A DNA stretch of 64,000 bases from Isoptericola variabilis 225. GTDB lineage: Bacteria; Actinomycetota; Actinomycetes; Actinomycetales; Cellulomonadaceae. How positions within the stretch are numbered: position 1 is the first letter of the stretch; every line of letters begins with the position of its first letter. The notes under the pieces were generated by a model, which was given only the letters and a program-made list of their open reading frames with translations, was not told the DNA's origin and did not search any database. Location of the stretch: NCBI RefSeq assembly GCF_000215105.1, contig NC_015588.1, positions 1,860,001 through 1,924,000 on the forward strand, read 5' to 3'. A program made the translations under genes and the position numbers. This document shows, one piece after another, positions 1 to 64,000 of this stretch.

Positions 1-192
1 CTCGGCGTCGTAGCGCTCCTCCGCGTACTGCACGGCGTCGAACGCCGCGTCGCCCCCCGCTGCCGCCTCGTCGCCTGCACGGACCACCTTCGTGGTCGCC
101 GCCGCGCCGGCGAGCAGCGCGACGAGGAGGATGCCCAGGATCACGGCCGGGCGCAGGTACCACGCCTTCGCCGTCGGTCGGGCGACACTCAT
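1..192 (-). CDS. DUF2291-family membrane-anchored protein, 5' part only
   Basis: The 64 codons present start at an ATG preceded by GAGAGG and run off the left edge of the window. The protein begins with a short basic stretch, then one hydrophobic segment (about residues 14-34), then VVRAGDEAAAGGDAAFDAVQ and the sequence YAEERYDAE. This layout (N-terminal anchor followed by an F-D-x-x-x-Y-A-E-E motif) matches my recollection of DUF2291, a family of envelope proteins usually encoded beside CUT2-type (ribose-like) sugar transporters. A second sugar transporter may therefore lie to the left of the window. The hydrophobic segment and length are seen; the family call rests on motif memory. Confidence 0.6.
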   Translation of the reverse strand, partial: MSVARPTAKAWYLRPAVILGILLVALLAGAAATTKVVRAGDEAAAGGDAAFDAVQYAEERYDAE

Positions 193-242
193 CTGCTGGT
201 TCCTCTCCGTCGAGGTGCGCCCGACCGAGCGTCAGGGCGCAT

Positions 243-260
243 ATTCATTCTGCGGTGAAT
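243..260. promoter_or_regulatory. Inverted repeat, candidate operator in the DUF2291 leader
   Basis: ATTCA (243-247) and TGAAT (256-260) form an inverted repeat with an 8-nt spacer. Further partial symmetry (GCA at 239-241 against TGC at 263-265) extends it. It sits just downstream of the predicted transcription start of the minus-strand promoter, where a repressor would block transcription. The binding protein is unknown; the SorC-type regulator at 9188 is one candidate. Confidence 0.4.
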
Positions 261-272
261 GCTGCTGGCCTC

Positions 273-301
273 ACGCTAGGGACGGGCAAGGGCCATGTCA
301 A
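273..301 (-). promoter_or_regulatory. Promoter for the DUF2291 gene, TTGACA-N17-TAGCGT
   Basis: On the minus strand a perfect -35 TTGACA (complement of 296-301) is followed after 17 bp by TAGCGT (complement of 273-278). The predicted start of transcription is near 266, giving a leader of about 75 nt before the DUF2291 ATG at 192. Confidence 0.6.
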
Positions 302-338
302 GGAGGCGACTCGAAATCTCCCGCCCGGTCGGTTTGCG

Positions 339-368
339 TTGACAATGCCGAAACCCCGTGTCTACGCT
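339..368 (+). promoter_or_regulatory. Promoter for the nucleoside-hydrolase gene, TTGACA-N18-TACGCT
   Basis: TTGACA at 339-344 and TACGCT at 363-368 are separated by 18 bp. Transcription would begin near 375, downstream of an alternative GTG start codon at 358 but upstream of the ATG at 403, so the promoter supports the later start. It is divergent from the DUF2291 promoter. Confidence 0.5.
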
Positions 369-402
369 GCGGACTCAACATGCACGCGTGAATGAAGATG
401 CG

Positions 403-1452
403 ATGGAGCAACCATTGACCCGCATACCCCACCCGGCCGACCGTCAGGCCGGCCCCACGAAGCGCTGGCGGCTCGGTGAGTCCCCCTGGCGCACCACGCC
501 TTTCCCCGCCCCGCGCTCGCGGGTGATCATCGACAACGACTTCTCCGGGGACCCCGACGACCTCTTCCAGCTCGTCCACCATCTGCTGTCCCCGTCTGTG
601 GAAATTCCGCTGGTCGTCGCGTCGCACCTGCGACCCGACGACCCGATGGACCCGGGGCCGGACACCGCGGCGAACGCGCACGCAGTGCTCGAAGACCTCT
701 TCGCCCGGATGGGGTTGGAGTCCACAGAGCGCATCTACCGGGGTGCCTCCCAGGCGATGACGGACACCGCCACACCGCAGGACTCGCCGGCCGCCCGGGC
801 GATCATCGCCGAGGCCATGCGCGACGACGTGGCGACACCGCTCTTCTACGCCGCCGGCGGCGGACTCACCGACCTGGCGTCGGCCTACCTTCTCGAGCCT
901 CGCATCGCACAACGGCTCACCCTGATCTGGATCGGCGGACCCGAGCACGACGGCTTGGCGATCCCCCCGGTCGACGCGATGCCGATCGAGTACAACCTCC
1001 TGATCGACGTCCCGGCCGCGCGGGTGCTGTTCGACGCACAAGACCTGACGATCTGGCAGGTCCCGCGCAACGTGTACCGCCAGTGCCTGGTCTCCGACGT
1101 TGAGCTGCGCCGGCGCGTCGCCACATGCGGCGATCTCGGCACCTACCTGTACGAGGAGGTCGCCTACGAGCAGCAGCGAGTGCACGAGTACGGCCTAGAG
1201 GTGTGCGAGTCGTACGCCTTGGGCGACTCGCCCCTGGTGCTTCTGACGGCGTTGCGCTCGACCTTCGAGGCCGACTCATCCTCGTCCTTCTATGTGGAGA
1301 GACCGACGCCCCAGCTCACCGCGGAGGGCGCATATCGCACGGTTCGCGGCTCCCGGCCCATGCGCGTCTACACCCAGGTGGACGTACGGCTCATGTTCGA
1401 GGACTTCTTCCTCAAGCTCGACGAGTTCGCCCGCTGGCAGGCGGACTCCTAG
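403..1452 (+). CDS. Nucleoside hydrolase-fold protein (IUNH superfamily)
   Basis: The 349-residue protein carries the family's N-terminal aspartate cluster (DNDFSGDPDD, residues 44-53), which in inosine-uridine nucleoside hydrolases binds calcium and the ribose hydroxyls. A later WIGGPEHDG and an EYNLLIDVPAARVLFD stretch match the family's E-x-N-x-x-x-D-x-x-A-A signature. The C-terminal region reads GDSPLVLL where classical enzymes have a His-Asp-Pro catalytic motif, so the leaving-group histidine seems to be absent and the substrate may not be an ordinary nucleoside. ATG 403 is preferred over GTG 358 because a promoter overlaps the latter. It heads a sugar-transport and catabolism gene row, so I infer release of a pentofuranose-type sugar from a glycoside, in the cytoplasm (no signal peptide). 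Confidence 0.75.
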   Translation: MEQPLTRIPHPADRQAGPTKRWRLGESPWRTTPFPAPRSRVIIDNDFSGDPDDLFQLVHHLLSPSVEIPLVVASHLRPDDPMDPGPDTAANAHAVLEDLFARMGLESTERIYRGASQAMTDTATPQDSPAARAIIAEAMRDDVATPLFYAAGGGLTDLASAYLLEPRIAQRLTLIWIGGPEHDGLAIPPVDAMPIEYNLLIDVPAARVLFDAQDLTIWQVPRNVYRQCLVSDVELRRRVATCGDLGTYLYEEVAYEQQRVHEYGLEVCESYALGDSPLVLLTALRSTFEADSSSSFYVERPTPQLTAEGAYRTVRGSRPMRVYTQVDVRLMFEDFFLKLDEFARWQADS

Positions 1453-1523
1453 CCCGACGAAGCGGCCGCACCCAGAGCGGGGCGACAGCGGCGCCGGAAC
1501 GACACGCGACAAAACATCACCAT

Positions 1524-1528
1524 GGAGG
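1524..1528 (+). promoter_or_regulatory. Ribosome binding site GGAGG that decides the start of the binding-protein gene
   Basis: GGAGG lies 5 nt before GTG 1534. It overlaps an in-frame ATG at 1522, so the ATG is part of the ribosome binding site rather than the start. The GTG start also gives a normal-length lipoprotein signal. Confidence 0.7.
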
Positions 1529-1533
1529 CAAAG

Positions 1534-2799
1534 GTGCTCAGCAAGAAGACGATCGCCGCATCGGCGGCGATCGGGGCGATGGCCCTCACCGTCGCGGCGT
1601 GCAGCGGCGGCAACCAGGGGTCGGAGAACGGTGGTAACGAGGTCACCGTCTGGACCCTTACCCAGGACGGCTCGCAGAAAGAGGCGTGGGACGCATTTGT
1701 CGCGGCATTCGAGGAGGCGAACCCGGACATCACCATCGTGACCGAGGAGCGCGCCACCGATCCGCACAAGGACGCGCTGCGCCAGGCGGCCGGCACCGAC
1801 GCCGGCCCAGACCTCTACCGGTACTGGGGCGGGGCAGGGCTCGGCGGCGAGCTCGTCGATGTCGGCATGAGCGCGGACCTCACCCAGTACTACGAGGAGT
1901 ACGGCTGGGCCGACGTGCTCACGCCTGCCGCCTTGCAGAACGCCACGCAGTACGGCGGCTACCACGGCGTCCCGTTCATTCAGGCGACGGAAGCCGTTTT
2001 CTACAACAAGGCGCTCTTCGAGCAGGCCGGGATCACCGAGGTCCCCACCACGTACGAGGACCTCGTCGCGGCAGCACAGCAGCTCAAGGACGCCGGCATC
2101 ACGCCGATGGAGTTCGGTGGAACCGTGAACTGGCACGTCATGCGACTGCTCGACTCGCTCATCGAGACCATGTGCGGTGCCGAGAAGGCGGACGAGCTCA
2201 CCCAGGGCGACGGCGACTGGGGCGCCGAGCCCTGCGTCACCGAGGCCTTCACCGAGCTGAAGATGTGGGGCGACGAGTACCTCAACGAGGGCTTCATGGC
2301 GATCAGCAACGACGACGCCTCGCAGCTGTTCTTTTCCGGCCAGGCCGCGATGACCATCGAGGGCAACTGGTTCGGCCCGATGGCGATCGACGCCGGGATG
2401 TCTGCCGAGGATCTGGGCATCTTTTCCTTCCCGACCGGGACCGGCCGCGCGTACGGCTTCGGCGAGCTCCTGTACATGACGCCGAACGCCAGCAACCCCG
2501 ACGCGGCCGCCAAGTTCCTCGACTACATGGTGTCGGTCGAGGGCCAGGAGAAGCTGGGCACGGCCTTCTCGACGCTGTCGGTGAACGCCGACGTCGAACC
2601 GCCGGCGGACGCACCGCTCACCCAGGAGTGGCAGGCGATCGTCTCCGAGGCGGAGGGGGCGTACATCAACAACGACCAGAACTTCTCCACCGCCGAGACG
2701 ACGGAGTTCTGGCGGGTGCAGAATTCCGTGCTCACCGGAGACCTCGACCCGGCCGACGCGGGCGCCGAGTTCCAGAAGTGGCGTGACGCCAACGAGTGA
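1534..2799 (+). CDS. Sugar ABC transporter substrate-binding lipoprotein (family 1)
   Basis: A 421-residue extracellular solute-binding protein. The N-terminus is a lipoprotein signal: two lysines, a hydrophobic run and the lipobox VAAC, with the lipidated cysteine at residue 23. The mature part has the features of MalE-like family 1 binders: an opening beta strand (VTVWTLTQDG), the NKALFEQAGI motif that follows the first lobe, and a FFSGQAAMTIEGNW segment. It would be tethered outside the membrane and deliver a sugar or glycoside to the two permeases encoded next. No ATPase gene is present in the window, as is common for CUT1 systems that share MsiK-type ATPases. Confidence 0.9.
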   Translation: MLSKKTIAASAAIGAMALTVAACSGGNQGSENGGNEVTVWTLTQDGSQKEAWDAFVAAFEEANPDITIVTEERATDPHKDALRQAAGTDAGPDLYRYWGGAGLGGELVDVGMSADLTQYYEEYGWADVLTPAALQNATQYGGYHGVPFIQATEAVFYNKALFEQAGITEVPTTYEDLVAAAQQLKDAGITPMEFGGTVNWHVMRLLDSLIETMCGAEKADELTQGDGDWGAEPCVTEAFTELKMWGDEYLNEGFMAISNDDASQLFFSGQAAMTIEGNWFGPMAIDAGMSAEDLGIFSFPTGTGRAYGFGELLYMTPNASNPDAAAKFLDYMVSVEGQEKLGTAFSTLSVNADVEPPADAPLTQEWQAIVSEAEGAYINNDQNFSTAETTEFWRVQNSVLTGDLDPADAGAEFQKWRDANE

Positions 2800-2810
2800 C
2801 CGCCGTCCCA

Positions 2811-2840
2811 GGGGGTGGGTGCGATCCCGCGCCCACCCCC
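2811..2840 (+). terminator. Hairpin between binding protein and first permease gene
   Basis: A 13-bp stem (2811-2823 pairing with 2828-2840, one G-T pair) with a 4-nt loop sits 11 nt after the stop codon. There is no T tract. Such hairpins often attenuate transcription or stabilise the upstream message so that the binding protein is made in excess over the permeases. Confidence 0.6.
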
Positions 2841-2861
2841 GGGCCCGGTCGAGGAGCCGAC

Positions 2862-3800
2862 ATGACCGTACTTACTTCACCAGCTACGCGTCGGCGGGCG
2901 CCCGCGGCCGCCCGCCGACCGAAGCACCGACGCTTCCTTACCGCGCTGCCGTACCTGCTCCCAGCCGTGGGGATCTACGGGTACTTCATCGTGTACCCCA
3001 TGCTCGACTCGGTCCGGCTGTCCCTCCATTCCTGGTCCGGCTTCCGCACCGAGGAGCCGCAGTTCGTCGGCCTCGAGAACTACGTGCGGCTCTTCACCCA
3101 GGACCCGGTGTTCTGGAAGTCGTTCGCGAACTCGATCATCTGGGTCGTCCTGTCCCTGCTGATCCCCATGGTCATGGGTCTGCTGCTTGCGCTCGCGCTC
3201 AACCGTCAGCTCGCCGGCCGGAACCTGATGCGTGCGGTGATCTACATCCCCTCCGTGTTCGCGTCAATCACGGTGGCCGCGATGTGGCGGTGGATCTACA
3301 ACCCCACTCTCGGCCTGGTGAACCGGGCGCTCGAGAGCATCGGGCTCGAGTCATGGACCCAGACCTGGCTCGGTGACCCGAGGATCGCGCTGTACTCCAT
3401 CTTCGCGGCCTCCGTGTGGCAGGCCGTCGGATTCCCGATGGTGCTGTTCCTGGCCGGCCTCCAGACGGTTCCGCCGGAGCTCGTCGACGCCGCCAAGATG
3501 GACGGAGCGAGCCCCTGGCAGGTCTTCCGCAACGTCACCCTGCCAGCACTACGGCCCACGACGGTCGTCGTCGTCATCCTCACCATCATCAACTCGCTCA
3601 AGGTCTTCGACCTCATCGTCGGCATGACCGGCGGCGGCCCGGCCCAGTCGACGCAGGTGCTCGCGCTCTGGTCGTACACGCAGTCGTTCACCAACCACAG
3701 CTTCGGGGCCGGCGGTGCAGTCGCCACCGTTCTCCTCGTGCTCTCGCTCTGCCTCGTCGTCCCCTACATGGCGTGGTCGATGAAGGGAGAAGACAAGTGA
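2862..3800 (+). CDS. Sugar ABC transporter permease, MalF/UgpA type
   Basis: A 312-residue inner-membrane permease of the CUT1 class with about six membrane segments. The basic N-terminus leads into the first helix at LTALPYLLPAVGIYGYFIVY. The conserved EAA loop that docks to the ATPase is VDAAKMDGASPWQVFRNVTL (about residues 210-229). The start ATG has GAGGAG 5 nt upstream; the open frame extends further 5' but without a ribosome site. It overlaps the next permease by 4 bp, so the two are translationally coupled. Confidence 0.9.
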   Translation: MTVLTSPATRRRAPAAARRPKHRRFLTALPYLLPAVGIYGYFIVYPMLDSVRLSLHSWSGFRTEEPQFVGLENYVRLFTQDPVFWKSFANSIIWVVLSLLIPMVMGLLLALALNRQLAGRNLMRAVIYIPSVFASITVAAMWRWIYNPTLGLVNRALESIGLESWTQTWLGDPRIALYSIFAASVWQAVGFPMVLFLAGLQTVPPELVDAAKMDGASPWQVFRNVTLPALRPTTVVVVILTIINSLKVFDLIVGMTGGGPAQSTQVLALWSYTQSFTNHSFGAGGAVATVLLVLSLCLVVPYMAWSMKGEDK

Positions 3801-4705
3801 CAGACAGGGTCGCGACGCCCGTAGCGGGCACGGCCCCCGCCGGTCGGCTCGACAAGCTCCCCGCGCCCCAACGCGGTCGACGGCGCAACTACGGTGGGAT
3901 CGCCCTCTGGGTGGCTCTGGTGATCACGAGCCTGCTCTGGTTCCTGCCGTTCTTCATCATGTTCCTCACGTCGGTCAAGTCCAACGCTGACATCAGCGCG
4001 ACCGCACCATGGGCGCTGCCAACCTCGTGGGCGTGGGAGAACTACGCCGAAGCGTTCGAGACGGGACGGCTCGGGACCACTGGCCTCAACAGCCTCGTGA
4101 TCTCGCTCGTGAAGGTTCCGATCGGCCTGATGCTCGCGGCCGCAGCCGCATTCGCGATCGCGCGCCTGCGCTTCCGGGCGCATCGCATCGTCCTCGGCCT
4201 CATCGCCATCGGGTCCATGGTGCCGATCCAGATCGCGCTGGGACCGCTCTTCAGCACGATGCTCCAGCTCGGCGCGCTCGACTCGCTGCCCGGCCTGGTG
4301 CTGCCCTACCTCGCGTTCGGGATCCCCTACGCGGTGTTCGTCCTGTACGGGTTCTTCCGTGCGATCCCCGATGAGATCGAGGAATCCGCACGCATGGACG
4401 GCGCATCGACGTTCCGCATCTTCATCCAGGTGATCCTTCCGCTGGCCAAACCGGCACTGGCAGCGCTGTTCATCCTCGACTTCGTCGGCACCTGGAACGA
4501 GTACGCGATGGCCACCACGCTCCTGCGATCTCAGGAGAACTGGACCGTCCCGCTCGCAGTCCAGAGCTTCTCCACCCAGCACGGCACCGACTACGGCCCG
4601 CTGAACGCATTCATCATCATGTCCGCCGTACCTGTGCTGATCGTCTACCTCATGTTCCAGCGCTACTTCGTCCAGGGAGCCCTCGCAGGCGCGGTAAAGG
4701 GCTGA
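3797..4705 (+). CDS. Sugar ABC transporter permease, MalG/UgpE type
   Basis: A 302-residue partner permease. The GTG start overlaps the previous stop (GTGA) and has AAGGGAGA upstream. Membrane segments begin at IALWVALVITSLLWFLPFFI. The EAA loop is EESARMDGASTFRIFIQVIL (about residues 195-214), and the family's conserved FVGTWNEY segment follows. With the upstream permease it forms the transmembrane channel for the lipoprotein-bound sugar. Confidence 0.9.
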   Translation: MTDRVATPVAGTAPAGRLDKLPAPQRGRRRNYGGIALWVALVITSLLWFLPFFIMFLTSVKSNADISATAPWALPTSWAWENYAEAFETGRLGTTGLNSLVISLVKVPIGLMLAAAAAFAIARLRFRAHRIVLGLIAIGSMVPIQIALGPLFSTMLQLGALDSLPGLVLPYLAFGIPYAVFVLYGFFRAIPDEIEESARMDGASTFRIFIQVILPLAKPALAALFILDFVGTWNEYAMATTLLRSQENWTVPLAVQSFSTQHGTDYGPLNAFIIMSAVPVLIVYLMFQRYFVQGALAGAVKG

Positions 4706-4775
4706 ACCCCGCAGCGACTGCACGCGGATCTCAGCCCAAGAAGACGGCAGACGAGACAAGATCCAAGGAGAAGCA

Positions 4776-4805
4776 ATGGAGCCATCCACGGAGGACCGGG
4801 CATGA
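4776..4805 (+). CDS. Possible 9-residue leader peptide overlapping the kinase start
   Basis: ATG 4776 follows AAGGAG (4765-4770) at normal spacing and opens a 9-codon frame, MEPSTEDRA, whose TGA overlaps the kinase ATG (ATGA, 4802-4805). The kinase has its own GGAGGA inside this small frame. It may be a translational-coupling leader, or the pairing of sites may be coincidence. There is no homology to judge by. Confidence 0.3.
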   Translation: MEPSTEDRA

Positions 4806-6217
4806 CCGTCGTGGTAGCCCTCGATCAGGGCACGACAAACACCAAGGCGCTCGCGATCGATGTCAGCGGACGGGTTGTCGCCAAGGCGAGCGCGCCGGTC
4901 GGCATCACGACGCCCGCCGCGGGCAGCGTCGAGCAGGATGCCGAGGAGATCTGGACGCGCTCCGTCGACGTCCTCGCACGGTGCATAGACGAGGCGGGTG
5001 CGTCGTCGGTGGTCGGGCTCGCGATCGCCAACCAGCGGGAGTCGGTCGTCGCCTGGGACCGCTCCACGGGCGCTCCGACAGGTCCCGTCCTGAGCTGGCA
5101 GGACTCGCGGACCGCCGAGTGGTGCGCGACGCTGGGGGACGCCCAGACCGTGGGGCTTGTTCAGGGGCGCACCGGCTTGCCGCTCGACCCCATGTTCAGC
5201 GCCCCCAAGATGGCATGGGTCCTGCGCGACGCCGACCCGAGCACCGTCGTGGGGACGGTCGACTCGTGGTTGCTCTGGAACCTCACCGGGAGTACCGAGC
5301 ACGTCATTGAGGCGGGAAACGCCTCGCGGACCCTGCTCTATCGCCTCGACAAGCTGTGCTGGGACGACGACCTGCTGGCGCTGTTCGGTATACGACCGTC
5401 TGCGCTGCCCGAGCCTCGCCGGTCCCACGGGCCGTTCGGACGCACCGCCTGCGAAGGTCTGCCCCGGGGGCTCCCAGTGCTCGCGGTGCTCGCCGACTCG
5501 CATGCCGCGCTGCGCGGACACGGCGGCGGGACACCCGGGATCGTCAAGGCCACCTACGGCACCGGGTCGTCGGTCATGCGCGGCACCGGATCCGACCTCG
5601 AACACCGCCAGGGCATCGCGACGACACTGGCGTGGCTGGACGAATCTCCGACGTACGCCCTCGAGGGCAACATCCGCTACTCCGGGTCTGCTCTGGAGTG
5701 GACCGCACGCATGCTGGGACTGCCGGGGGCTGTCGCGCTCGGCGAGCTTGCCGCACAGGTGCCGCACGCCGGCGACGTCGCGTTCGTCCCAGCGTTCGGC
5801 GGCCTCGGCGCGCCGCATTGGGATCCCTCCGCCGTCGGAACGATCACCGGGCTCGGCGCCCGCAGCACGCCTGCCCACGTCGCCCGTGCAGCCTTCGACG
5901 CGGTCGCCCACCAGGTTGCCGACGTCGTGCAGGCCATGGTCGCCGACACCTCACATGGTCGGCTCCGGGCCGACGGCGGGGCGACGGCCTCACGACTGCT
6001 CATGCAGACGCAAGCGGATGTTCTCGGCTGCCAGGTCGACGTCGCCGCGACCGAGGACATGGCCGCCTACGGTGCGGCGCGCGCAGCGTTCTCCTCCCAA
6101 GGCGTAGAGATCCCACCCGCCCCCGCCGGAGGGCTATACGTCCCCCGCAAGGATTCCTCGGACCGCGACAGGGCACGCACCGCATGGGCGCGCGCCGTGG
6201 CGCGCGCCCGCTACTGA
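4802..6217 (+). CDS. FGGY-family carbohydrate kinase
   Basis: A 471-residue sugar kinase of the actin/hexokinase fold. It opens with the phosphate-1 loop ALDQGTTNTKALAIDVSG typical of glycerol kinase-like FGGY members. IANQRESVVAWDR and TGPVLSWQDSRTAEW follow, then the second phosphate loop TYGTGSSVM. The second-domain signature GGLGAPHWDPSAVG leads to the adenosine motif ADGGATASRLLMQTQADVLG. Length fits the family. It would phosphorylate the sugar produced by the neighbouring isomerase before cleavage by the transketolase. The substrate cannot be read from the sequence; D-apulose is a candidate by pathway context, with glycerol, xylulose and ribulose as alternatives. Confidence 0.85.
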   Translation: MTVVVALDQGTTNTKALAIDVSGRVVAKASAPVGITTPAAGSVEQDAEEIWTRSVDVLARCIDEAGASSVVGLAIANQRESVVAWDRSTGAPTGPVLSWQDSRTAEWCATLGDAQTVGLVQGRTGLPLDPMFSAPKMAWVLRDADPSTVVGTVDSWLLWNLTGSTEHVIEAGNASRTLLYRLDKLCWDDDLLALFGIRPSALPEPRRSHGPFGRTACEGLPRGLPVLAVLADSHAALRGHGGGTPGIVKATYGTGSSVMRGTGSDLEHRQGIATTLAWLDESPTYALEGNIRYSGSALEWTARMLGLPGAVALGELAAQVPHAGDVAFVPAFGGLGAPHWDPSAVGTITGLGARSTPAHVARAAFDAVAHQVADVVQAMVADTSHGRLRADGGATASRLLMQTQADVLGCQVDVAATEDMAAYGAARAAFSSQGVEIPPAPAGGLYVPRKDSSDRDRARTAWARAVARARY

Positions 6218-6276
6218 CAAGCCGTAAGACCACCTGCTAGGTTCTCCTGAGAATCTGAGATCGGAGATGAATCAAT

Positions 6277-7266
6277 ATGTCCCAGCCACGATTCGGCGCC
6301 GGGCTCTGGCACTTCGCCAGCTACGTCGACCGCTACGCCGTCGACGGGTACGCCCCGCCCGTGACCACGCTCGAGGCCATCGCTCGCGCCGGTGAGGTCG
6401 GCGACCTCTCGGTCGTGGACCTGAACTACCCGTTCACGCCCGGTGTCGGGCTCGACGAGGTCAAGGACGCGCTCAAGGAGGCCGGCCTGGCCGCCATCGG
6501 CATCACCCCGGAGATCTACCTGCGCAAGTTCGGCCGTGGCGCGTTCACCAACCCCGACAAGGCGGTGCGGCACGCCACCTATGACCTCATCGACGAGGCC
6601 GCCGGCGTCGTCCGCGAGCTCGGTGCCGACTACGTCAAGGTCTGGCCGGGCCAGGACGGCTGGGACTACCCGTTCCAGGTCAACCACCACGACCTGTGGA
6701 AGCTCGCCGTCGACGGCATCCGGCAGGTCGCCTCGCCGCACCCCGACCTCAAGTTCGCCATCGAGTACAAGCCCCGCGAACCGCGCGTGAAGATGACGTG
6801 GGACTCGGCCGCCCGCTCCATCCTCGGCATCCAGCAGACCGGCCTGGACAACGTCGGCGTCCTGCTCGACTTCGGTCACTCGCTGTACGGGGGCGAATCG
6901 CCTGCCGACGCCGCACAGCTGCTCATCGACCACGGCCTCCTCTACGGCATGGACGTCAACGACAACCTGCGCAGCTGGGACGACGACCTGATGGTCGGCA
7001 CGGTCCACCTGACGGAGATCTTCGAGTTCTTCTACACGCTGCGCATCAACAACTGGGACGGCGTGTGGCAGCTCGACCAGTTCCCCTTCCGCGAAGACAC
7101 CGTCGACACCGCGCGCACGTCCATCCGCTTTCTCAAGGCGCTCCACCGCGCACTGGACGAGCTGGACTACGACGGACTCCGTGAGGCCCAGGAACGGCAG
7201 GACCCCATCGCCGCGCAGCGCCTGGTCCAGGACGCGCTGCTGAGCTGCATGAGGAGCGACAAGTGA
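6277..7266 (+). CDS. Xylose isomerase-like TIM-barrel sugar isomerase
   Basis: A 329-residue single-domain TIM barrel of the AP-endonuclease-2/xylose-isomerase-like superfamily. Likely metal ligands are the glutamate in [11 protein letters not shown], the aspartate and histidine in [12 protein letters not shown], and the aspartates in [20 protein letters not shown]. The last resembles the metal/substrate loop of L-rhamnose isomerase-type enzymes. GGAG lies about 10 nt before the ATG. Its position between kinase and split transketolase points to an aldose-ketose isomerase in the cytoplasm. Known D-apiose isomerases belong to this superfamily, but so do many others, so the substrate is inferred only. 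Confidence 0.75.
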
Positions 7267-8180
7267 CCGTCGAAGAAGACCTCGTACCCACCCTGCAGCC
7301 TGGTGCCCTCAAGGACGTCGCCCTCCCGGTCATCGGACGCACCCCTCCTGGCGCGAGCCGCGAAGACGTCGTCGCACACCTGCGTGAGGCCGCCCGCCTT
7401 GTCCGGGCCCAGGACCTCAAGATGGTCCGCGCTGCGGGCCTCGGCCACATCGGCGGCGAGTTCTCGGTCATCGACATCCTGGTCACCTTGTACCTGCACT
7501 CGATGAACACGACGCCGGACAACCTCGACGACGCCGAACGCGACCGGTTCATCCTGTCCAAGGGCCACGCCGCCGCCGCGCTCTACACCACGCTCGCCGC
7601 GGCCGGCTTCATCCCGGTCGACCAGCTCTCGACCTTCATGCAGCCGGAGTCCGAGCTCAACGGCCACCCCGCCCGCACGAAGCTCGCCGCGGTCGAGGCC
7701 AGCACCGGGCCCCTCGGGCACGGACTGCCCATCGCCGTCGGCACGGCACTGGCCGGCAAGATCGACGGCTCCGCCCGCCGGACCTTCGTCGTCGTCGGCG
7801 ACGGGGAGCTCCAGGAGGGCTCGAACTGGGAGGCCCTCATGACCGCCGGCCACCACCGCATCGGGAACCTCTGCGTCGTCGTCGACCGCAACCGGCTGCA
7901 GCAGGGTGCCCGCGTCGCCGACACCAAGGACCTCGAGCCGCTCGCCGACAAGTTCACGGCGTTCGGGCACCAGGTGCTCGAGGTCGACGGGCACGACCAC
8001 GCCGCGCTCGTCGACGCGTTCGCCTCGGTCCCCGCCGCCTCGGGCAAGCCCACGGTGGTGATCGCCCACACGAACAAGGGCCACCCCATCTCGTTCATGT
8101 CGGACAACGTGGCCTGGCACCACAAGGTGCCCAGCCCCGAGCAGGTCGACGCCGCACTCGCCGAGCTGGAGAACTCATGA
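7263..8180 (+). CDS. Transketolase, N-terminal subunit (split enzyme)
   Basis: A 305-residue protein covering only the thiamine-diphosphate-binding domain of transketolase. It has the N-terminal substrate histidine motif [34 protein letters not shown], and the cofactor/metal motif [14 protein letters not shown]. The last ends in the expected Asn, followed by VVVDRNRLQ. The GTG start overlaps the isomerase stop by 4 bp, and its own stop overlaps the next subunit. It must pair with the product of the next gene, because the pyrimidine-binding domain is missing here. Confidence 0.9.
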
Positions 8181-9127
8181 CCACCACCGCACCCGCAGCG
8201 CTCCATGACTGCCGCGACGCCTACGTCGGTGCTCTCGTGGAGCTCGCCGCAGAGGACGACCGGATCGTCGCGGTCGTCAACGACTCCGTCGGCTCCAGCA
8301 AGCTCGCGCCCTTCGCCGAGAAGTACCCCGAACGCCTGATCAACGTCGGCATCGCCGAGCAGGACATGGTGGGAGTCGCCGCGGGCCTGGCGAACGGGGG
8401 CAAGATTCCGTTCGTCTCGGCCGCGTCGTGCTTCCTGACGGCTCGTGCGATGGAGCAGATCAAGGTCGACGCCGCCTACTCGAACCATCACATGGTCCTG
8501 TGCGGCATGAGCCCGGGCATGGCCTACGGGGAGCTCGGTCCGACGCACCACTCGATCGAGGACCTCGCGTGGCTGCGCACCATCCCTGGCCTGACCGTCG
8601 TCGTCCCGGCGGACCCCGCAGAGACGGCCCAGGCCATCCGCTGGGCGGCCGGCCACGACGGGCCCGTCTTCGTCCGGGTCTCGCGCATGGGAGTCCCCGA
8701 CGTCAACCCCGGCGGCTACGAGTTCACGCCGGGCAAGGCCGTGACGTTGCGGGAGGGCTCGGACGTGACGATCGTGGCCACCGGGACGGTCGTGTCCCGT
8801 GCGCTCGAGGCGGCGGACGTGCTCGGTGAGAACGGTGTCAGCGCTCGGGTGATCTCGATGCCGACGATCAAGCCGCTCGACTCCACGGCGATCCTCGCCG
8901 CCGCGGCCGAGACGCGCGGGATCGTCACGGTCGAGGAGGCGCTCACCAGCGGTCTCGGCGGCGCGGTCGCGGAAGTGGTGGTCCAGCAGCACCCTGTGCC
9001 CGTGCGCTTCGTCGGTGTCCGTGACCAGTTCGCGCCGACCGGTTCGGTGGGATGGCTCCTCGATCATTTCGGGATCAACTCCGAGGGAATCGTCCGAGCC
9101 GCCAAGGATCTGCTCGATCGCGTCTAG
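8177..9127 (+). CDS. Transketolase, C-terminal subunit (split enzyme)
   Basis: A 316-residue protein with the pyrimidine-binding domain and C-terminal domain. The catalytic glutamate is in INVGIAEQDMVGVAAGLA. GMAYGELGPTHHSIEDLAWL and the C-terminal EEALTSGLGGAVAEVV are as in DXS/transketolase C-terminal halves. Start and upstream stop overlap as ATGA. Split transketolases of this size act in dedicated sugar pathways (for example apulose 4-phosphate transketolase AptAB, or sulfofructose transketolase) rather than in the pentose phosphate pathway, which normally uses the single-chain enzyme. Confidence 0.9.
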   Translation: MTTTAPAALHDCRDAYVGALVELAAEDDRIVAVVNDSVGSSKLAPFAEKYPERLINVGIAEQDMVGVAAGLANGGKIPFVSAASCFLTARAMEQIKVDAAYSNHHMVLCGMSPGMAYGELGPTHHSIEDLAWLRTIPGLTVVVPADPAETAQAIRWAAGHDGPVFVRVSRMGVPDVNPGGYEFTPGKAVTLREGSDVTIVATGTVVSRALEAADVLGENGVSARVISMPTIKPLDSTAILAAAAETRGIVTVEEALTSGLGGAVAEVVVQQHPVPVRFVGVRDQFAPTGSVGWLLDHFGINSEGIVRAAKDLLDRV

Positions 9128-9187
9128 CGGGCGCGCCCTACCATTGCATCACCGGTCGATCCCGAATATCTGGCGCAAGGAGCTCCC

Positions 9188-10168
9188 GTGGCGACCAGCC
9201 TGACCTCATCGACGAGCCGCCGACAGGCAGCCGGCGAGCAGATCCGCCTCATGGCCAAGGTCGCGCGCATGTACCACGAGCGCGGGATGCGCCAGGCCGA
9301 GATCGCCGCGGAGCTGCACGTCTCACAGCCGCGCGTATCGCGGCTGCTGAAGCGTGCCACGGAGGTCGGGATCGTACGCACCACGGTCAGCGAACCGGCC
9401 GGAGTCTTCACCGATCTCGAGCAGGAGCTGGAGTCCCGCTACGGGCTCACCGAAGCCGTCGTGGTCGACCCGGGCGGCGACGACGAGCTGCGGGCACTGG
9501 GGAGCGCCGCGGCGCTGCACCTCGAGACGACGCTCATCGGCGGCGACTCGATCGGCATCTCGTCGTGGAGCGCGTCCCTCCTCGCGGCAGTCGAGGCGCT
9601 CCGCCCGTTCAGCTCCCAGGTGGTCACCGACGTCGTCCAACTCGTAGGCGGCGTCGGTGACCCCCGGGTCCAGGTCGACGCCAGCCGCCTGCTCACCCAG
9701 CTGGCGACGGCGACCGGCGCCGAGCCGATCTTCCTGCCCGCCCCCGGACTTCTCGGCAGCCGCCGCGCACGCGAGTCCCTCATGGCCGACTCGACCGTGC
9801 TGCAGGTCAGCTCCCGCTGGCCCAACCTGACGATGGCGATGGTCGGCATCGGCGCCCTCGAACCGTCGCCTCTCCTGCGGCGCTCCGGCAACTCCATCGC
9901 CGAGGAGGACCAGGAGAAGCTCCGCATCGCCGGTGCCGTGGGTGACGTGTGCCTCCGCTTCTTCGACGAGGACGGCGACCTGGTACCCAGCGACCTCGAC
10001 GACCGCGTGATCGGAATCGAGCCCGACGCCCTGCGCGCCATTCCGCGGCGGATCGCCGTCGCCGGCGGTGAGCGGAAGATCGCTGCCATCCGCGGCGCTC
10101 TGCGCGGACGGTGGATCAACGTCCTGGTGACCGACGTCAGAACGGCCCGCGCACTGCTCTCCGAGTAG
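9188..10168 (+). CDS. SorC/DeoR-type sugar-binding transcriptional regulator
   Basis: A 326-residue regulator. The N-terminal helix-turn-helix is YHERGMRQAEIAAELHVSQP followed by RVSRLLKRATEVGIVRTTV (about residues 30-65). The remainder matches the SorC sugar-binding domain: SIGISSWSASLLAAVEALRP as the sugar-phosphate loop, VQLVGGVGDP, and the C-terminal IAVAGGERKIAAIRGALRGRWINVLVTD. GTG start with AAGGAG. It closes the catabolic row and probably responds to a phosphorylated intermediate of the pathway, controlling the promoters at the 5' end of the row. Confidence 0.85.
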   Translation: MATSLTSSTSRRQAAGEQIRLMAKVARMYHERGMRQAEIAAELHVSQPRVSRLLKRATEVGIVRTTVSEPAGVFTDLEQELESRYGLTEAVVVDPGGDDELRALGSAAALHLETTLIGGDSIGISSWSASLLAAVEALRPFSSQVVTDVVQLVGGVGDPRVQVDASRLLTQLATATGAEPIFLPAPGLLGSRRARESLMADSTVLQVSSRWPNLTMAMVGIGALEPSPLLRRSGNSIAEEDQEKLRIAGAVGDVCLRFFDEDGDLVPSDLDDRVIGIEPDALRAIPRRIAVAGGERKIAAIRGALRGRWINVLVTDVRTARALLSE

Positions 10169-10253
10169 GGGGCCGGACAAACCATGTCGCCGCTGCTCAC
10201 CTGCGCGGCACGCCGCGGCGGCGCGCGACGTCGCTAGGAGCTCCTTCGCACCT

Positions 10254-11214
10254 TCAGGTCCGGCGGAACACGACGTCGCGCGGCTCGCGGCCGGGCTCCG
10301 CGATCTCCTGGAGCAGCAGTCGCGCGGCGGCGGTGCCAATCTCGGTGATGGGCTGACGCACGGTCGTCAGCGGCACGGCCGCCATGGCGGCGAACGGGAT
10401 GTCGTCGTACCCCACGACCGCGATGTCATCGGTCACCCGCACGCCGGCCTGCAGGAGGGCGTCGATGATGCCGATCGCGTGCAGGTCGTTCGTCCGCGCC
10501 GGTCGGACGTCAGCCCGGCGACCCAACGCCCGGTCTCCCCGGCCCACGTCGATGTCGAGATCCCGGGAGCGGACCACCTCCAGCGTCACGTCGGGCAAGG
10601 GGCTCACGACGTCACGGCACCCGTCGATGCGGGCCTGCACCTGACGCACCCCCTCCGGGCCGGCGGCGAACAGGAGCCGCCGGCGCCCGGCGGAGACGAG
10701 GTGACGGGTGGCGAGGCGACCACCGTCGCGGTGGTCCACCGACACCGAGGACAGCCGCCGCTGCGGGTCGTCGTGGTCGACCACCAGGTGTGCCATGCGC
10801 CCGGCGTCGGCGCAGCGGCTCGAGATCGTCGTCGGACGGGGCCGCGATGACGCCGTCGAACCGCAGCTGCTCGAACAGGGTGAGGAACTGCTCCTGTTGC
10901 GTCGCGGACTCGTGAGAGCTCCCCGTCACGACGGCGAGGCCCGCGTCGGCGACCACCCGCTCGACGGCGGTCGCGATGCCGGCGAAGTGCGGATTCGAAG
11001 CGTTCACCACCGACAGGCCCACGATCCCGCTGCGCCCGCGGCGCAGCTGACGGGCAGGCATGCTGGGCACGAAGCCCAGCTCGGCGATCGACGCCCCGAC
11101 GCGAGTTTTCATACGGCTCGACAGCCGATCCGTCCAGTTGAGATAGTTCGACACCGTCGCGGCGGACACCCCAGCATGGCGGGGGACGTCGTGGATCGTG
11201 ACCGGGTCGTGCAT
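10254..11214 (-). pseudogene. LacI-family regulator broken by a frameshift
   Basis: Reading from ATG 11214 on the minus strand, the first about 140 codons give a LacI DNA-binding domain (VTIHDVPRHAGVSAATVSNY) and the start of the sugar-binding domain (GIVGLSVVNASNPHFAGIAT, FDGVIAAPSDDDLEPLRR). Near 10,790-10,830 the frame changes. The rest of the regulator (VVDHDDPQRRLSSVSVDH, VVGYDDIPFAAMAAVPLTTV and the usual C-terminus) continues in another frame to the stop at 10254. Together the two parts make one full-length regulator. The break sits where family members read G-T-P-V-V-x-V-D-x-D. It is either a true pseudogene or a sequencing error; the damaged GH3 remnant next door favours decay. Confidence 0.8.
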
Positions 11215-11264
11215 CGTGGAGGGCTCGACCGATCCGGTGCACGACGACGACCGGTCTCGCGATC

Positions 11265-11465
11265 TCACGACATCTTCACCTGGGCATAGAAGGGCCGAGT
11301 CGCGCCGTCGATCAGCGCGTCCGACGCGATGCGCACTGAGCCCATCAACCAGACGTCGCTGGACGAGGCGCCCAGCAGAAATCCAGCTCACCCGACTCGA
11401 CCGCCAACGCATGTCGGTGTCGAGGAGTCCGGGTCGACCTCGCTGAGCTCGAGACGGTGGGGGCC
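11265..11465 (-). pseudogene. C-terminal remnant of a GH3 beta-glucosidase, frameshifted and cut by an IS element
   Basis: Minus-strand translation between the IS3-like end and the LacI start gives pieces in three frames that join into one GH3-like C-terminal (fibronectin-III-like) domain. They are LLDTDMRW, then AVESGELDF, then LLGASSSDVWLMGSVRIASD, ending DGATRPFYAQVKMS and stop. GH3 enzymes typically end with a V-G-A-S-S-x-D-I-R-L strand. At least two small frame changes are needed, and the 5' part is lost where the IS element begins. Beta-glucosidase and LacI regulator on one strand is a common arrangement, so this was probably a beta-glucoside utilisation locus. Recognition is by motif only. 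Confidence 0.5.
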
Positions 11466-11486
11466 TGACCCCGGTTCTTGGACACG
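11466..11486 (+). repeat. Left terminal inverted repeat of the IS3-like element
   Basis: It reads TGACCCCGGTTCTTGGACAC plus G. It matches the right end on the opposite strand except at positions 8, 9 and 13. Confidence 0.8.
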
Positions 11487-11529
11487 CTGATTCCAGCATC
11501 TGCTGGGGAAGCGAGATGATTCAGTAACC

Positions 11530-11901
11530 ATGGCCAGGAAGAACTACTCCGAGGAGTTCCGTCGTCAGGCCGTCGACTTGTACGAGTCCACCCCGGGGGC
11601 CACGGTCCGCGGGATCGCCGAGGACCTGGGCATCGTGCGCGGCACGCTGCGCGGCTGGCTTGAGGTGTACGGGACGGGCAAGAAGACGGCCGCGGACGGG
11701 ACGGTGATCTCCAGCCCGCTGCGCTCCGTGCCGCGAGCGACGAGCCCGTCAGGGCCGCCTGCGGACGAGACGCCGCAGCAAGAGATCGCCCGGCTCGAGG
11801 CGGAGAACACGGCCCTGCGGGCCGAGCGGACGAAGCTGACGACCGAGCGGGAGATCTTGCAGAAGGCGGCCAAGTATTTCGCCGGGGAGACGCGCTGGTG
11901 A
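11530..11901 (+). CDS. IS3-family transposase OrfA
   Basis: A 123-residue DNA-binding subunit: N-terminal helix-turn-helix (YSEEFRRQAVDLYESTPGAT, then VRGIAEDLGIVRGTLRGWL) and a C-terminal leucine-zipper-like helix (IARLEAENTALRAERTKLTT followed by EREILQKAAKYF). This is the standard OrfA layout. Its stop overlaps the start of OrfB (GTGA, 11898-11901). IS3 elements usually also make an OrfAB fusion by frameshifting near this junction. Confidence 0.9.
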   Translation: MARKNYSEEFRRQAVDLYESTPGATVRGIAEDLGIVRGTLRGWLEVYGTGKKTAADGTVISSPLRSVPRATSPSGPPADETPQQEIARLEAENTALRAERTKLTTEREILQKAAKYFAGETRW

Positions 11902-12833
11902 GTCGCTTCCAGTTCGTCGCCGACCATGCCGCCACCTATGCCGATCGCGGCGGGGTGAAGCGACTGTGCGAGCTCGTCGAGGTGACGCGCTCGTCGTACT
12001 ACGCGTGGCAGGCGGGTGCGCCGGCACGGGCCGAGCGGGCCGCCGCCGATGCCGCGCTCACTTCACGGATCGCCGCGATCCACGCCGCGGACAACACCGT
12101 CGGCGCGCCGCGGGTGACCGCCGAGCTCAACGAGGGTGCACCCGCCGGTGAGCGGGTGAACCACAAGCGGGTCGCGCGGGTGATGCGCTCCGCCGGGATC
12201 GCCGGGTACGTCAAGCGGCGCAAGGTGCGCACCACGGTGCCCGAGCTGGCCGACCAGGCCGTGCCGGACCTGCTGGGCCGGGACTTCACCGCCGAGGGGC
12301 CGAACCGTCGCTACGTCGGCGACATCACCTACCTGCCGATCAGCCCCGCCTCGGGCGGCGGGAACCTGTACCTGGCGACCGTGATCGACTGCTACGTGAT
12401 CGACTGCTACTCGCGCCGTCTGGTCGGGTGGGCGGTCGCCGATCACATGCGCACCCAGCTCGTCGCCGACGCCCTGCGCGCGGCCGCCGCCACCCGGGGC
12501 ACGCTGGCCGGGGCGATCTTCCACTCCGACCACGGGTCGGTCTACACCTCGAAGTCCTACGCCGACCTGTGCCGGTCTCTCGATGTCACCCAGTCCAGGG
12601 GAGCCGTGGGCACCAGCGCGGACAACGCCCTCGCGGAGTCGTTCAACGCCACCCTCAAACGCGAGGTCCTACAAGACGCGGCCTGCTGGCCCGACGAGGC
12701 GACCTGCCGCCGCGAGGTCTTCCGCTGGATCCTGCGCTACAACAACCGGCGCCGACACTCCTGGTGCGGCTACGCCAGCCCCATCGACTACGACAAAGCC
12801 ACGACGACCGCTACGCTCGCCCATGCTGCGTAA
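11898..12833 (+). CDS. IS3-family transposase OrfB (DDE integrase) with a 5-residue internal duplication
   Basis: A 311-residue catalytic subunit with HTH_21 region and rve integrase core. The DDE residues lie in YVGDITYLPI (first D), FHSDHGSVYTS (second D) and GTSADNALAESFNATLKREV (E). The usual L-A-T-V-I-D-C-Y-S-R-R sequence is interrupted: VIDCY occurs twice in tandem because 15 bp are exactly duplicated (12381-12410). The insertion falls in the core beta-sheet between the first and second catalytic Asp and may impair activity. Confidence 0.9.
   Translation: MSRFQFVADHAATYADRGGVKRLCELVEVTRSSYYAWQAGAPARAERAAADAALTSRIAAIHAADNTVGAPRVTAELNEGAPAGERVNHKRVARVMRSAGIAGYVKRRKVRTTVPELADQAVPDLLGRDFTAEGPNRRYVGDITYLPISPASGGGNLYLATVIDCYVIDCYSRRLVGWAVADHMRTQLVADALRAAAATRGTLAGAIFHSDHGSVYTSKSYADLCRSLDVTQSRGAVGTSADNALAESFNATLKREVLQDAACWPDEATCRREVFRWILRYNNRRRHSWCGYASPIDYDKATTTATLAHAA
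12381..12410 (+). repeat. Exact 15-bp tandem duplication inside OrfB
   Basis: The unit GTGATCGACTGCTAC occurs at 12381-12395 and again at 12396-12410. It keeps the reading frame and adds Val-Ile-Asp-Cys-Tyr. It looks like replication slippage. Confidence 0.95.
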
Positions 12834-12842
12834 ACCAACCCC

Positions 12843-12863
12843 CGTGTCCACGAAATGGGGTCA
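12843..12863 (-). repeat. Right terminal inverted repeat of the IS3-like element
   Basis: On the minus strand it reads TGACCCCATTTCGTGGACAC plus G. Its outermost TGA now serves as stop codon for the truncated istA gene beyond the element. Confidence 0.8.
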
Positions 12864-13724
12864 AGGCCCGACGTCGGTGTCCCACCGCTGGACCGGCCGG
12901 CAGCCCAGGGACCGGTGATGACGCCCGTTCGCCCGGACCAGCCAGGTCGTGAGCTGGGCGTTGAAGTCCGCGGCCGAGGTGAACGTGCGCCCGGGCAGGA
13001 ACGAGGTCTCGAAGTACCCGTTGGCGCGCTCGACCAGACCCTTGGCCTCCGGGTCGCCCGGGCGGCACTGACGCACCCCGATGCCCAGGGTCCCGCGGAA
13101 CACCTCGAACTCCTCGGCGAGCCTCGGCCGACCGGCCCGCCAGGAGCCGACCGCGGCCTCGTTGTCCCACACCAGCTCCCGAGGGACCGCACCCATCTGC
13201 TGCAGCAGCTGCCAGTGCCCCAGGATCAGGTCCGGAGCCTGCCGCGAGGGGATCATCACCGCGAACAGCATCCGCGAGTATCCGGCCGTCATCACCAGCA
13301 CCGGCGGAGAACCGACCTGCCCCGCGCCGAGCGGCACGTCCGCCGGCGGGAACCACAGGTCGCACTGGACCCGGTGCCCCGGGTCATAGGCCGTGCGCGT
13401 GGCAGGGTCCGGCGGCAGGTAGTACGGGCGGATCTCACGCACCCGGTCCTCCAAGACCGTCAACGACCGCGTCCACCCGATCCGCTCGGCGATCACCGTC
13501 GCCGGCATGTCCGGCGTCTTGCGCAACAGCTCGCGGATCGCCGGCTCGACCGCGTCCACGATCGACCCCTTCGACGCCCGCTCATACCTCGGCGGCTCAT
13601 CGCGGGCCAACGCCCGGCGCACCGCGTTCCTCGAGACACCCAGTCGGCGCGCGATCGCCTTGATCGCCATCTTCTCGACCCGGTGCAGCCTGCGGATCTC
13701 CGCCCAGTCCTCCACGGTCATCAC
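12864..13724 (-). pseudogene. istA: istA, IS21-family transposase, 3'-truncated
   Basis: 286 residues remain of a protein usually about 400-500 long. The N-terminal helix-turn-helix is present (AIKAIARRLGVSRNAVRRAL), as is the DDE core: QCDLWFPPAD (first D), LVWDNEAAVG (second D) and GDPEAKGLVERANGYFETSF (E). The frame reaches the IS3-like terminal repeat and ends there on the repeat's TGA. The partner ATPase gene istB, normally just downstream, is missing, so the element cannot move by itself. Confidence 0.85.
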
Positions 13725-13784
13725 CCTCCTCAGCGTGGCCGAAGGGGGGTCCGTTTTCGGCCGTCGCTCAGGGGTCAGTTTTCA
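12864..13784 (-). mobile_element. IS21-family element, truncated remnant
   Basis: One end survives: on the minus strand it begins TGAAAACTGACCCC at 13784 (5'-TG, as in IS21 elements). It carries internal copies of a T-C-[AC]-G-T-T-T-T-C motif (13751-13758 and 13775-13782), like the L repeats of IS21 ends. istA follows and is cut at 12863 by the IS3-like element. istB and the other end are gone. Confidence 0.75.
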
Positions 13785-14182
13785 GGCGTCGGCGACAGCC
13801 ATGTCTGCACGACCGCGGGCGTCACGGACGCCAGTGCGGCGTTCCCCAGGTTGGTGCCCGTGATGAACCGCGTCCGATAGCTTTCGTACTCCTCGCGCGT
13901 GCGGGGTGAAAGGCTCCGTACGGCCAGTTGCTCAGCGGCGTACAGGTCGACGGAGATGACCGTCTCGGCGACCACGCGTTGTGGCAGTGGCCTCCGCTCG
14001 CCGCGCGCGATCAGCCGCTCCTCGCGCGCCAACCAGACCTCCGCATCGAGCTTCGTCGAGAAGGTCTTGGAGTAGCGGAACCCGTCGGGCCCCTCGTAGC
14101 GCGCCCGCCAGCCGGTCGTCTTGCCCGTCCTGGCACTCTTGCGCCGCTCGGTCTGTCCGAAAGCTCGTCTCGTACGCGCCAT
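13785..14182 (-). pseudogene. Tyrosine-recombinase integrase, only the N-terminal domains left
   Basis: The frame from ATG 14182 gives an N-terminal AP2-like DNA-binding domain (GWRARYEGPDGFRYSKTFST, then KLDAEVWLAREERLIARGE). A core-binding domain follows (VDLYAAEQLAVRSLSPRTRE, then EYESYRTRFITGTNLGNAAL). After VVQTWLSPT the sequence runs into the IS21 end, which supplies the last residues and the stop. The catalytic R-H-R-Y domain is absent. The gene starts 175 bp from the 3' end of a tRNA-Val gene and reads away from it, the usual arrangement of an integrase beside its tRNA attachment site. Confidence 0.75.
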
Positions 14183-14308
14183 GCCGCATCGCCTCCCACA
14201 GACTCCAGGTGTTCATGACTCCCGGTCCGTGGGTCTCTGGTGGGTCTGAGAAAGACCCACAGAGGCCGTCTGAGTCCACGTGTGACCACCTGACCCAGAC
14301 ATGCGAAG

Positions 14309-14344
14309 GGCCCCCTGACCTGCGATGTCGCTGGTCAGGGGGCC
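14309..14344 (-). terminator. Terminator of the tRNA-Val(CAC) gene
   Basis: A perfect 12-bp stem (14309-14320 with 14333-14344) and 12-nt loop lie 12 nt beyond the tRNA 3' end on its strand. There is no T tract, as is common in this kind of GC-rich genome. Confidence 0.65.
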
Positions 14345-14356
14345 TCTGCGCAAGGG

Positions 14357-14428
14357 TGGGCGATACTGGGTTCGAACCAGTGACCTCTTCGGTGTGAACG
14401 AAGCGCGCTACCACTGCGCCAATCGCCC
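14357..14428 (-). tRNA. tRNA-Val(CAC)
   Basis: Minus-strand cloverleaf with acceptor GGGCGAT/ATCGCCC, D arm GCGCAGTGGTAGCGC, anticodon stem CTTCG/CGAAG with loop TTCACAC (anticodon CAC), and T arm with GGTTCGAACC. The 3' end is followed by CCC, so CCA is not fully encoded. The neighbouring integrase remnant suggests it served as an attachment site. Confidence 0.95.
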
Positions 14429-14515
14429 GAACGCGTCACCGATATTAGCCTCAACCCGGCCGAGGACTCAAACCGGACGGCCGCGGTGTGGCGCACGCGA
14501 CGCGCGCCGGCCGCC

Positions 14516-15382
14516 TCAGGGGTCGAGCCGCTCCCGGCACAGCTTCTCGAACAGCTCGCGAGCCGCCGCCGAGACATCGCCCACGGCGACGTCCGCGCCG
14601 TCGAGCCAGGTCACCGGCTGCACGTTGCGCCCGGACGACGTGAGCACGAGCTGCGCCTCCCCGCGCGTCACCTCGTCGAGCACCGAGAACGGCAGCTCGC
14701 CGTCCGTGGCCTCGCGCACGGGCAACCCGGCCTCGGCGCCCCACTCGAGCAGCAGCGCGCGGGTGATGCCCGCGAGGCAGCCGGAGGCGAGCGTCGGAGT
14801 GACGAGCTCTCCCCCACGCTCGACGAACACGTTGGACCCGGTGCCTTCGCACAGGTCGCCCACCGTGTTGGCAAGGATCGCCTCGTCGCCGCCCTTGGCC
14901 ACGGCGTCCGCGAGCGCCACCACGTTCTCGGCGTAGGACGTCGTCTTGAGGCCCGCGACGGCGGAGCGCTCGTTGCGCGGCCACGGCGAGCGCACGGAGC
15001 GCGAGGTCGGAGCCATCGCGCTCTCCTGCACGGCGACGACGACGGTCTGCGCGCCCGGGACCCGGCCGGAGCCGAGCGGCCCGACACCGGCGGTGACGGT
15101 GATGCGCAGGCGCCCGTCGAACGGGCCCCTGGCCCGGACGGCCTCGTCGAGGACGGCGGCGACGCCGTCGCGCACCTTCTGCTCGTCGGGCGCGGCGAGG
15201 CCGAGCCCCGTGGCGGAGCGGGCGAGCCGCTGCAGGTGCCGCGTCAGCGCGAACACCTGCCCGTCGAACACCGTGCACGTCTCGAAGACGCCGTCGCCCA
15301 CCGTGACGCCGTGGTCGACGGCGCTCAGCGCGGCCTCCTCCTGACCGACGAGGCGGCCGTCCGCCCAGATCACCAGACTCAT
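14516..15382 (-). CDS. pabC: Aminodeoxychorismate lyase-like class IV aminotransferase
   Basis: A 288-residue fold-type IV PLP enzyme. Motifs in order are ADGRLVGQEEAALSAVDHGV at the N-terminus, then DGVFETCTVF. The PLP-lysine is in AVAGLKTTSYAENVVALADA, followed by GTGSNVFVERGGELVTPTLA. The C-terminal TSSGRNVQPV (phosphate cup) completes it. The pyridoxal lysine and length fit PabC, which releases pyruvate from aminodeoxychorismate to give p-aminobenzoate for folate. A D-amino-acid or branched-chain aminotransferase is the alternative. The pabB gene on the same strand 2.8 kb upstream supports PabC. The start is set by a leaderless signal, CAGACT six nt before the ATG. Confidence 0.75.
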   Translation of the reverse strand: MSLVIWADGRLVGQEEAALSAVDHGVTVGDGVFETCTVFDGQVFALTRHLQRLARSATGLGLAAPDEQKVRDGVAAVLDEAVRARGPFDGRLRITVTAGVGPLGSGRVPGAQTVVVAVQESAMAPTSRSVRSPWPRNERSAVAGLKTTSYAENVVALADAVAKGGDEAILANTVGDLCEGTGSNVFVERGGELVTPTLASGCLAGITRALLLEWGAEAGLPVREATDGELPFSVLDEVTRGEAQLVLTSSGRNVQPVTWLDGADVAVGDVSAAARELFEKLCRERLDP

Positions 15383-15514
15383 GCGCCCAGTCTGCCCGAC
15401 GCCGCACGGCACGCCCGAACTTCACCCGCGGACGGCGTCACGAAGGGCGGTCCTCTCCGCTCCCATCACGCGTGGGCCGTGTCCGAGACGACCCGTCATC
15501 GAAGGGTGGTTCCC

Positions 15515-16012
15515 GTGAGACAGGTCTTCCGCACGCTGGCGTTCCTGGTCGCGATCGGCGTCGTCGTCCAGGCGGCGGTCATGGTCTACGCCGTCGCAGG
15601 CCTCGGTCTGTTCATCGAGGACGGCGGAGTCCTCGACCGCGCCGCGATGGAGCAGTCGATGGCCGGCGACATGCTCTTCCCCGAGCAGATCGGCCTCATG
15701 CTCCACGGCATGAACGGGATGATGGTCATCCCGGCGCTCGCCGTCCTGCTGCTGATCGCGTCGTTCTTCTCGGGCATCCGTGGCGCGTGGAAGTGGGCGC
15801 TCGCGGTGCTCGCGCTCGTCGCGCTGCAGGTGACGCTCGGGCTCGCCGGGCACAGCGTCCCGTTCCTGGGTGCGCTGCACGGCGTCAACGCGCTCCTGCT
15901 GTTCAGCGCCGCGCTGTACACGGGCTGGCGCGTGGCGGCGCGGGGCCGGGCGCGCGCGGCGGTCGAGACCGAGCCGCCGGCCGCCCCGGCGGCCGAGCGC
16001 CTTCCCTCCTGA
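15515..16012 (+). CDS. Small four-helix membrane protein, DUF6220-like
   Basis: A 165-residue protein with four hydrophobic segments (about residues 7-29, 68-85, 92-110 and 118-138) and an Ala/Pro-rich tail. Two histidines lie at helix ends (LMLHGMNGMMV, LAGHSVPFLGALHGVNAL). These could bind metal or haem, though this is speculative. I do not recognise the family with certainty. The GTG start is preceded by GAAGGGTGG. It ends 10 bp before a multicopper oxidase gene and is probably cotranscribed with it. Confidence 0.6.
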   Translation: MRQVFRTLAFLVAIGVVVQAAVMVYAVAGLGLFIEDGGVLDRAAMEQSMAGDMLFPEQIGLMLHGMNGMMVIPALAVLLLIASFFSGIRGAWKWALAVLALVALQVTLGLAGHSVPFLGALHGVNALLLFSAALYTGWRVAARGRARAAVETEPPAAPAAERLPS

Positions 16013-16022
16013 GGCCGCGACG

Positions 16023-17576
16023 ATGGCGGCCGCCCGGCCGGCGATCCTGGGACGCGTGGTCGCCGGCGTCGCGGCGGCCGCCGTCGTCGTACCCGTGGGG
16101 TGGTTCTGGCAGGCGAGCCTCGTGCCCGCCGAGTACTCCGTGATGGACATGGGCACGTCCGACGCGGGCAGCGGGCCGCGCGGGCCCGGGGTCGTCCTGG
16201 GCGCGGGCGGCGGCGGCCACCCCGGGCACGGGCACGACGGCGGCGCGCGGCTCGCGGTGGACCAGCTCGTCGAGGAGCGCACCGGACCGCCCGACGTCGC
16301 GGTCACACTCGTGGCCCGTGCCGAGCGCGTCGAGATCGCGCCGGGCGTCGAGGTCGACGCCTACACGGTCAACGGCAGCACGCCCGGCCCGACGGTCCGC
16401 GCGACGCAGGGCGACCTCGTCGAGGTCACGTTCGTCAACGAGAGCGTCCCCGACGGCGCCACGCTGCACTGGCACGGGATGGACGTGCCCAATGCGGTCG
16501 ACGGCGTCGCGGGCGTCACGCAGGACGCCGTCGGCCTCGGCGAGGAGTTCACGTACCGCTTCGTCGCCGAGGACGCCGGCACGTACTGGTACCACTCGCA
16601 CCAGGTCTCGCACGAGCAGGTGCGCCGGGGGTTGCTCGGGGCCGTCGTGGTCGGCCCCGCGCCCGACGCCCCGGCGGTCGCCGGACCCGACGTCGCCGGG
16701 CTGCTGGAGCACGCCGTCGACGTCACGGCCGTCGTGCACCAGTTCGGCCCGCACCGCACGGTCGCCGGCGTCGCCGGCGACCTGGCCGTCGACGTGCCCG
16801 CCGGCGGCGCGGCGCGCGTCCGCGTCGTCAACACCGACGACGGCACCCTGCCGGTGTGGGTCACCGGGTCCGCCTTCCGCCTCCTGGCGATCGACGGCAC
16901 CGACGTGCACGCCCCGCCCGAGGTGCGCGAGCAGGCGGTGTCGCTCACCGCGGGCGCCCGCGCCGACCTGCTGGTCACCGTGCCCGACGACGGCACGCCG
17001 GTCCGCGTCGAGCTGGGCGGCTCGGCGGCGGTCGTCCTGGGGCCCGCCGGCGCCACCGCGGAGCCGACGCGCCGGCCCGAGGCGACGCTCGACCCGTTGA
17101 CGTACGGCGAGCCGGCCCCGCTGGGCCTGGACCCTGCCGCCGCGGACCGCCACTTCACGTACACGATCGGGCGGCGGCCCGGGTTCGTCGACGGCCGCCC
17201 GGGCATGCAGTGGACCGTCAACGGCCGCACCTTCCCCGACGTGCCGATGTTCACGGTGCGCGAGGGCGACGTCGTGCGGATGACCCTCAGCAACGCGAGC
17301 GGCGAGGCGCACCCCATGCACCTGCACGGCCACCACGTCGTCGTGCTCGAGCGCGACGGCGTGCCGGCGTCGGGCAGCCCGTGGTGGGTCGACTCGCTCG
17401 ACGTCCGGCAGGGCGAGACCTACGAGGTCGCCTTCGTCGCCGACAACCCGGGCGTCTGGATGGACCACTGCCACAACCTGCCCCACGCGGCCGAGGGTCT
17501 CGTCGCGCACCTCATGTACGAGGGGGTCACGACGCCGTACCTCGTCGGCCGGGGCACGGTCAACCGGCCGGAGTGA
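16023..17576 (+). CDS. Membrane-anchored multicopper oxidase
   Basis: A 517-residue three-cupredoxin copper oxidase. An N-terminal hydrophobic segment (about residues 9-29) anchors or exports it. A Gly/His-rich linker (GGGGHPGHGHDGG) may bind copper. All four copper-ligand motifs are present: LHWHGMDVP, YWYHSHQVSHEQ, HPMHLHGHHVVVLERDG and WMDHCHNLPHAAEG (His-Cys-His for the type 1 site). It should oxidise phenols, metals or Cu(I) at the cell surface with O2 as acceptor. It follows a small membrane protein and ends in a 17-bp tail-to-tail overlap with the next gene. Confidence 0.85.
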   Translation: MAAARPAILGRVVAGVAAAAVVVPVGWFWQASLVPAEYSVMDMGTSDAGSGPRGPGVVLGAGGGGHPGHGHDGGARLAVDQLVEERTGPPDVAVTLVARAERVEIAPGVEVDAYTVNGSTPGPTVRATQGDLVEVTFVNESVPDGATLHWHGMDVPNAVDGVAGVTQDAVGLGEEFTYRFVAEDAGTYWYHSHQVSHEQVRRGLLGAVVVGPAPDAPAVAGPDVAGLLEHAVDVTAVVHQFGPHRTVAGVAGDLAVDVPAGGAARVRVVNTDDGTLPVWVTGSAFRLLAIDGTDVHAPPEVREQAVSLTAGARADLLVTVPDDGTPVRVELGGSAAVVLGPAGATAEPTRRPEATLDPLTYGEPAPLGLDPAAADRHFTYTIGRRPGFVDGRPGMQWTVNGRTFPDVPMFTVREGDVVRMTLSNASGEAHPMHLHGHHVVVLERDGVPASGSPWWVDSLDVRQGETYEVAFVADNPGVWMDHCHNLPHAAEGLVAHLMYEGVTTPYLVGRGTVNRPE

Positions 17577-18183
17577 GGCCTCGGCGCCGGTACACGAGGT
17601 GGGTCACCTCGGGCGCGCACCGCGCGCCCACGGCCTCGAGCTCGAGCCGGCCGACGCCGTCGAGCAGCCGCACCGCGCCCTCGAGCCCGAGCACCACGGG
17701 CGCCACGTGCAGCCGCAGCTCGTCGATGAGGCCCGCGGCGAGGAACTCGTTGACCGTCGTGGCGCCGCCCGCGACGGCGACGTTGCGCCCGCGCGCGGCC
17801 TCGCGCGCCCGGGCGAGCGCCTCGTCGAGGCCGCCGGTGACGAAGTGGAAGGTCGTGCCGCCCTGCATCTCGAGCGGCTCGCGCTCGTGGTGCGTCAGGA
17901 CGAACACGGGCGCATGGTAGGGCGGGTCCTCGCCCCACCAGCCGCGCCAGGCGAGGTCCCACTCGCCGCGGCCGGGGTCGAACATGTTGCGGCCCATGAC
18001 GAACGCGCCGGCGTCGGTGATGGCGGCGATCTCGGCGGCGTGGTCCTCCGCGTGGTCGAACATCCACGAGTGGAGCTCCTCGCCGTCGCCCACGCCGTCG
18101 CCGAACGGCTGGTCGAGGGACTGGTTCGGCCCGGCGGAGTAGCCGTCGAGAGAGATGGTGATGTCGCAGGTGACGTGGCTCAT
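17560..18183 (-). CDS. Dihydrofolate reductase/RibD C-terminal-domain family protein
   Basis: A 207-residue protein of the RibD-C fold: N-terminal ITISLDGYSAGPNQSLDQPF, central AFVMGRNMFDPG and PVFVLTHHERE, and the NADPH-binding AVAGGATTVNEFLAAGLIDE followed by LRLHVAPVVLG. These are the signatures of the stand-alone DHFR-like reductases common in actinobacteria. The substrate is unknown; most such proteins are not true dihydrofolate reductases. The 3' end overlaps the multicopper oxidase gene on the other strand by 17 bp. Confidence 0.8.
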   Translation of the reverse strand: MSHVTCDITISLDGYSAGPNQSLDQPFGDGVGDGEELHSWMFDHAEDHAAEIAAITDAGAFVMGRNMFDPGRGEWDLAWRGWWGEDPPYHAPVFVLTHHEREPLEMQGGTTFHFVTGGLDEALARAREAARGRNVAVAGGATTVNEFLAAGLIDELRLHVAPVVLGLEGAVRLLDGVGRLELEAVGARCAPEVTHLVYRRRGLTPAG

Positions 18184-18220
18184 GCGCGGTGGACCGGCGC
18201 CGCGCCCGGAACTCATCGCC

Positions 18221-19378
18221 TCATCCGTCGAGCCCACGACCGCCCGACGAGGCGAGCCCGACGAGGCGCTCGGCCTTGAGCTCGGTCTCGCGCCACTCCG
18301 CGCCCGGGTCGCTCCCCCACGTGATGCCCGCCCCCGTGCCGAACCGCAGCACGCCGTCGTCGTGCGGTCCTCGCTCCCACCAGAAGGTGCGGATGCCGAC
18401 CGCGAGCTCGGCACGCCCGGCGTCGGCGTCGACCCAGCCGACGGCGCCGCAGTACGGGCCGCGCGGCACCGGCTCGAGCGCGTCGATGACGCGCAGCGCG
18501 CTCGACTTGGGCGCGCCCGAGACCGAGCCGGGCGGGAAGGTGGCGTCCAGGACCCGGCGCCAGCGATCGGGCGCGGCGGCGACGTCGTCGGCGAGCACGC
18601 CGCGCACGCGCGAGACGAGGTGGACCAGGCCCGGGTGCTCCTCGACGGCCAGGAGGTCCGTGACCGCGACCGTCCCGGGCCAGCACACGCGCTGCAGGTC
18701 GTTGCGCACCAGGTCGGTGATCATGACGTTCTCGGCGCGGTCCTTGGCCGTGAGGCCGCCCGGCGTGCGCGCGGTCCCCTTGATGGGGCCCGACGCGAGC
18801 GCCCAGCCGTCGGCGTCCGCGTCGGGCCCGAGCGACAGGTACAGCTCGGGCGAGGCGCTCACGACCCACACGGGCTCGACGCCCGAGCCGGCGGGGACGT
18901 GCACGGCCGCGGCGTAGGGGGCGGGGTTGCCGGCCGCGAGCCGCGCCGCGAGCGCGCCGGCGTCCGGCTCCGCGCCGCCCGGGCCCACGGGCAGCGGCGC
19001 CCCGAGCACCCGGCACACGTTGACCTGGTAGACGTCGCCCTCGCGCACATGACGGCGGACGCGCTCGACGGCGGCCTCGTACGCCAGGCGGTCCATCGAG
19101 CTGACCCAGTCGCCGGCGGCCGGGCCCCGCCAGGCCTCCGGGGCGTCCCGTCCGGCCGGGGTGCCGCTGTCGGGCACGCCGACCTGCGCGAACCGCCACG
19201 CGCGCGCCCGCCCGCCGCGCCCGAACGCCTCGAAGTCCGCGACGACGAACCACAGGCCCCCGGCGGCGAGGCGCGCGGCGCCGTCGGGCGTCTCGAGGTC
19301 GACGCACTCGACCGCGTCCGTCGCCGTGCGACGGCCGAACCGCGCCCAGGACCGCGGGCGAACTCCATGCTCAGGCAC
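18221..19378 (-). CDS. pabB: Aminodeoxychorismate synthase component I
   Basis: A 385-residue chorismate-binding enzyme. The diagnostic GPIKGTARTPGG contains the lysine that distinguishes PabB from anthranilate synthase TrpE (Ala there). AENVMITDLVRNDLQRVC, LVHLVSRVRGVL, FPPGSVSGAPKSSALRVID and FGTGAGITWGSDP complete the catalytic core. The N-terminal domain is shorter than in Escherichia coli PabB. It makes 4-amino-4-deoxychorismate for folate; its amidotransferase partner PabA is not in the window. The GTG start is backed by a leaderless -10, TACCGT, 7 nt upstream. Confidence 0.85.
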   Translation of the reverse strand: MPEHGVRPRSWARFGRRTATDAVECVDLETPDGAARLAAGGLWFVVADFEAFGRGGRARAWRFAQVGVPDSGTPAGRDAPEAWRGPAAGDWVSSMDRLAYEAAVERVRRHVREGDVYQVNVCRVLGAPLPVGPGGAEPDAGALAARLAAGNPAPYAAAVHVPAGSGVEPVWVVSASPELYLSLGPDADADGWALASGPIKGTARTPGGLTAKDRAENVMITDLVRNDLQRVCWPGTVAVTDLLAVEEHPGLVHLVSRVRGVLADDVAAAPDRWRRVLDATFPPGSVSGAPKSSALRVIDALEPVPRGPYCGAVGWVDADAGRAELAVGIRTFWWERGPHDDGVLRFGTGAGITWGSDPGAEWRETELKAERLVGLASSGGRGLDG

Positions 19379-19396
19379 GCCGAGAACGGTAGGCGA

Positions 19397-19425
19397 TTGG
19401 ACGCGCCCGCTCTCGGTCCACTAAT
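19397..19425 (+). promoter_or_regulatory. Promoter of the first tRNA cluster, TTGGAC-N17-ACTAAT
   Basis: TTGGAC at 19397-19402 and ACTAAT at 19420-19425, 17 bp apart, lie about 40 nt before tRNA-Gly. The second tRNA cluster has the matching promoter at 19888. Confidence 0.55.
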
Positions 19426-19473
19426 GTTTGGGACGCGCCGGAACGCCGGGGAGGCCCCCGAAGGACCGGTCGT

Positions 19474-19546
19474 GCGGATGTGGCTCAGTTGGTAGAGCAT
19501 CACCTTGCCAAGGTGAGGGTCGCGGGTTCGAGTCCCGTCATCCGCT
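19474..19546 (+). tRNA. tRNA-Gly(GCC), copy 1
   Basis: A 73-nt cloverleaf: acceptor GCGGATG/CATCCGC, D arm with GTTGGTAGAGC, anticodon stem CACCT with loop TGCCA (anticodon GCC), T arm GCGGGTTCGAGTCCCGT. CCA is not encoded. The sequence is identical to copy 2 at 19946. Confidence 0.95.
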
Positions 19547-19604
19547 CGGAGGCCCACTCTCTGATCGTCTCCCCCACGTGGAGCGTAGGGAGAGCACGTC
19601 TCAA

Positions 19605-19675
19605 GGTGGGTTGGCCGAGAGGCGAGGCAGCGGCCTGCAAAGCCGTATACACGGGTTCGAATCCCGTACCCACCT
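19605..19675 (+). tRNA. tRNA-Cys(GCA)
   Basis: A 71-nt cloverleaf: acceptor GGTGGGT/ACCCACC, D arm with CCGAGAGGCGAGG, anticodon loop CTGCAAA (anticodon GCA), T arm ACGGGTTCGAATCCCGT. CCA is not encoded. It lies between tRNA-Gly and tRNA-Val. Confidence 0.95.
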
Positions 19676-19686
19676 CGCAGCACCTT

Positions 19687-19761
19687 GGGCGATTGGCGCA
19701 GCGGTAGCGCGCTTCCCTGACACGGAAGAGGTCACTGGTTCGATCCCAGTATCGCCCACCA
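19687..19761 (+). tRNA. tRNA-Val(GAC), copy 1, with encoded CCA
   Basis: Acceptor GGGCGAT/ATCGCCC, D arm GCGCAGCGGTAGCGC, anticodon stem CTTCC/GGAAG with loop CTGACAC (anticodon GAC), T arm TGGTTCGATCCCA. CCA is encoded at 19759-19761. It is identical to copy 2 at 20070. Confidence 0.95.
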
Positions 19762-19765
19762 GCAC

Positions 19766-19808
19766 GACGACGAAGGCCCCGGACCGTCGGTCCGGGGCCT
19801 TCGTCGTC
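19766..19808 (+). terminator. Terminator of the first tRNA cluster
   Basis: A perfect 20-bp stem (19766-19785 with 19789-19808) has a 3-nt loop GTC. It starts 5 nt after the encoded CCA. Confidence 0.85.
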
Positions 19809-19887
19809 GCCGCGGTTCCCCCCGCGGGCGGCCGGGTCTCGAGGGCGGCGCGGACGCGGCGCAGGGACGCAGGTCACACGGGTGTGA

Positions 19888-19916
19888 TTGGACCTGGATG
19901 CCCCGGTTCGACTACT
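19888..19916 (+). promoter_or_regulatory. Promoter of the second tRNA cluster, TTGGAC-N17-ACTACT
   Basis: TTGGAC at 19888-19893 and ACTACT at 19911-19916, 17 bp apart, lie 29 nt before tRNA-Gly copy 2. It has the same layout as the first cluster's promoter, including GATTGGAC and ACTAxTGTT. Confidence 0.55.
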
Positions 19917-19945
19917 GTTCATCGGGCGCCGGGACACCCGGTCGC

Positions 19946-20018
19946 GCGGATGTGGCTCAGTTGGTAGAGCATCACCTTGCCAAGGTGAGGGTCGCGGGTT
20001 CGAGTCCCGTCATCCGCT
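19946..20018 (+). tRNA. tRNA-Gly(GCC), copy 2
   Basis: All 73 nt are identical to the copy at 19474. The flanking sequences differ apart from the promoter motifs. Confidence 0.95.
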
Positions 20019-20069
20019 CCGAGCTCTGCATTCCTGCCGGAGGACCTCGCGGGGGCGCAGCAGCCGTTT

Positions 20070-20144
20070 GGGCGATTGGCGCAGCGGTAGCGCGCTTCCC
20101 TGACACGGAAGAGGTCACTGGTTCGATCCCAGTATCGCCCACCA
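20070..20144 (+). tRNA. tRNA-Val(GAC), copy 2, with encoded CCA
   Basis: Identical to the copy at 19687, including encoded CCA (20142-20144). In this cluster the tRNA-Cys gene between Gly and Val is absent. Confidence 0.95.
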
Positions 20145-20152
20145 GCACTCGC

Positions 20153-20187
20153 CGAAGGCCGCCCCGCACGCCGCGGGGCGGCCTTCG
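20153..20187 (+). terminator. Terminator of the second tRNA cluster
   Basis: A perfect 15-bp stem (20153-20167 with 20173-20187) has a 5-nt loop ACGCC. It differs in sequence from the terminator of the first cluster. Confidence 0.8.
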
Positions 20188-20230
20188 TCGTCACCGGGCG
20201 CGGGCGACCGGCGCGGAGCACAATGCGGGC

Positions 20231-20569
20231 ATGGCCGAGGTGCGGTTCCTCCGGACGCGCGCGGGCGCCAGGATCGCGTACACCGTCGACGGCGCGGGCC
20301 CGGCCCTCGTCTGCGTCCCGCCCTGGACGACGCGCCTGCAGGCGCAGCAGGAGCTCTCGGGGCACCGCACGTTCGTCGCCGAGCTCGCACGGCACCACAC
20401 CGTCGTCCAGTACGACCGCTGGGGCACCGGCCTGTCGAGCCGCGACCGCGACGACATGTCCGTCGACGCCGACGTCGCGACCCTGGCCGACCTGCTCGAC
20501 CAGCTGCACCTGCGGCGGTGCGCGCTGTTCGGGGCGTCGCAGGGCGGTGGGCCAAGACGCTCGACGTGA
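20231..20569 (+). pseudogene. Alpha/beta hydrolase, N-terminal half only
   Basis: The frame gives the first half of an alpha/beta hydrolase: the fold's opening strands, LVCVPPWTTRLQAQQELSGH in the oxyanion region, VVQYDRWGTGLSSRDRDDMS, and the nucleophile elbow FGASQGGG. It loses homology right after the elbow and stops eight codons later. Catalytic Asp and His are missing. The sequence beyond the break belongs to a different gene family (next entry), so a deletion appears to have joined two genes. ATG has CACAAT 6 nt upstream (leaderless). Confidence 0.65.
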
Positions 20570-20703
20570 TGATGCTCGCCCTCACCGGCGGCCGCGAGCG
20601 CACCCTCGACGAGTACGACCGGCTGCACGCCGGTCTCACGATGGTGCGCGCGACCCCGACCGCGACGTCGTTCTCGGTGATCGAGGCGACCGCGGCCCGG
20701 TGA
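20548..20703 (+). pseudogene. C-terminal fragment of an O-methyltransferase-like protein
   Basis: In a frame shifted from the hydrolase, about 51 codons read AKTLDVMMLALTGGRERTLD, then EYDRLHAGLTMVRATPTATS and FSVIEATAAR with stop. The L-x-M-L-x-L-T-G-G-R-E-R-T pattern and the F-S-V-I-E-A ending are those of hydroxyindole/acetylserotonin-type O-methyltransferases. No start codon or SAM-binding part is present. It abuts the truncated hydrolase. Recognition is from a short stretch. Confidence 0.5.
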
Positions 20704-20706
20704 CCC

Positions 20707-20952
20707 TCAGACGCCGGGCGGCGGGGTGGTGTTGTCCGTCCCGCCGAGGCGGCGCAGGAACTCGTGGCACTTGTGGGCCCTGGCGGAGTCCTCCGCCATG
20801 ACCTGCTCGAAGAACGCCGCGATCTCCTCCTCGCCCGCGTTGCGGGCGTCGCGCACGTACTGGCCGTAGTCGTGGCCACCCTTGAGCGCGTGGTACTGCA
20901 CGGAGATCAGGTCGTACGTCACGTCGTCGAATCCGGTCTCACCGGTCGCCAT
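20707..20952 (-). CDS. Small acidic helical protein of unknown function
   Basis: 81 residues, predicted mostly helical: FDDVTYDLISVQYHALKGGH, then DYGQYVRDARNAGEEEIAAF and FEQVMAEDSARAHKCHEFLR. The spacing of Glu, His and Tyr faintly recalls ferritin-like or rubrerythrin helices (YHALKGG, EEEIAAFFE, HKCHE), but I cannot assign a family. ATG start; free-standing and convergent with the fragments before it. Confidence 0.6.
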   Translation of the reverse strand: MATGETGFDDVTYDLISVQYHALKGGHDYGQYVRDARNAGEEEIAAFFEQVMAEDSARAHKCHEFLRRLGGTDNTTPPPGV

Positions 20953-21062
20953 GTCGGCCTCCTACGTCGGATGGTGCGTGTCCCGACGCCCCCTGCTGGA
21001 CGTGCCTGTTCCACCGTGCGACGACCTGGCCGGCGTCGCACGTCCGGCGTAGCGTCGGGACC

Positions 21063-21389
21063 ATGTGCCGCAACATCACGACCCTGCGCGGGCTCGAGCC
21101 GCCCGCGACCGACGAGGAGATCCGGGCCGCCGCCGAGCAGTTCGTCCGCAAGGTGACGGGCGTCCAGCGCTCGGCCGCGGCGAGCACGCGCGAGCCGTGC
21201 GAGCGGGCGACCGAGGAGATCGCCGCGATCGTCACGCGCCTGCTCGGCGAGCTTCCGGAGCGCCGGCAGCCGCCCGCGACCGTGCCTCCGCTGCGCCGCG
21301 AGGAGGTCCGGGCGCGGATCGCCGCGCGGCAGGCCGCGCGCGAGGAGCACGAGCGCCTCCACGAGCTCGGGATCGCGCACTCGCACTGA
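21063..21389 (+). CDS. DUF2277 protein
   Basis: 108 residues beginning MCRNITTLRGLEPPATDEEI and continuing RAAAEQFVRKVTGVQR, the family's strongly conserved opening. The rest is charged and helical, ending in a His-containing tail. Function is unknown. The start is fixed by a leaderless promoter element, TAGCGT, 7 nt before the ATG. Confidence 0.85.
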   Translation: MCRNITTLRGLEPPATDEEIRAAAEQFVRKVTGVQRSAAASTREPCERATEEIAAIVTRLLGELPERRQPPATVPPLRREEVRARIAARQAAREEHERLHELGIAHSH

Positions 21390-21414
21390 GCCGGCACGGG
21401 TTAGGCTCACGGCC

Positions 21415-21687
21415 GTGGAGTCCCCCGCCGTGTCCGCGACCATGCACCGCGCCAAGGCCCGTGCCCGCGCCGCGCACGTGACCGTGGGCCAGGTGCGCCA
21501 CCGTCCCGACGGCGGGGTCGAGATCGACTGCTCGTGCGGGATGGTGCTGACGAACGGGCCGGACTGGTCGCTCGACGAGCACATCCGGCTGCACCGCGCC
21601 GAGGCGCGCTACGTCGCGCTGAGCGCGGTGGCCCCGGCCGGCATGCCGCGGCTGCTGCCCGTCGGCGTCGACCGCCTCCCGCTCTAG
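21415..21687 (+). CDS. Hypothetical protein with possible Cys/His metal site
   Basis: 90 residues with a CSCG pair (EIDCSCGMVLTNG) followed by DEHIRLHRAEARYVAL. This could be a small Cys-x-Cys...His-x-x-x-His zinc site, but nothing proves it. GTG start with TAGGCT 7 nt upstream, so it has its own leaderless promoter despite lying only 25 bp after the DUF2277 gene. Confidence 0.6.
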   Translation: MESPAVSATMHRAKARARAAHVTVGQVRHRPDGGVEIDCSCGMVLTNGPDWSLDEHIRLHRAEARYVALSAVAPAGMPRLLPVGVDRLPL

Positions 21688-21690
21688 GAG

Positions 21691-21716
21691 GACCCTCCCC
21701 GCGTCAGGCGGGGGTC
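21691..21716. terminator. Weak hairpin between convergent genes
   Basis: The core stem CCCCGC/GCGGGG (21697-21702 with 21708-21713) has a 5-nt loop and imperfect extension. It lies between a plus-strand and a minus-strand stop. Confidence 0.35.
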
Positions 21717-21951
21717 ACAGCTCGTCGGGGTCGTCCCACGAGACGCCGCTCGAGGCGCCGTCGATGGGCCCCAGCTCCGTCTCCGACAGGGAGTGCGGTG
21801 CCTTGGAGGGGTCTCCCCCGGCGCGCGGGTCGCCCTCGAGGTCGTGGTTCCGCCGTCGTGGGGCGATCCGTGCCGAGGACGCGATGGACTCGTCGAGGCG
21901 TTCCCACACCCGGGTAGGGCTGGGACTCGGGCCTGCCTGCTCCGTGCTCAT
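21715..21951 (-). CDS. Small hydrophilic protein of unknown function
   Basis: 78 residues, polar and probably largely unstructured: MSTEQAGPSPSPTRVWERLD, then ESIASSARIAPRRRNHDLEG and the acidic end SGVSWDDPDEL. No family recognised. ATG 21951 is chosen over an upstream extension, whose composition looks non-coding. It is divergent from glgX. Confidence 0.55.
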   Translation of the reverse strand: MSTEQAGPSPSPTRVWERLDESIASSARIAPRRRNHDLEGDPRAGGDPSKAPHSLSETELGPIDGASSGVSWDDPDEL

Positions 21952-22081
21952 GCCCCAGGTGTAGCAGGACCCGGGGCCGCTCGCGCGCGCTTGGCACACT
22001 TTTCCTGCCGGCGGGCGAGGCGGGACGGTCCGTCGCCGCGCCGCCGCGCCTGGGACCCGGGTCTCTGTGATGATTCTCCGC

Positions 22082-24292
22082 ATGCAGACGTGGCCTGGCC
22101 GCCCCTACCCCCTCGGCGCGACGTACGACGGGTCGGGGACCAACTTCGCGCTCTTCTCGAGCGTCGCTGAGCGCGTGGAGCTGTGCCTCCTCGACGACGA
22201 CGGGACCGAGCAGCGCGTCGAGATCGAGGAGACCGACGCGCACGTGTGGCACGTGTACCTGCCCGGCGTGCAGCCGGGGACCCGCTACGGGTACCGGGTG
22301 CACGGACCCTACGACCCGGCGTCGGGGCACCGGTGCAACCCCAGCAAGCTCCTGCTCGACCCCTACGCCAAGGCGGTGGACGGGCAGATCGACGGCGACG
22401 AGTCGCTCTTCTCGTACCCGTTCGCGGACCCCGACTCGGCCGTCACGGGCAGGAAGCTCAACGACGCCGACTCGGCCGGGCACACGATGGTCGGCGTCGT
22501 CGTGAACCCGTACTTCGACTGGGGCCACGACCGGCCGCCCGCGCACGACTACCACGACAGCGTCATCTACGAGGCGCACGTCAAGGGCATGACGATGCGC
22601 CACCCCGCGGTCCCCGACGAGCTGCGCGGCACCTACGCCGGCATGGCGCACCCCGCGATCGTCGACCACCTGACCACGCTCGGCGTCACGGCCGTCGAGC
22701 TCATGCCCGTGCACCAGTTCGTCAACGACCCGCACCTGCAGTCCAAGGGGCTGAGCAACTACTGGGGCTACAACACGATCGGCTACTTCGCGCCGCACAA
22801 CGGCTACGCCGCGTACGGGACGCGCGGCGAGCAGGTGCAGGAGTTCAAGTCGATGGTCAAGACGCTGCACGAGGCCGGCATCGAGGTCATCCTCGACGTC
22901 GTCTACAACCACACGGCCGAGGGCAACCACCTCGGCCCGACCCTGTCGTTCCGCGGGATCGACAACGCGGCGTACTACCGCCTCGTGGACGGCGACGAGG
23001 CGCACTACTTCGACACCACGGGCACCGGCAACTCGCTGCTCATGCGCTCGCCGCACGTGCTGCAGCTCATCATGGACTCGCTGCGGTACTGGGTCACCGA
23101 GATGCACGTCGACGGCTTCCGCTTCGACCTCGCGGCCACCCTCGCCCGGCAGTTCCACGAGGTCGACCGCCTGAGCGCGTTCTTCGACATCGTGCAGCAG
23201 GACCCGGTCGTCTCCCAGGTCAAGCTCATCGCCGAGCCGTGGGACGTGGGCGACGGCGGCTACCAGGTCGGCGGCTTCCCGCCGCTGTGGACCGAGTGGA
23301 ACGGGCGGTACCGCGACACGGTGCGCGACTTCTGGCGCGGCGAGCCCTCGACGCTGCCCGAGTTCGCGTCCCGGCTCACCGGCTCGTCGGACCTCTACGA
23401 GCACTCGGGGCGCAAGCCCATCGCGTCCATCAACTTCGTCACCGCGCACGACGGCTTCACGCTGGCCGACCTCGTGTCGTACAACGAGAAGCACAACGAG
23501 GCCAACGGCGAGGGCGGGGCCGACGGCGAGAGCCACAACCGCTCGTGGAACTGCGGCGTCGAGGGGCCGACGGACGACCCGGAGATCCTCGCGCTGCGCG
23601 CCCGCCAGCAGCGCAACTTCCTCACCACGCTGCTGCTGTCCCAGGGCGTGCCGATGATCGCGCACGGCGACGAGATCGGCCGCACCCAGGGCGGCAACAA
23701 CAACGCTTACTGCCAGGACAACGAGATCACCTGGATGGACTGGGGCGGGCCCGACGGGCTCGGCGACGATCGCGAGGCCCTGCTCGAGTTCACGCGCCGG
23801 CTCGTGCACCTGCGGCTCGAGCATCCCCTGCTGCACCGCCGGCGCTTCTTCAGCGCGCCCGACGAGGGAGGCTCGCACCCGTACGCGGGGCCCAGCTCGA
23901 TGCCCGAGATCGAGTGGCTCGACCTCACCGGCTCGCGCATGGACGACGACGACTGGAACAACGGCTACGCCCGGTCCCTCATGGTGTTCCTCAACGGCGA
24001 CGCCATCCCGGAGAAGGACGACGCGGGCCGGCGCATCGTCGACGACTCGTTCCTCGTGATGTTCAACGCGCACAGCGAGCCGCTCGACTTCACGCTGCCG
24101 CCGGCCGAGTACGGCGAGCGCTGGACCGCCGTGGTCGACACCGACCACAGCACCGAGGAGGGCGGCGAGCACGACGCCGGGAGCGTCGTGACCGTCACGA
24201 GCCGCAGCGTCGTCGTGCTCACGCGGCCCAGCCGGGCCGACGAGCCGGTCGCGGACCCGGGGCTCGCCCGGGCGGGCGGGGGGTCGCGATGA
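22082..24292 (+). CDS. glgX: Glycogen debranching enzyme
   Basis: A 736-residue GH13 isoamylase-type enzyme. The N-terminal CBM48 region starts WPGRPYPLGATYDGSGTNFA. The catalytic barrel has VYNHTAEGNHLGPTLSFRGI, the nucleophile in GFRFDLAATL, the acid/base Glu in IAEPWDVG, and the third carboxylate in FVTAHDGFTLADLVSYNEKH. GlgX removes the alpha-1,6 branches of glycogen after phosphorylase action in the cytoplasm. ATG 22082 gives the usual N-terminus. The gene overlaps the polyphosphate kinase start by 4 bp. Confidence 0.95.
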   Translation: MQTWPGRPYPLGATYDGSGTNFALFSSVAERVELCLLDDDGTEQRVEIEETDAHVWHVYLPGVQPGTRYGYRVHGPYDPASGHRCNPSKLLLDPYAKAVDGQIDGDESLFSYPFADPDSAVTGRKLNDADSAGHTMVGVVVNPYFDWGHDRPPAHDYHDSVIYEAHVKGMTMRHPAVPDELRGTYAGMAHPAIVDHLTTLGVTAVELMPVHQFVNDPHLQSKGLSNYWGYNTIGYFAPHNGYAAYGTRGEQVQEFKSMVKTLHEAGIEVILDVVYNHTAEGNHLGPTLSFRGIDNAAYYRLVDGDEAHYFDTTGTGNSLLMRSPHVLQLIMDSLRYWVTEMHVDGFRFDLAATLARQFHEVDRLSAFFDIVQQDPVVSQVKLIAEPWDVGDGGYQVGGFPPLWTEWNGRYRDTVRDFWRGEPSTLPEFASRLTGSSDLYEHSGRKPIASINFVTAHDGFTLADLVSYNEKHNEANGEGGADGESHNRSWNCGVEGPTDDPEILALRARQQRNFLTTLLLSQGVPMIAHGDEIGRTQGGNNNAYCQDNEITWMDWGGPDGLGDDREALLEFTRRLVHLRLEHPLLHRRRFFSAPDEGGSHPYAGPSSMPEIEWLDLTGSRMDDDDWNNGYARSLMVFLNGDAIPEKDDAGRRIVDDSFLVMFNAHSEPLDFTLPPAEYGERWTAVVDTDHSTEEGGEHDAGSVVTVTSRSVVVLTRPSRADEPVADPGLARAGGGSR

Positions 24293-25197
24293 CCGCGCAC
24301 GCGACGGACCGGAGCGGCACGGCGGACGGCACCGCGGAGGCCCGGGCGCTCGCGCGCGAGTGGACGGCGCCTCCGACGACGTCGCTGCGCTGGACGCCCG
24401 GCGCGCGGCTCACCGGGATCGACCCGCGCTCCACGCCCGGCTGGGAGGGCGGCAAGGCCGGCGCGACCGCGCTCGTCGCCGCGCACGCGCCCGAGCTGTC
24501 CGAGCTGCAGGAGCGGCTGTTCGCCGAGGGCCGCAGCGGCGGCTCGCGCTCGATGCTGCTCGTGCTGCAGGGCCTCGACACCGCAGGCAAGGGCGGGATC
24601 GTGCGGCACGTCGTCGGGCTGGTCGACCCGCAGGGCGTCATGCACCGCTCGTTCGGCGTGCCGACCGCCGAGGAGAAGGCCCACGGGTACCTGTGGCGGA
24701 TCCGCAACGCGCTGCCGCGGCCCGGCTACATCGGCGTGTTCGACCGCTCGCACTACGAGCAGGTGCTCGTTGTCCGGGTCGAGGGTCTCGAGCCGCGCGC
24801 CGAGTGGGAGGCGCACTACGACGAGATGAACGCGTTCGAGGCCGAGGTCGCGGCGTCGGGCACGCGCATCGTCAAGGTGGCGCTCGTGATCTCGCGCGAC
24901 GAGCAGAAGGCGCGGCTCGCCGAGCGGCTCGAACGGCCCGACAAGCACTGGAAGTACAACCCCGGCGACATCGACACCCGGCTGCGCTGGGACGACTACG
25001 TGGCCGCGTACCAGGACATGCTCGACCGCACGAGCACCGAGGTCGCGCCGTGGCACGTCGTCCCGGCCGACCGCAAGTGGTTCGCGCGCCTGGCGGTCAG
25101 CGAGCTGCTGCTCGACGCGCTGCGGTCCTTCGACCTCGGCTGGCCGGAGGCCGACTTCGACGTCGAGGCCGAGAAGCGGCGGCTCGCGGCGACCTGA
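24289..25197 (+). CDS. Polyphosphate kinase 2 family protein
   Basis: A 302-residue P-loop enzyme. Walker A is VLQGLDTAGKGGIVRHVVG, the lid region is PQGVMHRSFGVPTAEEKAHG, and Walker B is YIGVFDRSHYEQVLVVRV. VALVISRDEQKARLAERLER and DKHWKYNPGDIDTRLRWDDY complete the PPK2 signature. The enzyme transfers phosphate between polyphosphate and nucleoside mono- or diphosphates. The sub-class (AMP or ADP as acceptor) cannot be settled by eye. ATGA overlap couples it to glgX. Confidence 0.9.
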   Translation: MTAHATDRSGTADGTAEARALAREWTAPPTTSLRWTPGARLTGIDPRSTPGWEGGKAGATALVAAHAPELSELQERLFAEGRSGGSRSMLLVLQGLDTAGKGGIVRHVVGLVDPQGVMHRSFGVPTAEEKAHGYLWRIRNALPRPGYIGVFDRSHYEQVLVVRVEGLEPRAEWEAHYDEMNAFEAEVAASGTRIVKVALVISRDEQKARLAERLERPDKHWKYNPGDIDTRLRWDDYVAAYQDMLDRTSTEVAPWHVVPADRKWFARLAVSELLLDALRSFDLGWPEADFDVEAEKRRLAAT

Positions 25198-25199
25198 GG

Positions 25200-26285
25200 T
25201 CAGGCGTCCGCGGTCTGCCCGGCGAGCCGGCGGCCGTCCTCGGCGAGCGCGCCGAGGCGCGACAGCGCGCGGTAGTACTTCTTGCGGTAGCCGCCGCGCA
25301 GCATCTCCTCGGTGAACAGGTGCTTCTCCCCCGCGCCCGCCAGCATCACGGGCACGTCGCGGTCGTAGAGGCGGTCGACGAGCACGACGAGCCGCAGCGC
25401 GACCTCCTGGCGCGTCACCGTGCGCACGCCCGTGAGACCGACGAGCTCGACCCCGTCGAGCAGCGCCCCGTAGCGGCTCGGGTGCACGGTGGCGAGGTGG
25501 GCGAGCAGGTCGTCGAACGCGTCGAGCGTCGCGCCGTCGCGCGCCGCGACGGTCGCCGCGACGACCTCGGCGGGCAGCGGCTCCGAGTCGGTGACCACCG
25601 CCCGGTGGCGGTAGTCCTCGCCGTCGACCCGTAGCACCTCGAAGCGGGCCGCGAGCGCCTGGATCTCGCGCAGGAAGTCCTCGGCCGCGAACCGGCCCTC
25701 GCCGAGGGCCTCGGGCAGGGTGTTCGACGTCGCGGCGAGCGCCACGCCGCGGTCGGCGAGCTCGCGCAGCAGGCGCGACATGAGGACGGTGTCGCCCGGG
25801 TCGTCGAGCTCGAACTCGTCGATGCACACGAGCCGGCGGGTCGCGAGCGCCTCCACGGTGGGCATGAACCCGAGCGCCCCGACGAGGTTGGTGTACTCGA
25901 CGAACGTCCCGTACGCGGCGGCGCCGGAGCCCAGCTCCTCGCGCACGGCGTGCGTGAGCGACGTGAGCAGGTGGGTCTTGCCGACGCCGAAGCCGCCGTC
26001 CATGTAGACGGCGGGCGGTGCCGGGCGGCGGCCGAGGAGGGCGCGCAGGCCGGTCGCGGGCGGCGCGGCGATCTGCCGGGCGACCTCCTCGAGCCGCGCG
26101 AGCGTGCTCGACTGGCTCGGGTAGGCGGGGTTGGCCCGGTAGGTCGAGAACCGTGCGTCGGCGAAGTGCCGCGGCGGGACCAGGTCCTCCAGCAGACGCT
26201 CCGGCGACACCGTCGGTCGGACGTCCGTCAGCGCCCGGGGGGTGCGCGACGTCGGGTCCGTGGCGGTCTGGGGCGCGGCGGTCAC
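25200..26285 (-). CDS. zapE: ZapE/AFG1-family ATPase
   Basis: A 361-residue AAA-type ATPase. Walker A is VYMDGGFGVGKTHLLTSLTH, Walker B is RLVCIDEFELDDPGDTVLMS, and sensor-like VALAATSNTLPEALGEG follows, as in AFG1/ZapE. ZapE destabilises FtsZ polymers during division in E. coli; the actinobacterial role is inferred. The start GTG 26285 has the leaderless element TAGGCT 8 nt upstream, back to back with the promoter of the next gene. Its 3' end is 2 bp from the ppk2 stop. Confidence 0.85.
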   Translation of the reverse strand: MTAAPQTATDPTSRTPRALTDVRPTVSPERLLEDLVPPRHFADARFSTYRANPAYPSQSSTLARLEEVARQIAAPPATGLRALLGRRPAPPAVYMDGGFGVGKTHLLTSLTHAVREELGSGAAAYGTFVEYTNLVGALGFMPTVEALATRRLVCIDEFELDDPGDTVLMSRLLRELADRGVALAATSNTLPEALGEGRFAAEDFLREIQALAARFEVLRVDGEDYRHRAVVTDSEPLPAEVVAATVAARDGATLDAFDDLLAHLATVHPSRYGALLDGVELVGLTGVRTVTRQEVALRLVVLVDRLYDRDVPVMLAGAGEKHLFTEEMLRGGYRKKYYRALSRLGALAEDGRRLAGQTADA

Positions 26286-26293
26286 GAGGTCCC

Positions 26294-26315
26294 AGCCTAC
26301 GCCGCGCCGTAGCCT
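26294..26315. promoter_or_regulatory. Two divergent leaderless -10 elements
   Basis: TAGGCT (complement of 26294-26299) lies 8 nt before the zapE GTG. TAGCCT (26310-26315) lies 7 nt before the reductase GTG at 26323. The two promoters are only 10 bp apart. Confidence 0.55.
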
Positions 26316-26322
26316 GGGCGCT

Positions 26323-27132
26323 GTGAGCCCGGACACCCACCCGCCCCTCGACCTCGTCTCCCCCGCGCGCGAGCACCTGCCGCCCGACCCGGCCGAGGAG
26401 CGCCTCGCCGCGCTGTACGACGTCGGCGGCCCGGGCACGCGGCACGTGCGGGTCAACATGGTCTCGTCGGTCGACGGGGCCGCCTGGGGCCCGGACCACC
26501 GGTCCGGCTCGATCAACGACGCCGCCGACTTCCGGGTCTTCCGGGTGCTGCGGGCGCTCGCCGACGTCGTCGTCGTGGGCGCGGGCACGGCCCGTGCCGA
26601 GCGCTACCCCGTGCTCGATCGGCCGGACGGCCTCGAGCACCTGGGCGGCGGGGCACCGCTCGAGCTCGCGCTCGTCACGCGCAGCGGCACGCTGCCCACG
26701 TCGGTGCTCGACGGCGCCCGCAGGCCGTGGGTCGTCACGGGCCGTGGCGGCGCGGGCCCGGCCGCCGACGCGGTGGGCGCCGACCGCGTGATCGAGGTGC
26801 CCGGCCCGGCCGGCGACGGCGACGTGGACCTCGTCGCGGCGTTCGACGCGCTCGCCGAGCGCGGCCTGACCCGCGTGCTGTCCGAGGGCGGCCCGACGCT
26901 GCTGGCCACGATGCTCGCCGCCGACGTCGTCGACGAGCTGTGCGTGACGACGACGCCCGAGCTGGTCGGGGCGGGTCCGGCCCGGATCGTCTCGGGTCCG
27001 GGACCGGTCGGGGCGTCGTCGGCGCCGCCGGTGCCGGCGACGCTCGGGCACCTGCTCGTGGCGCCGGCCAGCGGCACGCTCGTCGCACGCTGGGAGGTCC
27101 GCCGGGCGGCGCCGGGGGCCACGCTGCCGTAG
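26323..27132 (+). CDS. RibD C-terminal-domain pyrimidine reductase family protein
   Basis: A 269-residue DHFR-like reductase: MVSSVDGAAWGPDHRSGSIN at the N-terminal substrate region, DVVVVGAGTARAERYPVLDR, and LTRVLSEGGPTLLATMLAAD with VVDELCVTTTPELVG at the NADPH side. This matches actinobacterial pyrimidine reductases of the riboflavin type. No riboflavin genes are nearby, so the actual substrate is open. GTG start with leaderless promoter. Confidence 0.8.
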   Translation: MSPDTHPPLDLVSPAREHLPPDPAEERLAALYDVGGPGTRHVRVNMVSSVDGAAWGPDHRSGSINDAADFRVFRVLRALADVVVVGAGTARAERYPVLDRPDGLEHLGGGAPLELALVTRSGTLPTSVLDGARRPWVVTGRGGAGPAADAVGADRVIEVPGPAGDGDVDLVAAFDALAERGLTRVLSEGGPTLLATMLAADVVDELCVTTTPELVGAGPARIVSGPGPVGASSAPPVPATLGHLLVAPASGTLVARWEVRRAAPGATLP

Positions 27133-27141
27133 TTTGCTGCC

Positions 27142-27648
27142 ATGCCGCAGACGATCGTCATCCTCACCGAGGACGCCCTCAACGCCGCCGACGTCGACCA
27201 CATCACGTCGCTGCACGCCGGCGAGGACGTCGACTACCGCGTGCTCGTGCCCGCGGACACCGAGCGCAACGTCATCACGTCCATCGTCGACCACCTCGGC
27301 CTGGGCGAGCTGCGCGAGGCGTGGGAGGAGCTGGTCGGGCGGGAGCCGACGCCCGAGGAGGCGACCGCGACCGCCGCCGAGCAGCTCGCCGAGTCCCTCG
27401 CGCTGCTGCGGGACGCCGGCGTGGCCGCGAGCGGCACGGTCACCGACGACGACCCGCTGCCCGCGCTGCGCACCGCGGTCGCCGAGAGCGGGGGGCCCGA
27501 CGGCGACGAGGGCGTGCGCGAGGTCGTCGTCGTGACGTACCCGCACGCCGTCGAGGACACGTTCCACGCCGACTGGGCGTCGCGCGCCCGCGAGGAGCTG
27601 CACGTCCCGGTGCTGCACCTGTACTCGGGCACGAGCCGCCTCGGCTGA
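27142..27648 (+). CDS. Universal-stress-like hypothetical protein
   Basis: 168 acidic residues with an alternating strand-helix pattern: opening strand TIVILTEDAL, LHAGEDVDYRVLVPADTERN, and VVVVTYPHAVEDTFHADWAS near the end, followed by VPVLHLYSG. This resembles an indole/USP-type alpha/beta fold without the ATP motif; the family is not certain. ATG start with TAGTTT 6 nt upstream (leaderless). Confidence 0.6.
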   Translation: MPQTIVILTEDALNAADVDHITSLHAGEDVDYRVLVPADTERNVITSIVDHLGLGELREAWEELVGREPTPEEATATAAEQLAESLALLRDAGVAASGTVTDDDPLPALRTAVAESGGPDGDEGVREVVVVTYPHAVEDTFHADWASRAREELHVPVLHLYSGTSRLG

Positions 27649-27665
27649 GCAGCCCGCTTCGACCG

Positions 27666-27734
27666 TGTGGGCGTGATTTCTGGCCCGTTTCGTCCGGATA
27701 ATCCAGACGAAACGGGCCAGAAATCACGCCCACA
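27666..27734. repeat. Perfect 29-bp inverted repeat between convergent genes
   Basis: Arms 27666-27694 and 27706-27734 are exact reverse complements. The 11-nt loop itself can pair further (GGAT/ATCC), giving a stem of about 33 bp. It is more AT-rich than its surroundings. It can terminate transcription from both sides, but its length and composition also fit a REP-like or MITE-like mobile palindrome. Confidence 0.85.
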
Positions 27735-27752
27735 GGCTGAAGCTGCGAGGTC

Positions 27753-28469
27753 TTACCGCACCTCGTGGCCCGCGGCCTCGATCGTGGCGCGGACGAGCTC
27801 GTCCATCGAGTCGAGGAACGGCGGCTCGTCGAGCAGGCCGTGGTCCACGGCCGCGACCGACAGCTCGGTGCACCCGAGCACGACGACGGACGCGCCCCGC
27901 TCGACCAGGCGCCCGGCGACCGTGCGCAGCGCGTCCGGGTCGGACGGGCGCCCGGCCTTGACCTGCTCGTAGATGACGCGGTTGACGACGTCCTGGCCGT
28001 CGGGCTCGGGCGTGATGACCGAGATCCCGTGCTGGGCGAACGCGTCGTCGTACACGCGGGACGCGACCGTGCCCGCCGTGGCGAGGAGGCCCACCGTCTC
28101 GAGCCCGGGCACGCGCCGCCGCGACGCCGCGACCGTGACGTCGACGATCGACACGAACGGCACGGTGATCGCGTCGAGCACCTGCTGGGTGAAGTAGTGC
28201 GCCGTGTTGCACGGCATGACGAGGAAGCTCACGCCGAAGTCCTCGAGCCGGCGGGCGTCGCGCGCGAGCACGGGCCCGGGGTCGGCGTCGGACCGCCCGA
28301 GCACGAAGTCGGTCCTGTCGGGGATGGTCGCGTGGTTGAGCACGACCATGTCGACGTGGTCCTGGTCTCGCTCGGCGCGCGTGCGCTGCACGACTCGCTG
28401 CAGGAAGTAGGCGGTCGCGAGCGGTCCGACGCCCCCGATCACTCCGACCGGCCGGTCGGCCCCGCTCAC
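27753..28469 (-). CDS. Aspartate/glutamate racemase family protein
   Basis: A 238-residue cofactor-independent racemase. GVIGGVGPLATAYFLQRVVQ opens the fold. The first catalytic cysteine is in FLVMPCNTAHYFTQQVLDAI, the second in SVVVLGCTELSVAAVDHGLL. Both are present, and the M-P-C-N-T-A-H form is the aspartate racemase type. The GTG start overlaps the upstream ATP-grasp stop (GTGA), the last link in a chain of three 4-bp overlaps. In this setting it likely supplies D-Asp (or D-Glu) to the two ligases. Confidence 0.85.
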   Translation of the reverse strand: MSGADRPVGVIGGVGPLATAYFLQRVVQRTRAERDQDHVDMVVLNHATIPDRTDFVLGRSDADPGPVLARDARRLEDFGVSFLVMPCNTAHYFTQQVLDAITVPFVSIVDVTVAASRRRVPGLETVGLLATAGTVASRVYDDAFAQHGISVITPEPDGQDVVNRVIYEQVKAGRPSDPDALRTVAGRLVERGASVVVLGCTELSVAAVDHGLLDEPPFLDSMDELVRATIEAAGHEVR

Positions 28470-29749
28470 GCGCCGCCCTTCCACGCGAGCGCCCGCGCCT
28501 GCGCGACCGGGTAGTGCTTCGCGTACTTGCGGAACTGGTTGAGCTGGGCGGCCACCAGGTACGCCACGCGTCGCGGGTCCCACTCGTGGCGGTACCACAG
28601 CGGGTTGGTCGCCCGGCCGGTGAGCTGCAGGCGTCGCGTGCGCGAGCGCACTCCGCGGTCGGCCACGTACCGGCGCAGCAGCGGCCCGGGCAGCACCGTG
28701 TAGAGGTGCTCGGCCTCGAGCTCGCCGTCGGCCGTGAGCCGGGCCTTGGGCCCGAGCACCGCGCGCGGCTCGGGGTCGAGGCCGCGCAGGTGCTCGTGGA
28801 CGTAGAACCGCACGGGGTTGGCGCCCGCGCCCGTGATGTAGAAGTTCGAGCGGCCGAGGCGCGGGTTGAGCTCGAAGAACACGTACCGGCCGTCGCGCGG
28901 GTCGTACTTGAGGTCGAAGTTGGCGAACCCGGTCCAGCCGACGTGCTCGAGCAGCCGGCGCGCCTGGTCGACGACCTCGCGCTGCGTGCCCGTGATGATG
29001 CCGGCCGGGTTCCCGAGCGCACCGGGCGTGTGCTCCTCGAGCAGCACGTGCCCGAACGCCGAGAACCGCACCTTGCCCTGCGCGTCGGAGTAGCACGTGA
29101 GGATCCGCATGCCCGAGTCGTCGCCCGGGACGTAGTCCTGGATCACGAACGACCCCGCGTACCCGGCGTCGCGCACGCGCGCGAGCAGGTCGAGCAGCTC
29201 GGCGCGGGTGTCGACGAGGAAGACCTTCTTCTTCCCGGCGAACTCGACGTCGTGGTACGCGGCGGTGCTGGCGGCCTTGGCGATCACGGGGAACGTCAGG
29301 CCGCTCGTGTCGGGCTCGGCGCCCGTCGCGACGTCGTGCACGACCGTCGTCGGGTGCGCGATGCCGAGCTCGGCGCACAGCGCGCCGAACTCCTCCTTGT
29401 CCGTGAGGCGCAGCAGGAGGTCCTCGCGCACGTACGGGACCGTGTAGCGGTCCTCGAGCCGGTCACGGTGCTGGACGAGCGTGCGCACGAGCCAGTCGGC
29501 CGAGCCGACCGCGACGAGGTCGGCGTCGGCGTGCCGGTCGGCGATCGCGCGCAGGCGCGCGACGATCGCCTCCGGGTCGTCGATGCGCGGCTCGACGACG
29601 TGGGTCAGGATCCGCGAGTGCCGCACGAGCCCCGTCGAGGCCCCCGAGACGACGACGGCCTTGACGCCGTACGCCTCGTGGAACGCGCGGGCGAGGCTGT
29701 AGGCGCCGATGTCGCCGCCGAGGACGACGGGCTGGAGTCGACGGGTCAC
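28466..29749 (-). CDS. ATP-grasp carboxylate-amine ligase A
   Basis: A 427-residue ATP-grasp protein. The N-terminal preATP-grasp region starts VVLGGDIGAYSLARAFHEAY. The ATP-binding lysines are in FPVIAKAASTAAYHDVEFAG and the following KKKVFLVD. The metal-binding end of the grasp is GWTGFANFDLKYDPRDGRYV, then FFELNPRLGRSNFYITGAG, with the Glu and Asn that bind Mg-ATP. It is clearly homologous to ligase B next to it. Size and neighbours resemble D-aspartate ligase Asl of Enterococcus faecium, which adds D-Asp to the lysine of the peptidoglycan precursor and is encoded beside an aspartate racemase. That role is inferred. Confidence 0.8.
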   Translation of the reverse strand: MTRRLQPVVLGGDIGAYSLARAFHEAYGVKAVVVSGASTGLVRHSRILTHVVEPRIDDPEAIVARLRAIADRHADADLVAVGSADWLVRTLVQHRDRLEDRYTVPYVREDLLLRLTDKEEFGALCAELGIAHPTTVVHDVATGAEPDTSGLTFPVIAKAASTAAYHDVEFAGKKKVFLVDTRAELLDLLARVRDAGYAGSFVIQDYVPGDDSGMRILTCYSDAQGKVRFSAFGHVLLEEHTPGALGNPAGIITGTQREVVDQARRLLEHVGWTGFANFDLKYDPRDGRYVFFELNPRLGRSNFYITGAGANPVRFYVHEHLRGLDPEPRAVLGPKARLTADGELEAEHLYTVLPGPLLRRYVADRGVRSRTRRLQLTGRATNPLWYRHEWDPRRVAYLVAAQLNQFRKYAKHYPVAQARALAWKGGA

Positions 29750-31056
29750 CGCACCTCCGTGGCAGGTGTCGAGGAGTTGGCCGCGTGGTTCGCGCGCAGC
29801 GCCTCGATCGGGTAGTACGTGCGGTACTTGCGCCAGTGGTTGAGCAGCGCGGTGAGCACGTAGAGCCGACGGCGCGGCGCCGCGTCCGCACGGTACCGCA
29901 ACGGGTGCACGGTCCGCCCGGAGCGCATGAGCCCGACGACGCGCGCGTGGAGCGCCGGGTCGAGCACGTACCGGCGCAGCAGCCGGTGCGGCACGACGGC
30001 GTAGAGCACCTCGCGCGTGGCCGTGACCGGCTCGCGGCGCACGCCGTGCACGACGTCGTCGACGAGCACCTCGGTCGGGTTCTGCCCGCCCGCGGTGACG
30101 TAGTAGTTGTTGCGCCCGATGCGCGGGTTCTGCTCGAAGAACTTGAACACGCCGTCGCGCGGGTCGAGCTTGACGTCGAAGTTGGCGAACCCGCGCCAGC
30201 CGGAGTGCTCGCAGATCCGCTGCGCGGCGTCGAGGATCTCGTCGATGGGCTCGACGATCATCGCCGACGGGTTGCCGCGTGCCGCGGGCGTGCGCTCCTC
30301 GAGCAGCACGCGCGCCGAGCAGCGCAGCGTGACGCGACCCGAGGTGTCGGTGTACGTCGTCACCGACCGCATCTGCGTGTCGTCGCCCGGGATCATCTCC
30401 TGCACGAGGAAGCGCCCGCGGAAGCCGGCGTCGCGCAGGTTCGCCATGAGCCGGTCGAGCTCGGCGGGCGTCGCGATCTCGTAGATCTTCTTCTTCCCGG
30501 CGAACTTCACGTCGTGGTAGTCCGCGCTGCTCGCCGGCTTGGCGATGACCGGGAAGGCGAAGTCGACCGGCAGCGGGGCCCAGCCCGGCTCCCCCGCGCC
30601 CGCGAAGTCCTGGATGACGGTCGCGGGCGTGGGGATGCCGAGCTCGGAGCAGATCGCCGAGAACTCGGCCTTGTCGCTGATGCGGTCGATGAGCGCGGCG
30701 TCGGCGAACGGCAGGACGTAGCCGGCGGCCTCGAGCTCGGCCCGGTGGTGCACGAGGACGCGCACGACCCAGTCCATGTTGGTGAGCAGCACGAGGCGGT
30801 CCGACGACGCCGCGGCGTGCTCGCCCGCGACCCGCACGAGCGTCGCGACGATCTCCTCGGGCACCGTGCCGGACAGCACGGTGTCGATGAGCCGCGAGTG
30901 CGCGATGGGCCCGGGCTCGGCGAACGCGACGACCGTCGTGCGCACGCCGTAGCGCTCGTGGAACGAGCGCGTCAGGCCGTACACGCCGATGTCGGAGCCG
31001 ACGATGACCGGACGGAAGCCGGCGCTGGAGGCAGCGGTGGTCACGGCGGTGCTCAC
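29746..31056 (-). CDS. ATP-grasp carboxylate-amine ligase B
   Basis: A 436-residue paralogue of ligase A. It has VIVGSDIGVYGLTRSFHERY, FPVIAKPASSADYHDVKFAG with KKKIYEIATP, and GWRGFANFDVKLDPRDGVFK with FFEQNPRIGRNNYYVTAGGQ. The active-site Asn/Glu set is kept, but ligase A has F-F-E-L-N where B has F-F-E-Q-N. It overlaps gnd and ligase A by 4 bp each, so all four genes are one translational unit. Two non-identical ligases could add two different residues of a cross-bridge, or form a heteromer. Confidence 0.8.
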   Translation of the reverse strand: MSTAVTTAASSAGFRPVIVGSDIGVYGLTRSFHERYGVRTTVVAFAEPGPIAHSRLIDTVLSGTVPEEIVATLVRVAGEHAAASSDRLVLLTNMDWVVRVLVHHRAELEAAGYVLPFADAALIDRISDKAEFSAICSELGIPTPATVIQDFAGAGEPGWAPLPVDFAFPVIAKPASSADYHDVKFAGKKKIYEIATPAELDRLMANLRDAGFRGRFLVQEMIPGDDTQMRSVTTYTDTSGRVTLRCSARVLLEERTPAARGNPSAMIVEPIDEILDAAQRICEHSGWRGFANFDVKLDPRDGVFKFFEQNPRIGRNNYYVTAGGQNPTEVLVDDVVHGVRREPVTATREVLYAVVPHRLLRRYVLDPALHARVVGLMRSGRTVHPLRYRADAAPRRRLYVLTALLNHWRKYRTYYPIEALRANHAANSSTPATEVR

Positions 31057-32501
31057 GCCTCCACTTCGGTGCGGTCGCCCGACCACAGCGTGTGGAAGGT
31101 GCCCTCGCGGTCGGTGCGGCGGTAGGTGTGGGCGCCGAAGTAGTCGCGCTGCGCCTGGATGAGCGCGGCGGGCAGGCGCTCGGCGCGCACGCCGTCGTAG
31201 TACGCGAGCGACGACGAGAACGCCGGCGTCGGGATGCCGGCGGCCGCGGCCTTGGCCACGACACGGCGCCACGCCGCGAGCCCGTTGCCCACGGCCTCGG
31301 TGAAGTAGGCGTCGGCGAGCAGCAGCGGCAGACCCGGGTCGCGCTCGTAGGCCTCGGTGATGCGGTTGAGGAAGCGGGCGCGGATGATGCAGCCGCCGCG
31401 CCAGATGCGAGCCATGGCGCCGCGGTCGATGTTCCAGCCGTTCTCGGCGGACGCCGCCGCGATCTGGTCGAAGCCCTGCGAGTACGCCACGACCTTCGAG
31501 GCGTAGAGCGCCTGGCGCACGTCCTCGACGAACGCGGCGCGCGCGGCGTCGTCGGCGGGCACCTCGAGCGGCGTCGCGTCGGCGGGCAGCGCGGCCCGCG
31601 CGGCCTCGCGCTGCGGCACCGAGCCCGACAGGGCGCGCGCGAACGTCGCCTCGGCGATGCCCGTGATCGGCACGCCGAGGTCGAGGCCGTTCTGGACCGT
31701 CCAGCGGCCCGTGCCCTTCTGCTCGGCCTGGTCGAGCACGACGTCGACGAACGCCTGGCCCGTGGCCGCGTCCGTGTGCCGCAGCACCTTGGCGGTGATC
31801 TCGATGAGGAACGACTCGAGGTCGCCCGCGTTCCACTCCTCGAAGATCTCGCCGATCTCGGCGGCGGACGCACCGAGGCCCTGGCGCAGCAGGTCGTACG
31901 CCTCGGCGATGAGCTGCATGTCGGCGTACTCGATGCCGTTGTGCACCATCTTGACGAAGTGGCCCGCGCCGTCGGGGCCCACGTACGTGCAGCAGGGCGT
32001 GCCGTCGACCTTGGCCGAGATCGCCTCGAGGATCGGGCCGAGCGACTCGTACGACTCGCGCGTGCCGCCGGGCATGATCGACGGGCCGAGCAGCGCGCCC
32101 TCCTCGCCGCCCGAGACGCCGGTGCCCACGAAGTGCAGGCCGCGCTCGCGCAGCGCCTTCTCGCGCCGGATCGTGTCGGGGAAGTGCGCGTTGCCGGCGT
32201 CGACGACGATGTCGCCCTCTTCGAGCAGCGGCACGAGCTCGTCGATGACGGCGTCGGTGGCGGCGCCCGCCTTGACCATGACCACGACCTTGCGCGGCCG
32301 CTCGAGCGACGCGACGAAGTCGGCCATCGACTCCGACGGCACGAAGTCGCCCTCGTGGCCCGCCTCCTCGATCAGCGAGGCCGTCTTGGCGTAGCTGCGG
32401 TTGTGCACCGCCACGGTGAACCCGTGCCGGGCGAAGTTGCGCGCCAGGTTGCGGCCCATGACCGCAAGTCCGGTGACACCGATCTGTGCACGAGCTGACA
32501 T
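31053..32501 (-). CDS. gnd: 6-phosphogluconate dehydrogenase (decarboxylating)
   Basis: A 482-residue enzyme of the long, NADP-type class. The Rossmann motif is IGVTGLAVMGRNLARNFARH, followed by VAVHNRSYAKT (NADP-preferring Arg/Ser). The substrate/catalytic parts are FVGTGVSGGEEGALLGPSIM, GAGHFVKMVHNGIEYADMQL and the C-terminal tail. It oxidises 6-phosphogluconate to ribulose 5-phosphate in the pentose phosphate pathway. It heads the operon with the two ATP-grasp ligases and the racemase, an unusual partnership. Confidence 0.95.
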   Translation of the reverse strand: MSARAQIGVTGLAVMGRNLARNFARHGFTVAVHNRSYAKTASLIEEAGHEGDFVPSESMADFVASLERPRKVVVMVKAGAATDAVIDELVPLLEEGDIVVDAGNAHFPDTIRREKALRERGLHFVGTGVSGGEEGALLGPSIMPGGTRESYESLGPILEAISAKVDGTPCCTYVGPDGAGHFVKMVHNGIEYADMQLIAEAYDLLRQGLGASAAEIGEIFEEWNAGDLESFLIEITAKVLRHTDAATGQAFVDVVLDQAEQKGTGRWTVQNGLDLGVPITGIAEATFARALSGSVPQREAARAALPADATPLEVPADDAARAAFVEDVRQALYASKVVAYSQGFDQIAAASAENGWNIDRGAMARIWRGGCIIRARFLNRITEAYERDPGLPLLLADAYFTEAVGNGLAAWRRVVAKAAAAGIPTPAFSSSLAYYDGVRAERLPAALIQAQRDYFGAHTYRRTDREGTFHTLWSGDRTEVEA

Positions 32502-32673
32502 GCTTCCTGCTCTCTCGAGACGATGACGCGCGCCCGACGGGCCGCGCTGAGGCCTCGCCCAGCCTAGTGCGGAGCGCTCGCCTGGTGGACGGACCATCAC
32601 GATACGGACACGGCTCGCCGCGTCCGGCACGTCGTGCACCGGTCCGGGCGCCCCGCGGACGTACCGTGACCAG

Positions 32674-33294
32674 GTGACCGGCGACCAGCGAGAGGTCCCT
32701 GCCCCGTTCGTGGCCGCGCTCGCCTCGCTGCGGGCGCAGCGGCTGCGTCCCGAGGTGCGCCTCGCCGAGATCCCGGGACCGGCCCGCATCGCGCCGTTCA
32801 GCGTCGCGCTCGAGGGCGAGGTGCTCGCCGGCCGCGCCGGCGCCCGCGGCCCGGACGCGCACGGCCACGAGCCGGGCGAGCTCGCCACGGGGCGCTTCGT
32901 GGTGCTCCACGACCCCGACGGGCAGGAGACGTGGCGCGGGACGTTCCGCGTCGTCACCCTCGTGCGGGCGACTCTCGAGCCCGAGCTCGCCGCCGACCCG
33001 CTGCTCGCCGAGGTGGCGTGGTCGTGGGTCACCGAGTCGCTCGAGCGGGCCGGCGTCGAGCACCTCGCGCTCGGCGGCACCGTCACGCGGGTGCTGTCGC
33101 AGAGCTTCGGCGCGCTCGCCGGCACGCCCGACGGCGTGGACCTCGAGCTGCGCGCCTCGTGGACCCCGGTGGGCACCGGCCTCGGCGAGCACCTCGGGGT
33201 CTGGGCCGACCTCATGAGCACGGCGGGCGGTCTGCCGCCCCTGCCGGACGGCGTCACGGCCCTGACGCCGCGACGAAATACCGTAGGACCATGA
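32674..33294 (+). CDS. DUF3000 protein
   Basis: A 206-residue cytosolic protein beginning VPAPFVAALASLRAQRLRPE and containing RIAPFSVALEGEV, ETWRGTFRVVTLVRATLEPE and LGEHLGVWADLMSTAGGLPP. It is recognised as the actinobacterial DUF3000 family, which is typically encoded just before ribonuclease D, as here. Function unknown. GTG start with leaderless TACCGT 6 nt upstream. Confidence 0.85.
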   Translation: MTGDQREVPAPFVAALASLRAQRLRPEVRLAEIPGPARIAPFSVALEGEVLAGRAGARGPDAHGHEPGELATGRFVVLHDPDGQETWRGTFRVVTLVRATLEPELAADPLLAEVAWSWVTESLERAGVEHLALGGTVTRVLSQSFGALAGTPDGVDLELRASWTPVGTGLGEHLGVWADLMSTAGGLPPLPDGVTALTPRRNTVGP

Positions 33295-34517
33295 GCTCCG
33301 CCCCGGCCGCGCCCGTCCCCGACGTCGTCCCCCTGACCGAGCCGTCCGACGGCGTCGGCCCGGTCGTGGACACGCCGGCGGCGTTCGCGCGGGTCGTCGA
33401 GCGGTTCGCCGCAGCCACGGGGCCCGTCGCCGCGGACGCCGAGCGCGCGTCGGGCTACCGCTACGGGCAGTCGACGTACCTGGTGCAGGTGCGCCGCGCG
33501 GGCGCCGGCACGGCCCTGCTCGACCCGGTCGCGCTGCCCGACCTGTCGGCGCTCGGCGAGGCCGTCGGGGACGCCGAGTGGGTGCTGCACGCCGCGTCGC
33601 AGGACCTGCCGGGGCTGGCCGAGCACGGCCTGCGTCCCGCGCGGGTGTTCGACACCGAGCTCGCCGCGCGCCTGCTCGGCATGGAGCGCGTGGGTCTCGC
33701 GGCGGTCGTCGCCGAGGTGCTCGGGCTCGGGCTGGCCAAGGAGCACTCGGCCGTCGACTGGTCGACGCGCCCGCTCCCGACCGACTGGCTGCGCTACGCC
33801 GCGCTCGACGTCGAGGTGCTGCTCGAGCTGCGCGAGAAGCTCGGCGAGCGGCTCGAGGCCGCGGGCAAGGCCGAGTGGGCCGCCGAGGAGTTCGAGGCCG
33901 TGCGCACCGCACCCCCGCCGGCCCCGCGGCCCGAGCCGTGGCGCCGGACGTCGGGCACCCACACGCTGCGCGACCGCCGCCAGCTCGCCGTCGTGCGCAG
34001 CCTGTGGGCGGCGCGCGACGCGAGCGCCCGCGCGCGCGACGTCTCCCCCGGCCGCGTCCTGCCCGACCGGGCGCTGGTCGCGGCCGCGCGCGCCCTGCCG
34101 CGCTCGGTGCCGCAGCTCGTGGCGCTGCCCGAGTTCGCGGGCAAGGCGGCCCGGCGCCGCGCCGCCGCGTGGCAGCGCGCGATCGACGAGGCGCTCGCGC
34201 TGCCCGCCGAGCAGCTGCCGAGCCTGCGCGGCCCGAGGACCGAGGGCCCGCCGCAGCCGCGCGTCTGGGCCGACCGAGACCCCGTCGCAGCCCGTCGCCT
34301 CACCGCCGCGCGCGAGGTCGTCGCCGCGCTGTCCGAGGAGCTGTCGGTCCCGGTCGAGAACCTGCTCCAGCCCGATGCCCTGCGCCGGCTGTGCTGGACG
34401 CCGCCCGACCCGGCCGGGCCCGCCGAGATCGCGGACTTCCTGCGCGGACGCAACGCGCGCGAGTGGCAGGTCGCGCTCGTCGCCGAGCCGCTCGCCAAGG
34501 CGTTCGCCGGTCTCTGA
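33291..34517 (+). CDS. rnd: HRDC-domain ribonuclease D
   Basis: A 408-residue DEDDy exonuclease with HRDC domain. The exonuclease residues are in VAADAERASGYRYGQSTYLV (D-x-E), LHAASQDLPGLAEHGL (D) and WLRYAALDVEVLLELREKLG (Y-x-x-x-D). HRDC-like helices follow (RQLAVVRSLWAARDASARAR, RALVAAARALPRSVPQLVAL). It trims structured RNA 3' ends such as tRNA precursors. The start overlaps the DUF3000 stop (ATGA), but TACCGT 6 nt before the ATG may give it a second, leaderless promoter. Confidence 0.9.
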   Translation: MSSAPAAPVPDVVPLTEPSDGVGPVVDTPAAFARVVERFAAATGPVAADAERASGYRYGQSTYLVQVRRAGAGTALLDPVALPDLSALGEAVGDAEWVLHAASQDLPGLAEHGLRPARVFDTELAARLLGMERVGLAAVVAEVLGLGLAKEHSAVDWSTRPLPTDWLRYAALDVEVLLELREKLGERLEAAGKAEWAAEEFEAVRTAPPPAPRPEPWRRTSGTHTLRDRRQLAVVRSLWAARDASARARDVSPGRVLPDRALVAAARALPRSVPQLVALPEFAGKAARRRAAAWQRAIDEALALPAEQLPSLRGPRTEGPPQPRVWADRDPVAARRLTAAREVVAALSEELSVPVENLLQPDALRRLCWTPPDPAGPAEIADFLRGRNAREWQVALVAEPLAKAFAGL

Positions 34518-34579
34518 GCGGGACGGCGGCCGGCCACGCGACCTCCTGATACGCCGTCTCACCTCCTGCTATCTTTTTC

Positions 34580-34605
34580 CCGGTACTCGCGGTAGCGTGT
34601 ACCGG
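34580..34605. promoter_or_regulatory. Inverted repeat upstream of fadA, candidate operator
   Basis: CCGGTAC (34580-34586) and GTACCGG (34599-34605) are perfect 7-bp arms with a 12-nt spacer. They lie 50 bp before fadA, just downstream of a weak promoter (CTGATA 34547-34552, TATCTT 34570-34575). They suit a TetR- or GntR-type repressor of fatty-acid degradation; no regulator gene is adjacent. Confidence 0.45.
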
Positions 34606-34654
34606 CGAGAGCGGCGTCGCTCGCGGACGCCGAAGTCCCAGACCAGGAGCTGCC

Positions 34655-35941
34655 ATGACCGTGGCCACCGACACATCCGCCGGGCAGACCCCCGGCGCCC
34701 GCCGCACGCCGGGACGCCGCGCCGTGCGCGACGTCGTCTTCGTCGAGGGCGTGCGCACGCCCTTCGGCAAGGCGCGCCCCGACGGCCTGTTCGCCGAGAC
34801 CCGCGCGGACGACCTCGTCGTCAAGGCGGTGCGCGAGCTGCTGCGCCGCCACCCCGAGCTGCCGCCCGAGCGGGTCGACGAGGTCGCGATCGCGGCCACG
34901 ACGCAGCAGGGCGACCAGGGCCTGACCCTCGGTCGCACCGTGAGCCTGCTGGCCGGGCTGCCGCACACCGTGCCGGGCTACGCGATCGACCGCATGTGCG
35001 CGGGCGCGATGACCGCCGTCACGACCACCGCCGCGAGCATCGCGGTCGGCGCGGCCGACGTCGCGATCGCGGGCGGCGTCGAGCACATGGGCCGCCACCC
35101 CATGGGCCTCGACGCCGACCCCAACCCGCGCTTCCTCGCCGAGCGGCTCGTCGACGCCGAGGCGCTCAACATGGGCGTCACGGCCGAGAACCTGCACGAC
35201 CGGTTCCCGCACCTGACCAAGGAGCGCGCCGACGCGTACGCGGTCAGCACCCAGGCCAAGTACGCCAAGGCCCTCGCGAACGGCGACATCGGGCCCGAGA
35301 TCGTTCCGGTCGCCGTGCGCTCGGCCGAGAAGGGCTGGGGCCTGGCCACCGCCGACGAGCTCCCCCGCCCCGGCACCACGATGGAGGCCATCGCCGACCT
35401 CAAGACGCCGTTCCGCCCCGGCGGCCGCGTCACGGCGGGCAACGCCTCGCCGCTGACCGACGGCGCGACCGCGGCGATCGTCGCGGCGGGCGAGGTCGCC
35501 GAGGAGCTCGGACTGCCCGTCGCGATGCGCATGGTCGCGTACGCGTTCGCGGGCGTGCCGGCCGAGATCATGGGCTACGGCCCCGTCCCGTCGACCGACA
35601 AGGCGCTGGCCCGCGCCGGCCTGACGATCGACGACATCGGCCTGTTCGAGATCAACGAGGCGTTCGCCGTCCAGGTGCTGAGCTTCCTCGACCACTACGG
35701 CATCGCCGACGACGACGAGCGGGTCAACCCGTACGGCGGCGCGATCGCCGTCGGGCACCCGCTCGCGAGCTCGGGCGTGCGCCTCATGACGCAGCTCGCG
35801 CGCCAGTTCGCCCAGCACCCCGAGGTGCGCTACGGCCTGACCACGATGTGCGTGGGGCTCGGCCAGGGCGGCACCGTCATCTGGGAGAACCCGCACCACG
35901 CCGACTACTCGGGCCACGTCCCGGCCACCACGGAGGGCTGA
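34655..35941 (+). CDS. fadA: Acetyl-CoA acyltransferase (thiolase)
   Basis: A 428-residue thiolase. The nucleophilic Cys is in YAIDRMCAGAMTAVTTTA. The other catalytic residues are in GLFEINEAFAVQVLSFLDHY (N-E-A-F), GGAIAVGHPLASSGVRLMTQ (His) and LTTMCVGLGQGGTVIWE (second Cys). It cleaves 3-ketoacyl-CoA in beta-oxidation. One base separates its stop from the fadB ATG. The N-terminus has about 25 extra residues before the domain. GGAG-type site (CAGGAG) upstream. Confidence 0.9.
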   Translation: MTVATDTSAGQTPGARRTPGRRAVRDVVFVEGVRTPFGKARPDGLFAETRADDLVVKAVRELLRRHPELPPERVDEVAIAATTQQGDQGLTLGRTVSLLAGLPHTVPGYAIDRMCAGAMTAVTTTAASIAVGAADVAIAGGVEHMGRHPMGLDADPNPRFLAERLVDAEALNMGVTAENLHDRFPHLTKERADAYAVSTQAKYAKALANGDIGPEIVPVAVRSAEKGWGLATADELPRPGTTMEAIADLKTPFRPGGRVTAGNASPLTDGATAAIVAAGEVAEELGLPVAMRMVAYAFAGVPAEIMGYGPVPSTDKALARAGLTIDDIGLFEINEAFAVQVLSFLDHYGIADDDERVNPYGGAIAVGHPLASSGVRLMTQLARQFAQHPEVRYGLTTMCVGLGQGGTVIWENPHHADYSGHVPATTEG

Positions 35942-35942
35942 C

Positions 35943-38138
35943 ATGACCGACACGAACCGACCGGCCGAGGCCGCCGCCGAGACGACCGCCCGGGACACGG
36001 CCGAGACCCCGGGCGTGCGCGCCGAGCGGGTCACCCGCTCGCTCGTGCGCGACGTCGCGCTGCCCGGCGGCACGGGCACCCTCGCGCTCGTCACGCTCGA
36101 CAACGGCCTCGACCACACCAAGCCGAACACGCTGGGCCCCCAGGGCCTGACCGAGCTCGCGCAGGTGCTGCGCCGCCAGCAGGAGCGCGCCGCCGCGGGC
36201 GAGATCGTGGCCGTCGCGGTGACGGGCAAGCCGTACGTGCTCGCGGCCGGCGCCGACCTCCTCGGCGTCGGCGCGGTCACGCGTCGCGAGGAGGCGCTCG
36301 AGCTGGGCCGCCTCGGCCACGCGGCCTACGAGCTGCTCCACACCATGGGCGTGCCGACGTTCGCGTTCGTGGGCGGGATCGCGCTCGGCGGCGGCCTCGA
36401 GCTCGCGCTCAACTGCGACTTCCGCACCGTGTCGTCCGACGTCGGCGCGCTGGGCCTGCCCGAGGTGAGCCTGGGCCTCGTGCCAGGCTGGGGCGGCTCG
36501 TACCTCGTGCCGCACCTCGTCGGCATCGAGAAGGCCGTCGACGTCCTGCTCACGCGGCCGGCGGCGAACAAGCCGTTCAAGGCCGCCGAGGCGCTCGACC
36601 TCGGTCTCGTCGACGCGATGTTCGACCCCGCCGACTTCCTCGAGCGGTCGATCGCCTGGGCCGAGCAGGTCGTCCGCGGCGAGGTGAGCGTGCCGCGCCG
36701 CGAGCCGGACCCCGAGCCCGTGTGGGACGCGGTGCTGGGCGCGACGCGGCAGCGGCTCGACGCGGTCGTGGCGGGCTCGCGCCCGGCGCCCTACCGCGCG
36801 CTCGAGCTGCTCGCCGGCGCGCGCACGTGGACCCGGGCCGAGGCGTTCGCGGCCGAGGACGAGGCGCTCGCCGACCTCATCATGACCGACGAGATGCGCG
36901 CGAGCGTGTACGCGTTCCAGCTCGTCTCGGGCGGCAAGAAGCCGGCCGGGGCGCCGTCGTCTGACCTCGCCCGGCCCGTGACGCGGGTCGGCATCGTCGG
37001 CGCGGGCCTCATGGCGGCGCAGATCGCGCTGCTGGTCTCCCAGCGCCTGGGCGTCCCGGTCATCATGCGGGACCTCGACGACGAGCGCGTCGCCAAGGGG
37101 CTCGGCTTCGTGCGCTCGACGGTCGACAAGCTCGTCGGCCGCGGCCGCATGACGCCCGAGGTCGCGGCACGCGTCACGGCGAGCGTGCGCGGCACGACCG
37201 AGATCACGGACCTCGCCGGCTGCGACCTCGTCATCGAGGCCGTGACCGAGGTCATGGACCTCAAGAAGCGCGTCTTCGCCGAGCTGGAGGGCATCGTCTC
37301 GCCGGACACGATCCTCGCGACCAACACCTCGGCCCTGTCCGTCACCGAGATGGCCTCGGCGCTGCAGCACCCCGAGCGCGTCGTCGGCATCCACTTCTTC
37401 AACCCGGTCGCGCAGATGCCGCTCGTCGAGGTCGTGCAGGCGGGGCGCACCGGCGACGAGGCGCTCGCCACGGCGTTCGCGGTCACCAAGAAGCTCCGCA
37501 AGACGGCCGTGCTCGTCGCCGACCGGCCCGGCTTCGTCGTCAACCGCCTGCTCGTGCTCGTCATGGGCAAGGTCGTCGAGGCGGTCGAGAACGGCACACC
37601 GGTCGAGGTCGCGGACCGCGCGCTCGCGCCGCTCGGCTTCCCGATGCCCACGTTCGAGCTCTTCGACCTGGTGGGCCCCGCGGTCGGCCTGCACGTGCTG
37701 ACCTCGCTGCGCGAGGACCTCGGCGACCGGTTCCCGCGCTCGCCGGGCCTGGAGAAGCTCGTCGCCGACGGCACGCGCGTCGTGCTCGACGCGCCGGCGC
37801 CCGGTCTGCCCAAGCCCGTCGACCCGGCGATCCAGGACGCGTTCGGACCGGCGCTCGAGGCCGGCGAGACGGGCCGCCTCGGCACGGCGGTCCTCGACGC
37901 CGAGGGCGTCCTGGACGCGGTGCTCACCGCGCTCTCGGTCGAGGTCGGCCACATGCTCGACGAGGGTGTGGTCGCCGCGCCGCAGCAGATCGACCTGTGC
38001 ATGATCCTCGGCGCCGGGTGGGGCTTCCACACCGGCGGCATCACGCCGTACCTCGACCGGACCGGGTACTCGGAGCGCGTGCTCGGCCGCCGGCTCCTGC
38101 CCGACGGCGTCGCGAACGTCCCCGGGAACGTCGCCTGA
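35943..38138 (+). CDS. fadB: Fatty acid oxidation alpha subunit: enoyl-CoA hydratase / 3-hydroxyacyl-CoA dehydrogenase
   Basis: A 731-residue two-enzyme fusion. The hydratase domain (about residues 40-260) has AVAVTGKPYVLAAGADLLGV as oxyanion loop and ALGGGLELALNCDFRTVS with the first catalytic Glu. The dehydrogenase domain follows: NAD motif VGIVGAGLMAAQIALLVSQR (about residue 350), the catalytic His in VVGIHFFNPVAQMPLVEVVQ and VADRPGFVVNRLLVLVMGKV. With FadA it forms the beta-oxidation complex. A strong terminator follows. Confidence 0.92.
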   Translation: MTDTNRPAEAAAETTARDTAETPGVRAERVTRSLVRDVALPGGTGTLALVTLDNGLDHTKPNTLGPQGLTELAQVLRRQQERAAAGEIVAVAVTGKPYVLAAGADLLGVGAVTRREEALELGRLGHAAYELLHTMGVPTFAFVGGIALGGGLELALNCDFRTVSSDVGALGLPEVSLGLVPGWGGSYLVPHLVGIEKAVDVLLTRPAANKPFKAAEALDLGLVDAMFDPADFLERSIAWAEQVVRGEVSVPRREPDPEPVWDAVLGATRQRLDAVVAGSRPAPYRALELLAGARTWTRAEAFAAEDEALADLIMTDEMRASVYAFQLVSGGKKPAGAPSSDLARPVTRVGIVGAGLMAAQIALLVSQRLGVPVIMRDLDDERVAKGLGFVRSTVDKLVGRGRMTPEVAARVTASVRGTTEITDLAGCDLVIEAVTEVMDLKKRVFAELEGIVSPDTILATNTSALSVTEMASALQHPERVVGIHFFNPVAQMPLVEVVQAGRTGDEALATAFAVTKKLRKTAVLVADRPGFVVNRLLVLVMGKVVEAVENGTPVEVADRALAPLGFPMPTFELFDLVGPAVGLHVLTSLREDLGDRFPRSPGLEKLVADGTRVVLDAPAPGLPKPVDPAIQDAFGPALEAGETGRLGTAVLDAEGVLDAVLTALSVEVGHMLDEGVVAAPQQIDLCMILGAGWGFHTGGITPYLDRTGYSERVLGRRLLPDGVANVPGNVA

Positions 38139-38160
38139 CACGCCCTCCCCGGGGGACCCG

Positions 38161-38197
38161 CAGGGGCCCGGCCGTCGAGCGGACGGCCGGGCCCCTG
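38161..38197 (+). terminator. Terminator of the fadA-fadB operon
   Basis: A perfect 16-bp stem (38161-38176 with 38182-38197) has loop GAGCG, 22 bp after the fadB stop. No T tract. Confidence 0.75.
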
Positions 38198-38247
38198 GAG
38201 CCGGGCTCTGACCTGCGAGACCGCGCGCACCGTGCGAGCATCCACGC

Positions 38248-39330
38248 GTGACGCGATCCTTCGGAGTCGAGGAAGAGCTGCTGCTGATCGGTGCGGGCGG
38301 CTCCCCCATCCCCCGGGCCCAGGCCCTGCTCGACGGGGCCCACCCGGACCACGGGCCGCTCGAGCCGGAGTTCATGGAGGAGCAGATCGAGACGGCGACC
38401 GAGCCGACGACCTCGCTCGCCGACCTGACGCAGGCGATCCGGGACGGCCGCGCGGGCGCCCAGGCGGCCGCGCAGGCGCACGACGCGCAGATCGTCGCCG
38501 TCGGGACGTCGCCCGTGCCGATCGACGGCACGACGGTGTCCAAGGTGCGCTACCTCAGGGCGCGGACGGAGTTCGGGCTCACCGCGCGCGAGCAGCTCAC
38601 CAACGGCTGCCACGTGCACGTGTCCGTCGCCGACGACGCCGAGGGGGTCGCCGTCATCGACCGCATCGGCCCGTGGCTGGCGCCGCTCCTCGCACTGTCG
38701 GCCAACTCCCCGTTCTGGCAGGGTGACGACTCGGGGTTCGCGAGCTTCCGCTCGCAGGTCTGGGCCCGCTGGCCCACCGCCGGGCCGTCGCGGCACTTCG
38801 GCACGCCCGAGGCGTACCACGCGGCGGTCGAGGCGCTCGTCGCCACCGGCACCATCCTCGACCAGGCGATGGTCTACTTCGACGCGCGCCTGTCGGCGAA
38901 GTACCCGACGGTCGAGATCCGCGTGGCCGACGTGTGCCTCGACGCCCGCACCGCGGCGCTGCTCGCGGCGCTCGCGCGCGCCCTCGTGGAGACGACCGCC
39001 CGAGAGGCGGCCGACGGCGTGCCGGCGCCCGACGCTCCCACCGAGCTGCTGCGCACCGCGCACTGGCGTGCCGGCCGGTCCGGCATCACCGGCGACCTGC
39101 TCCACCCGCGCACGTTCCGGCCGGCACCGGCGCACGACGTCGTCGGCATGCTCGTGGAGTACGTGCGCGACGCGCTGGTCGACGCCGGGGACCTCGACGC
39201 CGTCACCGAGTCGCTCGGCACGCTGTGGTCGGGCGGGAACGGGGCGGAACGGCAGCGCGCCTGGTACGCCGAGGCCCAGGGCGACCTGCACCAGGTCGCG
39301 CTCGACGCCGCGAAGGCGACCCTCGCCTGA
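38248..39330 (+). CDS. YbdK-type carboxylate-amine ligase (glutamate-cysteine ligase family 2)
   Basis: A 360-residue GCS2-family enzyme. It begins with the family signature SFGVEEELLLIG, followed by EFMEEQIETATEPTTSLADL, the histidine motif LTNGCHVHVSVAD, FRSQVWARWPTAGPSRHFGT and PTVEIRVADVCLDARTAALL. YbdK proteins show weak glutamate-cysteine ligase activity in vitro; the true substrate is unclear. Actinobacteria of this group normally make mycothiol rather than glutathione. GTG start with GAGCAT 6 nt upstream, probably leaderless. Confidence 0.85.
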   Translation: MTRSFGVEEELLLIGAGGSPIPRAQALLDGAHPDHGPLEPEFMEEQIETATEPTTSLADLTQAIRDGRAGAQAAAQAHDAQIVAVGTSPVPIDGTTVSKVRYLRARTEFGLTAREQLTNGCHVHVSVADDAEGVAVIDRIGPWLAPLLALSANSPFWQGDDSGFASFRSQVWARWPTAGPSRHFGTPEAYHAAVEALVATGTILDQAMVYFDARLSAKYPTVEIRVADVCLDARTAALLAALARALVETTAREAADGVPAPDAPTELLRTAHWRAGRSGITGDLLHPRTFRPAPAHDVVGMLVEYVRDALVDAGDLDAVTESLGTLWSGGNGAERQRAWYAEAQGDLHQVALDAAKATLA

Positions 39331-39437
39331 GACCCGGCCGAACTGGTGCGCCCGAAGGCGTCACCGACGGCCCTCCCGAGGCTCTCTCACGGTAGCGGCA
39401 CCGCGCCCGGCGCCGCCCGGCCGAGGCGGCGATCACC

Positions 39438-39818
39438 ATGGGCACCACGACGTCACCCGTCACGTTCGAGGTCTGGAGCGAGGACGCCGCCGGGCGCGCA
39501 CGGCAGGCGGACGACCCCTGGGAGCCGGCGCCCGCCGAACGGCACCGTGCCCCGTCCCCGATCACCATCGCCGTGGCGGCCGTCGTCGGCGCCGCGCTCG
39601 CGTCGGGCGGCTTCCTCGCCGCGGCCGTGCTGGCCGAGCTGCACGAGGCGCGCGACGCCGCCGACCTGCGCCAGCAGGTGGACGGCGCGCTCGTCGACCT
39701 GCTGCGCAGCAAGGACCTCGTGGTCGTGCGGCCGCCGACCGCACCCGTGCCCGTCGCCTCGCCCGACCCGCACGGCCCCTGCTCCCCGGTACGTGCCGAG
39801 CGCCTCGGCCACTGCTGA
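39438..39818 (+). CDS. Hypothetical single-span membrane protein
   Basis: 126 residues: a hydrophilic N-terminal part (EVWSEDAAGRARQADDPWEP), one membrane helix (ITIAVAAVVGAALASGGFLA, about residues 42-65) and a short outer part ending in Cys. No family recognised. The next 8 bp separate it from a convergent lipase-like gene. Confidence 0.55.
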   Translation: MGTTTSPVTFEVWSEDAAGRARQADDPWEPAPAERHRAPSPITIAVAAVVGAALASGGFLAAAVLAELHEARDAADLRQQVDGALVDLLRSKDLVVVRPPTAPVPVASPDPHGPCSPVRAERLGHC

Positions 39819-39826
39819 CCCCGGCC

Positions 39827-40624
39827 TCAGCCCCGCGGCGGCTTTCCGAGCGCGCCCAGCACGGCGGGCACGATGGCGGCCGCCGTGCGTTTGTAGCCGA
39901 GGGCGCTGGGGTGGAACCGGTCGAGGCTGAACATCTCGTCGGGGTTCGTCACGAAGAACGGTCCGACGGTGCGTGCGAGCGACACCGCCCGGGCGCCGTG
40001 CCGCCGCGCGACGGCCTCCTGCGCCGCGGCGAGCTGGCGCGACAGCCGGGACCCGAGCGCGCGCAGGGGCTGCGGGACGGGCCGGAGCGCGCCCAGGTCG
40101 GGGCACGTCCCGACCACGACGGCGGCACCCCGCTCACGCAGCTCCGCGACGGTGCGATCGAGGTGGCGCGTCGACGTCGCGACCGGCACGCGGTGCGTGA
40201 CGTCGTTGCCGCCCACGACCACGAGCGCGACGTCGGGCCGGTAGTCCGCGGGCAGGCTCGCGAGCTGGTCCCCGAGGGCCGACGACTCGGAGCCCACGAC
40301 GGCGGCGCACCGCAGCCGCACCGGCCGGTGGAGCGCCTTGGCCACGCCCCGCGCGACGCGCGCGCCGAGCGTGTCCTTGGGCCGCTCGGCGCCGAGGCCG
40401 GCGGCGATCGAGTCGCCGAGGACCAGCAGCTCGAGCGGCTCGCCGCCGTAGCCCTTCTTCCAGACGCGGTCGGCGTCGAGCGCGGTCTCGCCGAGGGCCT
40501 TGCCGATGCGCCGGCGGGCGAGCGCCGCCTGGTGCCGCAGCAGCTCGCGGGCGCCACCCAGCGCCACACCGGCCACGGCGAGCGCCGCGGCGAACCGGAT
40601 GGCGGCCCTGCGCGTGCGGGTCAT
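39827..40624 (-). CDS. SGNH/GDSL-family hydrolase, exported or membrane-anchored
   Basis: A 265-residue esterase-type protein. An N-terminal hydrophobic signal or anchor (IRFAAALAVAGVALGGA) precedes block I, LELLVLGDSIAAGLGAERP with the catalytic Ser. Block III is VALVVVGGNDVTHRV (Gly-Asn oxyanion residues) and block V is FSLDRFHPSALGYKRTAAA (Asp-x-x-His). All catalytic blocks are present. The substrate is unknown, probably an ester or acyl group in the envelope. Confidence 0.8.
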   Translation of the reverse strand: MTRTRRAAIRFAAALAVAGVALGGARELLRHQAALARRRIGKALGETALDADRVWKKGYGGEPLELLVLGDSIAAGLGAERPKDTLGARVARGVAKALHRPVRLRCAAVVGSESSALGDQLASLPADYRPDVALVVVGGNDVTHRVPVATSTRHLDRTVAELRERGAAVVVGTCPDLGALRPVPQPLRALGSRLSRQLAAAQEAVARRHGARAVSLARTVGPFFVTNPDEMFSLDRFHPSALGYKRTAAAIVPAVLGALGKPPRG

Positions 40625-40682
40625 GCCCGATTCGAACCACACCGACCTGAACGGCGGGTGGCCGGCAGGTGGCGGCGCGTCG

Positions 40683-42587
40683 TCAGCTCGGCGAGGAGAG
40701 CGACGCGAGGGCCGCGAGCGCGTCGCGCACCGCGTCCTCGGCGCGCAGCCGCTGCGCAGTCGCGATCTGCTCGCGGCTCGCGTGGTCCAGGAACTTGGCC
40801 GGCAGGCCCTTGTGGACGTGCGGCGTGCGGACGCCCTGCTCGGCGGCGCGCTGGGCGAGCGTCGCACCGACGCCGCCCTCGACCACGCCGTCCTCGATCG
40901 TCAGGACGAGGTCGTGCTCGCCCGCGAGCTTGACGAGCGCGGGCGGGACGGGCAGCACCCAGGTCGGCGAGACGACCGCGACCTCGAGCCCGTGCGCCGC
41001 GAGCGACTCGCCGGCCGCGAGCGCCGTGCCCGCCATGGCCCCGACGCCCACGACGAGCACGCGGGCGCCGCCCTCGACGGCCCCGGCGCCGGGCGCGTGA
41101 CGGGCGACGACGTCGACGCCCTCGAGCTCCTCGAGCGCGGGGACGGGGTCGACGAGAGCGCCCTTGGGGTACCGCACGACGGTCGGCGCGTCGTCGACGT
41201 CGACGGCCTGGCGCAGCGCGGCGCGCAGCGTGGCCTCGTCGCGGGGCGCCGCCAGGCGGAGGCCGGGGACGATGCGCAGCATCGCCATGTCCCACATGCC
41301 GTTGTGGCTCGGGCCGTCGTCGCCGGTGATGCCGGCGCGGTCGAGCACGAAGGTGACGCCGGCCTTGTGCAGCGCGACGTCCATGAGGACCTGGTCGAAC
41401 GCCCGGTTGAGGAACGTCGCGTAGACGGCGACGACGGGGTGCAGCCCGGCGAAGGCCATCCCGGCGGCCGACGTCGCCGCGTGCTGCTCGGCGATGCCGA
41501 CGTCGAACGTGCGGTCGGGGAACTCCTGCGCGAACGGCGCGAGGCCCACCGGGTGGAGCATCGCCGCGGTGATCGCGACGACGTCGGGCCGGCGCCGGCC
41601 GATCTCGACGATCTCGTCGGCGAACACCTGGGTCCAGCCGAACCGTGAGGGGGCCACGGGCAGGCCGGTCTCGGGGTGGATCTTGCCCACCGCGTGGAAG
41701 CGGTCGGCGACGTCCTCCTCGGCCGGCGTGTAGCCGCGGCCCTTCTCGGTGATGGCGTGCACGATGACCGGCCCGCCGAACGCCTTGGCGCGGCGCAGCG
41801 CGTGCTCGAGCGCGGCGACGTCGTGCCCGTCGACGGGGCCGACGTACTTCAGGCCCAGGTCCTCGAACATGCCCTGCGGCGCGACGACGTCCTTGAGGCC
41901 CTTCTTGAGCCCGTGCAGCCACCCGTACGCGAAGCGCCCGGGGGCGCCGGTGCGGTGCAGCGTGCGCTTGCCCCAGTCGAGGAACGCCTCGTAGCCGCGC
42001 GTCGTGCGCAGCGTGTCGAGGTGGTTGGCGACGCCGCCGATGGTCGGCGAGTAGGAGCGGCCGTTGTCGTTGACCACGATGACGAGGCGACGGTCGTCGC
42101 CCGCGGCGATGTTGTTGATCGCCTCCCAGGCCATGCCGCCCGTGAGCGCGCCGTCGCCGATGACCGCGACGACGTGCCGGTCGCCGAGGCCGCGCACCTG
42201 GTTGGCGCGCGCGATGCCGTCGGCCCAGGACAGGGCGGTCGACGCGTGCGAGTTCTCGACGACGTCGTGCTCGGACTCGGCCCGGCTGGGGTACCCGGAC
42301 AGGCCGCCGCGCTTGCGCAGGGCCGAGAAGTCCTGGCGTCCGGTGAGGAGCTTGTGCACGTACGACTGGTGACCCGTGTCGAGCACGAGCGTGTCGCGCG
42401 GCGACTCGAAGACCCGGTGCAGCGCGATCGTGAGCTCGACGACGCCGAGGTTGGGGCCCAGGTGGCCGCCGGTGCGCGAGACCTGGTCCACGAGGAACGT
42501 CCGGATCTCGGCCGCCAGCTGCGTCGTCTGGGCGGCGGTGAGCCGTCGCACGTCCTCGGGCGAACGGATGTCCCTCAGCAGCCCCAT
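40683..42587 (-). CDS. dxs: 1-deoxy-D-xylulose-5-phosphate synthase
   Basis: A 634-residue thiamine-diphosphate enzyme of full length. Motifs are [20 protein letters not shown], the cofactor site [20 protein letters not shown] with [15 protein letters not shown], the catalytic Glu in [20 protein letters not shown], and the C-terminal GLPAKFLDH. It makes deoxyxylulose phosphate from pyruvate and glyceraldehyde 3-phosphate, the first step of isoprenoid synthesis by the MEP pathway. The start ATG has GGAGGG at good spacing; an upstream extension in frame lacks such a site. Confidence 0.95.
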
Positions 42588-42688
42588 GCATTCCCTCCAG
42601 ACATAACCGGACCACTCTACGTGGTCGCCGTGGTGCACGTGTGCAGGAGGTGCGCGGTAGGTTCGAAGGTGCCGACGGGAACACGTGA

Positions 42689-44194
<1,506 letters not shown>

Positions 44195-44210
44195 GCGGTA
44201 GCCTGCCCCG

Positions 44211-44921
44211 ATGACCCCCGAACCGCTCGCGACGACGTCGGCCCGGGCGCAGCTCGCGGCGCTGGCCGAGGACCCGGAGCTCCTCCGGTCCTGGCCGTAC
44301 GCGCGAGGCCTCCCGGCCGACCCCGCCGCGGCCCGGCCGGCCGCCGTGCTCGTGCTGTTCGGTGTGCTCGACGGCCTGCCGGCCGACCACGACGCGCAGG
44401 CGCTCGCCGTCTCGCACGACCTGGACGTGCTGCTGCTCGCGCGTGCGGCGACGCTGCGCTCGCACGCCGGCCAGGTCGCGTTCCCGGGCGGGCGCGTCGA
44501 GCCGGGCGAGTCGCCCGTCGATGCGGCGCTGCGCGAGGCCGAGGAGGAGACGGGGCTCGACCCGTCCGGCGTCGAGGTGCTCGGCACGCTGCGCGAGCTG
44601 CCCATGCCCGTGAGCAACCACGCGGTCACGCCCGTGCTGGCCTGGTGGGCGCGGCCCACGCCCGTGCGCGTCGTCGACCACGGCGAGTCGTCGCACGTGT
44701 TCCGGGCGCCCGTCGCCGACCTCGTCGACCCGGGGCGCCGCGTCACGACGGTGCTGCGCCGCGGCGGCCAGGTGTGGAAGGGCCCCGCGTTCCAGGTGGT
44801 CGACGGCGACGTGACGCACCTCGTGTGGGGCTTCACGGCCGGCATCCTCGACCGCATGTTCGAGCGGCTCGGCTGGGCGGAGCCGTGGGACCGGGGGCGC
44901 GAGCTGGAGCTCGAGCCGTGA
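44211..44921 (+). CDS. Nudix hydrolase, CoA-pyrophosphatase type
   Basis: A 236-residue protein. The Nudix box is GGRVEPGESPVDAALREAEE followed by ETGLDPSG, and the extended LRSHAGQVAFPGG before it is typical of CoA diphosphatases (NudL/PCD1). It would cut CoA or related dinucleotides to phosphopantetheine and 3',5'-ADP. ATG with TAGCCT 6 nt upstream (leaderless). It overlaps the next gene by 4 bp. Confidence 0.85.
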   Translation: MTPEPLATTSARAQLAALAEDPELLRSWPYARGLPADPAAARPAAVLVLFGVLDGLPADHDAQALAVSHDLDVLLLARAATLRSHAGQVAFPGGRVEPGESPVDAALREAEEETGLDPSGVEVLGTLRELPMPVSNHAVTPVLAWWARPTPVRVVDHGESSHVFRAPVADLVDPGRRVTTVLRRGGQVWKGPAFQVVDGDVTHLVWGFTAGILDRMFERLGWAEPWDRGRELELEP

Positions 44922-45817
44922 GGGCCGACCTCGACGTCACGGTCGACCTCGCCCGCGCGCTCCTCGCCGAGCAGCACCCGGACCTCGCGGACCGGCCGCT
45001 CGAGCTCGTCGCGAACGGCTGGGACAACGTCATGCTCCGGCTGGGGCCCGGCGCCGACGGCGCGCGCCTGGCGCTGCGCCTGCCCCGCCGCGAGGTGGCC
45101 GCTCCGCTGGTGCGCCACGAGATCGAGTGGCTACCGGTGCTCGCGCCGCGCCTGCCCGCCGTCGTGCCCGAGCCCGTGCTCGTCGGCCGGCCCAGCGCGG
45201 CGCTCGGGTACCCGTGGTGGTGGGCCGTGGTCTCGTGGGTCGACGGGCGCCGCGCCGCCGACGTGCCCGTCGCCGAGCGTGGGGTGCTCGCCGAGCCGCT
45301 CGCCGCGTTCTTCCTCGCCCTGCACGCGCCGGCGCCCTCGGCGGCGCCGCACAACCCTGTGCGCGGCGTGCCGCTGCGGACGCGGGACGCGCCCTTGCGC
45401 GGCCGCGTCGAGCGCGGCGTCGTGCCCGACGACGAGCGCGTGCTCGCGCTGTGGGAGGACCTGGTCCGGGCGCCGGCGTGGGACCGGACCGCCGTGTGGC
45501 TCCACGGCGACCCGCACCCCGGCAACCTGGTGGTGGCCGACGACGGGACGCTCGCCGCGGTCGTCGACTTCGGCGACATGACCGCGGGCGACCCGGCGAC
45601 CGACCTCGCCGCGGCCTGGCTCGTCCTCGACGCCGACGGGCGCGGCCGGTTCCGCGACGCGCTCGCCGGGCGCTACCCGGCCGACGACCCCGTGTGGCTC
45701 CGGGCGCGCGGGTGGGCGCTGACGATGGCGACGGGGATGCTGGAGTCCGGTCCCGAGCACGCCTGGGTGCACGCGATGGGCGTCGAGGCGCTCGCGCGCG
45801 TGCTCGACGAGACCTGA
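44918..45817 (+). CDS. Aminoglycoside phosphotransferase-family kinase
   Basis: A 299-residue APH/choline-kinase fold protein: NGWDNVMLRLGPGADG and LALRLPRREVAAPLVRHEIE in the N-lobe, the catalytic loop AVWLHGDPHPGNLVVADDGT and the metal motif LAAVVDFGDMTAGDPATDLA. All catalytic residues are present. Such proteins are often annotated as antibiotic kinases but mostly act on small metabolites; nothing here indicates resistance. GTG start overlaps the Nudix stop. Confidence 0.85.
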   Translation: MRADLDVTVDLARALLAEQHPDLADRPLELVANGWDNVMLRLGPGADGARLALRLPRREVAAPLVRHEIEWLPVLAPRLPAVVPEPVLVGRPSAALGYPWWWAVVSWVDGRRAADVPVAERGVLAEPLAAFFLALHAPAPSAAPHNPVRGVPLRTRDAPLRGRVERGVVPDDERVLALWEDLVRAPAWDRTAVWLHGDPHPGNLVVADDGTLAAVVDFGDMTAGDPATDLAAAWLVLDADGRGRFRDALAGRYPADDPVWLRARGWALTMATGMLESGPEHAWVHAMGVEALARVLDET

Positions 45818-45830
45818 CCGGGCGGGACTC

Positions 45831-46499
45831 CTACGCGACGGCGCCCGGGTCGGCGCCGCGCGCCACGAGCGCCGCGCGCACGGCGGCCTCGGCGCGCGCG
45901 TAGACCGCGTCGTCGCCGAGCAGCAGCGAGCGGTCGTTGGCCGCACCGAGCAGCGCCGTCACCTCGAAGACGAGCTGCGCGGCGTCGGTGCCGGGGTCGA
46001 GCTCGCCCGCCGCGACGGCCAGGCCGACGTGGTGCTGGAGGTAGCCGTCCCAGTCGCGGCGCGCCGCGACGACCGCGTCGCGCACGGGCCCCTCGCGCCC
46101 GTCGAGCTCGACCTCCACCGCCCTGAAGAAGCACCCGCCGACGAACGTCCGGCCGCGGGAGTAGTCGATCCAGCGCTGCACGAGCGCCCAGACGCGCGCC
46201 AGCCCCGGCGACGCCGCGCGGGCCGGGACCACGACCGTGTCGAGGAACAGGGTGCGCGCGTGGTCGACGGCCGCGAGCTGGAGCCCCTCCTTGTTGCCGA
46301 ACAGGCCCGCGATCCCGCTCTTGTTGAGCGGCACCTGCTCGGCGAGGACGCCGAGCGTCAGGCCGTCGAGGCCCCGGACCGACGCCTCCTGCACAGCACG
46401 GTCCAGGACGGCGGCGCGCGAGCGGTCGCCGCGGGCGCGCCGGCCGTCGAGGTCGGCTTCCGGTCCTGCTCGCGCACGGCTGGCAGCTGCGCGCGTCAC
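45831..46499 (-). CDS. TetR-family transcriptional regulator, start uncertain
   Basis: The protein has the TetR helix-turn-helix (LTLGVLAEQVPLNKSGIAGL followed by FGNKEGLQLAAVDHA) and a ligand-binding domain ending near 45831 (LQHHVGLAVAAGELDPGTDA). The domain begins near RGDRSRAAVLDRAVQEASVR, coded at about 46,440, but there is no ATG nearby. The closest GTG (46499) lies inside the divergent hydrolase reading frame. Regulator and hydrolase therefore overlap at their 5' ends by about 40 bp, which is abnormal and suggests both lost 5' sequence in one deletion. It may still be made from GTG 46499. Confidence 0.65.
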   Translation of the reverse strand: MTRAAASRARAGPEADLDGRRARGDRSRAAVLDRAVQEASVRGLDGLTLGVLAEQVPLNKSGIAGLFGNKEGLQLAAVDHARTLFLDTVVVPARAASPGLARVWALVQRWIDYSRGRTFVGGCFFRAVEVELDGREGPVRDAVVAARRDWDGYLQHHVGLAVAAGELDPGTDAAQLVFEVTALLGAANDRSLLLGDDAVYARAEAAVRAALVARGADPGAVA

Positions 46500-47101
46500 G
46501 GTTCTCCGCGCTCGTCGTGGCGCTCGAGGCCGCGGGGCTCCAGGCGGTCGCGTTCGACGGCGTCGCGCACGGCGAGTCGGCGGGCCGCCGCACGACCGTG
46601 CTCGACCACGTCGCCGGGATGCACGCGCTGCAGGAACGGCACGGCCGGTTCGCCGCGGTCGTCGGGCACTCCCTGGGCGGGCTCGCCGCCGGCATCGCGG
46701 TGCGCGACGGCCTCGCCGCCGAGCGCTACGTCGCGATCGCCGCACCGACCGGGTTCGACTCGGTCGTCGCGAGCTTCCGCCGCCTCGTCGGCCTGCCGGA
46801 CGCGCTCCACGAGGCGCTGTGCGACCGCGTGGCGCGGGACCTGTTCCCCGGCGAGCCCGGTGCGCGGGAGCGCCTCGACCTGGTGCGGCACCCCGTCGCG
46901 GCCGACGTCCCTGCGCTGTTCGTGCACGACGTCGACGACCGGATGCACGGGTCCGCCGAGGCCCGTCGCCTGCACGCCGCCCACCCGGGCAGCGAGCTGC
47001 TCGTGACGGCCGAGCTCGGCCACAACCGGGTGCTCGACGACCCCGACGTGGTCGCCGCGGTGGTCGAGCACGCGAGCGCCTCGCTCCTCGTGGCCCGGTG
47101 A
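46460..47101 (+). pseudogene. Alpha/beta hydrolase lacking its N-terminus
   Basis: The frame contains the oxyanion motif PVLLAHGWQLRASRFSALVV, the nucleophile elbow VVGHSLGGLAAGIAVRDGLA, a catalytic Asp region (ALFVHDVDDRMHGSAEARRL) and the final His (ELGHNRVLDDPDVV). The first start codon in frame, GTG 46517, comes after the oxyanion strand. No ATG, GTG or TTG precedes it before the sequence runs into the TetR coding region. A working enzyme would need about 40 more N-terminal residues. I read it as 5'-truncated by deletion. Confidence 0.55.
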
Positions 47102-47193
47102 GCGCCGAACCCGCCAGTGTGCACCCGTTGCCCCCGGCTCGCACTTCATGTATGTGAACGCGAGAAGGTCAACGGCTGTCAGTCATCTTTTGC

Positions 47194-47222
47194 TTGACCC
47201 ACGTCAGAAGTCCCTCTACGGT
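47194..47222 (+). promoter_or_regulatory. Promoter of the exported-protein gene row, TTGACC-N17-TACGGT
   Basis: TTGACC at 47194-47199 and TACGGT at 47217-47222, 17 bp apart, lie in an AT-richer pocket (the bases before it read ATCTTTTGC). Leader of about 80 nt to the ATG at 47311. Confidence 0.5.
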
Positions 47223-47310
47223 CGAGACGACCCGGTTGTGCACGGCAACGTTCGCCCGGGTCGAGCGTCCGTCGTCGATGACGGCGCTCTCGCCACGTGG
47301 AAGGGAATCC

Positions 47311-48237
47311 ATGACGATGAAGTCGAACCTGGCCGGGCGCGGTCTGCGCACCGCGGCGGCGTCGGCCGCCGGGCTCGCACTGGCCCTCGGGACGGCCGCG
47401 GGCGCCACGGCTGCTCCGGGCGAGTCGGCACGTCCGGACGACGCCGGGCGCTCGGTGCCCGCGAGCAAGATCTCCATCCAGATGTTCAGCCTGATCCCGT
47501 GGGTCCAGCAGGACGGCCTCGACTCCGTTCTCGGCGAGCTGGCGGCGATGGGCTACAGGAACATCGAGCCGTTCAGCGGCAACTTCGCCGGGTACACGGC
47601 CGAGGAGTTCGCGGCCCTGCTCAAGAAGCACGGGCTCAAGGCGTCGGCCTCGCACAACAGCACCAACGAGGCGACCTGGGACCAGACGCTCGACTACGCC
47701 AAGACGATCGGGCAGCACTACGTCGGCTCCGGCGGCTTCGCCTCCCCCGGCATCGGCAGCTACGAGAACACGCTCGCGACGGCCGAGACGCTCAACCGCC
47801 TCGGCGAGGCGGCGTCGAAGCGCGGCCTGCACAAGATCTTCGGCCACAACCACCAGCAGGAGTTCACGACGAAGTACGTCGTGCCGGAGACCGGTGAGCT
47901 CAAGTCGGCGTGGGAGATCATCGCCGACAACACCGACCCGCGGTACGTGACGTTCGAGCTCGACGTCCTGTGGGCCGCGGACGCCGGCGTCGACGTCGTC
48001 GCGCTCCTCGAGGAGTACGGCGACCGCATCGAGCTGCTCCACGTCAAGGACGGCTTCCTCAACGGCGACGCCCGGGCGACCTTCGCGGACGTCGGCGAGG
48101 GCGAGATCGAGTGGGAGCCGATCCTCCAGGCCGCCCACGGAAAGGTCCGGTACTACACCGTCGAGTACGACCTCGCCCCGAACGGGCGGGAGTTCGCGGC
48201 TGACAGCTTCGAGTTCTTGAGCAGCCTCACCTACTGA
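47311..48237 (+). CDS. Exported TIM-barrel sugar isomerase/epimerase-like protein
   Basis: A 308-residue protein. The N-terminus is a signal peptide (basic start, AAASAAGLALALGTAAGATA, cleavage near ATAAPG). The mature part is a xylose-isomerase-like barrel: ISIQMFSLIPWVQQDGLDSV, ELAAMGYRNIEPFSGNFAGY, ELDVLWAADAGVDVVALLEE, ELLHVKDGF and YYTVEYDLAPNG. Glu, Asp, His and Glu residues suitable for metal binding are kept. Sugar-phosphate enzymes are normally cytosolic, so export is notable. Members of this superfamily have been shown to act on 3-keto-glycosides by elimination. ATG 47311 has GAAGGGAA upstream. Confidence 0.8.
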   Translation: MTMKSNLAGRGLRTAAASAAGLALALGTAAGATAAPGESARPDDAGRSVPASKISIQMFSLIPWVQQDGLDSVLGELAAMGYRNIEPFSGNFAGYTAEEFAALLKKHGLKASASHNSTNEATWDQTLDYAKTIGQHYVGSGGFASPGIGSYENTLATAETLNRLGEAASKRGLHKIFGHNHQQEFTTKYVVPETGELKSAWEIIADNTDPRYVTFELDVLWAADAGVDVVALLEEYGDRIELLHVKDGFLNGDARATFADVGEGEIEWEPILQAAHGKVRYYTVEYDLAPNGREFAADSFEFLSSLTY

Positions 48238-48244
48238 TCCCCGC

Positions 48245-48272
48245 GAGGCGGGCCGGTTCCCCGGCCCGCCTC
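48245..48272 (+). terminator. Hairpin after the exported TIM-barrel gene
   Basis: A perfect 12-bp stem (48245-48256 with 48261-48272), loop TTCC, is followed by CACGGCTTT. It lies between two genes of the row and probably lets only part of transcription continue. Confidence 0.65.
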
Positions 48273-48294
48273 ACGGCTTTCCACGAGGAGATCC

Positions 48295-49317
48295 ATGTCT
48301 GGACAACGTGTCGCCGGTGACGCGGCGAAGGGCGGAGTGTCACGACGGTCGGTGCTGACCGGCACCCTCGCAGGTCTGGTCGCGCCGGCCGCCATGTCGA
48401 CGATGACGGCGAGCGCCGCACCGGGCGCACCGGGCGCACCGGGTGCGTCCGGCAGGACGCGGCGCATCACCATGTACGCCGAGTCGCTGCCCGGCGGTCA
48501 GTACGGCTACGGCCTCGCCCCGGGCGAGGCCACCATCCCGGGGCCCGTCCTCGAGATGTGGGAGGGCGAGACCCTCGAGATCGAGCTGGTCAACACCACG
48601 GACCGGCGCCTCTCGATCCACCCGCACGGGGTCAACTACACCGTCGACTCCGACGGCAGCCCGCTGAACGCCTCCTACAACGAGCCGGGCGAGACCCGGA
48701 CGTACGTCTGGAGCACGCAGACGCAGTACCAGGCCGGCAGCGGCCTGTGGATGCCCGGGAGCGCCGGGTACTGGCACTACCACGACCACGCGATGGGCAC
48801 CGACCACGGCACCGAGGGCGTGCGCAAAGGCCTCTACGGTGCGCTCGTGGTCCGCCGCAAGGGCGACGTCCTGCCCGACCGGCAGTTCACCGTCGTGTTC
48901 AACGACATGACGATCAACAACCAGATGGCGCCGAACGCCCCCGTGCTCGAGGCGAACCTGGGCGAGCGCGTGGAGTTCATCGCGATCGGCCACGGCGACA
49001 TGTTCCACACCTTCCACCTGCACGCCCACCGGTGGGCCGACAACCGCACGGGCATGCTCGAGGGCCCCAACGACTCCAGCCAGATCATCGACAACCGGGA
49101 CCTCAACCCGGGCGAGTCGTTCGGCTTCCAGGTGATCGCCGGAGCGGGCGTGGGGCCGGGCGCGTGGATGTACCACTGCCACGTCCAGTTCCACTCCGAC
49201 GCCGGGATGGCGGGCGTGTTCCTCGTGCGCAACGAGGACGGCAGCCTCCCGGACGGCGCCCAGGAGGCGCTCGACCGCTACCGCGACCACCAGCACGGAG
49301 GCCACGCGAACCACTGA
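48295..49317 (+). CDS. Small two-domain multicopper oxidase, Tat-exported
   Basis: A 340-residue oxidase with a twin-arginine signal (GGVSRRSVLTGTLAGLVAPA). Only two cupredoxin domains fit the length, as in the trimeric small laccases of Streptomyces. Copper motifs are all present: LSIHPHGVNY, YWHYHDHAMGTDHGTEGVRK, MFHTFHLHAHRW and the type 1/type 3 motif WMYHCHVQFHSDAGMAG. The C-terminal tail is His-rich (DHQHGGHANH). It oxidises phenols or electron carriers with O2. GAGGAG precedes the ATG. In this row it may regenerate oxidant for the sugar dehydrogenase domain encoded next. Confidence 0.85.
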   Translation: MSGQRVAGDAAKGGVSRRSVLTGTLAGLVAPAAMSTMTASAAPGAPGAPGASGRTRRITMYAESLPGGQYGYGLAPGEATIPGPVLEMWEGETLEIELVNTTDRRLSIHPHGVNYTVDSDGSPLNASYNEPGETRTYVWSTQTQYQAGSGLWMPGSAGYWHYHDHAMGTDHGTEGVRKGLYGALVVRRKGDVLPDRQFTVVFNDMTINNQMAPNAPVLEANLGERVEFIAIGHGDMFHTFHLHAHRWADNRTGMLEGPNDSSQIIDNRDLNPGESFGFQVIAGAGVGPGAWMYHCHVQFHSDAGMAGVFLVRNEDGSLPDGAQEALDRYRDHQHGGHANH

Positions 49318-49387
49318 CCGACGCACCAGACGTCTGTGGCGGGGAACGGCCCCGCGACGACCTTCGATCACGAGCAAAGGAGCAGTG

Positions 49388-52300
49388 ATGGAACGGACAG
49401 GACGAGACCGAGGGCTCCGCGGTGGCACGCCACCGCGGGAGCTCAGACGACGGGCACTCGCCGCGACCGCAGGTGCGGTCCTCGCGGCAGGGCTCGCGGT
49501 GGCACCGGTGGCCGCCGCTCCGGCCGCGGACCCCAGCCCGGAGCCGACGTCGCCGTCGGCCGCGCAGGGCAAGGGACAGTCGGCCGGCACCGACGGGGGG
49601 ACGCGAGCCGCGGCCGCCGCGACGCTGCCCACCGACCTGCGGGTGCTGATCTTCCACGGCGACCCCGCCGCGCAGGTCGACCCCGTCGAGGTCGCCGCCG
49701 ACACGATCGGCGAGATCGCGGGCGAGCACGGCTTCGCGGTCGACGTGACGCACGACCCGGCCGCCTTCACCACCGACAACCTCGCGCAGTACCGCGGCGT
49801 GGTGTTCCTCTCCGCCGAGGGCACCGAGCTCGACGCCGACGCCGAGAACGCCCTGCGGGCGTTCGTCGAGGGCGGCGGAGGATTCCTCGGCGTCCGCGAC
49901 GCCGCCCGGGCGCAGGAGCGTTCGCAGTGGTTCACCGGCCTGATCGGGACCCGGCCCGTCGGCAACCTGCCCGACCCGGCCGACGTCGCGAACGTCACCG
50001 CGAGCGCCAACAACCCGCCCAACGAGACCGAGGCCAACCTGACCGACGGCGACCCGGGCACCAAGTGGCTCGCGTTCGAGCGCACCGCGTGGCTCGAGTA
50101 CGAGATGAGCGAGCCGGTCACGGCGGTCCGGTACGCCCTGACGTCGGCCAACGACTTCGACGGCCGGGACCCGCAGTCCTGGACGCTGCAGGCGTCGACC
50201 GACGGCGAGACGTGGGTGGACCTCGACTCGCGCACGGACGAGGACTTCCCGGACCGGTTCCTCACGCGCGACTTCGCGATCGAGAACGACACCGCGTACA
50301 CGCACTTCCGCCTCGACATCACCGAGAACGCCGGCGAGCCGCTGACGCAGCTCGCGGACTGGGCGATCTACGACGCGTCCGCGTTCGAGGGCGAGGAGCC
50401 CGAGATCCCCGTCCAGGAGGCGACGGTCAACGTCGTCGACCGGCACCACCCGGCCAACGAGGGCCTGCCGGTCAACTGGACCCGGTCGGACCGGTGGCTG
50501 AACTGGAGCCCCAACCCGACGGGCGAGGTCCACACGGTGGCCCAGGTCCAGGAGTGGGACTACGACCCGGGCGAGGGCGCGAACGGCCCCTTCCACCCGG
50601 TCTCGTGGTGCCGTGACTACGACGGCGGGCGCTCGTTCTACACCGGCATGGGAGGCACGGCCGAGAGCTACGGCGAGCCCGAGTTCCGCGACCACCTCGC
50701 GGGCGCGCTCCTGTGGTCCACCGGTGTCGTGCGCGGCGACTGCCAGGCGACGATCGGCGCCAACTACACGATCGAGCGACTGACCGGCACGAACGCGCCG
50801 GGCCAGCTCGACCAGATCGGCGAGCCGCACGGCCTGACGATCGCCGACGACGGCGGCGTCTTCTACATCGGCAAGGCGGCGTGCCCGTCCGGCCCGATCG
50901 TGCCGTGGGAGAACCCCGACGTCGGCCTCGGCTGCGGGACGATCCACCGGTGGGACCCCGAGACGAAGGAGACGTCGCTCCTGACCACCCTCGAGGTCAT
51001 GGGCAACCGCGGCAGCGGCTCGGAGCTCGTCAAGAACGAGGAGGGCCTCATCGGCATCACGCTCGACCCCGACTTCGCCGACAACGGCTGGGTCTACGTC
51101 TTCTGGATGCCGCACGAGTCCATCGACCGCGAGCGCCGCGTCGGTGAGCGGACCGTCTCGCGCTTCACGTACGACGCCGAGGCGAACACGATCGACCAGT
51201 CGACCCGCGTGGACCTCATGGCGTGGGAGACGCAGATCCACTCGTGCTGCCACGCCGGCGGCGGCATGGCGTTCGACGACGAGGGCAACCTCTACATCGG
51301 CTCGGGCGACAACAACTCCTCGGGCGGGTCGAACGGCTACTCGGGCAACAACTGGACCCAGGAGTTCGCCGGGATCTCGTTCCAGGACGCTCGGCGCACG
51401 TCGGGCAACACGAACGACTACAACGGCAAGATCCTGCGGATCCACCCGGAGCCCGACGGCACGTACACGATCCCGGAGGGCAACCTGTTCCCCGAGGGCG
51501 AGTACCCGGCGGACAAGACGAAGCCGGAGATCTACGTCATGGGCGTGCGCAACATCTCGCGCCTGGCCTGGGACTCGAAGAACGACTGGCTCACGGCCGC
51601 GTGGGTCGGGCCGGACGCGTTCAGCCCGGACCCGGAGCTCGGTCCGGCGAAGTACGAGACCGCCACGATCATCACGTCCGCGGGCAACCAGGGCTGGCCG
51701 TACTGCATGGGCGACCGTCAGCCGTACCGCGACCGGTCGAACGAGGACGCGAGCGTCCTGACCGGCTGGTACGACTGCGACAACCTGAAGAACACCTCGC
51801 CCCGCAACACCGGCCTCGTGGACATCCCGCCCGCGCGGGACAACATGATCTGGTACTCCCCCGGTGGCGGCGGACCCGTCTTCCCGCGCGACGAGAACGG
51901 GATCCCGTCGTACGTCGACGACGAGGCCACCTACACGCAGCCGTACCTGCGCGGCGGCGGGCAGGCGATCATGGACGGCCCGACGTACCACCGGTCCGAG
52001 GTCGACACCGAGAGCGGCGTCGCCTGGCCGGAGCACTGGGACAACAAGTGGTTCATCGGCGACCAGTCGAACGCGAACAACCGCGTCGCCGTGACGGTGA
52101 ACCCGGACACGGTCGAGGAGGCCGGCCCGCCGGTCTTCGTCGAGGACCTGCGCAGCATCATCCGCTCGGGCGGCGGCAGCAACGCGCTGCAGAGCTGGAT
52201 GGACGCCAAGTTCGGTCCGGACGGCGCGCTGTACATGCTCGACTACGCGGGCGGCTTCTTCTCGCTGCACCCGAACCAGAAGCTCATCCGCATCACCTAC

Positions 52301-53443
52301 GACGGCGGGCCGGCGACCCCGGCACCGGCCGGGACCGCGACCAGCGTCCAGAGCGACCCGCTCACCGTGGCGTTCACGGGAAGCAGCTCGGGCGGCGTGT
52401 CGTGGCACTGGGACTTCGGGGACGGCACCACGTCCACGGAGCCCGACCCCCGGCACACCTACGCGCGCGTCGGGCAGTACGACGCCTCGCTCACCGTCAC
52501 GTACGCCGACGGTGAGGAGGTCACCGTCGACGTGCCGGTCCGGATCACCTGCACGATCCCGGACGGCCGCGGCACGGTGCACGTCGGCGGCACGGACACC
52601 GGGGTGCCGAACGACGACCTCGGCGGCTGCACGATCAACGACCTGATCAACGACGAGGGCGACTGGGACGGCCACGGCGCGTTCATGGAGCACGTCAACA
52701 CGGTGCTCAACCAGCTCCAGGCCGACGGCGTCATCACCGGCAAGGAGAAGGGCGCGATCACCCGTGCGGCGGCGCGCTCCGACGTCGGCAAGCCGGGCCA
52801 GACCGGCTACCGCTGGCTCTTCGACGGGACGAGCGAGTCCCTCGACGGCTGGCGGCAGGCGCCGGGCGGCAGCTTCGAGCTCACCGCCGACGGGTCGCTG
52901 CGCTCGCAGGGCGGGCTGGGCATGCTCTGGTACGAGGCGGAGGAGTTCGGCGACTTCTCCCTCAAGCTCGAGTACCGGGACGTCTCCGCGGGCGACCACT
53001 TCGCCAACAGCGGCGTGTTCACCCGGTTCCCCGACCCGCGCGTCCCCCAGGACGAGCGGCCCGAGTGCGGGCAGCTCACCGGCTCCGAGGCCTGGGTGGC
53101 GATCTACTGCGGCCACGAGATCCAGATCTACGACGGTCCCGGTGGCGAGCCGCAGAAGACCGGCTCGGTCTACAACTTCGACCCGGTCGGGCTGGGCGAC
53201 GCCGGCGTGACGCCCAAGGGCGAGTGGAACTCCTACGAGATCCGCGTCGTCGGGCAGCACTACGAGATCGTCCGCAACGGCGAGGTGATCAACACCTTCG
53301 ACAACGTGCCGGGGATCTCCTCGTCGCGTGCCGGCGACCCGCCCACGGACCTGCGCCAGTTCCTGAGCGGCTACGTGGGCCTGCAGAACCACGGCAACGC
53401 GGACCTCATCGAGTTCCGCAACATCCGGGTGCAGGAGCTGTAG
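49388..53443 (+). CDS. Giant exported protein: ThuA, discoidin, sugar-dehydrogenase propeller, PKD, unnamed module, DUF1080
   Basis: 1351 residues. A signal peptide (to about residue 46) and low-complexity linker come first. Residues about 80-197 are the first half of a ThuA/amidotransferase-like domain (DLRVLIFHGDPAAQ, GGGGFLGVRDAARA). Residues about 199-343 form an F5/8 type C (discoidin) domain inserted into it (ANLTDGDPGTKWLAFERTAW). ThuA resumes (VDRHHPANEGLPVNWTRSDR, GGRSFYTGMGG) to about 455. Residues 458-971 are a glucose/sorbosone dehydrogenase-type propeller (EEGLIGITLDPDFADNGWVY, GNTNDYNGKILRIHPEPDGT, TSAGNQGWPYCMGDRQPYRD). A PKD domain (WHWDFGDGTTS, 986-1055), an unnamed module (about 1056-1136) and a C-terminal DUF1080/3-keto-disaccharide hydrolase domain (about 1138-1351) follow. 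It would act outside the cell on carbohydrates. Confidence 0.85.
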   Translation: MERTGRDRGLRGGTPPRELRRRALAATAGAVLAAGLAVAPVAAAPAADPSPEPTSPSAAQGKGQSAGTDGGTRAAAAATLPTDLRVLIFHGDPAAQVDPVEVAADTIGEIAGEHGFAVDVTHDPAAFTTDNLAQYRGVVFLSAEGTELDADAENALRAFVEGGGGFLGVRDAARAQERSQWFTGLIGTRPVGNLPDPADVANVTASANNPPNETEANLTDGDPGTKWLAFERTAWLEYEMSEPVTAVRYALTSANDFDGRDPQSWTLQASTDGETWVDLDSRTDEDFPDRFLTRDFAIENDTAYTHFRLDITENAGEPLTQLADWAIYDASAFEGEEPEIPVQEATVNVVDRHHPANEGLPVNWTRSDRWLNWSPNPTGEVHTVAQVQEWDYDPGEGANGPFHPVSWCRDYDGGRSFYTGMGGTAESYGEPEFRDHLAGALLWSTGVVRGDCQATIGANYTIERLTGTNAPGQLDQIGEPHGLTIADDGGVFYIGKAACPSGPIVPWENPDVGLGCGTIHRWDPETKETSLLTTLEVMGNRGSGSELVKNEEGLIGITLDPDFADNGWVYVFWMPHESIDRERRVGERTVSRFTYDAEANTIDQSTRVDLMAWETQIHSCCHAGGGMAFDDEGNLYIGSGDNNSSGGSNGYSGNNWTQEFAGISFQDARRTSGNTNDYNGKILRIHPEPDGTYTIPEGNLFPEGEYPADKTKPEIYVMGVRNISRLAWDSKNDWLTAAWVGPDAFSPDPELGPAKYETATIITSAGNQGWPYCMGDRQPYRDRSNEDASVLTGWYDCDNLKNTSPRNTGLVDIPPARDNMIWYSPGGGGPVFPRDENGIPSYVDDEATYTQPYLRGGGQAIMDGPTYHRSEVDTESGVAWPEHWDNKWFIGDQSNANNRVAVTVNPDTVEEAGPPVFVEDLRSIIRSGGGSNALQSWMDAKFGPDGALYMLDYAGGFFSLHPNQKLIRITYDGGPATPAPAGTATSVQSDPLTVAFTGSSSGGVSWHWDFGDGTTSTEPDPRHTYARVGQYDASLTVTYADGEEVTVDVPVRITCTIPDGRGTVHVGGTDTGVPNDDLGGCTINDLINDEGDWDGHGAFMEHVNTVLNQLQADGVITGKEKGAITRAAARSDVGKPGQTGYRWLFDGTSESLDGWRQAPGGSFELTADGSLRSQGGLGMLWYEAEEFGDFSLKLEYRDVSAGDHFANSGVFTRFPDPRVPQDERPECGQLTGSEAWVAIYCGHEIQIYDGPGGEPQKTGSVYNFDPVGLGDAGVTPKGEWNSYEIRVVGQHYEIVRNGEVINTFDNVPGISSSRAGDPPTDLRQFLSGYVGLQNHGNADLIEFRNIRVQEL

Positions 53444-53501
53444 CCCGCCCGGCACCCCTCACGGACGGTCGAGCCGTCCCCCGCAGACCTGAGAGGTACG
53501 C

Positions 53502-56021
53502 ATGTCTTCCGAGAAGCTCCACCGCCGCCGACCGGGCGGCAGACGTCTGCTCCCCCGCTCCAGCGTCGTCGCCGGCGCCCTGACGGGCGCGCTGGTCCTG
53601 GCCGGGCTCGTGCCCGTCGCGGCGGCCGCGCCGCGGCCCGCGCCCGCGTCCGGGCCGGTGGCCGCCACCACCACGACGACAACCACCACCACCGTGACGA
53701 CCGACACGTCCACCACCGCGGCCGAGCAGAGCGCCGAGCAGGTGCTCACCTGGACGGCGAACAACAGCGTCACGGCGTACGCCTCGGCCCCGGCGACGGC
53801 CGTCGCCGGCCCGGCCACGATCGTCTTCGACAACAGCGTCACGGCGGGCAACACGATCGGCATGAGCCACACGCTGACGTTCGACACGACGACGCCGGGC
53901 TACAACCACGACGTCACGCTCGACATCCTCGCCAACCCGTGGGACACCAACCGCGGGGTGCACGAGGCGCAGGTCGTCCTGACGCCGGGCACGTACCGCT
54001 ACTTCTGCGCCATCCCCGGCCACGGCACGATGGCGGGCGAGCTCGTCGTCACCGACGGCGGCGGCCAGGACGACACGACCGCGCCGACCGTCACCGCCGA
54101 GGTGACGGGCGAGCAGGACGCCGACGGAGCGTACGTGGGGGCAGCGACCGTGACGCTCTCCGCGGCCGACGACTCCTCCGGCGTCGCGTCGATCGAGTAC
54201 GACCTCGACGACGCCGGCTACACCGCCTACACCGCCCCGGTCGCGGTCGACACGCCCGGCGCGCACACGCTGCGGTACCGAGCCACGGACAACGCCGGCA
54301 ACGTCTCGGAGGTCGGGACGGTGACGTTCACCGTCGCCTCGCCCGACCCGGGCGACGTCACCGCACCGACCGTGACCGCGGAGGTCGCGGGCGAGCGCGA
54401 CGACGACGGTGCGTACGTGGGCTCCGCCACCGTGACGCTCTCCGCCACGGACGACGACTCGGGTGTCGCGTCGATCGAGTACGACCTCGACGGCGCGGGC
54501 TACGTCGAGTACACCGGACCGATCGTCATCGACGAGCCGGGCATGCACATGGTGGGCTACCGCGCCACCGACGAGGCGGGCAACACGTCGGAGGCGGGCA
54601 TGGTCCACCTCGTCGTGGTCGAGGAGCCCGTCGAGGACACCACGCCCCCGACCGTGAGCGCCGAGGTCGCCGGCGAGCAGGACGCCGACGGCGCCTACGT
54701 GGGCGCGGCCACCGTCACCCTCGCCGCGACCGACGACCGCTCCGGGGTCGCGAGCATCGAGTACGACCTCGACGGCGCGGGCTTCACCGCGTACACCGGC
54801 GCGGTCGTGGTCGACACCCCGGGGGCGCACACGCTCGCCTACCGGGCGACCGACGGTGCCGGGAACGTGTCGCAGGCCGGGTCGGTGTCGTTCACCGTCG
54901 TGGAGCCGGTCGAGGAGGACACCACGCCGCCCACCGTGGCGGCGCAGGTCACCGGCGACATGGACGGTGACGGTGCGTACGTCGGCTCCGCGACGGTCGT
55001 GCTGACCGCCGAGGACGCCGGCTCGGGCGTCGCGACGGTCGAGTACGAGCTCGACGGCGGCGGCTTCGCCACGTACACCGGCCCGGTGGCCGTCGACGCC
55101 CCGGGGACGCACACCGTGCGGTTCCGCGCGATCGACAACGCGGGGAACGTCTCCGAGCCCGGGTCGGTGACCTTCACCGTCGTCGAGCCGGAGCCCGACG
55201 ACACCACCGCCCCGACCGTCGAGGCCCAGGTCCTGGGCGAGCAGGACGCTCACGGCCGCTACGTCGGGTCGGCCACGGTAGTCCTGTCCGCCGCGGACAC
55301 CGGCTCGGGCGTGGCGACGGTCGAGTACGAGGTCGACGGCGCCGGCTTCGTCGAGTACACCGACCCCGTCGTCCTCGACACGCCGGGCACCTACGCGGTG
55401 CGGTACCGCGCGGTCGACAACGCGGGCAACGTCTCCGTCCCGGCGAGCCTCGGGCTCACGGTCGTGGCGGCTGACGAGGAGCCCGCCGACACGACCGCGC
55501 CGACCGTGTCCGCCGAGGTCGCGGGCGACCTCGGCGACGACGGCGCGTACCTGGGCTCGGCGACGGTGACGATCACCGCGCAGGACGACGGGTCGGGCGT
55601 CGCGTCGATCGAGTACGCGCTCGGCGACGGACCGTTCCAGGAGTACACCGGACCGGTCACCGTGAGCGCGGCGGGCTCGCACGAGCTGCGGTTCCGGGCG
55701 ACCGACGAGGCGGGCAACACCTCCGAGGTCGAGTCCGTCACGTTCCGCGTGGCGCACGACGGGACCGACGCCTGCCCCGCGTCGGACGAGCGTCCGACCG
55801 TCGTGGTCGCCGGGGTCGTCACGACCGTGCCCAACGTCGACACGGGCAACGGCTGCACGATCAACGATCTCGTGGACGAGGACGGCGCCTACGCCAACCA
55901 CGGCGCGTTCGTGGCGCACGTGCGCGAGCTCGCCGACCGGCTGGTCGCCGACGGCCACATCGGCCCGAAGGACCGGCCGCGTCTCGTCAGCGCGGCCGCG
56001 CGGTCCGACGTCGGCCGCTGA
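53502..56021 (+). CDS. Exported cupredoxin with six Ig-like repeats
   Basis: 839 residues. A signal peptide and Thr-rich linker precede a plastocyanin/azurin-like domain (about residues 80-187) with type 1 copper ligands: His in GMSHTLTFDTT, and Cys, His and Met in YFCAIPGHGTMAGELVVTDG. Six tandem OmpL47/Ig-like repeats of 93-96 residues follow (consensus D-T-T-A-P-T-V, GSATVTLSA, SGVASIEYDLDGAGF, YRATDNAGNVSE). The C-terminus is the same unnamed module found in the preceding giant protein (NGCTINDLVDEDGAYANHGA, then AARSDVGR). No sortase or membrane anchor is seen. It may shuttle electrons on a long stalk next to the copper oxidase and sugar dehydrogenase. Confidence 0.85.
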   Translation: MSSEKLHRRRPGGRRLLPRSSVVAGALTGALVLAGLVPVAAAAPRPAPASGPVAATTTTTTTTTVTTDTSTTAAEQSAEQVLTWTANNSVTAYASAPATAVAGPATIVFDNSVTAGNTIGMSHTLTFDTTTPGYNHDVTLDILANPWDTNRGVHEAQVVLTPGTYRYFCAIPGHGTMAGELVVTDGGGQDDTTAPTVTAEVTGEQDADGAYVGAATVTLSAADDSSGVASIEYDLDDAGYTAYTAPVAVDTPGAHTLRYRATDNAGNVSEVGTVTFTVASPDPGDVTAPTVTAEVAGERDDDGAYVGSATVTLSATDDDSGVASIEYDLDGAGYVEYTGPIVIDEPGMHMVGYRATDEAGNTSEAGMVHLVVVEEPVEDTTPPTVSAEVAGEQDADGAYVGAATVTLAATDDRSGVASIEYDLDGAGFTAYTGAVVVDTPGAHTLAYRATDGAGNVSQAGSVSFTVVEPVEEDTTPPTVAAQVTGDMDGDGAYVGSATVVLTAEDAGSGVATVEYELDGGGFATYTGPVAVDAPGTHTVRFRAIDNAGNVSEPGSVTFTVVEPEPDDTTAPTVEAQVLGEQDAHGRYVGSATVVLSAADTGSGVATVEYEVDGAGFVEYTDPVVLDTPGTYAVRYRAVDNAGNVSVPASLGLTVVAADEEPADTTAPTVSAEVAGDLGDDGAYLGSATVTITAQDDGSGVASIEYALGDGPFQEYTGPVTVSAAGSHELRFRATDEAGNTSEVESVTFRVAHDGTDACPASDERPTVVVAGVVTTVPNVDTGNGCTINDLVDEDGAYANHGAFVAHVRELADRLVADGHIGPKDRPRLVSAAARSDVGR
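54072..55767 (+). repeat. Six tandem repeats of about 282 bp (Ig-like domains)
   Basis: Each unit begins with codons for D-x-T-x-P-T-V and ends with x-F-T-V plus an acidic linker. Repeats 1-5 are closest to one another; repeat 6 differs most (ALGDGPFQEYTGPV). The similarity at DNA level makes copy-number change by recombination possible. Confidence 0.85.
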
Positions 56022-56036
56022 GCCTCGCCCCGAACG

Positions 56037-56084
56037 ACGACGGACGCCCCGCCGCTCCCCAGGGAGCGACGGGGCGTCCGTCGT
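56037..56084. terminator. Bidirectional terminator between the exported-protein row and acnA
   Basis: A 22-bp stem (56037-56058 with 56063-56084) with one mismatch and loop CCAG lies 15 bp after one stop and 18 bp before the other, convergent, stop. Confidence 0.85.
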
Positions 56085-56102
56085 GCGCGGTCCCGTGCGA
56101 CG

Positions 56103-58934
<2,832 letters not shown>

Positions 58935-59065
58935 TACGGCTCCTTCTGCGGGGCGTGACGGGCACGGCGCGCCGGGGCCGTCCGCGGCACCCGGAGCCGT
59001 GCTGGGTCTTGGGGCTCTGCCCAGCCTACGTACCGAAGACCGGGCACGCCCCAGCATAGACCATT

Positions 59066-59083
59066 TATCTTGACGTCAAGATA
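59066..59083. promoter_or_regulatory. 18-bp perfect palindrome in the acnA promoter
   Basis: TATCTTGACGTCAAGATA at 59066-59083 is fully self-complementary. On the acnA strand it contains TTGACG, a good -35, with TATGCT 15 nt further on, so a dimeric regulator bound here would block RNA polymerase. The bound factor is not known to me. Confidence 0.7.
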
Positions 59084-59095
59084 CTTAGGGTCGCC

Positions 59096-59521
59096 TCACG
59101 GCCACCGGTCGAGGACGACCTCGACGTCGAGCCGCTCGAGGTCCACGCCGTCGGGCACCGCGACGACGCTGGTCGTCCAGGCGAGGTCGTCGGTGCAGGG
59201 CCCGCGTTCCTCCACGGACAGGGTCACCGTCACCAGGTCGCCGTCGGCCTGCACGTCGCTCGCGACGTACGGGCACGACGAGCTCCCGGCGGCGTAGACC
59301 GCGAGCCGACGCGTCTGCGGGTCCAGCACCCAGCCGGGCTCGAACGTCTCGGGCGGCACGTCGGCAGCCGGCGGCAGGCCCGGGTACGTCTCGACGGCCA
59401 CGCGCGCGGGCGGCCGGGCGACGAGCGCGACGACGAGCGCCACGGCCACCGCGAGCGCGATGACCGCGAGCCGCGTGGGCAGCCAGCGCCGTACGGAGCG
59501 GTCGCGCGCGTCGTCGTCCAC
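59096..59521 (-). CDS. Hypothetical membrane-anchored protein
   Basis: 141 residues: basic N-terminus, one membrane helix ([20 protein letters not shown], about residues 17-36), then an outer beta-rich domain with two cysteines (GSSSCPYVAS, EERGPCTDDL) that could form a disulfide. No family recognised. GTG start with leaderless TACGGT 6 nt upstream. It lies between acnA and the methyltransferase gene on the same strand. Confidence 0.65.
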   Translation of the reverse strand: MDDDARDRSVRRWLPTRLAVIALAVAVALVVALVARPPARVAVETYPGLPPAADVPPETFEPGWVLDPQTRRLAVYAAGSSSCPYVASDVQADGDLVTVTLSVEERGPCTDDLAWTTSVVAVPDGVDLERLDVEVVLDRWP

Positions 59522-59545
59522 GCCTCGACCGTACCGCCAGGCCGG

Positions 59546-60856
59546 TCAGCGGGTGAGGACCGCGACCGCCTCGACGTGGTGCGTCATGGGGAACAGGTCG
59601 AACCCGCGCAGCGACGCGAGCTCGTACCCGCGCTCGCCGAGGTACCCGACGTCGCGCGCCAGCGCGGCCGGGTCGCACGCGACGTAGACGACGCGCGACG
59701 GCGCGCGGTCGGCGATCGCGTCGACGACGGTCCGCCCCGCGCCCGCGCGCGGCGGGTCGAGCACGACGACGTCGGCCGCACCGACGCCCGCTCCCCCGGC
59801 GTCGCCGTCGGTGAGGACCCGGTCGACCGCGCCGAGGTGGAGCTCGACGTGGGGCAGGTCGTGCGCGTTGCGCCGCGCGTCCTTGACCGCGCGGGCGTCG
59901 CCCTCGACGGCGACCACGCGCCCGTCGGGACCGACGGCGTGCGCGAGCGGCAGCGTGAACAGGCCCGCGCCCGAGTAGAGGTCGAGCACCGTCGCGCCCG
60001 CGACGTCGCCCGACTGCCCGAGCACGGCGTCGAGGACCGCCCCGGCGAGCACGCCGGGCGCCTCGCGGTGCACCTGCCAGAAGCCGTCGGCGGCGACCCG
60101 GTACCGGTGCTCGACGCCGCCGGCGCGGACGGTCTCGGTCACGGCGCGCCGCGCGTTGGGCCGGGTGTCGGGCGTGCCGCGCCGCACGGGTGCGCCGTCG
60201 AGGAGGAGCACGGGCGCGGACCCGTCGGCCGGGGCCACGAGCTCGAGGCGTGCGCCCGGTCGCCAGCGCCGGGTCCACACGCCCTCCGCCTCGGCCAGCG
60301 CGGCGACCGCCTCGGTCGCGAGCGGCATGCGGTCGAGGGCGACGACGTCGTGCGAGCGGAAGCGGCGCATCCCGGCGCGGCCCTCGCCGTCCGCCACGAG
60401 CTCGACGCGCGTGCGGTACGCGAGGCCGCCACGCTCGTCGTCACCCGGCGCCGCCTCGACCGCGACCGTGCGCTCGACGTGCGCGATGCGGCGCAGCTGG
60501 TCGGCGAGCACGTCGGCCTTCCAGCGCCGCTGGCCCGGCAGCGAGACGTGCGCGAGCTCCCCGCCCCCGACGCCGCCCGGGCCGGCCTCGGGCCAGGCGG
60601 ACTCGACGCGGTCGGGCGACGCCTCGAGCACCTCGACGGCGTCGGCGCGCCAGAACCGCGACCCGCTCTCGGTGACGCGGGCGCGGACGCGCTCGCCCGG
60701 CAGCGCGTGGCGCACGAAGACGACGCGGCCGTCGAGCCGCGCGACGCAGTGGCCACCGTGGGCGGCCGGACCGACCTCGAGCTCGAGCTCGCGGCCGGCC
60801 TCCGGGTCGGGGGTCGAGGGACGCGGGCGCGGCGAGGAACGACGGGGTCGGGGCAT
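59546..60856 (-). CDS. TRAM-domain class I RNA methyltransferase (RumA/TrmA family)
   Basis: A 436-residue m5U-type RNA methyltransferase. The TRAM domain is near the N-terminus (LELEVGPAAHGGHCVARLDG, VFVRHALPGERVRARVTESG). The SAM-binding motif is TVLDLYSGAGLFTLPLAHAV, the Q-x-N-type substrate region FWQVHREAPGVLAGAVLDAV, and motif IV is VVVLDPPRAGAGRTVVDAI. The catalytic cysteine is in VVYVACDPAALARDVGYLGE, and the general-base Glu in FPMTHHVEAVAVL. The cysteine cluster for an iron-sulfur centre found in RumA is not seen. Two ATGs compete: 60856 has GGGGAG at about 10 nt and is preferred over 60865. Confidence 0.85.
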   Translation of the reverse strand: MPRPRRSSPRPRPSTPDPEAGRELELEVGPAAHGGHCVARLDGRVVFVRHALPGERVRARVTESGSRFWRADAVEVLEASPDRVESAWPEAGPGGVGGGELAHVSLPGQRRWKADVLADQLRRIAHVERTVAVEAAPGDDERGGLAYRTRVELVADGEGRAGMRRFRSHDVVALDRMPLATEAVAALAEAEGVWTRRWRPGARLELVAPADGSAPVLLLDGAPVRRGTPDTRPNARRAVTETVRAGGVEHRYRVAADGFWQVHREAPGVLAGAVLDAVLGQSGDVAGATVLDLYSGAGLFTLPLAHAVGPDGRVVAVEGDARAVKDARRNAHDLPHVELHLGAVDRVLTDGDAGGAGVGAADVVVLDPPRAGAGRTVVDAIADRAPSRVVYVACDPAALARDVGYLGERGYELASLRGFDLFPMTHHVEAVAVLTR

Positions 60857-60943
60857 GGGTGCCATTCTCCCCCGCCGCGAGCGCCTCGCCCGACGTCGTC
60901 CGCGTGACGTGCGGCTCAGTGCGTGCGGCCGGGGCCGGGCGGC

Positions 60944-62935
60944 TCAGAACGGGCGGTACGTCGTGACGTCCTCGAGACCGGTCTGCCCGGCGGACGACGA
61001 GAGCTGCCACGGCACGGACGCGACGACGACGCCCGGCGTGAACAGCAGCCGTCCCTTGAGGCGCTGCGCCGACTGGTTGTGCAGGAGGTGCTCCCACCAG
61101 TGCCCCACGACGTACTCGGGCAGGTAGACGACCACGAGGTCGCGCGGCGACTCGCGACGCACCGAGCGGACGTACTTGAGCACCGGACGCGTGATCTCGC
61201 GGTACGGGGAGTCGAGCACGCGCAGCGGGACCGGCAGGTCGAGGGCCTCCCACTGGCGCATGAGCTCCTCGGTCTCCTCGCGGTCGACGCCGACCGTGAT
61301 GGCCTCGAGGACCGACGGGCGCGACACCCGCGCGTAGGCGAGCGCGCGCATGGTCGGCTTGTGGATCTTGGAGACGAGCACGATCGCGTGCACGCGGCTC
61401 GGCAGCGCGCGGGCCTCGGCGAGGTCGTCGAGCGCGAGCTCCTCGCTCACGCGGTCGTAGTGGCGACGGATCGCCATCATGATCACGAAGACGGCGCCCA
61501 TGGCCACGAGCGTGATCCAGGCCCCGTGCGTGAACTTGGTGACGAGGACGATGAGCAGGACCGCCGCGGTCATCGCGAAGCCGACGCCGTTGACGACGCG
61601 CGAGCGCTTCATGCGGGCCCGCTCGCGCGGGTCGGGCTCGGTGCGCAGCGCGCGCGTCCAGTGCCGCAGCATGCCGAGCTGCGACATGGTGAACGACACG
61701 AACACCCCCACGATGTACAGCTGGATGAGTCGTGTCACGGAGGCGTCGAACGCGGCGATGAGCACGGCCGCGGCGATCGCGAGGGTGATGATCCCGTTGG
61801 AGAACGCCAGCCGGTCGCCGCGCGTGTGCAGCTGGCGCGGGAGGTAGCCGTCCTTGGCCAGGATCGAGCCGAGCCGCGGGAACCCCGTGAACGACGTGTT
61901 GGCCGCGATGAGCAGGATCACGAACGTGACGACGGCGACGGCGACGGCGGCGGGCGCGAAACCGGCGAACACCGCCTCGGCGAGCTGGCCGAGCACGGGG
62001 TGCTGGTCGTAGTCGTCCGGCACCGGTCCCCCGTCGAGCGTGAGCTGGGTCTCGGGGTCCTCGACGAACCGGATGCCCGTGGCCCGCGCGAGCAGCAGCA
62101 CCATCATGAGCGTCGCGGCCGAGATGACGCCGAGCAGCGCCAGCGTGCGCGCGGCGTTGCGCGCCTTGGGCTTGCGGAACGCCGGGACGCCCGTGCTGAT
62201 GGCCTCGACGCCGGTCAGGGCGACCGCGCCGGACGCGAACGCGCGCGCCACGAGGAACGCGCCGGCGACGCCGACCAGCCCGGCCTCGAACCCGGCCGCG
62301 GGCACCACGTCGTACTGCGCGCTCTCGGCCTGCGGGAGCGTGCCGGACAGGTGCCGCACCGCGCCGGTCACCGCGATCGCGCCCATGAGCAGCATGAACA
62401 GGTACACGGACACGGCGAACGCGCGCGCCGACTCGCGCACGCCGCGCAGGTTGACGATCGTCAGGACGACGACCAGCACGACGGCGACCGCGGCCTCACG
62501 CCCCCGCACGGCGGGGATGATCGTGGCCGCGAACTGCGACGCCGACGACAGGGACACGGCGACGGTGAGCACGTAGTCGAGCAGCAGGGCCGACGCGACG
62601 CCGACGCCCGCGGTCGTGCCCAGGTTGGTCGTGGCGATCTCGTAGTCCCCGCCTCCCGACGGGTAGGCGCGCACGTTCTGGCGGTACGATGCGACGACGA
62701 CGAGGAGCACGACGACGACGCCGAGGCCGACCCACGGCGACACGGTCGTCGCGGCGAGCCCCGCGACCGCGAGCATGAGGAGGATCTCGTCGGGCGCGTA
62801 CGCCATGGAGGAGAGGGCGTCCGAGGCGAAGACCGGCAGGGCGATCCGCTTCGGCAGGAGTCTGCGGCCCTCGCTCCCGCTGCGCATGGGGCGTCCCAGC
62901 AGCAGGCGCTTGGCGGCATCCGCGATGTCCGACAC
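60944..62935 (-). CDS. APC-superfamily permease resembling the potassium importer KimA
   Basis: A 663-residue membrane protein: about twelve helices, then a cytoplasmic tail of about 200 residues. The opening LPVFASDALSSMAYAPDEIL, the SYRQNVRAYPSGGGDYEIAT loop and LLLDYVLTVAVSLSSASQFA are close to Bacillus KimA (YdaO), a high-affinity K+ importer. Encoding opposite two RCK/TrkA proteins supports potassium rather than amino acids as substrate. The tail has USP-like stretches (VHAIVLVSKIHKPTMRALAY, LVVVYLPEYVVGHWWEHLLH). GTG 62935 has TAGCAT 8 nt upstream, favouring it over GTG 62941. Confidence 0.85.
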   Translation of the reverse strand: MSDIADAAKRLLLGRPMRSGSEGRRLLPKRIALPVFASDALSSMAYAPDEILLMLAVAGLAATTVSPWVGLGVVVVLLVVVASYRQNVRAYPSGGGDYEIATTNLGTTAGVGVASALLLDYVLTVAVSLSSASQFAATIIPAVRGREAAVAVVLVVVLTIVNLRGVRESARAFAVSVYLFMLLMGAIAVTGAVRHLSGTLPQAESAQYDVVPAAGFEAGLVGVAGAFLVARAFASGAVALTGVEAISTGVPAFRKPKARNAARTLALLGVISAATLMMVLLLARATGIRFVEDPETQLTLDGGPVPDDYDQHPVLGQLAEAVFAGFAPAAVAVAVVTFVILLIAANTSFTGFPRLGSILAKDGYLPRQLHTRGDRLAFSNGIITLAIAAAVLIAAFDASVTRLIQLYIVGVFVSFTMSQLGMLRHWTRALRTEPDPRERARMKRSRVVNGVGFAMTAAVLLIVLVTKFTHGAWITLVAMGAVFVIMMAIRRHYDRVSEELALDDLAEARALPSRVHAIVLVSKIHKPTMRALAYARVSRPSVLEAITVGVDREETEELMRQWEALDLPVPLRVLDSPYREITRPVLKYVRSVRRESPRDLVVVYLPEYVVGHWWEHLLHNQSAQRLKGRLLFTPGVVVASVPWQLSSSAGQTGLEDVTTYRPF

Positions 62936-63019
62936 GGCCACCCATGCTATGCCCGCGCGGGCCCGCCGGCGCTGCGCCGAGCCGCGCGGCCCACGACGGC
63001 AGGCCGCGGTCCGGAGGTA

Positions 63020-63025
63020 TAGCGT
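63020..63025 (+). promoter_or_regulatory. Leaderless -10 element of the trkA-like operon
   Basis: TAGCGT lies 7 nt before GTG 63033. The matching element for the divergent permease is TAGCAT (complement of 62944-62949), so 97 bp hold both promoters and no long leader. Confidence 0.5.
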
Positions 63026-63032
63026 TCTGGTC

Positions 63033-63704
63033 GTGCACTTCGTGATCATGGGCTGCGGCCGCGTGGGAGCCACGCTGGCGCAGACGATCGAGTCCCACGG
63101 GCACTCCGTGGCCGTCATCGACCAGAACCCCGACTCCTTCCGCCGCCTGCCGGCCGAGTTCTCCGGCCAGAAGGTGACCGGGGTCGGCTTCGACCGCGAC
63201 ACGCTGGCGCAGGCGGGCATCGAGGACACGTACGCCTTCGCGGCCGTGTCGGACGGCGACAACTCGAACGTGCTGGCCGCGCGCGTCGCGCGCGAGACGT
63301 ACGGCGTGGAGAAGGTCGTCGCGCGCATCTACGACCCGCAGCGCGCGGAGATCTACCAGCGGCTCGGCATCCCGACCGTGGCGACGGTCCGGTGGACCGC
63401 CGACCAGGTGCTGCGCCGCATGCTCCCGCTCGGCGCGACCGACGAGTACCGCGACCCGTCCGGGCAGGTCAGGCTCGCGCAGGTCGACTACCACCCGGGC
63501 TGGACCGGGCTGTCGGTGCGCCGCATCGAGAGCGCCACGGGCGCCCGCGTCGCGTTCCTGTCGCGCTACTCCGAGGGCATCCTCGTGACGCCGGAGACGG
63601 TCCTGCAGGAGAACGACGTGCTGCACGTGCTCATGCACGCGGACGACGCGGCCGCGGTCGAGCGCACGCTCACCCACGCGCCGCGCGACGCGGAGGAGGA
63701 CTGA
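63033..63704 (+). CDS. trkA: TrkA/RCK-type potassium channel regulatory protein, first copy
   Basis: A 223-residue RCK protein. The Rossmann motif FVIMGCGRVGATLAQTIESH is followed by the acidic nucleotide-binding end VAVIDQNPDSF. AAVSDGDNSNVLAARVARET and VARIYDPQRAEIYQRLGIPT complete RCK-N, and a RCK-C domain ends the protein (VTPETVLQENDVLHVLMHAD). It binds NAD(H) or nucleotide and gates a potassium transporter. The overlap TGATG couples it to a second copy. Confidence 0.9.
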   Translation: MHFVIMGCGRVGATLAQTIESHGHSVAVIDQNPDSFRRLPAEFSGQKVTGVGFDRDTLAQAGIEDTYAFAAVSDGDNSNVLAARVARETYGVEKVVARIYDPQRAEIYQRLGIPTVATVRWTADQVLRRMLPLGATDEYRDPSGQVRLAQVDYHPGWTGLSVRRIESATGARVAFLSRYSEGILVTPETVLQENDVLHVLMHADDAAAVERTLTHAPRDAEED

Positions 63705-64000
63705 TGCGGGTCGTCGTCGCCGGGGCCGGGTCGGTGGGCCGCTCGATCGCCCGCGAGCTCCTCGCCCACGACCACGAGGTCGTCCTCATCGACCGCAGCC
63801 CCGCGGCCATGCGGGTCGCCCAGGTGCCCGACGCCGACTGGCTGCTCGCCGACGCGTGCGAGCTCTCGTCGCTCGCGAGCGCCGACGTGGAGAGCGCCGA
63901 CGTCGTCGTGGGCGCGACGGGCGACGACAAGGTCAACCTCGTCTTCTCGCTGCTGTGCAAGACGGAGTTCGGCGTGCCCCGCACGGTCGCCCGCGTGAAC
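63704..64000 (+). CDS. trkA: TrkA/RCK-type protein, second copy, cut by the window end
   Basis: 99 codons are present: VVVAGAGSVGRSIARELLAH (Rossmann), VVLIDRSPAAMRVAQVPDAD, and VVGATGDDKVNLVFSLLCKT, with VPRTVARVN at the edge. It belongs to the same family as the first copy but has the G-A-G-S-V-G form. Two RCK proteins in tandem usually assemble together on one transporter. The start ATG overlaps the preceding stop by one base. Confidence 0.9.
   Translation, partial: MRVVVAGAGSVGRSIARELLAHDHEVVLIDRSPAAMRVAQVPDADWLLADACELSSLASADVESADVVVGATGDDKVNLVFSLLCKTEFGVPRTVARVN

Follow-up and report, generated by a model that had tools for sequence, protein, structure and literature searches.

Conserved linkage of a small laccase, a ThuA/GSDH/DUF1080 protein and a stalked cupredoxin in actinobacteria: a possible copper-based route of extracellular sugar oxidation

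A two-domain small laccase (B), a giant multidomain protein (C) and a stalked cupredoxin (D) form a well-supported conserved unit that comprises three of four adjacent proteins encoded in the window (the whole stretch of DNA that was analysed, 64,000 nucleotides of Isoptericola variabilis 225). The conservation of B, C and D together, also next to the most thoroughly studied Streptomyces small laccase, suggests that the laccase serves extracellular sugar oxidation. We propose, with a probability of roughly 0.35, that actinobacterial small laccases, SLAC included, act as terminal oxidases of a dedicated extracellular chain resembling sugar respiration, from a quinoprotein dehydrogenase via a stalked cupredoxin and the laccase to O2, which would be coupled to the cleavage of keto-glycosides and the parts of which would be dealt differently between proteins by lineage.

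The four open reading frames, encoding the barrel protein A followed by B, C and D, are located next to each other on the plus strand, with intergenic gaps of 57, 67 and 58 bp (A-B, B-C and C-D, respectively). A signal-peptide-like N-terminus was read by eye on each of the four proteins, with a twin-arginine motif in B, and thus the four adjacent exported proteins of the original prediction are present as described, judging from reading frames, Pfam matches and N-termini. A scan for promoters and terminators between the genes yielded none above shuffled sequences, and it used the sigma-70 consensus, which says little in GC-rich DNA.

Among 121 genomes of the family, all 27 genomes that carry D also contain B and C, in the same order and on one strand, with the domain matches of the three proteins 1.3-1.6 kb apart, and B, C and a relative of D are present in all 14 named orthologue loci. 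Within the same genus, the set was found in only 3 of 10 genomes, among those listed. It also occurs in Phytoactinopolyspora, Micromonospora and the genus g33, which we take to be Streptomyces, and therefore a search confined to Micrococcales would be too narrow. The 333 g33 genomes include 205 with B, 197 with C and 196 with D; all three were found in 194, none in 125 and a partial set in 14. A laccase lacking both C and D was seen in 11 of the 205 g33 genomes and 3 of the 30 family genomes with a laccase, and the converse, C and D but no laccase, in 2 g33 genomes.

The arrangement differs between lineages. In g33 the laccase gene is divergent from a ThuA-GSDH gene, which is followed by a cupredoxin-Ig-DUF1080 fusion; in all 33 g33 loci compared the laccase is divergent from GSDH and the cupredoxin lies 144-183 bp past GSDH. 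Cupredoxin and DUF1080 share a single open frame in all eight g33 loci tested and also in a Micromonospora locus (L032), whereas in the window the DUF1080 domain is located on C. An aconitase gene adjoins the set in the window, in L036, in L172 and in five Promicromonospora loci, and was not found in L026, L027, L030 or L032, the four other loci tested. That B, C and D are neighbours by chance was considered and rejected, as this aconitase context varies and at least three gene arrangements exist. A mirror-tree comparison of B, GSDH and cupredoxin across 27 loci gave correlations of 0.79-0.81, which still include the shared species history and are therefore not counted as evidence. It is very probable that B, C and D make up one functional system.

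The idea of a co-occurring quartet thus held for B, C and D, a conserved and co-localized extracellular set, but not for A. Protein A (47311..48237, plus strand; 308 aa from this ATG) is an exported AP_endonuc_2 TIM barrel (Pfam E 9.4e-16) that can be aligned with the structures 8tcd/8tcs, 8bvk and 3obe. It keeps the residue set of AtOGE (His179, His181, Asp218, His244 and Glu285); the Mn site (His/Asp/His/Glu) and the base His were placed via other barrel structures rather than by direct alignment with AtOGE. As these are the metal and base residues given for a 3-keto-glycoside beta-eliminase in the available part of PMC10628242, A might be such an eliminase, as had been anticipated from its fold. 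The earlier scheme, in which A belongs to the operon as its 3-keto eliminase, would fit these residues, the end of A only 57 bp before B, and the adjacency of A in two further cases (G072 and L036). Nevertheless, A is a neighbour of B-C-D in just two of the 27 family genomes and in one of the 14 named loci, and its orthologue is located near the aconitase gene in two genomes that lack B-C-D there (G103 and G084; loci L169 and L170). A as a core member was therefore rejected on synteny, the four-protein pathway is highly improbable, and A is best regarded as a positional neighbour, because its place by the aconitase gene is kept in relatives even where B-C-D is missing from that place.

Protein B (48295..49317, plus strand) has two multicopper-oxidase domains in Pfam, and its best solved relative is the small laccase 3t9w (E 3e-133). 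The copper ligands are invariant in 12 of 12 aligned rows, the window included: the eight histidines of the trinuclear site and the His/Cys/His/Met of the T1 site (H109, H111, H163, H165, H238, H241, H243, H294, C295, H296, H300 and M305), together with a Tyr. The ligand numbers presumably differ from those of SLAC by a constant offset of 7. By its sequence and its ligands, B is a member of the two-domain small laccases. In the g33 genome G751, a laccase that is 100% identical over 341 aa to 3cg8, which we take to be SLAC of S. coelicolor, is encoded divergently from ThuA-GSDH and cupredoxin-DUF1080 genes. A LacI-type regulator gene adjoins the laccase gene in L177.

The laccase could have another task in the same set, namely as a partner for phenolic glycosides, with C freeing the sugar, B oxidizing the released phenol and D serving C or another acceptor. 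SLAC oxidizes caffeic acid, ferulic acid, quercetin and kaempferol, as reported in the accessible portion of PMC3918160, and flavonoid glucosides are known to undergo 3-keto beta-elimination, according to the part available of PMC10628242. However, the conserved cupredoxin would then have no evident role, and copper redox is connected with the sugar step by the cupredoxin-DUF1080 fusion, so that we consider this alternative rather unlikely.

The sugar step itself would depend on protein C (49385..53443, plus strand), an exported protein of 1352 aa with the order ThuA, F5/8C, GSDH, PKD, CTIND and DUF1080, which has 14 orthologues with 67-79% identity and Pfam matches to ThuA (3.6e-57), GSDH (6e-20), PKD and 3keto-disac_hyd, that is, DUF1080 (1e-34). 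Within the ThuA domain (49637..50716), splitting it in two, lies an F5/8 type C insertion, at about 49994-50329, which was found in L178 and L179, loci with the long form, and was undetected in the eight short-form g33 loci examined. The following beta-propeller (50732..52312) is a candidate PQQ sugar dehydrogenase: it passes the PF07995 cut-off clearly (72.2 versus 25 bits), and a broad profile of the propeller matches sGDH 1c9u (E 3e-21). Its His623 aligns with the catalytic His144 of sGDH, and across the 11 diverse rows that were aligned His623, Arg722-Asn723 and Gly753-Pro754 never vary. At the place of sGDH Gln246, C has Leu752, and the C-terminal third of the propeller, which would hold the counterparts of the sGDH PQQ contacts Lys377, Arg406 and Arg408, cannot be aligned to sGDH, so that the PQQ and Ca site is seen only in part. 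The retained His, Arg-Asn and Gly-Pro speak for a quinoprotein sugar dehydrogenase; Leu752 and the unaligned C-terminal third speak against it.

The predicted structure of the propeller is poor (mean pLDDT 56), and its Foldseek matches, of which the best are sGDH and related dehydrogenases, followed by Hedgehog-interacting protein (HHIP) and AA12 enzymes, were kept out of the cofactor-site evidence. A further giant protein of the same genome (L006) joins ThuA, GSDH and DUF1080 in one chain, and a stand-alone GSDH gene, which was left out of the evidence, is present in L010. A cytochrome-fused counterpart of C was sought in the distant loci L038-L102, where the single locus with a GSDH match, L038, had no CxxCH motif.

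The DUF1080 domain of C (52811..53431), a 3-keto-glycoside hydratase-type domain, is above the PF06439 cut-off (E 1e-34) and is predicted to have the same fold as characterized members. Its model matches DUF1080 structures, among them 3-keto-glycoside hydratases and eliminases, and it conserves the polar, putatively catalytic motifs E-x-Q-x-x-D, W-N and G-L-Q-N/D-H, the last of which varies in the structures 3imm and 3s5q. Thus, the model is consistent with the family of 3-keto-type hydrolases to which the domain had been ascribed. An alternative is that C oxidizes the anomeric carbon, giving a lactone, and that DUF1080 is an ordinary glycan hydrolase with no 3-keto chemistry, in which case electrons may still reach D and B. 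The solved GSDH relatives are named glucose or aldose sugar dehydrogenases, and the characterized soluble GSDH enzymes oxidize, to our knowledge, C1 and not C3. An endo-xanthanase/lichenase with a single-DUF1080 architecture also exists, as reported in the available part of PMC9007349. Set against this are the place of the DUF1080 model among 3-keto-glycoside hydratases and eliminases and the union of ThuA, GSDH and DUF1080 in the L006 giant, and oxidation at C1 with ordinary hydrolysis appears improbable.

C and D have in common a module of about 80 residues with two cysteines, CTIND, which was absent from the original prediction. It lies just before DUF1080 in C (52541..52789) and at the C-terminus of D (55764..56018), and in the D relatives of Micromonospora and g33 it continues into DUF1080. 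It is predicted to fold as a beta-hairpin plus a helical hairpin, with pLDDT values mostly above 90. Pfam gave no match there within the full proteins, and the module alone gave a weak match to Abhydrolase_10 (E 0.0065).

Protein D (53502..56021, plus strand) carries its type 1 copper cupredoxin domain (53733..54065) on a stalk of six OmpL47-type Ig repeats. The ligands His123, Cys169, His174 and Met177 are kept in 27 of 28 aligned loci, counted by a tblastn check of the loci and not from a list of Cys/His/Met patterns; in the remaining locus (L035) the domain is cut by the contig end. On its own, the domain stays below the cut-off of Copper-bind (PF00127; 18.6 versus 21.2 bits), as does the Micromonospora relative L032 (19.2 bits), whereas a g33 orthologue passes (23.3 bits). 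A profile of 10 orthologue rows of D leads to auracyanin, rusticyanin and plastocyanin (best E 1.7e-4), and the domain is therefore called a cupredoxin because of this profile match and its ligands and not because of PF00127 membership.

The cupredoxin might also store copper or, as a chaperone, deliver it to the laccase; the propeller would then be a non-catalytic binding domain as in HHIP, for which we know of no enzyme activity, and the set would be a surface-anchored laccase scaffold. The appearance of HHIP among the propeller matches, the incomplete quinone site and the cupredoxin gene near the laccase gene in every locus compared would all agree with this. It is nevertheless quite unlikely, given the invariant catalytic His, Arg-Asn and Gly-Pro in all 11 diverse rows and the complete T1 site of D, which is typical for electron carriers; in addition, small laccases made in B. 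subtilis are active and secreted when copper is supplied, according to the portion of PMC10108450 at hand.

Sugar oxidation linked to O2 through copper, as we propose it, would proceed as follows, and here we infer the direction of electron flow, the cofactor, the oxidized carbon, the substrate and what ThuA and CTIND do. A sugar unit of a glycoside would be oxidized by the propeller of C, which would carry a quinone cofactor, most likely PQQ, and the cupredoxin on the Ig stalk of D would accept the electrons singly and pass them on to B, where they would enter at the type 1 copper and serve to reduce O2 to water. The resulting keto-glycoside would be eliminated or hydrated by DUF1080, which sits on C in the window and on D in g33; ThuA would probably also act on a keto-sugar, and CTIND may tether DUF1080 or aid the assembly of the parts. 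That B, C and D work by the whole of this scheme has, in our estimate, somewhat less than an even chance. If true, copper would here take the place that cytochrome and flavin relays have with other sugar dehydrogenases, keto-sugar chemistry could be linked to O2 on the outside of Gram-positive cells, and small-laccase biotechnology would gain native redox partners. Small laccases have been widely studied and engineered, yet the role of the Streptomyces laccase is called speculated in the accessible part of a review (PMC7036934), and the conserved partners turn the electron donor of the laccase into a testable question.

No description of the B-C-D system was found in the open-access literature that was searched. 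SLAC (3cg8) and its relatives belong to the same family as B by sequence and ligands, and the partner proteins are not mentioned in the open-access literature found. AtOGE, the O-glycoside beta-eliminase, has His, His, Asp, His and Glu at places matching those in A, as far as the available text of PMC10628242 describes it, whereas A is exported and is not a conserved part of B-C-D. CcSDH of Coprinopsis cinerea likewise combines a secreted GSDH-type PQQ dehydrogenase with a one-electron relay, but the relay is a fused cytochrome instead of a cupredoxin, and laccase, ThuA and DUF1080 are absent from CcSDH as presented in the available part of PMC4133262. The lactose pathway of Caulobacter resembles the proposed one in that extracytoplasmic sugar oxidation is followed by a DUF1080 enzyme; the oxidation is carried out by LacABC in the part available of PMC9007349, in place of which GSDH propeller, cupredoxin and laccase are found here, and Pfam assigned A to D to other families, with no LacABC-type dehydrogenase beside DUF1080 among them. 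The 3-keto-glycoside hydratases and eliminases 8tda, 8rr2, 9fbe and 8v31 and BT2157 (3osd) have the DUF1080 fold and the conserved motifs in common with C, whereas the domain described here is found in Gram-positive hosts and is fused to a dehydrogenase, PKD and CTIND, or, in relatives, to a cupredoxin.

In the window's host genome, a single contig of 3.3 Mb, four ORFs follow each other on one strand with intergenic gaps of 57, 67 and 58 bp, encoding an AP_endonuc_2 barrel (A), a two-domain small laccase (B), a protein of 1352 residues with ThuA, F5/8 type C, GSDH, PKD and DUF1080 domains (C), and a cupredoxin with six Ig repeats (D). The original prediction of four exported proteins with these domains is borne out by Pfam and profile matches and, for putative export, by N-termini that all appear signal-peptide-like by eye. 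A module of 80 residues containing two cysteines, here named CTIND, is common to C and D; it is located between PKD and DUF1080 in C and at the C-terminus of D. Among the named loci, the closest one stems from a metagenome-assembled genome labelled Isoptericola (L036; identities of 89% for A, 87% for B, 78% for C and 94% for the aconitase).

A protein search of named genomes yielded 80 loci, 14 of which (L023-L036) encode near full-length orthologues of C and derive from Promicromonospora, Phytoactinopolyspora, Georgenia/Oceanitalea, Isoptericola and Micromonospora, some being strains of one species. All 14 contain B and a relative of D, the cupredoxin of which is visible in 13 and cut off by the contig end in L035. 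Among the 121 genomes of the family (cut-offs E ≤ 1e-3 for the D cupredoxin, ≤ 1e-100 for the C propeller and ≤ 1e-60 for B), the cupredoxin and the propeller occur in the same 27, all with identical B-C-D order and strand, and B occurs in these and three more; three of the ten same-genus genomes listed carry the set. The three family loci with laccase and without C and D are L166, L167 and L168; the gene next to the laccase in L166 encodes an SBF-like transporter, and a similar ORF follows in the other two.

Across 396 genomes of the phylum, seven cupredoxin matches besides the window's own were strong (E ≤ 1.3e-49), and every one of them was in a single genus (g33) taken to be Streptomyces; the next best match had an E value of 2.7e-8, and the remainder look like generic cupredoxins. 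In each of the seven, laccase and a ThuA-GSDH stretch are divergently oriented; cupredoxin, CTIND and DUF1080 come after the stretch, and a single open frame spans cupredoxin and DUF1080. The divergent arrangement was found in 33 of 33 g33 loci compared by coordinates, which were chosen by eye from the first-contig rows present in all three match lists. The long form of C occurs in two g33 genomes (G742 and G798); in the long form the ThuA domain (window 49637-50716) is interrupted by the F5/8 type C domain, and in the short g33 form it is not. The Micromonospora locus L032 has the order D-B-C, with an extra CTIND-DUF1080 on D. Of 333 g33 genomes surveyed (E ≤ 1e-100 for B, ≤ 1e-150 for C, ≤ 1e-25 for D), 205 contain B, 197 C and 196 D; all three are present in 194, none in 125 and a part in 14 (B alone in 11, C and D without B in two, C alone in one). 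Fisher's test for co-occurrence of B and D gave p ~1e-75, which overstates the evidence because relatedness is left uncorrected, and the varied gene arrangements are the stronger argument for a B-C-D unit.

The original prediction also counted A as part of the system. It adjoins B-C-D in only 2 of the 27 family genomes and 1 of the 14 named loci, and its orthologues lie near the aconitase gene, with no B-C-D at that place, in G103 (adjoining) and G084 (one ORF away, with B-C-D on another contig); thus, A is a positional neighbour. In alignments with 3obe, 8bvk and 8tcd, the residues His179, His181, Asp218, His244 and Glu285 of A correspond by order and motif to His132, His134, Asp163, His189 and Glu233 in AtOGE. 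Another AP_endonuc_2 barrel belongs to a sugar uptake and utilization cluster (window 358-10168) with a solute-binding protein, an ABC permease, an FGGY kinase, a split transketolase pair and a regulator bearing a sugar-binding domain; a transposase-like rve (integrase core) ORF lies just past it (11898-12833), and five tRNA genes (Gly, Cys, Val, Gly, Val) are clustered at 19474-20144.

The active sites were compared with the proposed chemistry. All twelve copper ligands of B are invariant in 12 aligned rows, and the T1 ligands of D are retained in 27 of 28 loci, the cupredoxin being cut off in the remaining one. The predicted model of CTIND-DUF1080 (mean pLDDT 90.6) is nearest to solved DUF1080 proteins, namely the uncharacterised 3h3l, 3s5q and 3imm, BT2157 (3osd), and 8tda, 8v31, 8rr2 and 9fbe, titled 3-keto-2-hydroxyglucal hydratase or 3-keto-glycoside eliminase/hydratase; unrelated lectins rank below. 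CTIND also precedes DUF1080 in a stand-alone protein of the host genome, as read from its ORF (L008:8417-10048), which has a signal-like segment and no dehydrogenase. This genome has eight GSDH and four DUF1080 matches above the cut-offs, among which, besides C, are four ThuA-GSDH-PKD-CBM6 giants (L006, L018, L019, L020); AP_endonuc_2 genes lie near L019, L020 and L022.

The C propeller matches soluble glucose dehydrogenase (sGDH) with a broad profile (E 3e-21), which Hedgehog-interacting protein also matches. In the alignment, His623, Arg722-Asn723 and Gly753-Pro754 correspond to His144, Arg228-Asn229 and Gly247-Pro248 of sGDH, and none of these residues varies across 11 diverse rows; the remaining part of the PQQ site was not alignable. 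A study of CcSDH shows that PQQ binding is possible in the GSDH family with altered contacts (PMC4133262). Directly ahead of the catalytic histidine, C has a Cys-Cys pair (SCCH, residues 620-623, window 51242-51253), and Cys-Cys-His is found in 8 of the 11 rows. The pair is reminiscent of alcohol dehydrogenases, in which a vicinal disulfide lies next to PQQ.

Quinoproteins require an electron acceptor, and a laccase takes single electrons at its T1 site. The cupredoxin accompanies C in 196 of 197 g33 and 27 of 27 family genomes, with the laccase beside both. We infer that electrons would pass from the putative dehydrogenase to the cupredoxin, then to the laccase and to O2, and that DUF1080 would act on the oxidised glycoside. 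The cupredoxin-DUF1080 fusion in g33 and Micromonospora ties the candidate copper step to the proposed keto-sugar step. It should be noted that the laccase can have another use, since, among the genomes that carry it, it persists alone in 11 of 205 from g33 and 3 of 30 from the family. In outline, the original prediction holds for three proteins, B, C and D; the fourth, A, is a positional neighbour.

B-C-D is a real, conserved, multi-lineage system, which unites known families in a combination without a description found in the open-access literature; on laccases together with ThuA, DUF1080, cupredoxins and sorbosone dehydrogenase, none of the best 10-30 of 63-2,820 papers matched describes this set by its title and the start of its abstract, which is weak evidence of absence. 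The laccase of one g33 genome (G751) is 100% identical over 341 residues to PDB 3cg8_A, which we take to be SLAC of Streptomyces coelicolor, and g33 is taken as Streptomyces for this reason. SLAC is named SCO6712 in PMC3918160, and no mention of SCO6711, SCO6713 or SCO6714 was found in the open-access literature. Around the G751 laccase (L177) lie ThuA-GSDH and a cupredoxin-Ig-CTIND-DUF1080 protein, again with cupredoxin and DUF1080 in one open frame, and a LacI-family regulator lies beyond the laccase. Thus, a well-studied laccase has conserved partners, and this link with SLAC is the analysis's most useful finding.
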